Shown piece after piece: positions 1 to 46,143 of a stretch of 46,143 nt of DNA. The notes under the pieces are model-generated. The model was not told the DNA's origin. It made no database searches and was given only the letters and a program-made list of their open reading frames with translations. A program made the position numbers and the translations under genes. Source of the stretch: Desulfobulbaceae bacterium (lineage in GTDB: Bacteria > Desulfobacterota > Desulfobulbia > Desulfobulbales > Desulfocapsaceae). The stretch covers positions 1-46,143 of the forward strand of contig QZLB01000113.1 of NCBI GenBank assembly GCA_004796425.1, read 5' to 3'. Numbering within the stretch: the stretch's first letter is position 1; each line of letters begins with the position of its first letter.

Positions 1-588
1 AACGTTTGCTTTAATGAGCTTAATCCCATCTTCTCTTGCCTTGAGGATTGTTTTTTCGCCGATGTTGCTCATTTCGGGGCGTTGCAGGATGTCTTCCTGC
101 AGGATTTTTTTGTAAATGAGATATTCTTCTTTGGGAGAAATGTCAGGTTTTGTTTGTTGGGTGTAAATATAATCTTCGATGGAGGTCTGTTTACCGTTGT
201 TATTACCCTCGGTGAGATCCACCCGGTAATTCTTGTACTCAAGAAAGCAGTGGGTATGCGGGATATATGGTAACTGGTATTTCTTCAGCAAATTGTTGGT
301 TCCCTGTACGATCGTTTCTGTCATCTCGTAGATACCTAACGTCTTTACGACGTCAATTGACAGCTCTTCGGCAAGGGTCGCAAAACACATATGCTTTGTC
401 GTGCAGGTGCCTCTGTTGTCCTTGATGGCAATCAGAGGGTCATCCTTGGTGTCGTTAAGGCCATAGGGGATATCCAGGAGGAATTGTGCGGCGGCTTGGA
501 AGTCATTAATTTTCAACTCGAGTAACCGGGCAGAAACGACTCCATTATTGGTTAGTTGGGCTTTAGGAAAGCAGGTGAGTGAATCCAT
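1..588 (-). CDS. Transglutaminase-fold hypothetical protein (partial, C-terminus outside window)
   Basis: An open frame of 196 codons runs off the left edge, so the C-terminus is missing. The start at 588 is supported by an AGGAG Shine-Dalgarno seven bases upstream. The protein has GTCTTKH at residues 60-66, a histidine pair in PHTH at 110-113, and an aspartate at 124 in RVDLT. This order of Cys, His and Asp is the layout of the transglutaminase/cysteine-protease fold. The GTCxxKH motif is seen in small uncharacterised bacterial proteins that I recall but cannot name. There is no signal peptide, so it is probably cytoplasmic. Substrate is unknown. It lies downstream of the chemoreceptor on the same strand, but a hairpin separates them, so it probably has its own promoter. 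Confidence 0.6.
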   Translation of the reverse strand, partial: MDSLTCFPKAQLTNNGVVSARLLELKINDFQAAAQFLLDIPYGLNDTKDDPLIAIKDNRGTCTTKHMCFATLAEELSIDVVKTLGIYEMTETIVQGTNNLLKKYQLPYIPHTHCFLEYKNYRVDLTEGNNNGKQTSIEDYIYTQQTKPDISPKEEYLIYKKILQEDILQRPEMSNIGEKTILKAREDGIKLIKANV

Positions 589-654
589 TGTGTAGCTCCT
601 GTATAGCTTTGAAAACAATGAGGATTTTTGATATCTGAACAGGTTGGTATGTTA

Positions 655-667
655 CTCTATTATAGAG
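655..667 (-). promoter_or_regulatory. Candidate -10 element embedded in a perfect palindrome
   Basis: Reading the minus strand, TATAAT (664 to 659) matches the sigma-70 -10 consensus exactly and lies about 70 bases upstream of the start at 588. It sits inside the palindrome CTCTAT-T-ATAGAG (655-667). No good -35 is seen at 16-18 bases. The dyad could be an operator covering the -10. Confidence 0.35.
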
Positions 668-710
668 GGAGGTGCGAGAAAAATGAGGAGGATTTTGCAG
701 GGTGGACGCG

Positions 711-745
711 ACAAAGCCCGGGGACTTGCGTCATCCGGGCTTTGT
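711..745 (-). terminator. Hairpin terminator downstream of the chemoreceptor gene
   Basis: ACAAAGCCCGG (711-721) pairs perfectly with CCGGGCTTTGT (735-745), giving an 11-bp GC-rich stem with a 13-base loop. It lies 18 bases past the stop of the chemoreceptor gene. There is no long T tract after the stem on the minus strand, so termination strength is uncertain. Confidence 0.6.
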
Positions 746-763
746 TGGGGAGGTTGTAACCGT

Positions 764-2815
764 CTAAATCTTAAACCTGGCGACCAGTTCGGTCAGTCGT
801 TCTGAGAGTTCAGAAAGTTCATCGGCGGATGAGCGGACATGGACACTGCTTTCTTTGACCGCTTCTGAGCGTTCGGTTACCTGACCAACGCTTTCGCTCA
901 TTTCAGTGGTCATCACATTGGAACTGGCCACGTTTTCATTGATTTCCCCGATTCCCTGAGAGGCCTGGGAAACGTTGTTCACAATCTCGTTGGTGGTAAT
1001 CGATTGTTCTTCAACAGCGGTAACAATAGAGTTGACGATCTCATCCACATCGGAAATAACGTTGGAAATTTCTTCAATCTCCTTAACCGTGGTTGTCGTC
1101 CTGGACTGGATACCGCTGATTGCATCCCTGATTTTTCCGGTCGCTTCTGCGGTGCCCTGGGCCAAATCCTTGATCTCGTTGGCTACGACCGCAAAACCTT
1201 TACCCGCTTCACCGGCGCGGGCGGCCTCAATGGTCGCGTTGAGGGCAAGCAGGTTGGTCTGCTCCGAGATCTCGGTAATGGTTTCGGTGATGGAGCCAAT
1301 GGCATTAGCCGCGTCGCCAAGCTCGGTAATGGAAACGTGAGATTTCTGGGCGTTTGCCACTGCTGATTCCGTTGTTTGGCGTGCCCGGGCACTGTTCTCG
1401 GCAATTTCCCTGATGGTGTTGCCCATCTCCTCGGAAGCAGAGGCGATCATATCGAGATTCACCGCAGACTCTTCCATAGCGGCAGAGACCGAGCCCATGG
1501 AATCGGATACCTGCTGGGCGTTTCCTGAGGCGCCTTCAGCAATACTGGTTGTTGATTCGGCGTTGGATACCATCTCGTCTGCAATTGAGGCGAGTTCGGT
1601 TGAGGCGGCCGAGAGAGACTGCGAGGAACGCATGATGTCCTCCAGCATTTCCTTGCCCTTCCTCACCATCTCGCCCAGTGAGTTGGTGAGCTCACCAATT
1701 GCATCATCGACCGTTGAAGAAAACTGAATGGTGTAATTACCTTCACCTACCTCGTGTGCTTTGGCAGCAAGCTCTTTGAGCGGTTTGTTGATGGAGCGGA
1801 CCAACAGTATTGTCACTCCGACACCACCGAGCACCACCACCAGACCGACCAATAGGTTGTTGCGGAGCATTTTAGTATCAAGTCCGGCAACGATGTCTAC
1901 ATAGTTAAGACCAACAGCCAGTGTGACTCCCCAATCGTCAATCCGCTTTTTGTAGGTGATTTTTTCTTCACCTTTCCAGTCGTATTTAACGAACCCATCT
2001 GGTTCTTTAAAGGCCGGGATCATTTCAATCAGATTATCGGTGGGCTTCAAGGTTGGATGGACCAGAACTGAACCCTCATCTGTAAAGATGAAAAAATAGC
2101 CCTTACCAAACTTAGTTTCGCTCACCAATTGTCTGACTTCATTTGAGATCATCAGCTGGCCAACGTAGATGGCGCCAATGATTTTATTTTCAAGATCATA
2201 TATCGGTTTGTAAGCGGTAAGGTACCAGTCGTTTACAACAAAGGCTTTGCCGCGAAAGGTCTGACCACTCATGACGGTTTTGTATACAGTACTGGAAGAA
2301 GGAATATACGTACCGGTTGCTCGTTCACCATTGAGCTTCTTAACGTTGGTTGAGATCCTCAACAACTTATCATCTACCAACTGAAAGATCGTTGCGGTAG
2401 CACCGGTGCTTTCGCCAATATGGTCAACGAAGGTATTGTCACCGGTGACATAGGTGATACCTGCCTGAAATTTCGGTATTTCTTTGGTGATTGTCTCCTT
2501 GGTGATCTGGTTCACCATGGTTGTCTCAACCATGCTCGCGTCATCAAGCAGCAGACCGCCTTTGGATTTCAATTCTGTTTCCAGAAATCGTAAGTCGCCC
2601 TCTAGCTTTCTCCTGGTAGCCTGGTCCATAGAAAGCAAAGAATTATAGACGGACTCGTGAATGTTTTGTAAAGCACCCTCCCCCAGATCAAACAACCCGT
2701 TTTTGGACATTCGTATGGCATTTCCTGAGGTGATTATGATGGATAACACCACCACCGAAATCATTGAAATAAAAAGCTTGGTGGTAAACTTCATATTCTT
2801 GAAAAAGCTGAGCAT
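764..2815 (-). CDS. Methyl-accepting chemotaxis protein with periplasmic Cache region
   Basis: This is a membrane chemoreceptor that senses a ligand outside the inner membrane and controls a CheA/CheW array. It has 683 residues from the start at 2815, chosen because GGAGGA lies seven bases upstream; an in-frame ATG at 2851 would add 12 residues without a better ribosome site. Segments in order are a first transmembrane helix at about 14-33, a periplasmic region of about 285 residues resembling a Cache_3-Cache_2 (double Cache) sensor, a second transmembrane helix at about 320-339, a HAMP linker, and a long coiled-coil signalling domain. The signalling tip contains [19 protein letters not shown], the near-invariant hairpin of the MCP family. 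No C-terminal CheR/CheB pentapeptide is present; the protein ends VARFKI. Cache domains of this type often bind small organic acids, but the ligand cannot be read from sequence. It is monocistronic: a hairpin follows it. Confidence 0.95.
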
Positions 2816-3181
2816 AATAGTTCCTCCGGAATGCGATGGGACAACTTCCATTTTCTACTTTGATTGTAATGGCTCGGTAAGACAACCATCTCTTTGTAGT
2901 ATGCATATATCTGAAAGAAGATCAAATTTTTGGTCAACAGAACTTTGACGTTATTTTTCATTCGTCTGACTTTTTTGGTTAAAAAAATAACGAAAGCAAA
3001 TAATTAGGTTGTTTTCGAAAAATTCCAGCAGGAATATGAAGGTGCTCAGGTAACAGGGAGGGTGAACTCGAACAAAAAATTTTCTTAGCACCTGATGTTT
3101 GCGTTGAATGGCTGAGCATGATAGATTCACCGGATTGTAACAACGGTTGATGGCATCACAGAATTATATGGTAGGGGATTA
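2816..3181. other. Divergent intergenic region (366 bp)
   Basis: This AT-rich gap separates the chemoreceptor (-) from the CPBP-like gene (+). A weak plus-strand promoter candidate is TTGCGT (3099-3104), 17 bases, TAGATT (3122-3127). AGGTGCT (3040-3046) and AGCACCT (3087-3093) form a distant inverted repeat, and TCAGGT/ACCTGA in the same place offers an alternative pairing. I see no gene and no clear sigma-28 motif for the chemoreceptor. Confidence 0.3.
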
Positions 3182-4006
3182 ATGGAACAGCGTTTTAACC
3201 TTTCCTGGATTACCGGGGCACGGGTACGAGGATTGTACCCGATCATGGTACGGCTGATGAGCATGAGTGAGTTGGTCGTGGTGGGTTTGTTGTTCTATGT
3301 CTTTGTCTGGATCTGGGGGCCGGTTATCACCAGTTTTCCTTTGCCTCTGATGGCTTTTGCGTATGTGGTTGTCGTCGTTTATATCAGCTATATCTCACCA
3401 GTGCTGCTGCATGGTGATAAGGACTGCTACCGTGGTATCGCAAACTGGCGGCAGGGATTTATCAGAACTGACAATCTCGGGCAGGCTGGTCGGTCGTTCG
3501 GGTTGATTATCTTGCTGGGTGGTTCGGGGATAGTGGTTGCCGCCTATCTGAAAAACCCGCAGGTTTTTGTTGAGTTGAACTGGCTGGCCGTGACAATCAA
3601 GTATACGATGTATAACTTCAGCGGCGCCATCCAGGGCTGCTTTACCCTGTTTATTCTGTTCAGATTGATGGATGTGCTGGATCTTAACCCCTTTGAAAAG
3701 AATATCTCCATTGGCGGGAAACTGGTTCTTACCGGTCTGGTCTCAGTATTGTTTGCGATGATGCACTGGCCGAACATGCCGGTGGTGATAATCCTGCTGG
3801 TTTCTTGCCCACTTATAATGTGGCAGTTTTACAGGGCACCCAATTTTTTTATGCTGGTTACTTCTCATGCGATCCTTGGTACGCTTTTGCACCGGGTCTA
3901 TGAACTGCCGATGCGAATCGGTCCTTTCTACCACAATCCTGACAAGTATATATTGCGCGAGCTATTCCCACCCCTGGCGTGGATTATTGGAAATCTCTGG
4001 AAGTAA
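3182..4006 (+). CDS. CPBP-like intramembrane protein
   Basis: A 274-residue polytopic membrane protein with about seven or eight hydrophobic segments. The C-terminal half resembles the CPBP (CAAX protease/bacteriocin-processing, Abi) family: MMHWPN near residue 198 and SHAILGTLLHR near residue 234 match the two histidine-containing motifs in spacing and setting. The first CPBP motif, the glutamate pair EExxxR, is not visible; the corresponding region reads GAIQGCFTLFILFR. So the protein is either a divergent member or a non-catalytic relative. It stands alone between a divergent chemoreceptor and a convergent acyltransferase. The family assignment is tentative; that it is an integral membrane protein is certain. 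Confidence 0.6.
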   Translation: MEQRFNLSWITGARVRGLYPIMVRLMSMSELVVVGLLFYVFVWIWGPVITSFPLPLMAFAYVVVVVYISYISPVLLHGDKDCYRGIANWRQGFIRTDNLGQAGRSFGLIILLGGSGIVVAAYLKNPQVFVELNWLAVTIKYTMYNFSGAIQGCFTLFILFRLMDVLDLNPFEKNISIGGKLVLTGLVSVLFAMMHWPNMPVVIILLVSCPLIMWQFYRAPNFFMLVTSHAILGTLLHRVYELPMRIGPFYHNPDKYILRELFPPLAWIIGNLWK

Positions 4007-4056
4007 TTTCCCTCCAGAACGGTTATGGAACGCTTGGCTTGTCCCATGATGGATAA

Positions 4057-4767
4057 TCAGGGGAGCGCTTCGGTAATGGTATCACTCAAACGCTTACTCA
4101 AATCTTTAGAGTTGAGATCCTGGTAATCTTCCGGGGTAATTGGTTGATGGATCGTCACGTCCACCTGACCCGGGTGAAATTTCTTATGCAACTCCTTCAG
4201 CTTATAGGAACCCGAGATGGTTACAGGTACAATGACAGCTTCTGAGCGGGTGGCCAGTTTCAGGCTGCCCGGGCGAAATACATTGGGCTCAGGACCCTGG
4301 CTCCTGGTGCCCTCTGGAAAGATAACCATAGGATTGCCCGCTTTTATGTTTTCGATACCACGATTAATCGAGTCGACCGATGCCCGTCTGTTTTCACGGT
4401 TAATGAAGACACAGCCAATGCCAAGCATCCAGAGATTTACGATCGGCATATAGACCAGTTCTTTTTTGGCCATAAAGCCGATCGGGCCGGGTAGAAAACC
4501 TATCATAATGGGAATATCAAAGTTTCCCTGGTGATTGGCGACGTAGCAGACATGTTGTGTATGAGGCAGGTTCTCGGAACCGTTTATGGTGATGGTGCCG
4601 CCCGCCAGCCAAATCAATGATCTTGCCCAATTGCCGACAATCATTTGAATGTAGCGGTTTCGCCATGCTTTTAACTGAAACAGTGACAAGAATATAACGG
4701 GAATGTACATAAATATGGAGCAGAACATGTACATCCAGAAGTAGGAATACCAGATAATTGTGCGCAT
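4057..4767 (-). CDS. plsC: 1-acyl-sn-glycerol-3-phosphate acyltransferase (PlsC family)
   Basis: The enzyme transfers an acyl chain to lysophosphatidic acid to make phosphatidic acid at the inner face of the cytoplasmic membrane. From the start at 4767 it has 236 residues, the usual family length. It has an N-terminal hydrophobic hairpin (about 5-30), the catalytic NHxxxxD box as NHQGNFD at 78-84, FINRE at 121-125, and FPEGTRS at 150-156, the three standard motifs in order. In-frame ATGs at 4809 and 4857 would add up to 30 residues, but neither has a convincing ribosome site. It is transcribed alone, convergent with the CPBP-like gene. A genome usually has more than one PlsC-like protein, so this one may serve a side pathway. 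Confidence 0.9.
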   Translation of the reverse strand: MRTIIWYSYFWMYMFCSIFMYIPVIFLSLFQLKAWRNRYIQMIVGNWARSLIWLAGGTITINGSENLPHTQHVCYVANHQGNFDIPIMIGFLPGPIGFMAKKELVYMPIVNLWMLGIGCVFINRENRRASVDSINRGIENIKAGNPMVIFPEGTRSQGPEPNVFRPGSLKLATRSEAVIVPVTISGSYKLKELHKKFHPGQVDVTIHQPITPEDYQDLNSKDLSKRLSDTITEALP

Positions 4768-5130
4768 GATTCTTCGTTCTTTTACCAGTGATTCAAAGGG
4801 TTCATACATATAACACGTGCTGTTGTATGTGATAAATACCCAGACCAAAAATTGCAAGTGTGAATTGTGGTGCTTGCTGAGGAATTCAACTTACAGAGTG
4901 CGTCATAGTTAGAGCATCTTACTTTGTAGGGACTTTTTTAAATTACCGAAGGGTGCAGGAATAAATAACATTTTCAGGAACACCGAATATTGACCGCTGG
5001 TTCTTGTTGAATTTGGTGTTAGGTTTGTGATATCAATTACCGTCGGCTTTGGACTGAAACTACAATAGTTTCGCCAAAGTTGAATCTTGGCACGAGATGC
5101 AAGCATAGAATTGAGAGATGGAGAGGTTCA
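4768..5130. other. Divergent intergenic region (363 bp)
   Basis: The gap separates plsC (-) from the PilZ gene (+). Its notable element is the interrupted dyad at 5047-5079, listed separately. A weak plus-strand promoter candidate, TTGAAT, 18 bases, TATCAA, ends just before the dyad. The first 90 bases may be coding if plsC starts at 4857. No other gene is seen. Confidence 0.3.
5047..5079 (+). promoter_or_regulatory. Interrupted dyad or 5'-leader hairpin ahead of the PilZ gene
   Basis: CTTTGG (5047-5052) pairs with CCAAAG (5074-5079), and inside it GAAACTA (5056-5062) pairs with TAGTTTC (5066-5072) around the centre CAA. This gives 13 base pairs in a two-part stem with a small asymmetric interior loop. 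No T tract follows, so it is not a terminator. It ends 51 bases before the PilZ start, which fits a repressor site or a leader RNA hairpin. Confidence 0.4.
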
Positions 5131-5613
5131 ATGACCGAAGAAATGCTGGTTACAGCCCTGGTAGATAGTAAGAAAAATACTGAAATCAAATGTCCCTATT
5201 GCGGGGTGACGAGACGGGTTAATCTCGGGAAATACAAGGATTTAAAACCGGAAATCACCACCAAATGTAAATGCGGGAAACGATTTTCCATCCAGTTTGA
5301 TTATCGATCCGAGGGTCGCGTCTATTTCGAATGTCTGGGGCAGTTTATGGTCTTGCGCCCACAACAGTCAGCATTGATGGGTATGAGCGTGTTTGATCTG
5401 TCAAAACACGGGATCGGTATGGAGGTAGAGGACGCACCGCCGATAAGCCCGGGTGATAGACTTCGGGTTATTTTCACGCTCGACTTGGGCCCAAAGCCTG
5501 AAGAGATAGACACTGAAGTGTTGGTTAAACAGGTTTCGGGTAATTATCTCGGGTGCGAATTCGTCAATTTTATACTCGATTACGAGATACTCGAAGCCAA
5601 TCCATTTTTTTAG
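5131..5613 (+). CDS. PilZ-domain protein with zinc-ribbon-like N-terminus
   Basis: A 160-residue cytoplasmic protein predicted to bind cyclic di-GMP and act as an effector. The start at 5131 follows GAGAGG by four bases; the longer frame from 5080 lacks a site. The N-terminal part has CPYC at 21-24 and CKC at 46-48, which looks like a zinc ribbon. The C-terminal part carries the two PilZ signatures: RxxxR (R59-R63 in YRSEGR) and DxSxxG as DLSKHG at 89-94, followed by the expected beta-barrel strands. Both ligand-binding motifs look intact, so binding is likely. Its last bases overlap the end of the convergent homoserine kinase gene by four. Target and process are unknown. Confidence 0.8.
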   Translation: MTEEMLVTALVDSKKNTEIKCPYCGVTRRVNLGKYKDLKPEITTKCKCGKRFSIQFDYRSEGRVYFECLGQFMVLRPQQSALMGMSVFDLSKHGIGMEVEDAPPISPGDRLRVIFTLDLGPKPEEIDTEVLVKQVSGNYLGCEFVNFILDYEILEANPFF

Positions 5614-6542
5614 CGAATCAGCGTCTTAAATGTTTCACGGTTGATCGTGTTCACCTGGTCCGCACAGGCGACCATCTCCTGGTAGGCATCTCTTTTTTCA
5701 CTGCCCGGGTAAATCATATTAAACTGCCGGTATCGCCAGAACGCGGTTGCTGCCGCTCCGTAAATAATGTGTTCCTGAAGCACCTCGGTTTCTGCAGGGG
5801 TCAGTTTCCTGCGTTTCTGGTAGCCGCTTATCATGGCTGCTGCATGGGATTCGAGTAATTGATTGTTTCGAAAACAGCACCCGGTAATACACATTCCCAG
5901 ATCAAATACCAGGTAATAGTTACACGCCTCTTCAAAATCCAGAACGGCGCCGAGATTGGTGTGGCTGAAAACCATGTTGTCGGAAAACAGATCCCCATGT
6001 ACCAGGCCGGTTGGCAGATCGGAGCGGCAGCTCCGTTCGATCTGGGGGCGGATGGTCTGGAGCCATTCGGGAAATGGACCGGGTTGACCATGAACCTGGT
6101 CAAAGTTCTCAAGGCCATAAGAAAAGGTGGTGGGAAGTCCTTCCAGGGGAGGGATCTGGTGAAGTTCGGCCAGTGCAGAGCCGACCTGTACCAGCATCTC
6201 AGGAGAGAGCATCGTTTCTACGGTGCCCTCGATATATGTTTTGAGATAGACCGGCTTGTTGTCATACATCACATAAAATCTCTCATCCGCCGTTTTTACC
6301 AGGCGAGAAGTGGTAAACTGGTGATCTGAGAGATGCTGCAGCAATGAGGTTAGCAAGCCAATTTCCTCTTTATTTTTCTCATCACAGACCGACAGAACAT
6401 ATCTGCCGGAGTCAGTACTGATGATAAAGCTTGAGTTGGCCAATCCTCCCTTCATTTCGGTAAAGTCCCTGACTGAACCCAGGTTATAGGGCCGAATGAT
6501 TTCCTCAAGCGCGTGCTGGTTGAGTTTCGTATAGGTTGCCAT
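5610..6542 (-). CDS. thrB: Homoserine kinase, aminoglycoside-phosphotransferase-like type
   Basis: A 310-residue cytoplasmic kinase predicted to phosphorylate L-homoserine on its hydroxyl group with ATP, giving the substrate of threonine synthase. The fold is that of APH/choline kinases rather than the GHMP kinases, as in the shorter ThrB class. Visible motifs are the N-terminal KGGLANSSF loop near 31-39, the catalytic loop VHGDLFSDN near 180-188, and the metal-binding LDFEEA near 202-207. The neighbour immediately upstream on the same strand is threonine synthase, 27 bases away, which strongly supports the substrate. Without that context this would be called only an APH-family kinase. Confidence 0.88.
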   Translation of the reverse strand: MATYTKLNQHALEEIIRPYNLGSVRDFTEMKGGLANSSFIISTDSGRYVLSVCDEKNKEEIGLLTSLLQHLSDHQFTTSRLVKTADERFYVMYDNKPVYLKTYIEGTVETMLSPEMLVQVGSALAELHQIPPLEGLPTTFSYGLENFDQVHGQPGPFPEWLQTIRPQIERSCRSDLPTGLVHGDLFSDNMVFSHTNLGAVLDFEEACNYYLVFDLGMCITGCCFRNNQLLESHAAAMISGYQKRRKLTPAETEVLQEHIIYGAAATAFWRYRQFNMIYPGSEKRDAYQEMVACADQVNTINRETFKTLIR

Positions 6543-6569
6543 GGTTTTCGTTGTGATCGGGGAAATGAT

Positions 6570-7997
6570 TTAATGGGCAAGTAGGGTTTGTATCAACTCC
6601 GTAAGCGTCTCCTGCAGTTCGTGGCAGCTGCAGGTATGCATGGTTTCTGTTTTCTGCATGGTGGCTTCAATTGCCGGGTGTCGGTTCTCTCGTGCGACTT
6701 CTTCACCAAGCGCGAGACTGGTAATATCGGGGAATTTGGCCGGGTGGGCGGTAACCATGCAGATGATCGGAGTTTCTTTCTGCTGCTGTTCCCGGGCAGC
6801 AGAAACGGCAACGCTGCCATGGGGGTCGAGCAGGTAATTATATTGGTGGTAGAAGTCTCTCATCGTTGAAAGGGTTTGTTCATCACTCACACTCACCGAA
6901 GAAAAACCCTGGGCAAAGTGATGGTAGAGTGTTGGCTCGAACTCGATATGACCTTCCTGCTCAAAACGATCCATCACGGTTTTGGTGATCGATGGGTCTG
7001 GTGAATGCAGGGAGAGAAATCTCCAGAAATTATAGGGTAGCACGATATCAATGGCCGATGAAACCGTTTGTATCAGTTGATTTTTATGCATCCTGCCCTG
7101 ACCGAAAATCTGGTGCAGGGTCTGGTTCTGGTTGGTGGCGCAGATGAAGGTTTCCACCGGTAAGCCCATTTTTCTGGCGATACTGCCGGCACAGAGATTA
7201 CCAAACGCCCCTGCCGGTACAGAAAAGATGACCTTCTGGTCCAGGCTGTCAACCGTTTGAAAATAACCACTGAAATAGTGTACGACCTGCATCATCACCC
7301 GACCCCAGTTAATGGAATTGACACTGGAGAGTTTCAGGGCCGACTTGGTTTGGGGTTCGTTGAACATACGGGCGACGACAATGTCAAGATCGTCACCGCC
7401 GTTGGCACACTCGGTGACCGCCACCGGATGAATGTTGTCTGCATCCACGGTGGTCATCTGTCGGCGCTGTTCTTCGGAAATCATCGATTGGGGGAAGAGC
7501 GGCCAGCAGTTCATAGACTTTTTACCGGCAGCTGCCGCGACCGCAGCCGGGCCGGTATCTCCGGTGGTGGCTAAAATCAGCGATAACGACTTTTGATCTT
7601 TCTGGAGGAAATAGTCCATGCAACCGACCAGAAAGCCCATGGCTATATCTTTAAATGACTGGGTCGGGCCATGAAACAGTTCTTGAATATAAAAATGATC
7701 GGGCCCTTTGCGAATGACCGGTGCAACCCGAGTATCAGTAAAGGAGGCGAAACTGGACAGGAGCAGTTCCTTTAGGTCCTGATCAGGGATTTCGTCGACG
7801 GGGATGTATGGACGGATGAGGCGATAGGCCAGATCGGTAAACCCCAGACTCCCCATTTCTTCTAATTCAGCCCGGGAAAAACGAGGAATCTGCTGGGGAA
7901 TAAAAAGCCCGCCATCGGCGGCAAACCCTTGAAGCAGGGCGTCCTTGAAACCGACCGGGGCAATACCACCCCGGCTACTGATATAGTGCATGTTCAT
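6570..7997 (-). CDS. thrC: Threonine synthase
   Basis: A pyridoxal-phosphate enzyme that converts O-phosphohomoserine to threonine and phosphate in the cytoplasm. It has 475 residues. The start at 7997 follows AAGGTGG by eight bases; the upstream extension overlaps the preceding gene and lacks a site. The N-terminus (YISSRGG, GFKDALLQGFAADGGLF) is typical of the longer bacterial ThrC class. The PLP lysine is K116 in GPTQSFKDIAM, and the phosphate-binding glycine-rich loop region follows in TTGDTGPAAVAAA. It sits between an ornithine-cyclodeaminase-family gene and homoserine kinase on the same strand with short gaps (13 and 27 bases), so the three are probably one operon. Confidence 0.95.
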   Translation of the reverse strand: MNMHYISSRGGIAPVGFKDALLQGFAADGGLFIPQQIPRFSRAELEEMGSLGFTDLAYRLIRPYIPVDEIPDQDLKELLLSSFASFTDTRVAPVIRKGPDHFYIQELFHGPTQSFKDIAMGFLVGCMDYFLQKDQKSLSLILATTGDTGPAAVAAAAGKKSMNCWPLFPQSMISEEQRRQMTTVDADNIHPVAVTECANGGDDLDIVVARMFNEPQTKSALKLSSVNSINWGRVMMQVVHYFSGYFQTVDSLDQKVIFSVPAGAFGNLCAGSIARKMGLPVETFICATNQNQTLHQIFGQGRMHKNQLIQTVSSAIDIVLPYNFWRFLSLHSPDPSITKTVMDRFEQEGHIEFEPTLYHHFAQGFSSVSVSDEQTLSTMRDFYHQYNYLLDPHGSVAVSAAREQQQKETPIICMVTAHPAKFPDITSLALGEEVARENRHPAIEATMQKTETMHTCSCHELQETLTELIQTLLAH

Positions 7998-8010
7998 CGA
8001 TCGGGCCACC

Positions 8011-8979
8011 TTATGCATAGCTTGTTGTTTGGGCCTGAAGTTGGGCAAAAACCGCTTTGGCGATCTGAATGTCCTGGACTGCGACTCCGGTAAGATCGGC
8101 AATACTGATCTGCTCTGGTGCTGTTCTGGCAGAGGTTTGGGATGAGATGATTGAACCCAGTTCTTGAATCCGGTCCTTATCGATCGTACCCGTCTGAAGT
8201 GCTCTGGCTATTTCGCCTCGCTCAATGCATTGTGGTATGGAATCTGCCACAACCAGCTCTGCCCTGGTGAACAGTTTGGCGTCCAACTCCTGCTTGGTCG
8301 GAGTATCGGCTCCCATGGCGGTGATATGGGTGCCTTCCCGCACCAGCTGGGCATCAAACAGTGGTTGTGACGATGGTGTGGCCGTAATGATCAGATCGCA
8401 TTGCGCGGTAACTCGTTCCGGGTCATTAGTGGTTTGCACATCAAAACCCATGGAACTCATATCGGCTTTGTATGCATGTAGTGATTCCTTAGAGCGGCCC
8501 CAGGCAACCACCTTTCGGCACGGGTAAAGATCTTTGAGGTACTGGACTTGCATGCGTGCCTGGATACCGGTGCCAAAAACACCAATAGCAGAAGGATTTT
8601 CAGGCGCCAGATAGCGCGCCGAGATGGCTCCGGCAATGGCGGTGCGAACATCGGTTAAGTAGCCTTCATCAAGCAACAGCGCCTTGGGGATGCCGGTTTT
8701 CTGACAGAATATCAGCATCAGTCCCGAATTTGAGGGCAGGCCGAGCTGTGGGTTCTGATAGAAACCGGAGGCGATTTTGATGACGAAATAGTCATCATTT
8801 TTGATATAGCCATATTTGATGTGGGTATCACCCGGTGGTTCAGTAAAACAGAGTTCTCCAACGGGTGGTACTTTGACCTGGCCGGCGGAGTACGCAACAA
8901 ATCCTGCTTCTATTTCACTGCTTAGATCCAGTTGGCAGCAGACTGTTTTAATCTGTTCAAGTGTATAGGTCTGGGTCAT
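8011..8979 (-). CDS. Ornithine cyclodeaminase/mu-crystallin family enzyme
   Basis: A 322-residue NAD(P)-dependent enzyme of the ornithine cyclodeaminase family. The Rossmann loop is GVFGTGIQA at 133-141, and the family block LTDVRTAIAGAISARYL lies at about 108-124. FVIKIASGF near 65-73 carries the conserved lysine region. The start at 8979 fits the family N-terminus; the extra 64 codons upstream have no homology that I recognise. Family members include ornithine cyclodeaminase, alanine dehydrogenase, pyrroline-2-carboxylate or ketimine reductases, and SbnB-type enzymes. The substrate cannot be chosen from sequence alone. Being first in an operon with threonine synthase and homoserine kinase suggests an imine or amino acid linked to threonine metabolism. 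A plausible promoter lies at 9028-9056. Confidence 0.85.
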   Translation of the reverse strand: MTQTYTLEQIKTVCCQLDLSSEIEAGFVAYSAGQVKVPPVGELCFTEPPGDTHIKYGYIKNDDYFVIKIASGFYQNPQLGLPSNSGLMLIFCQKTGIPKALLLDEGYLTDVRTAIAGAISARYLAPENPSAIGVFGTGIQARMQVQYLKDLYPCRKVVAWGRSKESLHAYKADMSSMGFDVQTTNDPERVTAQCDLIITATPSSQPLFDAQLVREGTHITAMGADTPTKQELDAKLFTRAELVVADSIPQCIERGEIARALQTGTIDKDRIQELGSIISSQTSARTAPEQISIADLTGVAVQDIQIAKAVFAQLQAQTTSYA

Positions 8980-9027
8980 TGTATCTGTCCGGGTTGAGGG
9001 ATTCTTGTTGAGCAACAACCGGTGCCT

Positions 9028-9056
9028 ACTATAGTCTTTTTTTGGGGTGATGTCCT
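9028..9056 (-). promoter_or_regulatory. Candidate sigma-70 promoter of the threonine operon
   Basis: On the minus strand, AGGACA (9056-9051), a 17-base spacer and TATAGT (9033-9028) resemble a sigma-70 promoter. The start point would be near 9021, leaving a leader of about 40 bases. That leader contains the small perfect dyad TTGTTG-AG-CAACAA (9005-9018), which could be an operator. Confidence 0.4.
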
Positions 9057-9161
9057 CGGAATAGAGCAAAAGATCCCAGAACCGGGGTGAATCATTAAAC
9101 CGTTTGGCTGAAAGGAGAGATGGTATGTCTATGCACTTTGGTAAAGTTGCTGATAATGTTC

Positions 9162-9189
9162 TTGTTTTCAACCGTTTCTCAGGTACAAT
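9162..9189 (+). promoter_or_regulatory. Candidate promoter for the CruF-like gene cluster
   Basis: TTGTTT (9162-9167), a 16-base spacer and TACAAT (9184-9189) lie about 60 bases before the start at 9253. The -10 is good and the -35 is moderate. It faces away from the threonine operon promoter. Confidence 0.35.
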
Positions 9190-9252
9190 GGTGGCAATTC
9201 ACAACTCGGTGGGTACAGGGAATGGTGGCCTTTAAGAGAAAAGGATAGTGTC

Positions 9253-10110
9253 GTGCAATTTATATTCTTTGATACGGCGATTTGTATCGTCCTGCTCCTT
9301 TTTCTGCGTGACGCGTACAAGCGGGGGCATAATTATTTCTATCTCCTGATTGCAGGAGTCTTCTATGGGCTGTTCCTGGAGTGGGCGACCATTGAACAAC
9401 TCAGCACCTATCATTACAGTGAACGGTTTATCATTTCGTTTCAGGGGGTACCAATTTCCATCGGGATGGCGTGGGGCCTGATCATCTATAGTGTGATGCT
9501 GTTTTCCGATTCAAGCAGCCTGCCGGGAATATTCCGGCCGTTTCTCGACGGTCTGGTAGCGCTCAATATAGATTTCGGGATTGATGTGATTGCTATTCGT
9601 ATGGATATGTGGCACTGGGGAATCGGACTGGAGGATGAGTTCTTCGGGGTCCGCTATGGTAACTTCTGGGCCTGGTTCTGGGTGGTGGTTTCGTTTTCTG
9701 CCACGTATCGGATGTTGCTGGTGTATGACCGGGCAAGAAAATGGAGTTGGCTCCCGGCTATTGGAGCAATCATGGGCGGACTTTACGGCGTGGTGTTGAC
9801 CAACCATTACATTCAGTCTGTGTTTGAGAGTCGCTATGAATTAACCATACTGGTGACCGGGCTGCTTGCGTTGGCAATTGTGGCGATGAACCGACCACGT
9901 TTTTATCTTCATGACAAGCTCCCGTTGATCCATATCGTATTAATTGGGTCTCATTTCTTTTTCTTTTTGTTGGGACTGCTCACCGGGGCACTCTTCAATC
10001 CACCGCTGCTGCTATTGGTCTGGTCTGTTTCCACCCTACTGGCGGTAGCAATGCATCACCAGGTGCTCCGGTCATTCATAACCCGACTGCGTCGTGTAAA
10101 AGACACCTGA
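9253..10110 (+). CDS. CruF-like carotenoid-biosynthesis family membrane protein
   Basis: A 285-residue polytopic membrane protein with about eight hydrophobic segments. It starts with GTG at 9253 behind AAGGA. The central block WHWGIGLEDEFFGVRYGNF at about 118-136, then WAWFWV, matches the W(x)W...GVPxxNFxGW pattern of the DUF422/CruF family. Characterised CruF members hydrate the end of acyclic C40-C50 carotenoids (for example bisanhydrobacterioruberin hydratase). No phytoene synthase or desaturase lies nearby, so a carotenoid substrate is not supported by context. It could act on another polyprenyl-type lipid. The next gene, an acyltransferase, follows after nine bases, which suggests a shared transcript. 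Confidence 0.6.
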   Translation: MQFIFFDTAICIVLLLFLRDAYKRGHNYFYLLIAGVFYGLFLEWATIEQLSTYHYSERFIISFQGVPISIGMAWGLIIYSVMLFSDSSSLPGIFRPFLDGLVALNIDFGIDVIAIRMDMWHWGIGLEDEFFGVRYGNFWAWFWVVVSFSATYRMLLVYDRARKWSWLPAIGAIMGGLYGVVLTNHYIQSVFESRYELTILVTGLLALAIVAMNRPRFYLHDKLPLIHIVLIGSHFFFFLLGLLTGALFNPPLLLLVWSVSTLLAVAMHHQVLRSFITRLRRVKDT

Positions 10111-10119
10111 AAACGTGCG

Positions 10120-11391
10120 ATGATGAGTATTTCTGCAAATCAAAATCATCAGAGCCTGCAACCTGGCAGAATCTATTTCCTGGACCATATGAGATGGTTG
10201 CTTGTTGTGGTTATGGTGCTGATGCACTCCATGTTCAGTTATACCACCTCGGCGTCATGGTGGTATGTGGTGGACGAACAGAGCAGAATTGCTTTCGATA
10301 TTTCAATTCTGTTCTATGATGTATTCGGTATGCCGACCTTTTTCTTTGTGGCGGGTTACTTCAGCATTGGTTCGCTGGAGAAATATCGGGTGCGGATTTT
10401 TCTCAGACAGAAATTTTCCCGTTTGATGATTCCCTGGCTGCTTGGGGTGATGTTTGTCGGGCCGATGGTTGTCTATTTCCAGCACTACCAGTCTTTGACA
10501 TTGGAAGGGGCAATGCCTGAAGGATACTTAGACTTCTGGTGGATATACGTTGCTGATGGTTTGAATTTGTTTACCGGCCGACTCCCCTCTCTGGAGCAAT
10601 TTACCCTGCACCATTTCTGGTTTGTGTCACTGCTGTTTTTCTTTTTTGCTACCCAGGCCCTGGCCTGGGCAGGATCCTCAAAAATACGAAACCTGATCAC
10701 CCAACTGGGGCAGCGACCAGTTGAGTCTCCCCGAGAGATTGGTTGGGCTTTGGTCATATTTCTGTTTTTTACCACGGCTGGTTATTGTCTGTTGATTCAG
10801 TGGTTTGAAGATATGTCACATATGGATATCTACTGGATCATGGTTGGTTCGGTTCTCCAGTTCCAGCCTACTCGACTGTTTCTTTATATCTGTTACTTTT
10901 GCCTGGGGATATACGGATATAAAAAAGGGTGGTTCTCGGTATCGATCCCGGGAGGATGGTTGTTCTGGTTCGTGGCTGCGACAGGGCTGTTGATTGTTTT
11001 TCTGCTCTCGGTACAGCGTCTCACCACAGCTGCCGACCCGTCGCTGTGGGTGAAGCTGTCTTTCGGGGTAACCCGCTCCGGTCTGTGTCTCGCCCTGTTC
11101 ATGCTGTTTCTGGTTTCCGCCAGAGGATTTAATAGTACAGGATCAGCCATCAGTCGTTTCTTTTCCACACATTCTTACAATATCTACCTCATTCATTATG
11201 GGATCGTCGTCATACTGCAATATTTGCTCCTTTCTTCGCCGATGAGCCCATATCTTAAATCCCCACTTATTGCGGTTCTGGCGCTTGGGGCGAGTTGTGC
11301 ACTCAGTTATTTTGTCGTGAAACCGTATCCTCGTATTTTTGTATTGTCGGTGGTGACGGTGACCATGATCGGCTGGCTTACCGTAGGATAA
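10120..11391 (+). CDS. Acyltransferase family 3 membrane protein
   Basis: A 423-residue integral membrane protein with about ten transmembrane helices, of the acyltransferase_3 family (OafA/OpgC-like). The N-terminus has the typical R-x-x-FLDHMRW stretch followed by VVVMVLMHSMF (about 17-40), which includes the conserved arginine and histidine on the first helix. PTFFFVAGYFS near 68-78 is another family hallmark. Members move acetyl, succinyl or longer acyl groups onto sugars, lipids or peptides at the membrane. It begins nine bases after the CruF-like gene and ends three bases before the next start, so the three are probably cotranscribed. The acceptor is unknown. Confidence 0.85.
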   Translation: MMSISANQNHQSLQPGRIYFLDHMRWLLVVVMVLMHSMFSYTTSASWWYVVDEQSRIAFDISILFYDVFGMPTFFFVAGYFSIGSLEKYRVRIFLRQKFSRLMIPWLLGVMFVGPMVVYFQHYQSLTLEGAMPEGYLDFWWIYVADGLNLFTGRLPSLEQFTLHHFWFVSLLFFFFATQALAWAGSSKIRNLITQLGQRPVESPREIGWALVIFLFFTTAGYCLLIQWFEDMSHMDIYWIMVGSVLQFQPTRLFLYICYFCLGIYGYKKGWFSVSIPGGWLFWFVAATGLLIVFLLSVQRLTTAADPSLWVKLSFGVTRSGLCLALFMLFLVSARGFNSTGSAISRFFSTHSYNIYLIHYGIVVILQYLLLSSPMSPYLKSPLIAVLALGASCALSYFVVKPYPRIFVLSVVTVTMIGWLTVG

Positions 11392-11394
11392 GAA

Positions 11395-12435
11395 ATGACA
11401 GGTTACGGATCCTCACAGATATATAAACAATGGGTGATGGCTGCCCTGTTGCTCCTGTTCCTCATTTGTGGTTCGCTGGCACACGGCAAGAATACATTGG
11501 ATTTTATCTATCCAGCCGGTAAAGAGGTTGAGCCATATTCGATGTATCTTGAAATACTGGCCAACCTCGATTCACCGCTGATAAAACCGCACAAAGTTGT
11601 GGGTCCATCATCAGCGGTTACCTACCCGTTGGATTACAGGGGGCGGCGATTTCTCAAGCAGCGAAATCCTTATCTGATGTTGGTCAAAAGCAGCATGGTT
11701 GCAGATATTATCGAGGGAAAGGGGCCGTACTTTTATAACCAACCCTCACCGGAATTAAAGATCATTGCCAAAGGACCGGTCCAGCTCGATCTGCTCATCA
11801 CGACAAACAGCACAATGAGCATGGTGGAAGATCTGGTAGGGATGCGGGTAGGTATTTCTTCGCGGATGGAAGAGATGTTTCATGAAAATTCCGAATTGAG
11901 ATACTTTGGTAGCGGCCATAACATTCATAACCAGATTCGCTGGGTTCGTAAGGGCAGTATGGCCAGTGCCCGATTGATGCTCGAGGGAAGGCTTGATGCG
12001 ATGATCCTCTCAATTCCGGCCCGGGTTGAGCGAAATTCAAAAGGTATTCTGGTAGGCACACAGCTGGCCGAACACCCAGCCTTGGAGTTGCTGAAACGCT
12101 CAGGTAAACCGTTGAAACTGGTATCGTATGATCCTGGAGTTATCTCAACCGCATTTGACAGCCTCAGGGATGGGCTATTTGGTGTACGGCTCCAGCTTGA
12201 GCCAAACCCGTTTGTCGGTGATATGGAAACCTGGAGCCTGGGCCGCTATTGGGTTCTGGCCGGTCATCAGCGTATCGAGAAAAAAGATATCATATCTATT
12301 TTCAGTTACTTAAGGATGTATCCCAGGCAGGATGGTCCGGATAATCAGATCATTTTGAATCCAGGGTATATGTTTCCTGATGATTTTGGCCTCCACGTCT
12401 GGCGTCATTCTGCGTTATTAGAGGTTCGTGAGTGA
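11395..12435 (+). CDS. Periplasmic substrate-binding-like protein
   Basis: A 346-residue exported protein. The N-terminus has positively charged and hydrophobic segments ending in GSLAHG, a likely Sec signal cleaved near residue 31. The rest resembles a type II periplasmic binding fold: VEDLVGMRVGISSRMEE at about 142-158 looks like the hinge block of TAXI/PhnD/NMT1-like binding proteins, and a region with ARLMLEGRLDAMI follows. I cannot name the ligand, and no cognate permease is adjacent. Its start lies three bases after the acyltransferase stop, so it is part of that operon rather than of the ABC importer downstream. It may be a sensor-type binding protein or serve an unlinked transporter. 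Confidence 0.6.
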   Translation: MTGYGSSQIYKQWVMAALLLLFLICGSLAHGKNTLDFIYPAGKEVEPYSMYLEILANLDSPLIKPHKVVGPSSAVTYPLDYRGRRFLKQRNPYLMLVKSSMVADIIEGKGPYFYNQPSPELKIIAKGPVQLDLLITTNSTMSMVEDLVGMRVGISSRMEEMFHENSELRYFGSGHNIHNQIRWVRKGSMASARLMLEGRLDAMILSIPARVERNSKGILVGTQLAEHPALELLKRSGKPLKLVSYDPGVISTAFDSLRDGLFGVRLQLEPNPFVGDMETWSLGRYWVLAGHQRIEKKDIISIFSYLRMYPRQDGPDNQIILNPGYMFPDDFGLHVWRHSALLEVRE

Positions 12436-12628
12436 TTACAAGCGCTTCGTTGAACCTGAAAAATACCCTTCCATTTACAATTGCATAACCGGTTTTTTCG
12501 AGGTAGATTCCCTACCACTTGTTAAACTGTGATGTACATTATGTGGTGGCATACGAATTGAATCGTTTGTCTTAATGCGACCATCGCAGGAAAAGTTGTG
12601 AAAATAATTACTCACTGAGGGGGAATGC

Positions 12629-13621
12629 ATGAAGGTTTTGAAGATTGCTGCACTACTGCTGTTCTGTTCTGTTTTTTCAATCACAACCACGCTACTGGCA
12701 GCTGATACCGTTAAAGTACGAATTGGCTGGCAGATTCCCTGGGCAACTCAGGGTCAGCTGGTGCAGGTACTGAAGCATACCGATATTTTAGAGAAGAACG
12801 GGTTGTCGGCCGAGTTTGTTGGCCGGACTTACGGGCCGGTGCTCAATGAGCTGGCAATGGCCGATGAAATCGATATCGTTTTGACTGCCGATCAACCCGC
12901 TGCTGCACTTTTTTCCAAAGACAAGGGGTGGATCGGTGTTGGTAAACTAATGTACAACAGAACGCTGACTTATGTACCGCCCAATTCACCGGTAAAATCA
13001 CTTGAAGAGCTAAAGGGAAAAACCGTCGGCATTCCGATTGGTGCCGCTGCCGAGCGGATCACCGTTGCCGCGCTCAAACGTGCGGGGCTGGACCCGAAAA
13101 AGGATGTGAATATCATCAACCTCGGGATTCGTGAGCAGGGCCCGCTGGTACTCAAGGATAAAGATGCTGAGAAATGGGGTACCATTGACGCGTTGAGTGG
13201 TTTTGATCCAACTCCTGCAATCTTTGAAGCCAAGGGTTATATTAATGTTCTCGACGTGGGTAAAGTGTGTTCCCTGGTCCTGATGAATGAGAATTTTATC
13301 GCTAAAAATCAGGGTGTTGCCGAGAAATTCATGCAGGCACTTTTTGATGCATATGACTATTATCGCCAGAATGTAGAGCAGGCCAACGGTTGGTTCATGA
13401 AAGAAGCAGGACTCAAAGGTGCTGACCAGAAGGCCTGTAATGTTGCAGCCTCCATCGAACCCAATGTCTCGGCAAAAAGCAGAAGTGAGATCAGGGTGAC
13501 CCTGACTGATGAAGATTATGTAATTCTTGAGGAGGCAGCCGAATTCATGGCGCCGAAAATCAAGAAAAAGGTCGACATGAAGAAGTATGTCACCAATATG
13601 TACGCCGAAAAGGCTAAGTGA
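12629..13621 (+). CDS. ABC transporter substrate-binding protein (NMT1/SsuA-like)
   Basis: A 330-residue periplasmic binding protein with a Sec signal peptide cleaved near residue 25 (TLLAADT). It starts behind a strong AGGGGGA site. The sequence GWQIPWATQGQLVQVL at the mature N-terminus and KSLEELKGKTVGIPIGAAAE at about 123-142 follow the SsuA/TauA/NrtA/ThiY pattern of delivering small organic or inorganic solutes to a taurine-type importer. Permease and ATPase follow downstream, past a hairpin that probably reduces readthrough so that the binding protein is made in excess. Substrate is not readable; sulfonates, bicarbonate-like anions, nitrile or pyrimidine compounds are all known in the family. 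Confidence 0.85.
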   Translation: MKVLKIAALLLFCSVFSITTTLLAADTVKVRIGWQIPWATQGQLVQVLKHTDILEKNGLSAEFVGRTYGPVLNELAMADEIDIVLTADQPAAALFSKDKGWIGVGKLMYNRTLTYVPPNSPVKSLEELKGKTVGIPIGAAAERITVAALKRAGLDPKKDVNIINLGIREQGPLVLKDKDAEKWGTIDALSGFDPTPAIFEAKGYINVLDVGKVCSLVLMNENFIAKNQGVAEKFMQALFDAYDYYRQNVEQANGWFMKEAGLKGADQKACNVAASIEPNVSAKSRSEIRVTLTDEDYVILEEAAEFMAPKIKKKVDMKKYVTNMYAEKAK

Positions 13622-13662
13622 TTGACAAAGTCATAACATTCAGTGTTATTACATAATCGTTT

Positions 13663-13700
13663 ATGATGCTGCAGAAGTAAGTTTCTGCAGCATCATTTTT
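13663..13700 (+). terminator. Intra-operon terminator hairpin between binding protein and permease
   Basis: ATGATGCTGCAGAA (13663-13676) pairs perfectly over 14 bp with TTCTGCAGCATCAT (13683-13696) around a six-base loop, and a T run follows (13696-13701). This is a textbook intrinsic terminator 42 bases after the binding-protein stop and 21 bases before the permease start. Partial readthrough would set the ratio of binding protein to membrane components. Confidence 0.9.
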
Positions 13701-13721
13701 TAGGCTCAGCTCCAGGCGACT

Positions 13722-14360
13722 ATGGAATATTATGATTTTGCACTGATATTTACGAACTGTTTCTTCAGTATCAAACGGGTTGTAGTTGGCGTCCTTGCCG
13801 CAGTGGTCCTTGGCATCACTGCCGGGCTTTTGAGGAGCAGACTGCCCGTCCCGATCAAGTCAAACCGTTTGATCAAATTATTGTTTGAAGCACCGAAGTT
13901 CCCTCCGCCGATTGCCTGGATTCCCTTTGTTATTCTTTTTTTCGGCATAGGTGAGATATCCGCCTATGTGATTGTGTTTATCGGCGCCTTTTCGCCAATT
14001 TTCACCAACGCATATGAAGGAGCGGAATCAGTCCCACTGGCCCTGAGAAATGCCGGCCGCTCACTTGAGATTTCAGGGATCAAGTACCTCTATTCAATCA
14101 TATTCATGGCCTCACTGCCCCAGATATTTACCGGGATCAGAGTAGGGGTGAGTATGGGTTGGATGTCGGTGATTGCGGCGGAGATGATCAGTGGTCAGTC
14201 GGGTTTGGGCTACTCCATCCAGCTCAACCGGCTTAATATGCAATATGATTTGATGACGGTCGACATCGTACTGATTGGCCTGATCGGATTTCTACTTTTT
14301 GAGGGGATCATTTTTCTCCAGAAACGATTAATTCCTTGGCATGAAGAGACTATGAGTTGA
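13722..14360 (+). CDS. ABC transporter permease (taurine/nitrate type), short N-terminus
   Basis: A 212-residue inner-membrane permease with about five transmembrane helices. The cytoplasmic coupling loop (EAA motif) is visible in the region FSPIFTNAYEGAESVP and the following NAGRSLEISG (about 87-115). SsuC/TauC-type permeases are usually about 250 residues with an additional N-terminal helix; here the first helix already corresponds to the SxxRVxxGxxxA segment, so the N-terminal helix is missing. The intrinsic terminator just upstream leaves no room for an earlier start. It works with the binding protein before it and the ATPase 40 bases after it. Confidence 0.85.
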   Translation: MEYYDFALIFTNCFFSIKRVVVGVLAAVVLGITAGLLRSRLPVPIKSNRLIKLLFEAPKFPPPIAWIPFVILFFGIGEISAYVIVFIGAFSPIFTNAYEGAESVPLALRNAGRSLEISGIKYLYSIIFMASLPQIFTGIRVGVSMGWMSVIAAEMISGQSGLGYSIQLNRLNMQYDLMTVDIVLIGLIGFLLFEGIIFLQKRLIPWHEETMS

Positions 14361-14400
14361 CCGGTGAATCAACTTTTATAAAGATGAGAGGGTATTGAGT

Positions 14401-15060
14401 TTGTTTGAGTTCCAGGAAATTTCCCACGCCTATGATGAGTCTGCTGAGAGTCTTATTCTGCAGGGGATCTCATTTGAAGTACGACGGGGCGAATGTGTCG
14501 GGTTGACCGGACCATCCGGATCGGGAAAGTCGACGCTTGCGCAGATTGGGGCGGGGTTCATCATACCGAGCAACGGGAGGGTGTTGGTTGATAGCAAAGA
14601 TCTGACCGGTGTACCCAGCAGGGATGTGGCATTAATCCAGCAGGATTCCGACCTGTTCCCGTGGTTGAAGGTTGCCAAGCAGATCATGTTTGCCCAGGAA
14701 GAACGGAGCAATGACGATACCCAGGCTCTGATTGAGCTGGTGAAACTCACGGGGTTTGAAAATCACTACCCAGCTCAGTTGTCGGGCGGTATGAAAAAAC
14801 GTTTGGCCCTGGCCCGGGCCCTGGCGGTAAAACCGAAACTGTTGATACTCGATGAGTCCTTCTCATCGCTTGATGTTGAATTGAAGACTGAATTGTTCAA
14901 GGATTTAAAAACGATCTGGGAACAGACCCAGACAACCATTCTCCTGATAACCCATGATTCTCGGGATCTGGATAATCTTGCCCATCGCGAAGTACGGCTC
15001 ACCAATCAGCGGCCGGCCGGAGTTTCAGAAATTATCGCATATGCGGCGTATAATAATTGA
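14401..15060 (+). CDS. ABC transporter ATP-binding protein
   Basis: A 219-residue cytoplasmic ATPase that powers the adjacent importer. Walker A is GPSGSGKST at 37-45, the Q loop lies in LIQQDSDLFPW, the signature is LSGGM, Walker B is LLILDES, and the switch histidine is in ITHD. The start is probably TTG at 14401, eight bases after GAGAGGG; an in-frame TTG at 14395 is too close to that site. The signature ends in methionine (LSGGM) instead of the usual glutamine, a common variant in this importer group. Its stop is one base before the stop of the convergent BASS transporter. Confidence 0.92.
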   Translation: MFEFQEISHAYDESAESLILQGISFEVRRGECVGLTGPSGSGKSTLAQIGAGFIIPSNGRVLVDSKDLTGVPSRDVALIQQDSDLFPWLKVAKQIMFAQEERSNDDTQALIELVKLTGFENHYPAQLSGGMKKRLALARALAVKPKLLILDESFSSLDVELKTELFKDLKTIWEQTQTTILLITHDSRDLDNLAHREVRLTNQRPAGVSEIIAYAAYNN

Positions 15061-15061
15061 G

Positions 15062-15985
15062 TTATTCCGGTGGTGGCTTGAGCATTAATTTCTTTGAAAA
15101 TATTGGCAGAAAACTGAAGAGAAAGGCATGGGCGATAAACCCAAGAGCGGGTGGTAGTGAAGCCTTGGGATCGTAAAAGAGCAGAATTCCGGCTGCAATC
15201 GCCACATTTTTCATCGACAGCGTTATGATGAAGGTGTTGGCGGTTTTGTAGGAAAAGAAAAATGGCAACAGGAGCCGGGCAATGAGGAGAACGCCAAAAT
15301 CCTGGACGAAGGCCAGCAGGAGCAAGAGCATAAGCTCTGATGATTGCAGGTAATTTATATTGAGACGGCCGACAGCGGTACCAAAGAGTATAAAGACCAG
15401 CAGACTCAACGAAAGCATGTTAAGAATTGGCAGGTGTGGTTTAAGGTATTGCTGCAACTGGGGGAGTTTTCGGGTGATGATAAAACTGATCAGCAGCGGT
15501 ACGGTAACCAGCAGACCGATAACTTTGAATAACGGCACAAAATTGATCGGCAGAATCGATTGACCGAGAATTTTCAGCAGTAGTGGAGTAACAACAGGGG
15601 CCAGCGCCATGGAGAAGAATAAAAGAAGAAAGGACAGTTCTTCATCCCCATCCATGGTTTTGCAGAACAGGGGGGCCACGATGGCCGCAGGGGTCAGCGA
15701 GCTGAACAGCAGGCCAAATAGAAACTGATTGTCCGATATTAAGGATTGAGCCAGGAGCAGCTGGAGTACCGGGAAAAAGATATAGAGCAGGATCAAGCCA
15801 AATACCAGGTCGATCGGTCGGCTCATAACCCGGTGAATTCGTGTCCAGTCTATGGTAAGACCAGCCCAGACCATCAGGAGAAAGAGAAAGACAACGCCCA
15901 GTGGCATCATTGAGATAGCCACATAGGGAAAAAGAATTCCGGAGATAATAGCTATTGCGACGGGGATTCCAAATAGTTTAAGCAT
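15062..15985 (-). CDS. BASS (bile acid:sodium symporter) family transporter
   Basis: A 307-residue inner-membrane protein with nine or ten transmembrane segments. The region LTPAAIVAPLFCKTMDGDE at about 107-125, followed by SFLLLFFSMALAPVVTPLLL, matches the crossover helix region of the BASS/SBF family, where the consensus is PGG(T/A)xS followed by xGD. The PGG is replaced here by TPAA, and the second crossover reads MKNVAIAAGI. Members import organic anions with sodium, including bile acids, pantoate, pyruvate or arsenite in related branches. No neighbour suggests a substrate. It is convergent with the ABC ATPase and divergent from the glycan locus. Confidence 0.75.
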   Translation of the reverse strand: MLKLFGIPVAIAIISGILFPYVAISMMPLGVVFLFLLMVWAGLTIDWTRIHRVMSRPIDLVFGLILLYIFFPVLQLLLAQSLISDNQFLFGLLFSSLTPAAIVAPLFCKTMDGDEELSFLLLFFSMALAPVVTPLLLKILGQSILPINFVPLFKVIGLLVTVPLLISFIITRKLPQLQQYLKPHLPILNMLSLSLLVFILFGTAVGRLNINYLQSSELMLLLLLAFVQDFGVLLIARLLLPFFFSYKTANTFIITLSMKNVAIAAGILLFYDPKASLPPALGFIAHAFLFSFLPIFSKKLMLKPPPE

Positions 15986-16068
15986 GAGTGAAGTGAGAGG
16001 ACCAGGGCGTGGATACGCTGGTACCCTTATGATAATTATTTTTCTGTCAAACTGAAATGTAACAAGAA

Positions 16069-18156
16069 ATGTCAGAGTTTCGTAAAAAAGCCGTCCTGTT
16101 GCTGCTCCTGATCATAGTAACATGTTCGGCAGGATTATGGCTATACCATTATAATTCAGCAAACGTACGAAGTGACCAGCAGGGAGAAGACCAACGCACG
16201 GTAAAACTGTACTGGTTCATTCCTGACGGGCTACGTTGTGATCCTCAAGTTTTTGATCTGTTTGAGTGGGCTCGAAATGGTGAATTGCCGAACCTGAAGA
16301 AAATGATCGATAATGGTAGTTTTGGCTATTCACGACCGGTATTTCCATCCCACACCCCAACCAATTTTGCCACACTCTTAACCGGTTCCACTCCCAAAGT
16401 TCATGGGATTGCCGATGGTCCCATGCACATTGAGGGTTATCCTTTGAAAATGGTTTCAAAAGGGGGCTTTAGCTCCGTTGCCAAACGGGTGCCGCCAATC
16501 TGGTACACCCTGGAGGAACAGGATACGCATGTTACTTTGATTTCCATGCCCGGCTCGACACCGCCAGAACTCGATACCGGAACCGTAATTCGCGGTCGAT
16601 GGGGTGGTTGGGGTGTTGACTTCCCCGCCATCATTTTTCATGCGGACAGTGACCAAGAACTTCGCCATTTTCAGGGGTTGGGGCACCGGGTGTTTCATTT
16701 CGGACCGGAATTAACCAAGTACGGCAGTTCAGCAGAAGCTCGTGACTGGGACTATGGTCTCCCGGAATCAGCGAGTCCGATCCGGGAAGTAACACTGGAA
16801 AACTGGGGGAGCAAGCTTTACGGCCTGCTTTACGACACCAGCGATGACGGGGTGGAAAATTACGATCGGGTACTTTTTTCTCGTGATAAGAAAAGTCTGC
16901 TATGCGATCTCGGAGTTGGTGACTGGTCAGAATGGCTGCCGGTCTCTTTGTCCTGGGAGGTGCAAAATGACTATAACATCGCGACACCGAAAAAGATGTC
17001 GTGGGAGCGTTCCTTATCCTCGGTACCGGTTGAGACCTCTATGAAGCTCCATGTCATCAAACTCGGAGAGGCCGGTTTCTATCGGATCAGGGTCTTGTAT
17101 GACAATCTGAATAATTATCTTGCCAAACCCTCATTTGTTGCTGAAGAGTTGGGCGACTTTTTGGAGCCGATGGTTGATTTTGTGGATAATTTTCCTCCCC
17201 AGCTGATCTATTATGATGAAGACAAAAAGACGTTCCTTGACGAGTTGAACCTGTCTCTGGACTGGCACCAGTCCATGTCTGTTTACGCCATGGAGAACCT
17301 GGACACGGACGTGATAATTCATGATACGTATAGCCCGAACCAGATGCTTACCTCCCGCTGGTGGCTGGGCTACCTTGATCCTAAGAGCCCGCGCTATAAC
17401 GAAGTAAGCGAGGAAGAGCGTGCATTACTCTGGCAGGAAGTCAAACAGATGTACCGCAAGATCGACGATATCCTCGGCGAAGTCCTCAAACGGCTGCCTG
17501 AAGACAGCTACCTGGTTTTAAGCTCGGATCATGGTGCCGTACCATTGCACACCGAGGTACGCCTCAACAACCTGTTTTATCAGCACGGGCTGCTGAACTA
17601 TCAGCTCGATCAGGTTACCGGTGAGTATATAATAGATTGGCAGCGGACCACGGCTATATATTTGAAAATGGACAACATTTATATCAATCCGGATGGGCTT
17701 GATGGTAACTATCAACGGGCCTCGGGCAGTGAATATGAGAAGCTGAGGCACCGGGTGATGGAGATTCTCAATGAGCTTGAAGACGAGAACGGCACTAAGC
17801 CGGTGTCGAAAATCGTTAAATGGGAAGATGCGGAGCGATTGCTCTCCCTGCCTGCTGATCGGGTCGGTGACCTGGTGATCGCAAACCTGCCAACCTTTGG
17901 CTGGGTGGAGGATATTTCAGCGGATCACGAAGTTTTCAAACGATCGGTGAAAAGCGGTTATAAGCAGGCAATTATCCCGGATGATACTGATGCGTTACTG
18001 ACCCCGTTTGTGATGGTCGGTCCCGACGTGAAAAAAGGGTTTGAGATTGAGGCTCCAATTCGCCATATTGATCAATATCCAACTTTGATGAAGGTGTTGA
18101 ACAAGAAGAGTCCCGACTTTGTTGAAGGGACAATCATGACAGAAATATTCCAATAA
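16069..18156 (+). CDS. Membrane-anchored type I phosphodiesterase/nucleotide pyrophosphatase-family protein
   Basis: A 695-residue protein of the alkaline phosphatase superfamily, anchored by an uncleaved N-terminal helix at about 8-27 with the catalytic part in the periplasm. The first metal aspartate is D53 in FIPDGLR, and the likely nucleophile is T96 in SHTPTNFATLLTG, which lines up with the TFPNHYTLVTG block of NPP enzymes. SSDHGA carries D487 and H488, and the last metal histidine is probably in IRHIDQYPT near the C-terminus. So the catalytic set looks complete, unlike the sulfatase-like proteins further on. A long insert at about 190-430 has no match I know. It heads the glycan locus and could hydrolyse a phosphodiester in a lipid-linked or nucleotide-linked intermediate. 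Confidence 0.8.
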   Translation: MSEFRKKAVLLLLLIIVTCSAGLWLYHYNSANVRSDQQGEDQRTVKLYWFIPDGLRCDPQVFDLFEWARNGELPNLKKMIDNGSFGYSRPVFPSHTPTNFATLLTGSTPKVHGIADGPMHIEGYPLKMVSKGGFSSVAKRVPPIWYTLEEQDTHVTLISMPGSTPPELDTGTVIRGRWGGWGVDFPAIIFHADSDQELRHFQGLGHRVFHFGPELTKYGSSAEARDWDYGLPESASPIREVTLENWGSKLYGLLYDTSDDGVENYDRVLFSRDKKSLLCDLGVGDWSEWLPVSLSWEVQNDYNIATPKKMSWERSLSSVPVETSMKLHVIKLGEAGFYRIRVLYDNLNNYLAKPSFVAEELGDFLEPMVDFVDNFPPQLIYYDEDKKTFLDELNLSLDWHQSMSVYAMENLDTDVIIHDTYSPNQMLTSRWWLGYLDPKSPRYNEVSEEERALLWQEVKQMYRKIDDILGEVLKRLPEDSYLVLSSDHGAVPLHTEVRLNNLFYQHGLLNYQLDQVTGEYIIDWQRTTAIYLKMDNIYINPDGLDGNYQRASGSEYEKLRHRVMEILNELEDENGTKPVSKIVKWEDAERLLSLPADRVGDLVIANLPTFGWVEDISADHEVFKRSVKSGYKQAIIPDDTDALLTPFVMVGPDVKKGFEIEAPIRHIDQYPTLMKVLNKKSPDFVEGTIMTEIFQ

Positions 18157-18168
18157 TTGAGAGAAACG

Positions 18169-19236
18169 TTGAATATACTGATCACGGGTGGTGCGGGTTT
18201 TGTTGGCAGTTCCCTTGCCCGATCCTTTAAAGTTGCAGATCCGACTTGTCGGATTACGGTGTTTGATAATTTAAAACGGCGTGGTTCGGAGTTTAACCTG
18301 GCAGACTTCAGGGAAATGGGGATCTATTTTGTTCATGGTGATATCAGGTCGCCCTCAGACTTCAACCAGTTGGCTGGTTCGGATTTCGATGTTCTGGTTG
18401 AAGCATCGGCAGAGCCGTCCGTGCTGGCGGGTACCGATGGGGAGAGCAGGTATCTGTTTGAAACGAATCTTGGTGGTACCTATAATTGTTTGGAGTTTGC
18501 CCGTAAACATGTTCAGCGCGTCATATTCATATCCACCTCAAGGGTTTACTCCATACCTGATCTTCTTGAAGTCCCGCTCAGGGAAGACCCGACCCGGTAT
18601 GAGATCGACAGTCAGGCGGAGCTTCCGGCAGGGCTCAGTGAAGCCGGGATTGCCGAAAATTTCAGCACCGAGCGTTTCCGGTCACTCTATGGCATGACCA
18701 AACGTGCTTCGGAAATGCTGATCCAGGAATATTGCGCCCAGTTTGACCTGGAGGCGGTGATTAATCGCTGTGGCGTGATTGCCGGACCAGGACAATGGGG
18801 CAAGACAGATCAAGGGGTGTTTAGCCTCTGGGTCGCGAATCATTTTTTTCAGAAACCACTCACGTATACCGGTTTCAACGGTTTGGGAAAACAGGTAAGA
18901 GATCTGTTGCACCCATTGGATCTCTTTGATTTGTTGGAAAAGCAGATCGTGGATATGGGAGATGGCAGCGGTGAAATATATAATGTGGGGGGAGGGCATG
19001 CACACTCCGTTTCCCTGATGGAGTATACCCAGATCTGTCGGACGGTTGTCGGCCACGAAATAAGCATCGGTTCCAGGCCTGATACTGCATCGGTTGATAT
19101 TCCCTATTATGTAAGTGATAACAAACAGGTAGAAAAACGCTACGACTGGAAACCTACACGAGATCCGCAGCTGATTGTTACCCAAATTGCAGGCTGGCTC
19201 GAGCAGAACCAAAGGTTGCTCAAGGACTTTTTTTAA
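18169..19236 (+). CDS. NAD-dependent epimerase/dehydratase (extended SDR)
   Basis: A 355-residue cytoplasmic nucleotide-sugar enzyme. The NAD loop GGAGFVGS is close to the N-terminus, the catalytic serine/threonine region is FISTSRVY, and the active Tyr-Lys pair is in YGMTK. The TTG at 18169 is chosen because GAGAG precedes it by five bases and the product then begins NILITGGAG as in the family; TTG at 18157 directly follows the preceding stop but lacks a site. The sequence [17 protein letters not shown] is typical of CDP-paratose/UDP-glucose 4-epimerase-like enzymes. It probably supplies a modified NDP-sugar to the glycosyltransferases. A second epimerase follows after ten bases. Exact sugar unknown. 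Confidence 0.88.
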
Positions 19237-19246
19237 AGGATTTTTC

Positions 19247-20323
19247 ATGAAAGATGTCATGGTTATTACCGGTTCAGCTGGTCTGATAGGCAGTGAATCG
19301 GTGCAGTATTTTCATCAGCAAGGGTATGAAATTATCGGTATAGACAATAATTACCGACGCTATTTCTTTGGTGAAGATGGATCGACACTGTGGCAGCGGG
19401 AACAGCTGGAGAACCAGCTCAACCGATATCACCATTTTGAGACCGATATCAGAGATTATCCGGCAATCGAAAAAATATTTGAGAAGTATTCCACCAGTAT
19501 CGCGGGGGTGATTCATTGTGCGGCACAACCATCGCATGATTGGGCGGCCCAGGAGCCACATACCGATTTTTCGATTAATGCCACGGGAACGCTCAATTTG
19601 CTTGAGGCTACCAGGAAGTATTGCCCTGAAACCACATTCATATTTACTTCAACCAATAAGGTGTACGGCGACACTCCCAACTTCTTACCTCTGGTCGAAA
19701 CGGAGAAGCGGTGGACGGTCGATGGGAACCATCCCTATGCCGAATTCGGGATCGATGAACAGATGTCCATCGACCAGACCAAGCATTCGGTGTTTGGTGT
19801 TTCAAAGGTTGCCGCAGACATTATGGTTCAGGAATACGGGAGATACTTTGGTATGAATGCGGTCTGTTTCAGGGGAGGGTGTTTGACCGGGCCGGCTCAT
19901 TCAGGGGCAAAGCTGCATGGCTTTCTGGCGTACCTGGTGAAGTGCGCGGTTACGGGTACCCCCTATACCATCCTCGGCTATAAAGGTAAGCAGGTCCGTG
20001 ACAATATTCATTCAAACGATTTAGTTACCGCCTTTGACTGGACCATTAAGGATCCAAAACCAGGTGCGGTTTACAATATTGGTGGCGGTATAGAGTCGAA
20101 CTGTTCGATTCTGGAAGCTATTGATACTATTGAACAGATAACCGGCAAACAAATGGATTACAGTATTGCAGAAGATAATCGAATTGGTGATCATATCTGG
20201 TGGATCAGTGATCTACGTAAATTTAAACAGGATTACCCGCAATGGCAGCTCAGTTATACCATCGAGTCTATTATCCGTGAGATTTGCGATGAAACGCGGG
20301 AACGGCTGAGCGCGTCCAGCTGA
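19247..20323 (+). CDS. CDP-tyvelose epimerase-like extended SDR with Phe in place of the catalytic Tyr
   Basis: A 358-residue cytoplasmic SDR. The start at 19247 follows AAAGGA by six bases. The NAD loop is GSAGLIGSE near 8-16. [10 protein letters not shown] and [11 protein letters not shown], then [14 protein letters not shown], match CDP-paratose/tyvelose 2-epimerase-like proteins found in polysaccharide clusters. The usual active-site YxxxK reads FGVSK here (codon TTT), so the tyrosine is phenylalanine. From memory, this substitution recurs in this subfamily, which would imply a different proton donor or a binding role. It forms a pair with the SDR just upstream; one may make the keto intermediate that the other uses, but this is a guess. 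Confidence 0.85.
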
Positions 20324-20325
20324 AC

Positions 20326-21786
20326 GTGCAACTGATGCTGAGAAAACTTAAAAATTTATTCCACAAACCCACGCTTGTTCAGTCGGGAGAGCCTCCGGAA
20401 ATCCTTCTGCTGACCGCTCCCCCGTGGGGTACCCACAATCCACCGACTGGACTTGCCTACCTCTCTACCTACCTCAAAGCACACGGAGTCAAGGTCTCGG
20501 TCTTTGATGCAAATATCGAGTTTTACCGAAGGATCAACCCGGAAAATCACCGACTCTGGCTCCCGGAAAATAAAAAGTGGTGGGCAACGGATGAATCATT
20601 TGAGGAGTTGCGCGTCCGTTTTACTGATCAACTTGACTGGATTGCTCATCGTGTAGTGTCCAGCAAGGCTCCGGTGGTTGGTTTTTCAGTCGTCGATCCC
20701 AAGGAGCGGATGACTATTGAAATTGTTAAACGGATTATCAAGCGTAAGCCCGAAACCAGAATCATTATGGGGGGACCGGCAATTTCGACCCCCGAGCAGC
20801 GGGATATTTTCTGCCGCAGACTACCCGGTCTGATCGATTTTTTTGTTGAGGGACCAGGTGAAGCGGCCCTGTTGGAGATCATGAAGCGCTATCGAACGAG
20901 TGGCTTTACAGCAAATCCCGGACGAGCTTCAAGTCCCGAGATCGTCAGTCTTCCCATCGAGTCACTGGATGAGATTCCACATCCTCGCTACGATGAGTTT
21001 GACTTCAGCCTCTATGACGGTGGTGGCTTTTTTGTCGAATGGTCACGTGGTTGTATCAGCTCATGTGCATACTGCAAAGGGCGTCACTTGCTGGGACCGT
21101 ACCGAATGAAAAAAGCGACCGCGATTTTGGCGGAGTTGGACTATCTCTATGAACGGTTCGGTTTCAAGCACTTTATTGTCTGCGATAACCTGTTCAACGG
21201 CAACACCAGAGAGCTTGAAAAACTATGCGATCTCTTAATTGAGCGTTCGTACCCATTCACCTGGGAGGGCCAGGCAATACCCTATAAACGGATGACCAAA
21301 TCGCTCATGGAGAAACTGAAGCAGGCTGGCTGTCAGAAAGTGCAGTGGGGTATCGAATCGGGCTCGGATACCTTGCTGAAGAATGTGGGCAAAGGCAAAG
21401 TTTTTGCAATTGAGGATGCCCGCCAGGTTTTGCAGGATTCACATGAAGCCGGTTTAATCAATGAGATATTCATCATCGTCGGGTTGCCTGGGGAAAACGA
21501 GGCGGAATTTCAGAAAACCATGAGCTTTTTCAGAGATAATCGCGCCTACATTGATGTGATAAAGTCGATCAACACGCTTCATCTGGTTCACGGGACTGAT
21601 TTGTTCAACCACGCCTCAGACCGATTTGATCTTGAGCTTCCCGCTGAGGATATCTGGTATTATGACTGGTCGAGCCGTGATGGTCAGAACAACTATGCGC
21701 TCCGGCTCGAACGGGCAAAACGATTGATCGCATTTGCTGAGGAGCTGCAGATACCGGTTTTGGAAAACAATTTGTATGAAGGATAG
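20326..21786 (+). CDS. B12-binding-domain radical SAM protein (first of two close paralogues)
   Basis: A 486-residue cytoplasmic radical SAM enzyme. The N-terminal domain (about 24-190) has the Rossmann-like cobalamin-binding fold, including TAPPWGTHNPPTGLAYL and IIMGGPA, without a DxHxxG motif, as in class B methylase-type proteins. The radical SAM core begins at C243-x3-C247-x2-C250 (CISSCAYC), followed by ESGSD and a late VGLPGE block. Such enzymes do methylations or ring rearrangements on unactivated carbon. Start is GTG at 20326; ATG at 20335 is an alternative. It lies three bases after the epimerase, so it is translationally close to it. It resembles the gene at 40008 throughout. The substrate may be a sugar or lipid of the locus. 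Confidence 0.9.
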   Translation: MQLMLRKLKNLFHKPTLVQSGEPPEILLLTAPPWGTHNPPTGLAYLSTYLKAHGVKVSVFDANIEFYRRINPENHRLWLPENKKWWATDESFEELRVRFTDQLDWIAHRVVSSKAPVVGFSVVDPKERMTIEIVKRIIKRKPETRIIMGGPAISTPEQRDIFCRRLPGLIDFFVEGPGEAALLEIMKRYRTSGFTANPGRASSPEIVSLPIESLDEIPHPRYDEFDFSLYDGGGFFVEWSRGCISSCAYCKGRHLLGPYRMKKATAILAELDYLYERFGFKHFIVCDNLFNGNTRELEKLCDLLIERSYPFTWEGQAIPYKRMTKSLMEKLKQAGCQKVQWGIESGSDTLLKNVGKGKVFAIEDARQVLQDSHEAGLINEIFIIVGLPGENEAEFQKTMSFFRDNRAYIDVIKSINTLHLVHGTDLFNHASDRFDLELPAEDIWYYDWSSRDGQNNYALRLERAKRLIAFAEELQIPVLENNLYEG

Positions 21787-21822
21787 TCTATCGGCAATGA
21801 CCACTGAGAAGGAACGGGAGTA

Positions 21823-23472
21823 ATGGTAACAAGAAAAAATATGGCGATGATGCTCAGTGCAGTATTCATCATCCTGGCAGGGGTTGGTACCACTTATTTA
21901 TTGTGGAAACCTGAACCGCAGTCAGCTGAGTGGCGTAATTCCACCGACAAGGCAACCATCAGCTGGGAGTCAACCAATCGGATTACCCCGCATCAGACGA
22001 CGCTGGTAAGCAGGCCCTATAATATAGTGCTGGTAACGGTGAACCTGCTCAGGGTCGATCACCTCAGTGTATACGGCTATGGCAGGCCAACGACACCAGC
22101 CATGGAAGAATTGGCCCAGGAGTCTTTTGTTTTTTCAAATATGTTCACCAATGCCGATTACACCATGCCCAATATGATGTCTATCATCACCTCGCTGTAT
22201 CCTCCCGCTCATGGGGTCTTTGATGCTTTTAAAGACGAGCTTTCTTCCCGAATTTCTACGTTGGGCCAAATCTTGAAAATCTCAGGGTACGATACCTCAT
22301 GGTATGCCCTTCAGATGCCGCACCTTGATGTAAATGTCGGCTTTGGCAGAGGGTATGATACGATTGTGGAACTGCAGAAGGACTACTCGAATGTCCATGA
22401 CATTACCGAATGGATCAAAGGACGCACCGATTCACCCTTTTTTATTGGTATCAATTCCCGCTCCATTCATCCCCCTTACATACCGCCCCCAGAGTTTAAG
22501 GACGCCTTTGCCGACGGTGGATCCAAAGGAGAAATGGCATCTACCGAAGAGGAGTTTAACCGGGAATGGTACTATAATATCCTGGAGTTGATGGAAACCC
22601 CGGGATCAGTGATGGATGGGGTTATCAGCAAAGAAACGATCGAGGCAAATCCAGAGGTATTCAATGGTGAATATGCGGCCAGAAAGATCTTCCGCATTCA
22701 GGACCTGATGCCGGAGGACAAGAAGATCCGTTTTGGCTTTACCCACATGATGACCTTTCTCGCTATGGTTGATCCGGGTAACCCCGACAACCTGGAGTAT
22801 GCGGTTTCACTATATGATGCTTGTATCCTGGGGATCGATCAGAAACTGGTATTACCTATCCTCGATGCGCTGAAAGAGAGTGGCCATTATGACGATACCA
22901 TCATTATCATCACGGGCGACCATGGGGAGTCGCTTGGTGAGCACCTCTATGTAGGTCACAATAACAATTTCTATGAACAACTGTTGCATGTCCCGTTGAT
23001 AATCAGGTATCCCGAGCTTGATCGTCGCGTTAATATTGGTCATATGGCGCAGAGTGTTGATATCATGCCAACGCTGCTTGAGCTCATCGATATAAAAAAG
23101 CCCTTTCATACCCAGGGTAAGAGCTTGACGCCAGCCATGGAAGATACCGGTTCAAAGCCGATTAATGATTTTGTGTATGGGGCAAAAAGAGCCCAGGCCT
23201 ATGTGCGAAACCAGGATTGGAAACTGGTGATTGATCTGGAACGGGACAAGTCTGAGAAAATCTGCAAATGGGCGCGACTGTACAATATCAAAAACGATCC
23301 CGGTGAGCGGACGAACCTCTGCCGGGAGGAGACCGAACAATTGGAAGCAATGCTCAATGAGCTCGTGACCCATTTAGATACCACCCCGAAATATATCGAC
23401 AAAGAGTATCAGTTTATCCCAGAAATCGATGAAAAGACCAGGAAGAGAATCAAGGAAACCGGCTACTGGTAA
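21823..23472 (+). CDS. Membrane-anchored sulfatase-like protein with altered active site
   Basis: A 549-residue protein of the sulfatase branch of the alkaline phosphatase superfamily, with an N-terminal helix at about 8-27 and the rest in the periplasm. It starts behind AAGGA. The conserved block around the nucleophile reads YTMPNMMSIITSLYP: threonine T114 stands where sulfatases have the Cys/Ser that becomes formylglycine, and the arginine of CxPxR is methionine. The first metal aspartate (VDxLRxDH in relatives) is asparagine N74. The late ligands D366 and H367 in GDHGE and H379 in VGH are present. So a classical sulfatase activity is unlikely. Threonine is the nucleophile in lipoteichoic acid synthase and phosphoethanolamine transferases, but the N74 change questions catalysis. 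It ends RIKETGYW, nearly as the next gene does. Confidence 0.85.
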   Translation: MVTRKNMAMMLSAVFIILAGVGTTYLLWKPEPQSAEWRNSTDKATISWESTNRITPHQTTLVSRPYNIVLVTVNLLRVDHLSVYGYGRPTTPAMEELAQESFVFSNMFTNADYTMPNMMSIITSLYPPAHGVFDAFKDELSSRISTLGQILKISGYDTSWYALQMPHLDVNVGFGRGYDTIVELQKDYSNVHDITEWIKGRTDSPFFIGINSRSIHPPYIPPPEFKDAFADGGSKGEMASTEEEFNREWYYNILELMETPGSVMDGVISKETIEANPEVFNGEYAARKIFRIQDLMPEDKKIRFGFTHMMTFLAMVDPGNPDNLEYAVSLYDACILGIDQKLVLPILDALKESGHYDDTIIIITGDHGESLGEHLYVGHNNNFYEQLLHVPLIIRYPELDRRVNIGHMAQSVDIMPTLLELIDIKKPFHTQGKSLTPAMEDTGSKPINDFVYGAKRAQAYVRNQDWKLVIDLERDKSEKICKWARLYNIKNDPGERTNLCREETEQLEAMLNELVTHLDTTPKYIDKEYQFIPEIDEKTRKRIKETGYW

Positions 23473-23551
23473 TGAGGTTAGGTGACTGCAGGTTGTTTGT
23501 TTTGAGAAGAAAAAGTTATCCAGTGAGTAAGCCACTACCGGTAATTGAACC

Positions 23552-25144
23552 ATGCACTTAATACCAAAAACTATTCTAATCCTGTTTGGCCTGTTTCTCC
23601 TCGTCGGGCAGCGTCCATCAGATCTCAAGGGCGAGGAAACCTTACCCAATATCATTTATATCTGGATCGATACCCTGCGTGCTGATGGTCTCGGGTTTTA
23701 TGGCAACGAGCGTGAGCTTTCTCCCAATCTGGACCAACTTGCCGAAGAATCAATTGTGTTCATGAATCAACACACGCCACATACGGTTACGCTTTCCAGT
23801 TTTTCCTCGATCATCACCGGCTTGTACCCCTTTTCACATGGCGTTTTAAATATCTCCAAAGACAAATTGCCGATCCAGGTGAAGACTTTTGCCCAAGTGC
23901 TCAAGATGCACGGCTACCAGACCTCCTGGTTTGGCCCACTTGAAGATCCCCATCTGGACCCTGAGGTCGGTTTTGGCTGGGGCTTTGATAAGATCGATGA
24001 GTTTGACAGCAATTTTGGCCTCGCCTTCGGCACCGATAAAATTCTGCAGGAAATCGAACGGCTGAAAGATCAGCGTTTTTTTATCAATTTTCATACCTAT
24101 TTCGTTCATGCGCCCTATATCCCTTCGGAAGAGTACCGATTTGCCTTTACCGAAAAGAAAGATTACGGGGTAATTGAGAGTTGGGAAGGGATCGAAGCGG
24201 CAACGGTACGGAATATAAAACAAGCAATTGAAACAGAGGATGGCATGGCCTATTGGATCCTCGAAAAAGAACTCGCGGACGAAATGCGCGAAGCAGACCT
24301 GTTCACTGATGATTACAGAACGTCCGCCCGGAAGATTCAGGACTATTTACTGGAAAGAAATCTGTTCCACCGCTATAACAATATCTTCTCGCTTTCATAC
24401 CAGAATAGTATTGACCAGTCGAACCCGGAAGTTCTCGAGTACGTCCGGGCGCTCTATGATGCAACTGTTCTTGAGTTCGACCAGGAAGTGATCGGGCCGT
24501 TGGTTGAACGGCTGAAGGAAATGGGACTTTATGACAAGACCATGATCATTGTCTGCTCAGATCATGGTGAGGAATTTGGTGAACATGGAGAGCTTGGTCA
24601 TGGTAGAAGCCTGTATCAGGAGGTAACCCACGTCCCGTTCTTTTTCAAACCCGCCGGTGACCATGTTCATCAGAAGATTTATGAGCGCAGCCAGACTGTT
24701 GATATCATGCCGACGATTCTTGATCTGATTGGCATCAGGATTCCCCATCAAATTGATGGTCAGGGTAAAAATTTTGCCCCGTTGATTCGGAACGAGGCAG
24801 GATTTGAACCACGAAAGTATTTGTACGGCCAGATGAACTATCATGAATCTATCAGCTCAGATGATTGGAAGCTTCATATATTCAGGGGATATCACGAGCT
24901 GCCGTGGTTTGGAGAAGCGATCAATATCGCGATCTTTGGCAAGCGGGAGTTGTTCAATGTAAAAAATGATCCCACGGAGCAGATCAATTTGCTAAAGAAA
25001 CAACAACTCGTGGGCAAGTCGCTGACCAAAGAGCTGAGAGAATGGAAGGACAGTTTGAGACGGTTCCAGACCGAAGTATACGAATTCCAACCAAATATTG
25101 ATGAGCAAACCAAGGACCGGATCAAGAAGACGGGTTACTGGTAA
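23552..25144 (+). CDS. Exported sulfatase-like protein with Thr at the nucleophile position
   Basis: A 530-residue protein with a signal peptide or anchor at about 8-22, paralogous to the preceding gene. The first metal aspartates are present (D40 in WIDTLR, D45), as are SDHGEEFGEH (D337, H338) and LGHGR. The nucleophile block reads HTVTLSSFSSIITGLYP, with T80 at the Cys/Ser position and no CxPxR. With its metal ligands intact, it could be an active phosphotransferase or phosphatase using threonine, rather than a formylglycine sulfatase. The C-terminus RIKKTGYW repeats the end of its neighbour. It may add or remove a phosphorylated group on the exported glycan. No strong ribosome site is visible before 23552. 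Confidence 0.85.
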   Translation: MHLIPKTILILFGLFLLVGQRPSDLKGEETLPNIIYIWIDTLRADGLGFYGNERELSPNLDQLAEESIVFMNQHTPHTVTLSSFSSIITGLYPFSHGVLNISKDKLPIQVKTFAQVLKMHGYQTSWFGPLEDPHLDPEVGFGWGFDKIDEFDSNFGLAFGTDKILQEIERLKDQRFFINFHTYFVHAPYIPSEEYRFAFTEKKDYGVIESWEGIEAATVRNIKQAIETEDGMAYWILEKELADEMREADLFTDDYRTSARKIQDYLLERNLFHRYNNIFSLSYQNSIDQSNPEVLEYVRALYDATVLEFDQEVIGPLVERLKEMGLYDKTMIIVCSDHGEEFGEHGELGHGRSLYQEVTHVPFFFKPAGDHVHQKIYERSQTVDIMPTILDLIGIRIPHQIDGQGKNFAPLIRNEAGFEPRKYLYGQMNYHESISSDDWKLHIFRGYHELPWFGEAINIAIFGKRELFNVKNDPTEQINLLKKQQLVGKSLTKELREWKDSLRRFQTEVYEFQPNIDEQTKDRIKKTGYW

Positions 25145-25177
25145 GCTTCAGTTGATTGATGTCTCAAAGAAAGGGAT

Positions 25178-25196
25178 CGATTCTGAACGATTCTGA
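25178..25196 (+). repeat. Short direct repeat in intergenic gap
   Basis: CGATTCTGA occurs twice, separated by one A (25178-25186 and 25188-25196), in the 80-base gap between the second sulfatase-like gene and the glycosyltransferase. It may be a small slippage duplication or a regulator half-site pair. Confidence 0.3.
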
Positions 25197-25224
25197 TGTA
25201 AAAAGATGATCTGGGGGTAATGAG

Positions 25225-26139
25225 ATGAGGATCTGCCTGGCGGTCTGTCTGTATGAAGCCTCTGATTTCTATCCAACAATCATCGCCTCTATTACCGGAC
25301 AAACCCTGAAAGCCGATGAGATCCTGATCGTAGATGATGGGTCCAGCCAGTCTTTGGCTCCGCTGCTTGAACAGATCCCGCTTGCCCGATGTATTACCCA
25401 TGAGCAGAACCAGGGAATTGGTGCGGCTCGAAATAGCGCCCTCCAACACTGCACTGCAGATATTCTGGTATTTCTGGATGCCGATGCACTGGCCTCACCC
25501 GACTACCTCGAACAAATCATAAAACCGTTCAGTGATGAACAGGTGGCTGGTGTAAACGGGCAGGGAGTTGAGGTCATTCAGGAATCAATCTACGACTGGT
25601 TCAGAAAGGCGGTGCTCTTTCAGCACTGGGGAGCCACAGACAGAGATTCGGTTCCCTTTCTTTTTGGTATGACGGCGGCCTATCGTACCGCAGCACTGCT
25701 CGAGGTTGGCGGGTTTGATCAGCGGTTTCAGGTAAGTGGAGAGGACATGGACGTTTCCTATCGGCTTCGTACTCGTGGCTACCGCCTGGTATATCGGAGT
25801 GGCGTTACCGTCAAACATCAACGAAGAGATACTGCAAAATCTATTGAAAAGATGGTATATCGACACTGCTGCTGGGGGTTCGCGGCCCAGCGAAAAAATC
25901 GTTGTTATGAGAATAAGCTCTCGTTGGCTGCAAGTGGGCTGGTATTTATCACGCAACTCCTCAGGGGGGTAAGAACGGCCCAGCCAGGTTATTCTCTTCT
26001 GGTTGTTAAACTGCACCTGGTTATCATCCGGGCCTGGTTTTCCTCGGCTGCAGTTGCCAACCAATTGGAAAACAATCATCAGGGCGAAGTTGTCAGCCCC
26101 CATAATGTCTGGGAAGGGCATCAGAAAAATGCTGACTAA
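25225..26139 (+). CDS. Glycosyltransferase family 2
   Basis: A 304-residue cytoplasmic or membrane-associated GT-A enzyme. The N-terminal nucleotide-sugar site has ILIVDDGSS near 32-40, then the acceptor/metal motif FLDADAL near 90-96, and GEDMDVSYRL at about 172-181 carries the conserved ED. These are the standard GT2 positions. The C-terminal tail has a hydrophobic stretch at about 235-270. A GGGGG-type site precedes the ATG. The gene overlaps the next glycosyltransferase by 11 bases, so the two are translationally coupled and probably act on the same glycan. Donor and acceptor sugars are unknown. Confidence 0.92.
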   Translation: MRICLAVCLYEASDFYPTIIASITGQTLKADEILIVDDGSSQSLAPLLEQIPLARCITHEQNQGIGAARNSALQHCTADILVFLDADALASPDYLEQIIKPFSDEQVAGVNGQGVEVIQESIYDWFRKAVLFQHWGATDRDSVPFLFGMTAAYRTAALLEVGGFDQRFQVSGEDMDVSYRLRTRGYRLVYRSGVTVKHQRRDTAKSIEKMVYRHCCWGFAAQRKNRCYENKLSLAASGLVFITQLLRGVRTAQPGYSLLVVKLHLVIIRAWFSSAAVANQLENNHQGEVVSPHNVWEGHQKNAD

Positions 26140-27682
26140 ACTTGCATTGGGGTGTTGTTTTATCATCTTTTTCATTTGTGTCCTGGGGATTGTTCTTGAG
26201 GCACCATTCCGGATTTATCTGTATTTACAGAGGAATCGGCGGGTTGAGCGACCTCACCATGATGAAGCAGCACAGCCCCGAAAAAAACCTTATTTCCACC
26301 TGATCCAGCTCCCCGTTTTTAATGAAGATTTCTCACTGGTTGCTCAGTTGCTGCAATCCGCTGTAACACTTGAATATCCGAAAGATCGAATGATGGTCCA
26401 ATTACTCGATGATTCTGATGACCCCCTCCTGTCAAAAAAGATCAAGACACTGGTTGAAGATCTCAGTATGGCAGCTCCCGATCTGCAACTCTGCTACCTT
26501 CATCGCACGGAGCGTAAAGATTTTAAGGCGGGGAATTTGAATCATGGCCTAATTACTGCACAATCCGTGCTGGAGAAAAAGGGGATTGTGGGTTCTGCGA
26601 GGTCGCACGAGGTACTCATCTCAATTTTTGATGCCGATTTTGTTGTACCCACGGATTATTTAGACAAAGTTGAACAGTGGTTTTCAGAGACCGGGGTTGG
26701 GGTGGTGCAAACAGGTATCGATTTCTATAATCGCCACGCATCTCACTACCACCAGGCAATCGCCGTCTTTCAGGATAATCTGCATAAAAGGGATTTCAGC
26801 GTACGAAGTGCGTGTGGTCATCTGAGCACCTTTCGCGGCTCAGCGGGAACAATTCGCATGCAAATGTTGGCAGCATATGGCTTCTGGGCAGGGGATACCC
26901 AGATCGAGGATGTTGACCTGAGCTTTTGCGCCCAGGCTGACGGTTGGCGGGTGGTGTACGATTCGAGTATCTGTTGCTCAAGCAGTCTGCCGTCCGGAGC
27001 CAATGAATATAAATTACAGCAGCGTTCCTGGGTGAAAGGTTTGATGGAGGTAATGAAAAAGAACCTACACCCACTTATTACTTCAAAACATCTCGGGATG
27101 TCTCAAAAACTGTTTGGTGTGGAATTTTTCGCGCTTTTCGCCCTTCAACCACTATTTATGGTAATTTCTCACCTGCTGATCATTCCGACATGTTTATTCT
27201 GGCACATACTCGGCCAACCATTTTCACTTGATGTGACAGCGCTCCTCATTTTCGGCTTGCTCTGGGTCTCTCACATTCCATTTTTAAGCGTCTCAGCCAG
27301 GGATATTGGTGTAGAAGGAAGTGAGCGAGCATTAGATGGAATCACCCAAATGATTCGCTCATTCTTCATCATGGTCGGGCTTTTTTCTGCCTTGACCTTC
27401 GGGCTCATTGAAGGGCTTGCGGGCAGGCGAGTGCATCGAGACCGGACCATCAAACGAAATGGGGAAAAAGATGACACCGCTTATCCCGAGGTGTCGACAA
27501 AAGGTAGTCAGTTACTTAAAACGATCTGGTACTTCGAACTCCTGGTGGCAGGAAATAGTCTCGTCACACCTTTTTTTCTGCTCTCTCTGGACCATACATC
27601 CACCGCGCTGATCTATCTGATTCCGGCTGTGATCTATCCCGTGCAGGCTTTCTGGTCCTATTCCCTGCTAAGAAAAGGTTGA
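26129..27682 (+). CDS. Polytopic GT2 glycosyltransferase, cellulose/mannan-synthase-like
   Basis: A 517-residue inner-membrane glycosyltransferase. An N-terminal transmembrane helix at about 5-30 precedes a GT-A domain with LLDDSDD, IFDADF and QIEDVDLSF, which give the D, DxD and ED sites of processive GT2 synthases. Several C-terminal helices follow. The usual QxxRW motif reads QQRSW here, with serine in place of the arginine. The start at 26129 is chosen because it overlaps the previous gene by 11 bases and the hydrophobic segment follows directly; a longer frame from 26003 lies wholly inside the previous gene. It may polymerise the glycan, or add a single sugar to a lipid carrier. Confidence 0.88.
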   Translation: MLTKLALGCCFIIFFICVLGIVLEAPFRIYLYLQRNRRVERPHHDEAAQPRKKPYFHLIQLPVFNEDFSLVAQLLQSAVTLEYPKDRMMVQLLDDSDDPLLSKKIKTLVEDLSMAAPDLQLCYLHRTERKDFKAGNLNHGLITAQSVLEKKGIVGSARSHEVLISIFDADFVVPTDYLDKVEQWFSETGVGVVQTGIDFYNRHASHYHQAIAVFQDNLHKRDFSVRSACGHLSTFRGSAGTIRMQMLAAYGFWAGDTQIEDVDLSFCAQADGWRVVYDSSICCSSSLPSGANEYKLQQRSWVKGLMEVMKKNLHPLITSKHLGMSQKLFGVEFFALFALQPLFMVISHLLIIPTCLFWHILGQPFSLDVTALLIFGLLWVSHIPFLSVSARDIGVEGSERALDGITQMIRSFFIMVGLFSALTFGLIEGLAGRRVHRDRTIKRNGEKDDTAYPEVSTKGSQLLKTIWYFELLVAGNSLVTPFFLLSLDHTSTALIYLIPAVIYPVQAFWSYSLLRKG

Positions 27683-27710
27683 GCTGAGGGATGCGTGTAA
27701 TCAAAAAAGC

Positions 27711-29669
27711 TTACTTGTTATTGAACTGGCTCATCTCCGATAAATGCTGGTAGAGCATTTGCTCGAGTTCATAAGCTTTTCTACCGTTTTGTTCGATCAG
27801 GTTCGTCTGTTCCAGGGGGTCTGATTGCAGGTTGTAAAGCTCTCGTGCTTCCGTGTCGAGGGACAGAATTAGCTTCCAGCCATCACTGGTATTGACCGCC
27901 CGTTTGAAACTTTGCAACAGGTAGTCGGTTTCGGAAAAACCAATGAGCTCAATAGATTCACCCTGCATGAGTGGTATCAGGCTGACTCCTTCAAATTGTT
28001 TCATACTGATTTCATCAGTGATGTTAAGGGCATCGAGTACCGTCGGGGCGATATCCAAGGTTCGAACGAGTTGATTCGTACGACCTTTCAGCCCGGGAAT
28101 ATGGATCAGCAGCGGTACCTGGATGAGTTCCTGGTATAGACTGAAGCCATGGTCGATCCTGCCATGTTGGTTATACTCATTTCCGGATCCGGAAGAGATC
28201 ACGATGATAGTATCATCCATCAATTTCATGCTCTCAAGCTGGTCTATAAATGCGCCGAACCGCGCATCGGCCGCAGCAATTTTGGCATCATAAACTGAAC
28301 GGAGAAAGGCGAAGTCCTCATCGCTGAGGCTGACCGTACCATTATCAATATTACTACTGCGCAGGTCCCAATATTCCTCGGGACTACCGGTTAATGGACC
28401 GCTATAATCTTTTTTCAGGAACCGCTCTGCTTGTTTCTGGTCCAATGGAAAGCGGCCATGTACGTCAAAGCCCTGGATAAAAAGGAAGAACCGGTTCTGG
28501 TGATGCTCCTGCAGCCACTTCAGGGCGCGGGGCATTGTCTCATCGAAACCGGCGAAATCAATCTCATCAAAATAGGTATCAAAACCGAGATCGTAGCCAA
28601 ACTTACTTGAAACACCGGCACCACCAGTAAAACCTGCTGTTGTGTAGCCATGACGTTTGAGTATCTGGGCGAGAGTCGTGACCTGGGGGGAGAGTTCATC
28701 AAGCTTTGAAAGCTTTTGAGAGTCATTCGTTATCTCACTGTACTTATTCGTAATACCGTGTTGGCTGGGATACAGAGAGGTAAACCAGGTCATGAAAACG
28801 GGCAGGGTCCACGAAGATGGGCTGAGTGCATTCTCAAATAGAAAATTCTGTTCACCAAATTGGTCCAAATTGGGAGTGGTGCCTACCGGGTATCCGTAAC
28901 TACCGACGTGGTTTGAGCCAAGCGGTTCAAAACCGACTAGAATGACATTATAGGCACCAGCCGGCTCTGCTGTTTCTGTTGGTGCCAATTCGGGTTTCAG
29001 GTAGTTGGTAGGTTGCAGCCGGCTCTCATTTGAGGGTATCAGGCTGATTGGCTCGGGTGAGTCGTCAACGATAATGGACTGGGCAAGAGAAAGTACGGTT
29101 TCCTCAACAAATTCGGCAGCGGGGAGAAAATAATCCAAACGGACCAGGGACTGTTCTGCAGGGTTATAGATAAAAGTGACAAACCCTTTGTGAACAATCT
29201 GATCCTGCGGCAGAGCCCCATACGTATAGCGCTTACTACTGGCAATGAGAAACAAGGGGGCCTGTTGGTTGCCAAAGTTTAAGGTCTGATATTTTGGTCT
29301 CAGTTCAACCGGATATTCTACAGCATTGGTAACCATTCCCGGATAAGGCGAGGGAAGGTTGTTGTAAAGTGAAGTGATGATGTTAAGCCGTTCAGCGGTA
29401 ATTCGGGCGGCTTCTTCGGGATCAACGGGTTTGATGATTTCACATTTAAGCATACCCTGGTTGTTGACCGCCCGGATGGTTTGAAAAGACCTCTGCTTAC
29501 CCTTTCTGCTACTGTTTTTTTCGATCTGGTAGTCAAGGGCGTCGGGAATTATCAAACCGGTTAGTTTCGTGAGCGCGGCTTGTTCTTGGTTTTCAGAGCA
29601 AGCACCGAGCGCCAGGCAAAAGGCTATGGCCATCAAAACGGGTAATGGGATGGGTGAAAAACTTTTCAT
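27711..29669 (-). CDS. Sulfatase-like lipoprotein, probable pseudoenzyme
   Basis: A 652-residue lipoprotein: the signal peptide ends in the lipobox LGAC with C24 as the lipidated residue. An N-terminal region of about 210 residues has no match that I know. From about 238 a sulfatase-like domain begins: NVILVGFEPLGSNHVG, where the first metal aspartate is glutamate E248; SWTLPVFMTWFTSLYP with T288 at the nucleophile position; and SSGSGNEYNQHG, where the DH of the usual DHG is G494-S495. Losing those ligands makes hydrolysis improbable, so a binding or scaffolding role is more likely. It is on the minus strand inside a plus-strand locus, probably cotranscribed with the MORN protein gene 92 bases upstream. 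Confidence 0.85.
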   Translation of the reverse strand: MKSFSPIPLPVLMAIAFCLALGACSENQEQAALTKLTGLIIPDALDYQIEKNSSRKGKQRSFQTIRAVNNQGMLKCEIIKPVDPEEAARITAERLNIITSLYNNLPSPYPGMVTNAVEYPVELRPKYQTLNFGNQQAPLFLIASSKRYTYGALPQDQIVHKGFVTFIYNPAEQSLVRLDYFLPAAEFVEETVLSLAQSIIVDDSPEPISLIPSNESRLQPTNYLKPELAPTETAEPAGAYNVILVGFEPLGSNHVGSYGYPVGTTPNLDQFGEQNFLFENALSPSSWTLPVFMTWFTSLYPSQHGITNKYSEITNDSQKLSKLDELSPQVTTLAQILKRHGYTTAGFTGGAGVSSKFGYDLGFDTYFDEIDFAGFDETMPRALKWLQEHHQNRFFLFIQGFDVHGRFPLDQKQAERFLKKDYSGPLTGSPEEYWDLRSSNIDNGTVSLSDEDFAFLRSVYDAKIAAADARFGAFIDQLESMKLMDDTIIVISSGSGNEYNQHGRIDHGFSLYQELIQVPLLIHIPGLKGRTNQLVRTLDIAPTVLDALNITDEISMKQFEGVSLIPLMQGESIELIGFSETDYLLQSFKRAVNTSDGWKLILSLDTEARELYNLQSDPLEQTNLIEQNGRKAYELEQMLYQHLSEMSQFNNK

Positions 29670-29761
29670 AAGGCTGATTATCTCGTAACTTTTTGTATCA
29701 CTGTAAATAATGGAATTTGGCAGGTGTGCGATCTAATTTTCCACAATGGTAGGGGGTATTT

Positions 29762-30493
29762 CTATTGGTTGGGCCGTTTGTCTTTGGTCTCGATTTCACC
29801 ATTTTCAAAGTCACCACAGATATGCTGTGTTCCTCCCGGAGCAGTTTCGCACCCGTAGCCCTGAGGTTGCCCTGCCACCCAGGTACTCAGGGTGATCGAA
29901 CCGTCGGGCCATTTCATTACACCTTTACCATGCATATCGCCATGCTTCCATTGCCCGGAGTAGGTTGTATTGTTGGCAAAGGTGGCGGAGCCGGTACCGT
30001 GCGGACGTTCTTTTTGGAGTTGGCCGACGTACACCATTTCATCCGGTATACTCAGCGTTCCAAAAGGACCGATCTGCCCCTGATCAAATGTTCCGGAGAA
30101 ATAGCCACCATCGGAAAAATCGAGCCTGCCATTACCGTGCGGGACACCATCAACGAATTGGCCGGAGTAGGTATCGCCAGAGGGGGTTTTAATGGTGCCG
30201 AAACCATTATATTTGGTTTCGGAAAATTCACCGACATAGACTCTGCCATCGGGATAAATCTCGGTACCAAACCCCTCACCCCTCCCTGCCAGGAATTCAA
30301 CGAGCACGATATTTCCATTGGCCTGCGTTCCCTTGCCGAAACCGTGAGGCTTGCCATCTTGCCAGAGCCCTTCATAGCGATGACCCTCTATTTCAAAGAT
30401 ACCGTAGCCATTTTTACAATCACCTTTCAGACAGTCTGCCAGGACATTGAGAGGGAAAAGCATTAGCAGGCTGCAAAAGAGTAGTTTTTTCAT
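29762..30493 (-). CDS. Exported MORN-repeat protein
   Basis: A 243-residue protein with a Sec signal peptide (about 1-19, ending VLA). The mature part is a chain of about eight MORN repeats of some 23 residues, with the pattern Y-x-G-x-W/F-x-x-G-x-x-H-G-x-G, for example YSGQWKHGDMHGKG and YSGQFVDGVPHGNG. Four cysteines (two near the mature N-terminus and two near the C-terminus) could form disulfides. MORN repeats serve as binding or scaffold surfaces, often at membranes; bacterial exported ones are uncharacterised. The start follows an AGAGGA site. It is the first gene of the minus-strand pair with the sulfatase-like lipoprotein. A 233-codon open frame on the opposite strand is a shadow. Confidence 0.85.
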   Translation of the reverse strand: MKKLLFCSLLMLFPLNVLADCLKGDCKNGYGIFEIEGHRYEGLWQDGKPHGFGKGTQANGNIVLVEFLAGRGEGFGTEIYPDGRVYVGEFSETKYNGFGTIKTPSGDTYSGQFVDGVPHGNGRLDFSDGGYFSGTFDQGQIGPFGTLSIPDEMVYVGQLQKERPHGTGSATFANNTTYSGQWKHGDMHGKGVMKWPDGSITLSTWVAGQPQGYGCETAPGGTQHICGDFENGEIETKDKRPNQ

Positions 30494-30751
30494 CCTGTTT
30501 TTCCTCTGGTAAAACGCAAATAGCCATCAATTGTTCCGTTCCCTGTTACGATTAGACAGATCATAGTACCATACTTTACCTCGGCTTTTTTGATTTTTTT
30601 AGGTTAGGTAACCAACAGGATTAAGGCGCAAAAAGAGAAAATGTTCAACAATCTGTTAAAAAAGGAATTTAATTTTACGGCCTGTTTTGCTAGATAGTAC
30701 TGACGGTTGTGCATTTCCATATTCGACAAGGATTCCAAGGATATTCCATAT

Positions 30752-31915
30752 ATGACCAGCAGGACCTTTTATCATCGACTGTTCGTGAGCATTATGTTCC
30801 TGGCTGGCGTGTTTGGTATACTCACCCATGGTGTTGCCCGACCCCTGCTTAAAAGCGGGAAGATTGAGGAGTCGGAAACCTGGTCCGGACTGGTAGAAAT
30901 TACTGGAGATATAACAATACCAGCTGGAATTACGGTGACGATAATGCCCGGGACGACGGTCGCTATCAGGGCCAATAGTGATGACCAGCAGCGGGGTGGT
31001 GACCACATTATCGATGAGATTACCAACCAGGATCCAAGTGCACGGGCCGAATACACCAGAACCCATATCAGTATTGACATTTCGGGTTCTCTGGTTGCCG
31101 CAGGGAAACACGATCAACCAATCCGATTTACTTCTTCCCATCCGTTTCCCCGCCATACCGATTGGGATGGCATAAAGTTTTTGAAAGGCAGCAGTGGTAT
31201 TTTGAAGCACTGTGTTGTCGAATGGGCTCATACCGGGCCGGCACTGCATGATACCGATGATGTCGTGGTTTCTCACTCGATTATCAGACACATCTTCTGG
31301 GGAGGCCTTCATGCCTTTCGCAATCAGCCACTTTTTGAGTTCAATTATCTTGACGATATCGGGCATGAAGCATTCGATACACATCGGGCAAGCCCGGTCA
31401 TCAGGCATAATGTGATTCTCAGGGCTCGAAATGCCTTTGTCTTTAATCATTATCATGTGCAGTCGGGAAAACCGGTGGTGTTTGAAGATAATATCGTCCG
31501 TGACTGCAGTAATATGGGGCAGTTACAGGAGAATAATTACTCGATGATCCGACGAAATATCTTTGTTGGCTCGGACAGAAAAATCGGGCCGTGGGTCTAT
31601 CAGGGTTTTGTGCTTGATGCGGAACCTCATTCGGTGGGTATGGGGCTTGCCGATAATGTGCGAGTAACCATAGAAGACAATCGATTTGCCGGGATTTCAG
31701 GTTTCCCGATCTACTATGAAAGGATCGGCCCCAACGGCGGTATCGGGCATACGACAAAAACTCCGGAACCGTTCGAGATTATCGGCGCCCAGTCGGTTCG
31801 CATCGCCCGCAATGTGTTTTGGGGAGAAGGAGCGGAACCATCGCTGAAGATGCTGAGGGAGCAGATTCCTGATATTGAGATCACCAGGAATACGATCCAG
31901 CCGCCTGGTCATTAA
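30752..31915 (+). CDS. Exported parallel beta-helix protein
   Basis: A 387-residue protein with an N-terminal hydrophobic signal or anchor (about 7-30). Start 30752 follows AAGGA by ten bases; the frame is open back to 30707 without a better site. The central and C-terminal parts have repeated hydrophobic strands of about 22 residues such as LKHCVVEWAHTG, VVVSHSIIRHIFW, FEFNYLDDIGHEAF and VIRHNVILRARNAF, the PbH1 pattern of right-handed beta-helix (NosD/pectate lyase-like) proteins. Such proteins bind, cleave or epimerise polysaccharides. No catalytic residue set can be named. Its position directly ahead of the sulfotransferase and exporter genes suggests a role on the exported glycan in the periplasm. 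Confidence 0.75.
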   Translation: MTSRTFYHRLFVSIMFLAGVFGILTHGVARPLLKSGKIEESETWSGLVEITGDITIPAGITVTIMPGTTVAIRANSDDQQRGGDHIIDEITNQDPSARAEYTRTHISIDISGSLVAAGKHDQPIRFTSSHPFPRHTDWDGIKFLKGSSGILKHCVVEWAHTGPALHDTDDVVVSHSIIRHIFWGGLHAFRNQPLFEFNYLDDIGHEAFDTHRASPVIRHNVILRARNAFVFNHYHVQSGKPVVFEDNIVRDCSNMGQLQENNYSMIRRNIFVGSDRKIGPWVYQGFVLDAEPHSVGMGLADNVRVTIEDNRFAGISGFPIYYERIGPNGGIGHTTKTPEPFEIIGAQSVRIARNVFWGEGAEPSLKMLREQIPDIEITRNTIQPPGH

Positions 31916-31930
31916 CAAGGATTGTAGACG

Positions 31931-32761
31931 ATGAACGCGCCAATAATAATTATCGGGATGCATCGTTCCGGGACCACATTGGTGGCCCGGTTGCTGGAGG
32001 CGTATGGAGTCTATTGGGGGAGTGTTACCGACAACTATAATGAAGCGGTCAGTTTCCAGGTCATTAATGACCTGTTGATGGGGGTTGATGGTTGTGCCTG
32101 GGATGACGGATACTGTCTTGACCACTCATTCAGTTTACCGCTCAGGCTGCAGCGTGGGCAGGAAATGGTGAAGGCCATAGTAGATGAGCAGTTCATGGAT
32201 CTTTATTTCCGGAATCACCAGAACCGGGAACCACGTGATACTGGTGAGCTGGGAGTATGGGGATTTAAAGATCCGCGCAATACGTATACACTGCCGGTCT
32301 GGCTCCACCGGTTTCCGCAGGCCAAAGTTATCCATGTGATCAGAAACGGGATAGATGTTGCGCGGAGTCTTCATAAGCGAGAGACCACACGGCCAGAAGG
32401 GCAGGCTCATCCCCATTACTCGGAGCGGTGTCAAACACTTGAGGGATGTTTGGAACTGTGGACTCACTATGTGAGACGGGCAGAGAGGCACCCACCTGAG
32501 TCGAGTATGCTGTTTCGCCTCTATTACGAAGATCTGCTTGAAAATCCCAGGGGCCAGATGGCGAAGCTGGCAGAATATCTGGAGCTGGACGAAAAAGCGC
32601 TTGATCAAACAGTTTTCAATCAGCTTGATGTAAGCAGACGATTTGCCTTTTTGGCCGCATCAGATGTTGTTGATCAGCGTTTTGCTGAAAAAGCACAAAC
32701 CCACGAGCTCATGACCGAGTTGTATCAGGATCGGCTGAGCCGGACACTATCAGATAATTGA
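31931..32761 (+). CDS. Sulfotransferase family protein
   Basis: A 276-residue cytoplasmic enzyme predicted to transfer sulfate from PAPS. The 5'-phosphosulfate-binding loop is GMHRSGTT at 9-16, and the 3'-phosphate site is VIRNGIDVARSL at about 139-150. Start 31931 follows AAGGA. It ends in TTGA, overlapping the start of the ABC permease. This fits sulfation of a sugar before or during export, and gives a reason for sulfatase-like relatives in the locus. Some members of this broad family act on amino acids or lipids, so the acceptor is not certain. Confidence 0.85.
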   Translation: MNAPIIIIGMHRSGTTLVARLLEAYGVYWGSVTDNYNEAVSFQVINDLLMGVDGCAWDDGYCLDHSFSLPLRLQRGQEMVKAIVDEQFMDLYFRNHQNREPRDTGELGVWGFKDPRNTYTLPVWLHRFPQAKVIHVIRNGIDVARSLHKRETTRPEGQAHPHYSERCQTLEGCLELWTHYVRRAERHPPESSMLFRLYYEDLLENPRGQMAKLAEYLELDEKALDQTVFNQLDVSRRFAFLAASDVVDQRFAEKAQTHELMTELYQDRLSRTLSDN

Positions 32762-33558
32762 GTGAGAATTTGCCTGATTACAAATCGTTAAAAAGAGGAT
32801 GGTCGGTCAGCCTGACTTTTGCCCTGCATGATTTCCAGAGCCAGTATCTTGATTCGATACTCGGTTTTATATGGGCGTTGATAAAACCGTTGGTACTTTC
32901 CGGGGTATATGTCGTGATCTTTTCCTCTGTTGTTCCTCCCCAGGGCGAGGATGGTGAAAGTCTTTACCATTTTGGGCTCTGGGTCGTGTCTGGTATGTTG
33001 CCATGGTTTGTGATTCAGGAGTCGATCCATCGAGGTACGTTTGTCTTTCTTGATAGCGCCCACCTCATTCGCAACCACCAGGTTCCGCTCTACGTGCTAC
33101 CATTGCAACTGGTCGTTTCTGCCACCATCTCAGGCTTACTGGCCCTGCCCGTTTTTATACTCTTGAAACTCCTGCTGGGTGGCGGAGTCAATTTGAGTTA
33201 TCTGAGCATCGTGTTGATAATTCCCCTGCAGTTATTGTTTTGTTTTGGGATAACCCTGATCACTTCCTCACTTACCGTTTTTATCCGGGATGTGAATCAT
33301 ATGGTGATCGCCTTACTGACAATCTGGTTTTTTGCCTCCCCCATCGTTTTTCCGCTGGAAGGGCTTCCCTGGTTGTTGCAGCAGTATTGGCTCAATCCGA
33401 TGGTGAGTATCACCAGCTTATACCGGCAGTCACTCTTGTTGGGCTGTTTTCCGCCGGCCGCAGACTGGTTTTGGCTGGTACTGCATGTTTCGGCGGTATT
33501 GCTGGTGGGGAGTTGGGTGTATACCAGGGTCCAGGCGGTAATTACCGATTGGGTCTGA
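32758..33558 (+). CDS. wzm: Polysaccharide ABC exporter permease (Wzm/TagG type)
   Basis: A 266-residue ABC-2 type permease with six transmembrane helices. The N-terminal amphipathic region and LDSILGFIWALIKPLV at about 31-46, then the conserved region near FASPIVFPLEGLPW (about 190-203) and LNPMVSITSLYRQSLL, are characteristic of Wzm/TagG exporters that move lipid-linked O-antigen or teichoic chains across the inner membrane. The start is TTG at 32758, overlapping the sulfotransferase stop as TTGA. The cognate ATPase follows after 50 bases. Confidence 0.9.
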   Translation: MSENLPDYKSLKRGWSVSLTFALHDFQSQYLDSILGFIWALIKPLVLSGVYVVIFSSVVPPQGEDGESLYHFGLWVVSGMLPWFVIQESIHRGTFVFLDSAHLIRNHQVPLYVLPLQLVVSATISGLLALPVFILLKLLLGGGVNLSYLSIVLIIPLQLLFCFGITLITSSLTVFIRDVNHMVIALLTIWFFASPIVFPLEGLPWLLQQYWLNPMVSITSLYRQSLLLGCFPPAADWFWLVLHVSAVLLVGSWVYTRVQAVITDWV

Positions 33559-33608
33559 ACGAAGGTGGAGGTCCAGATGCATAATACGCTGCATGTTACA
33601 GGAGAGAA

Positions 33609-34856
33609 ATGACAGCGATACAGGTTAAAAATCTCAGCAAAGCGTACCACACCAAGATTTCATCGAGAAGGGTATTGCTTCGGTTGCTTACCGGCCAGGA
33701 AGAAAGCCTGCAGGGCGAGGAGCAGAGTCTGGCGCTCAGTGAACTGAGCTTTGATGTGCCAACAGGCCAATGTCTTGGCATCATTGGCCGCAATGGGTCG
33801 GGAAAGTCGACGCTTCTGAGGATTCTGGCCGGAATTGTCAATCCGACCAGTGGTACCGTGGCGGTGAACGGTCGTCTGTCAACGGTTCTTGATATCCAAA
33901 GTGGTCTGAACCCGCGGATGAGCGGCAGGCAGAACATCTACATCAAAGGAGCACTCTATGGGTTGGGAAAAGCAGAAATAAACTCGCGACTCGATCAGAT
34001 AATCTCTTTTTCCGGACTCTCGGAATACATTGACTACCCGATTCATACCTATTCGACCGGAATGATCATCCGGTTGGGTTTTGCTATAGCCATGCATATG
34101 GATTTTGACATTTTATTGATGGACGAGATCCTGTCTGTCGGTGATATGGTTTTCCAGCGACAATGTCTCTCCCGAATTAAGCAGTTTCTCTCGGAAGGCA
34201 AGACAATTGTCCTGGCCACCCACAATCTGGGGGATGTCTCGGCCCTGTGTCAGCGTGTGCTGTTTCTTGAGCAGGGCAGGATCAGACACGATGGTATGAC
34301 CGAATCGGTATTAAAGGAGTATTGGGATATTTGTGAAAAGGAACAGAACAAAATACCCCGTGCCCTGCATCCGTTCAATCCGGAAAATCTCTACGGAACG
34401 GATACCAAAGATATCAGCATCACACAGGTCTCAATCAGGGGCGAAGCGGGTGCGGAGACGACCGCATTTGCCACTGGAGATGCAATGGAAATTAGAATCG
34501 GGTACCACTGCCGCTCACCGGTCGAGAATCCGCTTTTCAGAGTGCAGTTCTTCAGAAATGATGGTCTATTTGTCCACGGTACCAATACCGCTCGAGCCGG
34601 CCTTGAAGTTGGCCGGTTGGAAAGCAATGGCGAAGTGCGTTTGAAGTACGATACCATTCACTTCCTCGAAGGAGATTATTATCTCAGTATTGGTATCTGG
34701 CCCGATGAATATTCAAGCACGTTTACCGACATTGCCTATGATTGTCACCAGTGGTCCTATGTGATTCAGGTTACCAGTAAGCGTGAAGACGGAGGGGGGA
34801 TTATCAGCAATCCCTGTTCGTGGGAAGTTGTTGAGGCAACGAATAAGAATCGCTGA
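33609..34856 (+). CDS. wzt: Polysaccharide ABC exporter ATPase with C-terminal glycan-recognition-type domain (Wzt)
   Basis: A 415-residue cytoplasmic ATPase. Walker A is GRNGSGKST at 60-68, the signature is YSTGM at 148-152 (typical of the Wzt/TagH group), Walker B is ILLMDE at 168-173, and the switch histidine is in ATHN. A C-terminal beta-rich domain at about 265-410 matches the Wzt carbohydrate-binding extension, which in O-antigen systems binds the finished non-reducing end of the chain before export. The presence of this domain implies a terminal modification that is recognised, a good candidate being made by the radical SAM or sulfotransferase enzymes. An AGGAG site precedes the ATG. 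Confidence 0.93.
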   Translation: MTAIQVKNLSKAYHTKISSRRVLLRLLTGQEESLQGEEQSLALSELSFDVPTGQCLGIIGRNGSGKSTLLRILAGIVNPTSGTVAVNGRLSTVLDIQSGLNPRMSGRQNIYIKGALYGLGKAEINSRLDQIISFSGLSEYIDYPIHTYSTGMIIRLGFAIAMHMDFDILLMDEILSVGDMVFQRQCLSRIKQFLSEGKTIVLATHNLGDVSALCQRVLFLEQGRIRHDGMTESVLKEYWDICEKEQNKIPRALHPFNPENLYGTDTKDISITQVSIRGEAGAETTAFATGDAMEIRIGYHCRSPVENPLFRVQFFRNDGLFVHGTNTARAGLEVGRLESNGEVRLKYDTIHFLEGDYYLSIGIWPDEYSSTFTDIAYDCHQWSYVIQVTSKREDGGGIISNPCSWEVVEATNKNR

Positions 34857-34912
34857 TATAGAACGTTATCAATGGGGAGAATAATAGATTCCCCAACCAG
34901 AGGTTAACAATA

Positions 34913-36379
34913 ATGACGCAGAAAGTGTTTCTTGGCAATGCACCATGGAAAAAACCCGGCTACTACGGTGTGCGGGCTGGCTCCAGGTGGCCTCATTTTG
35001 AAGTAAATACCAATCGATACATGCCGTTTCCGTTCCAGCTTGCGTATGCAGCAGCATTGCTGGAAAAGGAAGGGTTTGAGGTGTTGTTGGTCGATGCAAT
35101 TGGTGAGGATATTGATGAAGCGCAATTTATTTCCAGAATTGTTGATTTTGATCCGGCAATCATTCTGCTTGAAGTTTCCACACCATCGTTCAACGGTGAC
35201 TTGAAGATTGCCCAGCAGATTGATAGCCGGCGAGACAAGCAATCTCTTCTCGCTTTTTGCGGTCCTCACGCACCCATGGGAGAGCCTGCTTTTCTGGATG
35301 TTCACCCCTATATCGACCTGGTACTGGTTGGTGAATACGAGCTGACCCTGCTCAATGTTGCCCGGGCCTTAAATGACAAGCGCGCCTTGACGGAGGTGCC
35401 CGGGATCCTGTTTCGTGATGATCAGAACCAGATACACGCGACCGGCGATGGTGAAATCATCGAAGATATAGACAGTCTCCCCTGGCCAGCCCGGCATTTT
35501 TTACCGATGGATCGATACTTTGACAATCCGGGCTCAATTCCAGAGCCCGCTCTGCAGATGTGGGCCAGCCGGGGATGTCCCTTTAAATGCAGCTATTGTA
35601 TCTGGCCCCAATTGCTTGGTGGCAACCGGTATCGCCCACGAGCCCCCCATCATATTTTGGACGAGATAGAGGCGGTCTGCGCGGAGTATGGCCATAAATC
35701 GATCTATTTCGATGATGATACCTTCAACATCGGCAAAAAGCGGATGCTGGAATTCTGCCGGGAGAAAAACAGGCGCGGGTTGGATCTCCCCTGGGCAATT
35801 ATGGCCCGGGCGGACCTGATGGACCGGGAAATTCTTGAGGCGATGCAGGGGTCGGGACTAAAGGCAGTGAAGTACGGGGTTGAATCAGCCAGTCAAACCT
35901 TGCTTGAACGGGTTGATAAGCAGATGAACCTGGAGAAAACGATTGAAAACATCGAACTGACAAAGTCCATGGGCATCAAGGTTCACCTCACCTTTATGTT
36001 CGGGATACCCGGTGAAACGCAGCAGAGCGTGGAGGAGACCGTAAAGCTTGCCAAGCGACTTGATCCGGAATCGGTCCAGTTCTCGATCATGACACCGCTG
36101 CCTGGTACCCGGATATACGATGAATTACTGGCCAAAGGGCATTTGAAAGTTTCGGACTGGGAAAAACTCGATGGCTATTTTTCTGCAGTGGTCCGAACTG
36201 AGGAAATGACAGCGGCTCAATTGGAAGAGGCCGTGAAGTATGCCTGGAGGAGTTGGGGGCGACACAAGGCCAAGAAGGGTTTCACGCTTGATGAGCTGTG
36301 GTATGGACTGAAGCAGGTTCCACGATATTGCCTTAATCCGGGAGCAGCCTGGCGACAGGTAAAGAGAATTATGGGCTGA
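34913..36379 (+). CDS. B12-binding-domain radical SAM protein
   Basis: A 488-residue radical SAM enzyme with a cobalamin-binding-type N-terminal domain (about 35-185; FQLAYAAALLEKEGF, LLEVSTPSF, DLVLVGEYE). The radical SAM cluster motif is C222-x3-C226-x2-C229 in SRGCPFKCSYC, followed by YFDDDTFN, YGVESAS and FMFGIPGE, the standard BchE/HpnP-like layout. It differs in detail from the paralogous pair at 20326 and 40008, so it probably does a different reaction, such as C-methylation. The start follows an AGAGG site by nine bases. It is the last gene before a probable new promoter at 36428, so it belongs with the exporter transcript. Confidence 0.92.
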   Translation: MTQKVFLGNAPWKKPGYYGVRAGSRWPHFEVNTNRYMPFPFQLAYAAALLEKEGFEVLLVDAIGEDIDEAQFISRIVDFDPAIILLEVSTPSFNGDLKIAQQIDSRRDKQSLLAFCGPHAPMGEPAFLDVHPYIDLVLVGEYELTLLNVARALNDKRALTEVPGILFRDDQNQIHATGDGEIIEDIDSLPWPARHFLPMDRYFDNPGSIPEPALQMWASRGCPFKCSYCIWPQLLGGNRYRPRAPHHILDEIEAVCAEYGHKSIYFDDDTFNIGKKRMLEFCREKNRRGLDLPWAIMARADLMDREILEAMQGSGLKAVKYGVESASQTLLERVDKQMNLEKTIENIELTKSMGIKVHLTFMFGIPGETQQSVEETVKLAKRLDPESVQFSIMTPLPGTRIYDELLAKGHLKVSDWEKLDGYFSAVVRTEEMTAAQLEEAVKYAWRSWGRHKAKKGFTLDELWYGLKQVPRYCLNPGAAWRQVKRIMG

Positions 36380-36427
36380 AAACGGGTGGGAAAGTTATTT
36401 AGTTCACTATTTATTAGTTTTTGTACA

Positions 36428-36456
36428 TTGTTAACTCGCGTGGAAATTGGTAGAAT
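36428..36456 (+). promoter_or_regulatory. Candidate sigma-70 promoter for the prenyltransferase and radical SAM segment
   Basis: TTGTTA (36428-36433), an exact 17-base spacer and TAGAAT (36451-36456) lie 90 bases before the start at 36546, in a 166-base AT-rich gap. Both boxes match at four or five of six positions. It is the best plus-strand promoter candidate in the right part of the window. Confidence 0.5.
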
Positions 36457-36545
36457 TTGTAAAGAGAGAAGGGGGTTGCCGGTTTAACGTCTAGGTTTTT
36501 CTGGCTGAGTGATGGACAGGCTTTTGATTGAAAGAGACAGGGATT

Positions 36546-37451
36546 ATGTCAAAATTAACATTGGATGGACTCACAACACTTGAATCACGGCGTATATCTG
36601 TGGTTGGGGGAGAAAGTGTTGAGCAAGCCAGGGAACGGATCGATGATACGCTGCGGGCTTTTGTTGAAACAACCACCACACACCAGGCACTGAAAAATTA
36701 TATACGTACGGCGCATGATATCCTGCTGAGCAAGAATGCTAAGCGGGTGCGCTCCATTTTTCCGGTATTAATCGCTGAAGAGTGCGGGCTTGATTTACAG
36801 GAATGCACTCATTATGGAATTTCCATAGAGTTTTTGCACTATGCGTCGCTGATCCACGATGATGTGATTGATGAGGATCATGAGCGTCGTGGTATTAAGA
36901 CACTCAATGCCAGGTTCCCCAACTCGCATGCGGTTCTGATTGGCGATTATATGACCTCCGTGGTTATTGAATTTGCCCTGGAATTCGAACACAGCGATAA
37001 AGTGATACGGGCCATCGTTGATACCTCTAAAAGCCTGGTGACCGGCCTGGTTATTGAGCAGACCGTGATGCCGACTCAAGCCAGTCGGGAGACCTATCTT
37101 GAAATGGCAGCGCTGAAAACCGGTTCGCTCTTTGAACTTGCCACCGGGTTGCCATTTATTAATCATCAGAATTTTGAGAAAGCCCGAGAGTTTGGCAGGA
37201 TATTCGGAATCTTGTTCCAGGTCTATGATGACTATACTGATCGGACCACTGATGATCGGTATTACAACATTTTCCATATCCTGGAAGAGGAAGAGATCAG
37301 TCAGCTCTGGGAGGAGTATTATCAGCGGCTTCTGTATCTTGCAAAAGAAGTGGGTGTTGAGAACGTCCTTTCCGTGATGATCAAATACCTCCAGTCCAAA
37401 GGGTATTTTCAAGATACATTGTCCTCGGGTATCACCCTGTTCAAAGTATAA
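36546..37451 (+). CDS. Trans-isoprenyl diphosphate synthase-like protein
   Basis: A 301-residue member of the polyprenyl synthetase family, which extends allylic diphosphates with isopentenyl diphosphate. The first aspartate-rich motif is LIHDDVIDEDHERRG (D105, D106, D109), with the second in QVYDDYTDRT. The residues four and five before the first motif are small (Ala, Ser), which in characterised enzymes allows longer products; this is only suggestive. After the second motif the usual G-K basic block is not seen, and the C-terminal region is short, so it may be a divergent member. ATG at 36546 follows ACAGGG. Its place in a glycan locus suggests a lipid carrier or a prenylated product. Confidence 0.85.
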   Translation: MSKLTLDGLTTLESRRISVVGGESVEQARERIDDTLRAFVETTTTHQALKNYIRTAHDILLSKNAKRVRSIFPVLIAEECGLDLQECTHYGISIEFLHYASLIHDDVIDEDHERRGIKTLNARFPNSHAVLIGDYMTSVVIEFALEFEHSDKVIRAIVDTSKSLVTGLVIEQTVMPTQASRETYLEMAALKTGSLFELATGLPFINHQNFEKAREFGRIFGILFQVYDDYTDRTTDDRYYNIFHILEEEEISQLWEEYYQRLLYLAKEVGVENVLSVMIKYLQSKGYFQDTLSSGITLFKV

Positions 37452-37575
37452 TCTCGGTCACACCCGCTGAGCAAAGAGAGCGCTAACTCAACTTCTCCCA
37501 TGTTTCCAGTTAACAACCGGCCATTACAACTGTGCACAGGAATAACTCCATGTTCTGGGAATGGAGCGTCGTACT

Positions 37576-38778
37576 ATGTATAGCTTTCTGCGCAGAAACC
37601 TTGAGCTTGCCGGCGTTCTTGATGGAGAAACAGGTTTTGTAGGTCCAGAGCTTCTGCAGATAGATCTTACCAATAATTGCAATAATAATTGTATTGCCTG
37701 TTGGTGTCGTTCACCGCTGCTCCAGGAACAGGTGATTTCACCCGAACTCGGTGCGCAAACCCTGCCGCTCGAGTTGGTCAAAAAAACACTCGATGACTGT
37801 GCCAGAATGGGTACGGTCGATATCTATCTTGCCGGTGGCGGTGAACCGTTCATGCACCCCGATATCATGGAGATTCTGGCTTATATCAAAAAGCTGGGCT
37901 TCAGGTGCCATTTGAATACAAATTTTACCCTGGTGGATCGCGAACGTGCGGCAACTTTGAACCACCTTGGTGTTGATAACCTGATTGTCAGCCTCTGGGC
38001 AGCGACCCCCGCCTCCTATGTGGCCAGCCATTCAAATCAGACTGAGGCCACATTTGAACGCATCACCGATACCATCACGCATCTTGCCAACCTGAAAAAG
38101 GGAGGACCTCCCCATATTAAGCTCTACAATGTGATCATGAGTAAGAATTATCATGAGGTTGTGGAGATGGCTGAATTTGCCCATCGGATCGGTGCGGATG
38201 CCGTTGAGTATACCCCTGCAGATATTATCCCCGGTTATACCGATGAACTGCTGCTTAATGAAGATCAGAGGCGCCAGGTATTAGACTGCGAAACTCGCTT
38301 GCAGGAACTGGATGAGGAGTATGGCGGCAGGCCGGATCTCTGGTATCAGGAGTTTATGCGGCGGTTATCCGGCACCGGCGCTTCAATGGGTGAATACGAC
38401 CAATTGATGTTGACCGATATCCCCTGTAATATTGGCTGGAACTTCTCACGTATACTGGCCGACGGCAATGTCAATGCCTGCTTGAAAGCCCATCGAATTC
38501 CAGTGGGTAATATCCATGAGGAGTCCTTTCGCTCTATCTGGAATGGTCGGTTGCAAAAGGAATTCAGGCAGAAAACCAGAACGGCAGATGTAACCGATCC
38601 TTTTTTCACTATGATTGGTAACGACGAAGGAACCCAGGTATCCCAAATTGGTTGCCATCGTGGCTGTGATGATATTGATCGTAACCGGCGGCTGCAGAAA
38701 AGGCTTGAGAAATTGAGCCTGGCTCAACGTTTGATTTTGAAGGGGGTAGGCCGACTATACCGGATGTTTCGTACATAA
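37576..38778 (+). CDS. Radical SAM protein with SPASM-like C-terminus (paralogue A)
   Basis: A 400-residue radical SAM enzyme of the MoaA/PqqE-like type without a cobalamin domain. The cluster motif is DLTNNCNNNCIACWCRSPL with C35, C39 and C42 from the start at 37576; an earlier ATG at 37561 is possible but GGAG lies nine bases before 37576. GGGEP follows as the SAM-binding GGE block. The C-terminal third has IPCNIGW, NACLKA and GCHRGCDD, four cysteines placed like a reduced SPASM domain for an auxiliary iron-sulfur cluster. It shares the unusual C-N-N-N-C-x-A-C-W pattern with the gene after it and with the second core of the ORF at the right edge. Likely substrate is a sugar or an aminoacylated group, unproven. 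Confidence 0.9.
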   Translation: MYSFLRRNLELAGVLDGETGFVGPELLQIDLTNNCNNNCIACWCRSPLLQEQVISPELGAQTLPLELVKKTLDDCARMGTVDIYLAGGGEPFMHPDIMEILAYIKKLGFRCHLNTNFTLVDRERAATLNHLGVDNLIVSLWAATPASYVASHSNQTEATFERITDTITHLANLKKGGPPHIKLYNVIMSKNYHEVVEMAEFAHRIGADAVEYTPADIIPGYTDELLLNEDQRRQVLDCETRLQELDEEYGGRPDLWYQEFMRRLSGTGASMGEYDQLMLTDIPCNIGWNFSRILADGNVNACLKAHRIPVGNIHEESFRSIWNGRLQKEFRQKTRTADVTDPFFTMIGNDEGTQVSQIGCHRGCDDIDRNRRLQKRLEKLSLAQRLILKGVGRLYRMFRT

Positions 38779-38838
38779 GTCTGAGGAGTCGGTGCTTGAG
38801 CATGCATACGCTGTCGTTGGGAGATAAAGGATAACGAC

Positions 38839-40011
38839 TTGGACAAGGTTGACAGAAAACAGATCAATGAGCTGATTCGCAAGGGAATTGTCACGGGAGA
38901 TACGGCCTTCTGCGGACCTGAGCATGTCGTAGTTGACCTGACCAACCGCTGCAATAATAATTGCATTGCCTGCTGGACGAAATCCCCATTGCTTGATGGT
39001 TCAGGACCTGATTCCGGATGGCACCGTCAGCAACTCTCAACACAGGTCGTGCATCAACTGATCGAAGAGCTTGCCGCCCTGGGCACGAAAATCGTGCGCT
39101 TCACTGGTGGCGGAGAACCGTTTCTCCACCCCGATATTTATGAATTGATCAGCGCCGTAAAGCGCCAGGACATGTTTTGCGCGGTTACGACCAGTCTCGG
39201 AATGGTTCGGTCCGGTGATGTTGAGCGATTGATTGCCACCGGCGTGGATGAACTTTCAGTTAGTCTCTGGGCGGCGGATGAAGAAACGTATCAGGCCACA
39301 CATCCGGGAAAATCCGGTGAACGGTTCAGTGAGATTACCCGGGTGCTCAGAGCGGTTGCGGCCCGCAAAAGGAAAAGCAGACTGCGTAGCTTGTTGCGAC
39401 TTCCCCAGGGGAGCGCTCCGAAGATTACCCTGCTTAACGTCATCTCTTCAGTCAATTTCGCGCAGGTGGAAAAGATGTACGATTACGCCCGGGAGGTGGG
39501 GGCCGATGCACTCTACTTCACCGTCGTTGACCCGATCCCCGATTATACCGATTCTCTGTTGTTAACCCAGGAGCAGCGCCAGCAGGTAATCCACGCATGT
39601 CAGAATATTCTGTGTAAAAACAATTCCTTACCCAATAGAAAGCAGCTTGAGCTGGATAATTTTGAAGGTTTTTACAACCGACTGCATGCACAAGGAGCGG
39701 CCGATGGTCACTATGATGAAGCGGACATTAATGAACTACCCTGCTATATTGGCTGGTTGTTCTGTCGCGTTATGGCCAATGGTGAGGTGGTTCCGTGCTG
39801 TCGAGGTGTTGAATTAGCGTTAGGTAATCTTAATGAGCAGGGTTTCAAGGAAATCTGGTTCTCAAAAAAATATGGCAGATTCAGAAAAATGGCCAAAGAG
39901 ACAGAGAAGAGTCACCCATTTTTTTCCTCCATTGGGTGTGGCAAAACGTGTGATAACAGAATGCACAACGAAGAGATCCAAAACCGGCTCTTCCCCAACC
40001 ACCAATCATGA
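38839..40011 (+). CDS. Radical SAM protein with SPASM-like C-terminus (paralogue B)
   Basis: A 390-residue radical SAM enzyme, closely similar to the preceding gene. The core motif is DLTNRCNNNCIACWTKSPL with C38, C42 and C45; GGGEPFLHPDIYEL follows. The C-terminal LPCYIGW, VVPCCRG and IGCGKTCDN give a SPASM-like cysteine set. The start is TTG at 38839 behind AAGGA. A stretch with KRKSRLRSLLRL at about 176-187 is an insertion absent from paralogue A. The stop overlaps the start of the next radical SAM gene as ATGA, so the two products are made together. The two paralogues probably act on related substrates or as a pair. Confidence 0.92.
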   Translation: MDKVDRKQINELIRKGIVTGDTAFCGPEHVVVDLTNRCNNNCIACWTKSPLLDGSGPDSGWHRQQLSTQVVHQLIEELAALGTKIVRFTGGGEPFLHPDIYELISAVKRQDMFCAVTTSLGMVRSGDVERLIATGVDELSVSLWAADEETYQATHPGKSGERFSEITRVLRAVAARKRKSRLRSLLRLPQGSAPKITLLNVISSVNFAQVEKMYDYAREVGADALYFTVVDPIPDYTDSLLLTQEQRQQVIHACQNILCKNNSLPNRKQLELDNFEGFYNRLHAQGAADGHYDEADINELPCYIGWLFCRVMANGEVVPCCRGVELALGNLNEQGFKEIWFSKKYGRFRKMAKETEKSHPFFSSIGCGKTCDNRMHNEEIQNRLFPNHQS

Positions 40012-41522
40012 TGCCTGCAGAAGGAGTTGATATCTTGCTGGTCATGATGCCTCCCTGGGGTATCATCAACCCGCCACTGGGTCCGGCCTATCTCGCCACC
40101 AACCTGGCAAAGGCAGGGTTCAATGCTGAAATTCTTGACGTCAATATCACCTTATACCAATCGGTTACGGGTGCTGACCGTGAGCTCTGGCAGATAAGTG
40201 AGGATAATCAGTGGCGCAATCCCGAGCGGGTGGCCGATTTTGCTGATCGCTGGGAGTCTGCAATCAATGCGGTGATCGAGAAGCTGGCTACGAGCAGTGC
40301 ACCGATCATTGGCTTATCCGTTATTGATCCCAATGAAATTATTACCGCCCGGTTGGTAAAAGCATTGAAAATCCGCTGCCCCGAAAGAACAATCATCGGC
40401 GGCGGACCCGCTTGCCAGGCTCATGGACAGCGCGCATTTTTGCAGGAACTATCGGATCAAAGCTTTGACTATTTCATTATCGGTGAGGGCGAAAAGGCAC
40501 TGGTCCGCTTTCTCCAGGCGTTTAAACAGAGTGAAATTATCAGCCAGGATGTACAGGTTGTCAAGGGAGACGATGACCAGGACATTGCCAGAAAAATGGT
40601 CCCGCTGGATATGACTGAGATCGCCTACCCAACCTTTACCGAATTTGATATGTCGCATTACGGGGGGGAGAGTTTCGCACTGCTCTGGAGTCGGGGGTGT
40701 ATCGGCAGGTGCCTCTATTGCAAGGAGCGCTCGACGTGGGGTCATTACCGGGTGCGACCGGTTGAGAGTATCATCGAGGAACTCACTTTCCTGAAAAATA
40801 ACTATCATGTGTCAAATTTCGTGGTTTACGATTCCGCAGTAAACGGGAATGGTGCACACCTTGCTCAGGTATGTAAAGAAATCATTGCCAAGGGGCTGAA
40901 GATCACTTGGTCTGCGGAGGCGATCGCCTTGCCATCGATGAGCCCCGAACTACTGCAGCTGATGAAAAAAGCTGGTTGTCACACGCTGGTCTACGGGATC
41001 GAGTCAGGTTCTGATTCGGTGCTTAAGGCGATGGGGAAGCTCAGCAGCGCCAAGACCGCGGGGGAGGCCATAAAGAACACGAGCCAGGCCGGAATCAGGG
41101 TGGCGATCAATATTTTGGTCGGATTCCCCGGTGAGAGAGAAGAGGAGTTTGCTCAGACGCTTGCGTTTCTCAAGACACATGCCCCATCTATCGACCGACT
41201 TGACAGCGTCTCAACCCTTCAGGTGGTAACCGATACACCATTATGGCAAAGAATTGAGCAGTTCGGCGTGGTACTGCCTGAAAAGGAACCGCATGATCGC
41301 TGGTATACGGAAGACAAGAGCAATACATGGGATATTCGCCAGCAGCGGCTGCAAAAAGTACTGTCGGTGGTCTCCGAGTATGGTATTGAAATTGGCAGAA
41401 CTTTTTTGGATGATAGGAGTTCGATTCAAACTGATACCGGGTCGTTGAGCATTAAGTCAGCACTGCGTCGTGCTGATCGATTCCTCCGTTCCTGGGCAGG
41501 AAAAGTTGGTAACAAAACATAA
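40008..41522 (+). CDS. B12-binding-domain radical SAM protein (second of two close paralogues)
   Basis: A 504-residue radical SAM enzyme. The N-terminal domain (about 5-200) has MMPPWGIINPPLGPAYL and IIGGGPA, matching TAPPWGTHNPPTGLAYL and IIMGGPA of the gene at 20326, so they descend from one duplication or belong to one subfamily. The cluster motif is C231-x3-C235-x2-C238 (SRGCIGRCLYC). ESGSD and LVGFPGE follow in the usual order. ATG at 40008 overlaps the preceding stop; no Shine-Dalgarno is seen, so translation probably depends on coupling. The presence of two copies in one locus suggests two similar but separate modification steps. Confidence 0.92.
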   Translation: MMPAEGVDILLVMMPPWGIINPPLGPAYLATNLAKAGFNAEILDVNITLYQSVTGADRELWQISEDNQWRNPERVADFADRWESAINAVIEKLATSSAPIIGLSVIDPNEIITARLVKALKIRCPERTIIGGGPACQAHGQRAFLQELSDQSFDYFIIGEGEKALVRFLQAFKQSEIISQDVQVVKGDDDQDIARKMVPLDMTEIAYPTFTEFDMSHYGGESFALLWSRGCIGRCLYCKERSTWGHYRVRPVESIIEELTFLKNNYHVSNFVVYDSAVNGNGAHLAQVCKEIIAKGLKITWSAEAIALPSMSPELLQLMKKAGCHTLVYGIESGSDSVLKAMGKLSSAKTAGEAIKNTSQAGIRVAINILVGFPGEREEEFAQTLAFLKTHAPSIDRLDSVSTLQVVTDTPLWQRIEQFGVVLPEKEPHDRWYTEDKSNTWDIRQQRLQKVLSVVSEYGIEIGRTFLDDRSSIQTDTGSLSIKSALRRADRFLRSWAGKVGNKT

Positions 41523-41540
41523 CATGAGGATTCTGGGAAT

Positions 41541-43061
41541 TTGACAACGAACGAGGGTCAAACCATACTGATTGTCTCGAGTCAGGGACTGCCAGAGCCA
41601 GCGATACCGGCAACGGGTGGGTCGTTGCGGGCTTACGCGCTGGGGCAGGCATTAGGAGGATGCGGACACCGGGTGGTTCATTCGGTGCCACTCAGTTGTG
41701 TTGCCACTCCTTCCGTCTATGATGATATCAGTGAGTATGCTCATCAGGTCACTGATATCGAACAGATCGTCGCCAGGGTTGAACCCGATATCGTACTTTT
41801 CTGCAATTGGGGACTTGCGGTCGAAGCACTCGAGTTGGAAGTGCCAACGGTCATTGACATGAATGGCAGCCTGGTGCTTGAAAACTATTATCGTGGCCGA
41901 AACCGTTTGAGCCAGGACGGTATGGCAAAAATCGAGGCAATCAGCAAATCGGACTTTCTGATCGCCGGTTCAAACAGGCAGAAAGAGTATCTAACCGCCT
42001 GGTGCTTAATGGCGGGGTTGAAACCTGAGCAGATCCGGATTGGCGTTATTCCCTTCTCTCTAGCCCCGGTATCAGATGCTGGTCACTACCAATCTTCAGA
42101 AACCTTTGTCATGGCAGGCTATGATTGGCCCTGGTTGGATGGTGGCGCCTATCTGGAGGCAATTGGTCAGGAATTCAGCAGTTTGGGGAAGGGGGAGTTG
42201 CTTGCGTATACCTCCCATTCACCCTTTGTGGATATCTTCGAAAACGAAGACTCTTCAACAGAAGCAGACGGTAATTTGCTGACGCAGTTGGGGTCGTCTC
42301 TTACGATCAAAGAGCCTGTTCCTTTTCAGGAGCTTGAAACTGCACTTGAAGGCTGCCGTGTTGCCGTTGATCTGTGGCAGCGAAACCCCGAGCGCGATTT
42401 AGCGGTACCTTCTCGAACGGTCATGTACCTGCGGGCCGGATTACCGGTCATCACCTCCGCCCACGGCTCTCTGGCTGATATGATTGTACAGGCTGGCGCC
42501 GGTTGGAAGGTCGAAGCGGGAGATTACAACCAGTTGGGTGAGATAGTCAGGACGGTTCTTGAACTGGACAAGCACAGGCTGAAGGAAATTAGGGACCATG
42601 CCCGAGCGCTTTTCTCCCGCAGTTTTTCCTGGGATCAGACCATTGGTCCCCTGGATGAATTCTGCAGAAATCCCCACCTGAATCGCTCCTCCGCGTCTTT
42701 GAGTAGTCGTTTACTTTATTATCAACAGCTCTCGGGTTCTTTGAACAATCATGTTGTAGACCGTGATCATAAACTGGCTCATCTCAGGGGTGAACTGGAA
42801 GAAAATGCTCACCAGCTGGGAGTTACCCGCAACGCTCTTGAGCAGAGTAACCGCGAGCGGACTTTTTACCAGAATGAACGGGACTGGATGGGCAGGATTT
42901 TGAAAAAGCCAAAAGGTTTTGACCTGTTTTTTAAATCAGGGCTGCTGCGTCACCGTCTTCACCGGCTCATAATAGGGTTGCCGGTGCTGACCTACTTGAC
43001 GATTTTGACTCTGTCCGGACATTGTTTGCATATACTTTGGACAAAGGTGGGCAGACGATGA
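41541..43061 (+). CDS. GT-B glycosyltransferase with C-terminal coiled coil and membrane helix
   Basis: A 506-residue protein whose first 380 residues look like a glycosyltransferase of the GT4/GT1 kind: an N-terminal Rossmann part with ATGGSLRAYALGQALGGCGH at about 24-43, and a C-terminal part with PSRTVMYLRAGLPVITSAHG near 292-311. After that a helical segment at about 405-450, rich in Arg, Glu and Asn, looks like a coiled coil, and a hydrophobic stretch at about 476-496 looks like a transmembrane helix. The start is TTG at 41541. The stop overlaps the start of the next glycosyltransferase as ATGA. The tail may tether the enzyme to the membrane or to a partner. Confidence 0.8.
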   Translation: MTTNEGQTILIVSSQGLPEPAIPATGGSLRAYALGQALGGCGHRVVHSVPLSCVATPSVYDDISEYAHQVTDIEQIVARVEPDIVLFCNWGLAVEALELEVPTVIDMNGSLVLENYYRGRNRLSQDGMAKIEAISKSDFLIAGSNRQKEYLTAWCLMAGLKPEQIRIGVIPFSLAPVSDAGHYQSSETFVMAGYDWPWLDGGAYLEAIGQEFSSLGKGELLAYTSHSPFVDIFENEDSSTEADGNLLTQLGSSLTIKEPVPFQELETALEGCRVAVDLWQRNPERDLAVPSRTVMYLRAGLPVITSAHGSLADMIVQAGAGWKVEAGDYNQLGEIVRTVLELDKHRLKEIRDHARALFSRSFSWDQTIGPLDEFCRNPHLNRSSASLSSRLLYYQQLSGSLNNHVVDRDHKLAHLRGELEENAHQLGVTRNALEQSNRERTFYQNERDWMGRILKKPKGFDLFFKSGLLRHRLHRLIIGLPVLTYLTILTLSGHCLHILWTKVGRR

Positions 43062-44236
43062 AAATACTAATGGTTCACCCCCATGATATTTATAATAATT
43101 TTGAGCCATGGACGGTCAGGATTACGTATCTTGCCCAGGAACTGGTGAAGCGCGGTCACGAAGTCAAACTGGTCTATCATCACCGTCCACCCTCAGGCGA
43201 TGATGGGGCTGAATATAGTGAGCGGGATTATCCGTTCGAAACGATAGGCTTTCAGCGACATCCCTTTGCCATTTTTCATAACATCAGTCGATTGGAGAAA
43301 ATTGGTGGGTGGGCGGATATCGTTCACTTTCAGAAATGTTCAAATTATGCTGCGGTACCGGCTGTTGCAGCAGCGTACTATCACCGTTTACCCGTGCACT
43401 ATGATTGGGATGATTGGGAACAGGCAATTTTTGAGCAGGACAATGATAATCGGATTGGGTCATGGATCTATTTTCAGCAGATGGAAAAACATTTACTCAA
43501 ACTGGTAGACACCGTTTCGGTTGCCAGTTCGGGGTTGAACCGACTATGCCAGCAGCATCGCTTCCCCGAGGATCGTACCTTTCTCATTCCGGTCGGCGCC
43601 GATCTTGATGTCTTTCATCCAGGGGTAGACGGTACCAAGTTTCGCGAGAAACATGGCTGGCAAAAGAAACTGGTGATCTACCAAGGCCAGATCAGTGGTT
43701 CCAACTATGTGCATCTCTATATCCGGGCGGCACATGAAATTATCCAAAAACGCGATGATGTCGACTTTGTGGTTGTCGGTGGTGGCGATCAGCTCTTTCG
43801 CGCAGTCGGTTTGGCCGAGGAGTTGGGCATTACCAAACGCTTGACTTTCACGGATAAAGTTCCCCATGAGGAGGTACCGGGTTATCTGGCTGCTGCAGAT
43901 GTGGCGGTTGCCTGTTTTGAGGACAACGAACAGGTACGGTGCAAGAGTCCTTTAAAAATTAAGGAATATATGGCCGCAGGAAAACCTATCGTTGCCAGCC
44001 AGGTCGGTGATGTTCCCGATATGCTCGGTAATACGGGGGTACTGGTACCGCCTGAAAACTATCAGCAGATCGGGGCAAATATCGAAGCGCTGCTGGACGA
44101 TGACCAGCGACGAATCTCACTCGGTGAACAGGCGCGGCAGCGGGCTGAGCAGCTGTATAGCTGGAGAAAGTCGGCACTGACACTCGAACAGGCGTATTTA
44201 CGAGCCATTGATCATCACTATGCATTGGATGGTTAA
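43058..44236 (+). CDS. Glycosyltransferase family 4
   Basis: A 392-residue GT-B glycosyltransferase. The start at 43058 follows AGGTGG by eight bases, and MKILMVHPHD is a typical GT4 beginning. The C-terminal nucleotide-sugar domain has IYQGQISGSNYVHLYIRA near 207-224, VVVGGGDQ, then CKSPLKIKEYMAAGKPIVAS at about 297-316 with the conserved E-x7-E region. It overlaps the preceding gene by four bases. It probably adds one sugar to the lipid-linked chain in the cytoplasm. Donor unknown. Confidence 0.92.
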   Translation: MKILMVHPHDIYNNFEPWTVRITYLAQELVKRGHEVKLVYHHRPPSGDDGAEYSERDYPFETIGFQRHPFAIFHNISRLEKIGGWADIVHFQKCSNYAAVPAVAAAYYHRLPVHYDWDDWEQAIFEQDNDNRIGSWIYFQQMEKHLLKLVDTVSVASSGLNRLCQQHRFPEDRTFLIPVGADLDVFHPGVDGTKFREKHGWQKKLVIYQGQISGSNYVHLYIRAAHEIIQKRDDVDFVVVGGGDQLFRAVGLAEELGITKRLTFTDKVPHEEVPGYLAAADVAVACFEDNEQVRCKSPLKIKEYMAAGKPIVASQVGDVPDMLGNTGVLVPPENYQQIGANIEALLDDDQRRISLGEQARQRAEQLYSWRKSALTLEQAYLRAIDHHYALDG

Positions 44237-44242
44237 GCGGGT

Positions 44243-46143
44243 ATGCACAATAAACAGACAAGAGCGGACCTGATAGTACCGGTTCTCCCTCCCTTGCCGG
44301 TTGAGTATCCGTCTCGATTCCACATGGAATTGTCCTGGTACCTGCAGGAGTGTGACGTCAGCGCAAAAATAGAAGATCTCAACCTGGCTTGCTTCAATTC
44401 CTCGCCGATTGAGGGACGGCGCTTTTGGCACCGGATGAATCAGTTTCTCTGGCATGATCCTCATTATCCTCAATCCCCTGTCAGGCATCTGATTCAATTC
44501 CTGGCCAAAAAAGTCAAAACGATTGGCAACAATGGCGCCTCGTCGATGTACCTGAACCTCGACTATCCATCAGAGCTTATTGGTATTGAGCTGTTGAAAC
44601 TTCTCGTCTCGCAGAAATCTTCGTTGAGGATCATGGTTGGCGGGCAAAGTTGTGGTACAAAAGAACAACAGGAGCGAATTCAACAATTGGCCGATGGTGC
44701 GGTTGATCTGTTTTTCTCTGCGCAATCGCCATCACGTCTGGCCAAGCAGATTTCTGAGGTGCTGAGCGTAAACTCAGATCGAGATTTATCGAGTGGAGTG
44801 CCTGAGGGAGTCGACGTTGCAGACCGTTCCAGGAAATTTCGACTCGACCACGTTACCGATTGGTGTGAAGACACGCTGTCCGGCAGCTACCTGCCGATAT
44901 CTCTGGGCAGTGGTTGCCCGCATCAATGCAGCTTCTGTCCTCGCGGTACGGGAAATATATCCTTTGTACCCCGGGAGTGTGATGAGATCATTGAAGAAAT
45001 AACGAACTCCGTAAAAGATGGTGGCACCAGCAAGCTCTGGTTCACGGGGCTTTGTTTCACCAGCCATCCGGAATGTGAGATACTGCTTGATCAGTTACGC
45101 AAAGTGGCTCAGCCAATTAGCTGGGGGGGATCGGTTTCCCTGTTAACAATGATTGACAAGAAGCTTGTTGATCAATGTCACCAATCCGGCTGTGATGGGC
45201 TGATCTGCTGTCCGGTTCATGGCGATGAAGAGATCCTGCATACGCACTTTTCATCAGAAACGAAACTTCAGAACATCGTCCAAAATGTACAACAGTTGCG
45301 GGAGGCCGGGATAAAGACCGGGGTAAATCTGCTCGTCGGTTTCCCCTCGGAGGGCTTTGTGAGTACTGCTCGAAATCATGAATTGATTGAATGGCTTGCT
45401 CCCTTTGACCCGTTGTTTCAGTCTGTTGCACCACTGGCCGTTTTCCCGCTCACGGACCTCTATGAACAGTCTGAAAAATGGGGAATTACTGCTCATGATC
45501 CAGTGCTGGTGCATAACTGGCAGGATCAGGCCGGCAGCCGTTTCCCGGTGCGAGTGAGCAGGGTCAAAGAGCTGGTCCGGCATATCAGGCATACCGGCAG
45601 GGGCTTTGGTAATAATCTCCCCGTGGATTATCTTCATGCTTCTGCGTCCCATCGAGTCGCCGCACGAATACGGGATCCACTCATTTTCAGGGATGAACCG
45701 TTTCACCCGCATCTTGATAGTCTGGTAAGAAAATATGCCTATGGTGGGGTAAGTTTGTTCACCGGTATCTGTGAAATAGAGCCCAACGATGAACCGCTGC
45801 TGCAGGGTATCGACACGGGTGATGCTGCCCTCAATGGCCCCGAAATCGTGCATCTTGACCTTACCAACCGGTGCAATATGAACTGTCTCGCCTGTTGGGA
45901 TAAATCACCGCTGGTGAAAACGGACACAGATCATCCGGAACCGGGACGTGAAAGCCTGCAATACGATCAGGTAGTCACATTGATTGAGGCGCTTGTCGCT
46001 CTGGGTGGCACCCGGACCGTTAAATTTGGGGGAGGGGGAGAGCCGACCCTGTTCAAAGGGTGGCTCGAGGTGGTAAAACATCTCCGGAACCGGGATCGAT
46101 CTATTGAGATTGATTTAAATACCAATGGTTCCAGTCTTTCCCA
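44243..46143 (+). CDS. Tandem radical SAM protein: two cores in one chain (partial, open at right edge)
   Basis: From ATG 44243 the frame stays open for 633 codons to the window end, so the C-terminus is missing. I translated it by hand line by line and found no stop. Residues 1-210 resemble a cobalamin-binding-type domain (PVLPPLPVEYPSRF, LRIMVGGQSCG). The first radical SAM core has C225-x3-C229-x2-C232 in GCPHQCSFC, with GVNLLVGFPSEG following. The second core has DLTNRCNMNCLACWDKSPL with C544, C548 and C551, then GGGGEPTLF. This second part is homologous to the genes at 37576 and 38839. A fusion of a B12-type and a SPASM-type radical SAM enzyme in one protein suggests two sequential reactions on one substrate. 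Confidence 0.9.
   Translation, partial: MHNKQTRADLIVPVLPPLPVEYPSRFHMELSWYLQECDVSAKIEDLNLACFNSSPIEGRRFWHRMNQFLWHDPHYPQSPVRHLIQFLAKKVKTIGNNGASSMYLNLDYPSELIGIELLKLLVSQKSSLRIMVGGQSCGTKEQQERIQQLADGAVDLFFSAQSPSRLAKQISEVLSVNSDRDLSSGVPEGVDVADRSRKFRLDHVTDWCEDTLSGSYLPISLGSGCPHQCSFCPRGTGNISFVPRECDEIIEEITNSVKDGGTSKLWFTGLCFTSHPECEILLDQLRKVAQPISWGGSVSLLTMIDKKLVDQCHQSGCDGLICCPVHGDEEILHTHFSSETKLQNIVQNVQQLREAGIKTGVNLLVGFPSEGFVSTARNHELIEWLAPFDPLFQSVAPLAVFPLTDLYEQSEKWGITAHDPVLVHNWQDQAGSRFPVRVSRVKELVRHIRHTGRGFGNNLPVDYLHASASHRVAARIRDPLIFRDEPFHPHLDSLVRKYAYGGVSLFTGICEIEPNDEPLLQGIDTGDAALNGPEIVHLDLTNRCNMNCLACWDKSPLVKTDTDHPEPGRESLQYDQVVTLIEALVALGGTRTVKFGGGGEPTLFKGWLEVVKHLRNRDRSIEIDLNTNGSSLS

Follow-up and report, generated by a model that had tools for sequence, protein, structure and literature searches.

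A radical SAM/SPASM protein with a fused, probably degenerate B12-type radical SAM half in a radical SAM-rich gene cluster of a Desulfobulbaceae bacterium

Introduction

Two radical SAM domains in a single chain have a described precedent in FbiC, the FO synthase, a fusion of CofG and CofH whose domains are in other cases encoded by separate genes (PMC11917521). Both FbiC domains are catalytic. Among the enzymes of B12-type architecture, TsrM and OxsB (class 1, cobalamin-dependent), MgmA and the B12-radical-SAM-like AprD4 share a fold in which a Rossmann domain is followed by a TIM-barrel core, and TsrM shows that this fold can catalyse without the normal ligation of SAM (PMC8992657). In solved enzymes SAM is held by the GGE motif, which contacts its amino/carboxyl group, and by a ribose motif (PMC6231123). 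The radical SAM/SPASM enzymes are represented in the comparisons below by PqqE, SkfB and the BlsE-like fold.

Here we describe a gene at the end of a 46,143-nucleotide contig from a Desulfobulbaceae bacterium (the window, that is, the whole stretch of DNA analysed), in which a B12-type and a SPASM-type radical SAM module are joined in one reading frame. The likeness to FbiC lies in the two-core architecture; the modules themselves differ, being B12-type and SPASM here and CofG and CofH there. The N-terminal half shares the Rossmann and TIM-barrel core with TsrM, OxsB, MgmA and AprD4 (Z 22-24), but it does not reach the threshold of the B12-binding family PF02310, has lost acidic residues of the SAM site and, in one of the two known copies, has lost a cysteine of the iron-sulfur cluster motif. 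The C-terminal half resembles PqqE, SkfB, the BlsE-like fold and two genes of the window itself (37561 and 38839) in its PF04055 and PF13186 domains, the latter seen in the homologue, and in its fold (Z 16-18), and it differs from radical SAM/SPASM enzymes in carrying about 500 extra N-terminal residues with a second core. When we searched the open-access literature for B12-type/SPASM fusions and for tandem, degenerate or pseudo radical SAM proteins, no such fusion was found described.

Results

The fused gene (44243..46141) and all of its features lie on the forward strand. The frame runs from an ATG to the window edge over 633 amino acids without a stop codon or a frameshift signature, and contains two CX3CX2C motifs, C225/C229/C232 (CPHQCSFC, 44915..44938) and C544/C548/C551 (CNMNCLAC, 45872..45895), exactly where a sequence-only reading of this DNA had placed them; composition-preserving shuffles yield two such motifs in only 0.01% of cases. 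Pfam recognised two PF04055 stretches (total E 8.8e-25) and no other domain: the first radical SAM core at residues 219-370 (44897..45352, 53.1 bits), and the N-terminal part of the second (45860..46138), which scores 38.3 bits although the core is cut. None of the NCBIfam models reaches its cut-off for the protein. Of the 51 PF04055 matches in the genome, none was seen to share its frame with a second one, apart from those in the fusion. The right edge of the window is the physical end of the contig (C20, at 46143) in an assembly of 330 contigs, which truncates the protein at residue 633. A search with the C-terminus of the homologue described below found the missing part on no contig of the same assembly, and the SPASM domain is therefore not visible in the window itself. 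A radical SAM fragment near another contig end (C30:24-473) was considered as the continuation and rejected, since it already contains an almost entire core.

Searching 144 related genomes, we found a full-length homologue of 914 amino acids (G066:C139:13685-16429; record JAHJLI010000100.1, Old_saline.mb.128) in a metagenome-assembled genome of the same family, hereafter G066. It has the order first core, linker, second core and SPASM (PF13186, 45.0 bits, after the second core), and aligns end to end with window residues 7-632 at 31% identity. The linker between the modules (residues 456-530, 45608..45832) is of equal length in both proteins, 30% identical, with a conserved CEIE and several other invariant residues. 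The base composition at each codon position does not change across the junction. The earlier reading had named a frameshift, or a splitting of the frame, within 45700-45850 as what would overturn it; this is contradicted by the full-length homologue with the same junction. Because the junction recurs in two independent assemblies, the fusion is real, and an assembly artefact is excluded for practical purposes.

The fusion is present in 2 of the 258 genomes of the class that were searched, namely the window's genome and G066. Beyond G066, we found no further copy in the 144 relatives, the 258 order and class genomes, a sample of the phylum (395 genomes) or the class of G262, nor by pattern scans of 84,980 GTDB species, viral contigs and plasmids; those scans relied on a few short peptides, and distant copies would escape them. 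Separately, plasmids of Brachyspira hyodysenteriae (32-36 kb; plasmid matches H1-H7) have a radical SAM gene with 27% identity to the SPASM half, which may hint that this SPASM family is spread more widely on plasmids.

The N-terminal half begins with a Rossmann-like domain (residues 1-175, 44243..44767), apparently a descendant of the B12-binding domain that falls below the Pfam threshold: PF02310 does not match the window protein, and in the G066 fusion it scores 13.7 bits against a cut-off of 32.1. The earlier description of this region as cobalamin-binding in type thus stands for its ancestry and its fold, but not for the B12-binding domain as Pfam scores it. Window residues 8-456 align with the neighbouring B12-type radical SAM gene at 40008-41522 (E 1.5e-21), and among sequences of known structure the half matches AprD4 and MgmA. 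For the fold we used a model of the G066 homologue built from an 11-row alignment, with a mean pLDDT of 68 and most of both cores at 75-95; the linker and SPASM tail are poor and the placement of the halves relative to each other is unreliable (pTM 0.50). A model made without an alignment was discarded (pLDDT 34.7). The N-terminal half of the model superposes on AprD4 (Z 24.1), OxsB (23.1) and TsrM (22.5), with MgmA also within Z 22-24, over approximately 350-430 residues, and the matches to OxsB, TsrM and AprD4 start at residue 6. The half is thus predicted to keep the class 1 fold of Rossmann domain and TIM barrel, a fold that was partly guided in the modelling because the alignment contained paralogues. 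The C-terminal half of the same model is closest to BlsE (Z 17.8), SkfB (17.3) and PqqE (16.6). Its CX3CX2C is intact in both fusions, the cut core is 50% identical between them, and the relationship of this second core to the SPASM-like paralogues upstream, noticed already from the sequence, is borne out by 50-51% identity to the product of 38839-40011 over about 100 residues.

In the phylogeny, the two N-terminal halves form one clade (100/99) within the clade of the cluster's B12-radical-SAM genes (99/96), their sisters being 40008, 20326 and the G066 orthologues of these, and the two C-terminal halves form one clade (100/99) among the SPASM genes of the clusters. Long branches are present, flagged by the program, and the exact placement is therefore less certain than the pairing of the two fusions. 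On this evidence the N-terminal half derives from the B12-type radical SAM genes of this cluster, and the trees fit a history in which both halves are duplicated neighbour genes that were fused once, before the lineages of the window and G066 diverged. The halves have diverged at different rates. Between the window and G066 fusions the first core is 27% identical and the second 50%, while stand-alone orthologues between genomes are 53-71% (B12-radical-SAM) and 58-66% (SPASM) identical, and the terminal branch of the window N-terminal half measures 4.03 changes per site. As judged from these comparisons, the N-terminal half evolves much faster than the C-terminal half and than its own non-fused paralogues.

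The divergence has reached residues of the active site. In an alignment with 32 B12-radical-SAM and MiaB-type relatives, both fusions break five positions kept in 88-100% of them: G160, of the GE motif in the cobalamin domain, S222, which precedes the cluster motif, D269, G323 and E325. D269, after strand beta2 in the region of the SAM amino group, and E325 are each kept by 94% of the relatives and replaced in the two fusions by G/A and V/I, respectively; in the window, glycine stands at position 269 (45047..45049). G323, kept by 91%, is Cys in both (45209-45211), so that the window has C323-P-V325 (45209..45217) in place of the Gly-Ile-Glu of GIESG at the end of beta4. The strands were taken from the homologue model, and by their order D269 and E325 would be the counterparts of the GGE-type and ribose motifs. 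At the same sites AprD4 has both acids (VFRDPVF, GVESGD), and the window fusion has WFTGLCF and CCPVHGD. The first cluster motif is intact in the window and reads CPNGGLYC (CX3GX2C) in G066, where the middle Cys is replaced by Gly (codon GGC), a single-base difference in a metagenome assembly. Which residues are broken is not entirely the same in the two copies; D155 survives in the window fusion alone and E163 in that of G066 alone.

The N-terminal half still aligns end to end at approximately 27-35%, with the fold motifs GC and GFP.E retained, which suggests selection on structure. Taken with the fast divergence, the loss of motif residues is the pattern expected of a fold retained without its original catalytic demands. 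Cys323, adjacent to the SAM pocket in the first core, is possibly a new ligand.

The fusion belongs to a cluster with many radical SAM genes: from 20326 to the contig end there are six such genes with seven cores. On the forward strand these include the closest in-cluster relative of the N-terminal half (40008..41522; PF02310 32.4 bits, PF04055), a second B12-type gene of the same clade in the tree (20326..21786; PF02310 and PF04055), and an HpnJ-like B12-binding radical SAM gene (34913..36379), which scores 258.7 bits for TIGR03471, below the cut-off of 577.6, and is 71% identical to its copies in G066 and in a further genome of the order, G095. Two radical SAM/SPASM genes, both with PF04055 and PF13186, lie on the same strand at 37561..38778, included in the tree of the C-terminal halves, and at 38839..40011, the closest relative of the C-terminal half in the window (48-51% identity). 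A polyprenyl synthetase gene (36546..37451; PF00348, 125 bits), a glycosyltransferase-like gene (41541..43061; PF00534 24.1 bits, just under the cut-off; 46-51% identical to G095/G066) and a GT4 glycosyltransferase gene (43058..44236; PF00534, 89 bits; its start with an AGGTG ribosome-binding site) are likewise on the forward strand, the last separated from the fusion by six bases. The cluster also contains sulfatases, a sulfotransferase, epimerases and a Wzm/Wzt-type exporter. The sulfatase genes are one phosphodiesterase/sulfatase-like gene and three sulfatases, at 16069-18156, 21823-23472, 23552-25144 and 27711-29669, and the sulfotransferase gene is at 31931-32761. Four sulfatase or sulfatase-like genes together with a sulfotransferase suggest a sulfated product. 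From its gene content, the cluster probably makes a prenyl- or glycan-linked product that is exported or placed at the cell surface.

The stretch 12629-44236 is common, in whole or in part, to three genomes that belong to one order, with identities mostly of 40-79% (loci compared: L049-L051 and L072 in G066; L052, L070 and L071 in G095). The gene content of G066 is almost identical, most of the genes being 44-79% identical in sequence, and there the GT4 gene is followed by genes for an FAD oxidase and a CMAS-like methyltransferase, then by the fusion, and after it by a GDSL hydrolase gene, a further SPASM gene and a MacAB/TolC-like efflux set. When all contigs of the window's genome were searched, no ortholog of this FAD oxidase was found. 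Locus L052 of G095 (G095:C41:60000-79000) holds, in order, a polyprenyl synthetase, two glycosyltransferases, an FAD oxidase, a methyltransferase, a SPASM gene and efflux genes; its methyltransferase and SPASM genes adjoin, and in G066 the fusion and the GDSL gene lie between them. In G095, which has part of the cluster, we found neither the fusion, nor a gene of the 40008/20326 type, nor a pair of the 37561/38839 type. Since all of these are missing together, the fusion may belong with those four genes, as judged from the three genomes compared.

Discussion

Having lost SAM-site residues, the N-terminal half most likely serves as a pseudo-enzyme module. We consider it probable, though by no means assured, that the protein is an intact radical SAM/SPASM enzyme joined to a largely degenerate B12-radical-SAM module that positions a substrate or docks partners, a reading drawn from two sequences, of which the window one is cut. 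The C-terminal half would be the catalytic one, cleaving SAM reductively at its intact CX3CX2C, which is accompanied by a GGGEP motif. The N-terminal half, with its Rossmann and TIM-barrel fold kept and residues of its SAM site lost, would hold the substrate or pass it on, or else dock to the active B12-radical-SAM enzymes of the cluster. The substrate would be a prenyl- or glycan-linked intermediate of the cell-surface or exported product.

Both halves might instead be catalytic, acting in sequence on one substrate with a B12-dependent (or AprD4-like, B12-independent) step followed by a SPASM-type step. The sequence-only reading had pointed this way, taking two radical SAM classes in one chain as rare and as a sign of coupled chemistry or channelling; the combination is indeed real and locally rare, but the coupling presumes that both cores are catalytic, and the first is probably degenerate. 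In the window both CX3CX2C motifs are intact and the fold is retained, and with all three cysteines of the first core present a [4Fe-4S] cluster could still form there. FbiC uses two 5'-deoxyadenosyl radicals from its two domains (PMC11917521), and the cluster here also has B12-radical-SAM and SPASM genes as separate genes. Because the window copy keeps these cysteines and TsrM works without normal SAM ligation, two active cores deserve some weight, yet we judge them unlikely, as the conserved D269 and E325 are gone in both copies, the cluster Cys is gone in G066 and the first core diverges rapidly. A different cofactor site, built for example from C225, C232 and C323, could have repurposed the N-terminal half for another Fe-S cluster or a non-radical step. 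These three cysteines align in both fusions, and C323 replaces the Gly of 91% of the relatives, but with only two sequences the common cysteines may be due to chance or to structure, and we regard such a site as improbable. We give an equally slim chance to a two-radical enzyme in which a B12-type module rebuilt around C225/C232/C323 and the SPASM module both act on a single prenyl- or glycan-linked substrate that stays bound throughout.

That the gene is decaying and its N-terminal half a functionless relic would agree with the fast divergence of this half and the patchy distribution, in 2 of 258 genomes. It is nevertheless improbable that a decaying gene would have an uninterrupted frame of 1,899 and 2,742 bases in two lineages only 31% identical, keep its linker length and 50% identity in the C-terminal half, and align end to end in the N-terminal half with its fold motifs. 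Less probable still is an artefact of assembly or a pair of genes taken for one. The gene does lie at the end of a metagenomic contig, but the same junction is found in the independent G066 assembly and the codon-position composition is uniform through it; the internal in-frame start candidates of the window have ribosome-binding matches of at most four bases, though a weak GTG/ATG group exists in G066 at codons 502-505.

The likely reading is thus a degenerate partner domain rather than an enzyme of two reactions. The fusion also points to a hitherto undescribed cluster in which radical SAM genes abound. It is apparently a case in which a radical SAM enzyme acquired a degenerate partner domain, itself of radical SAM type, from a gene nearby, and as such it would serve as a natural experiment on the way pseudo-enzyme scaffolds arise in enzyme clusters.
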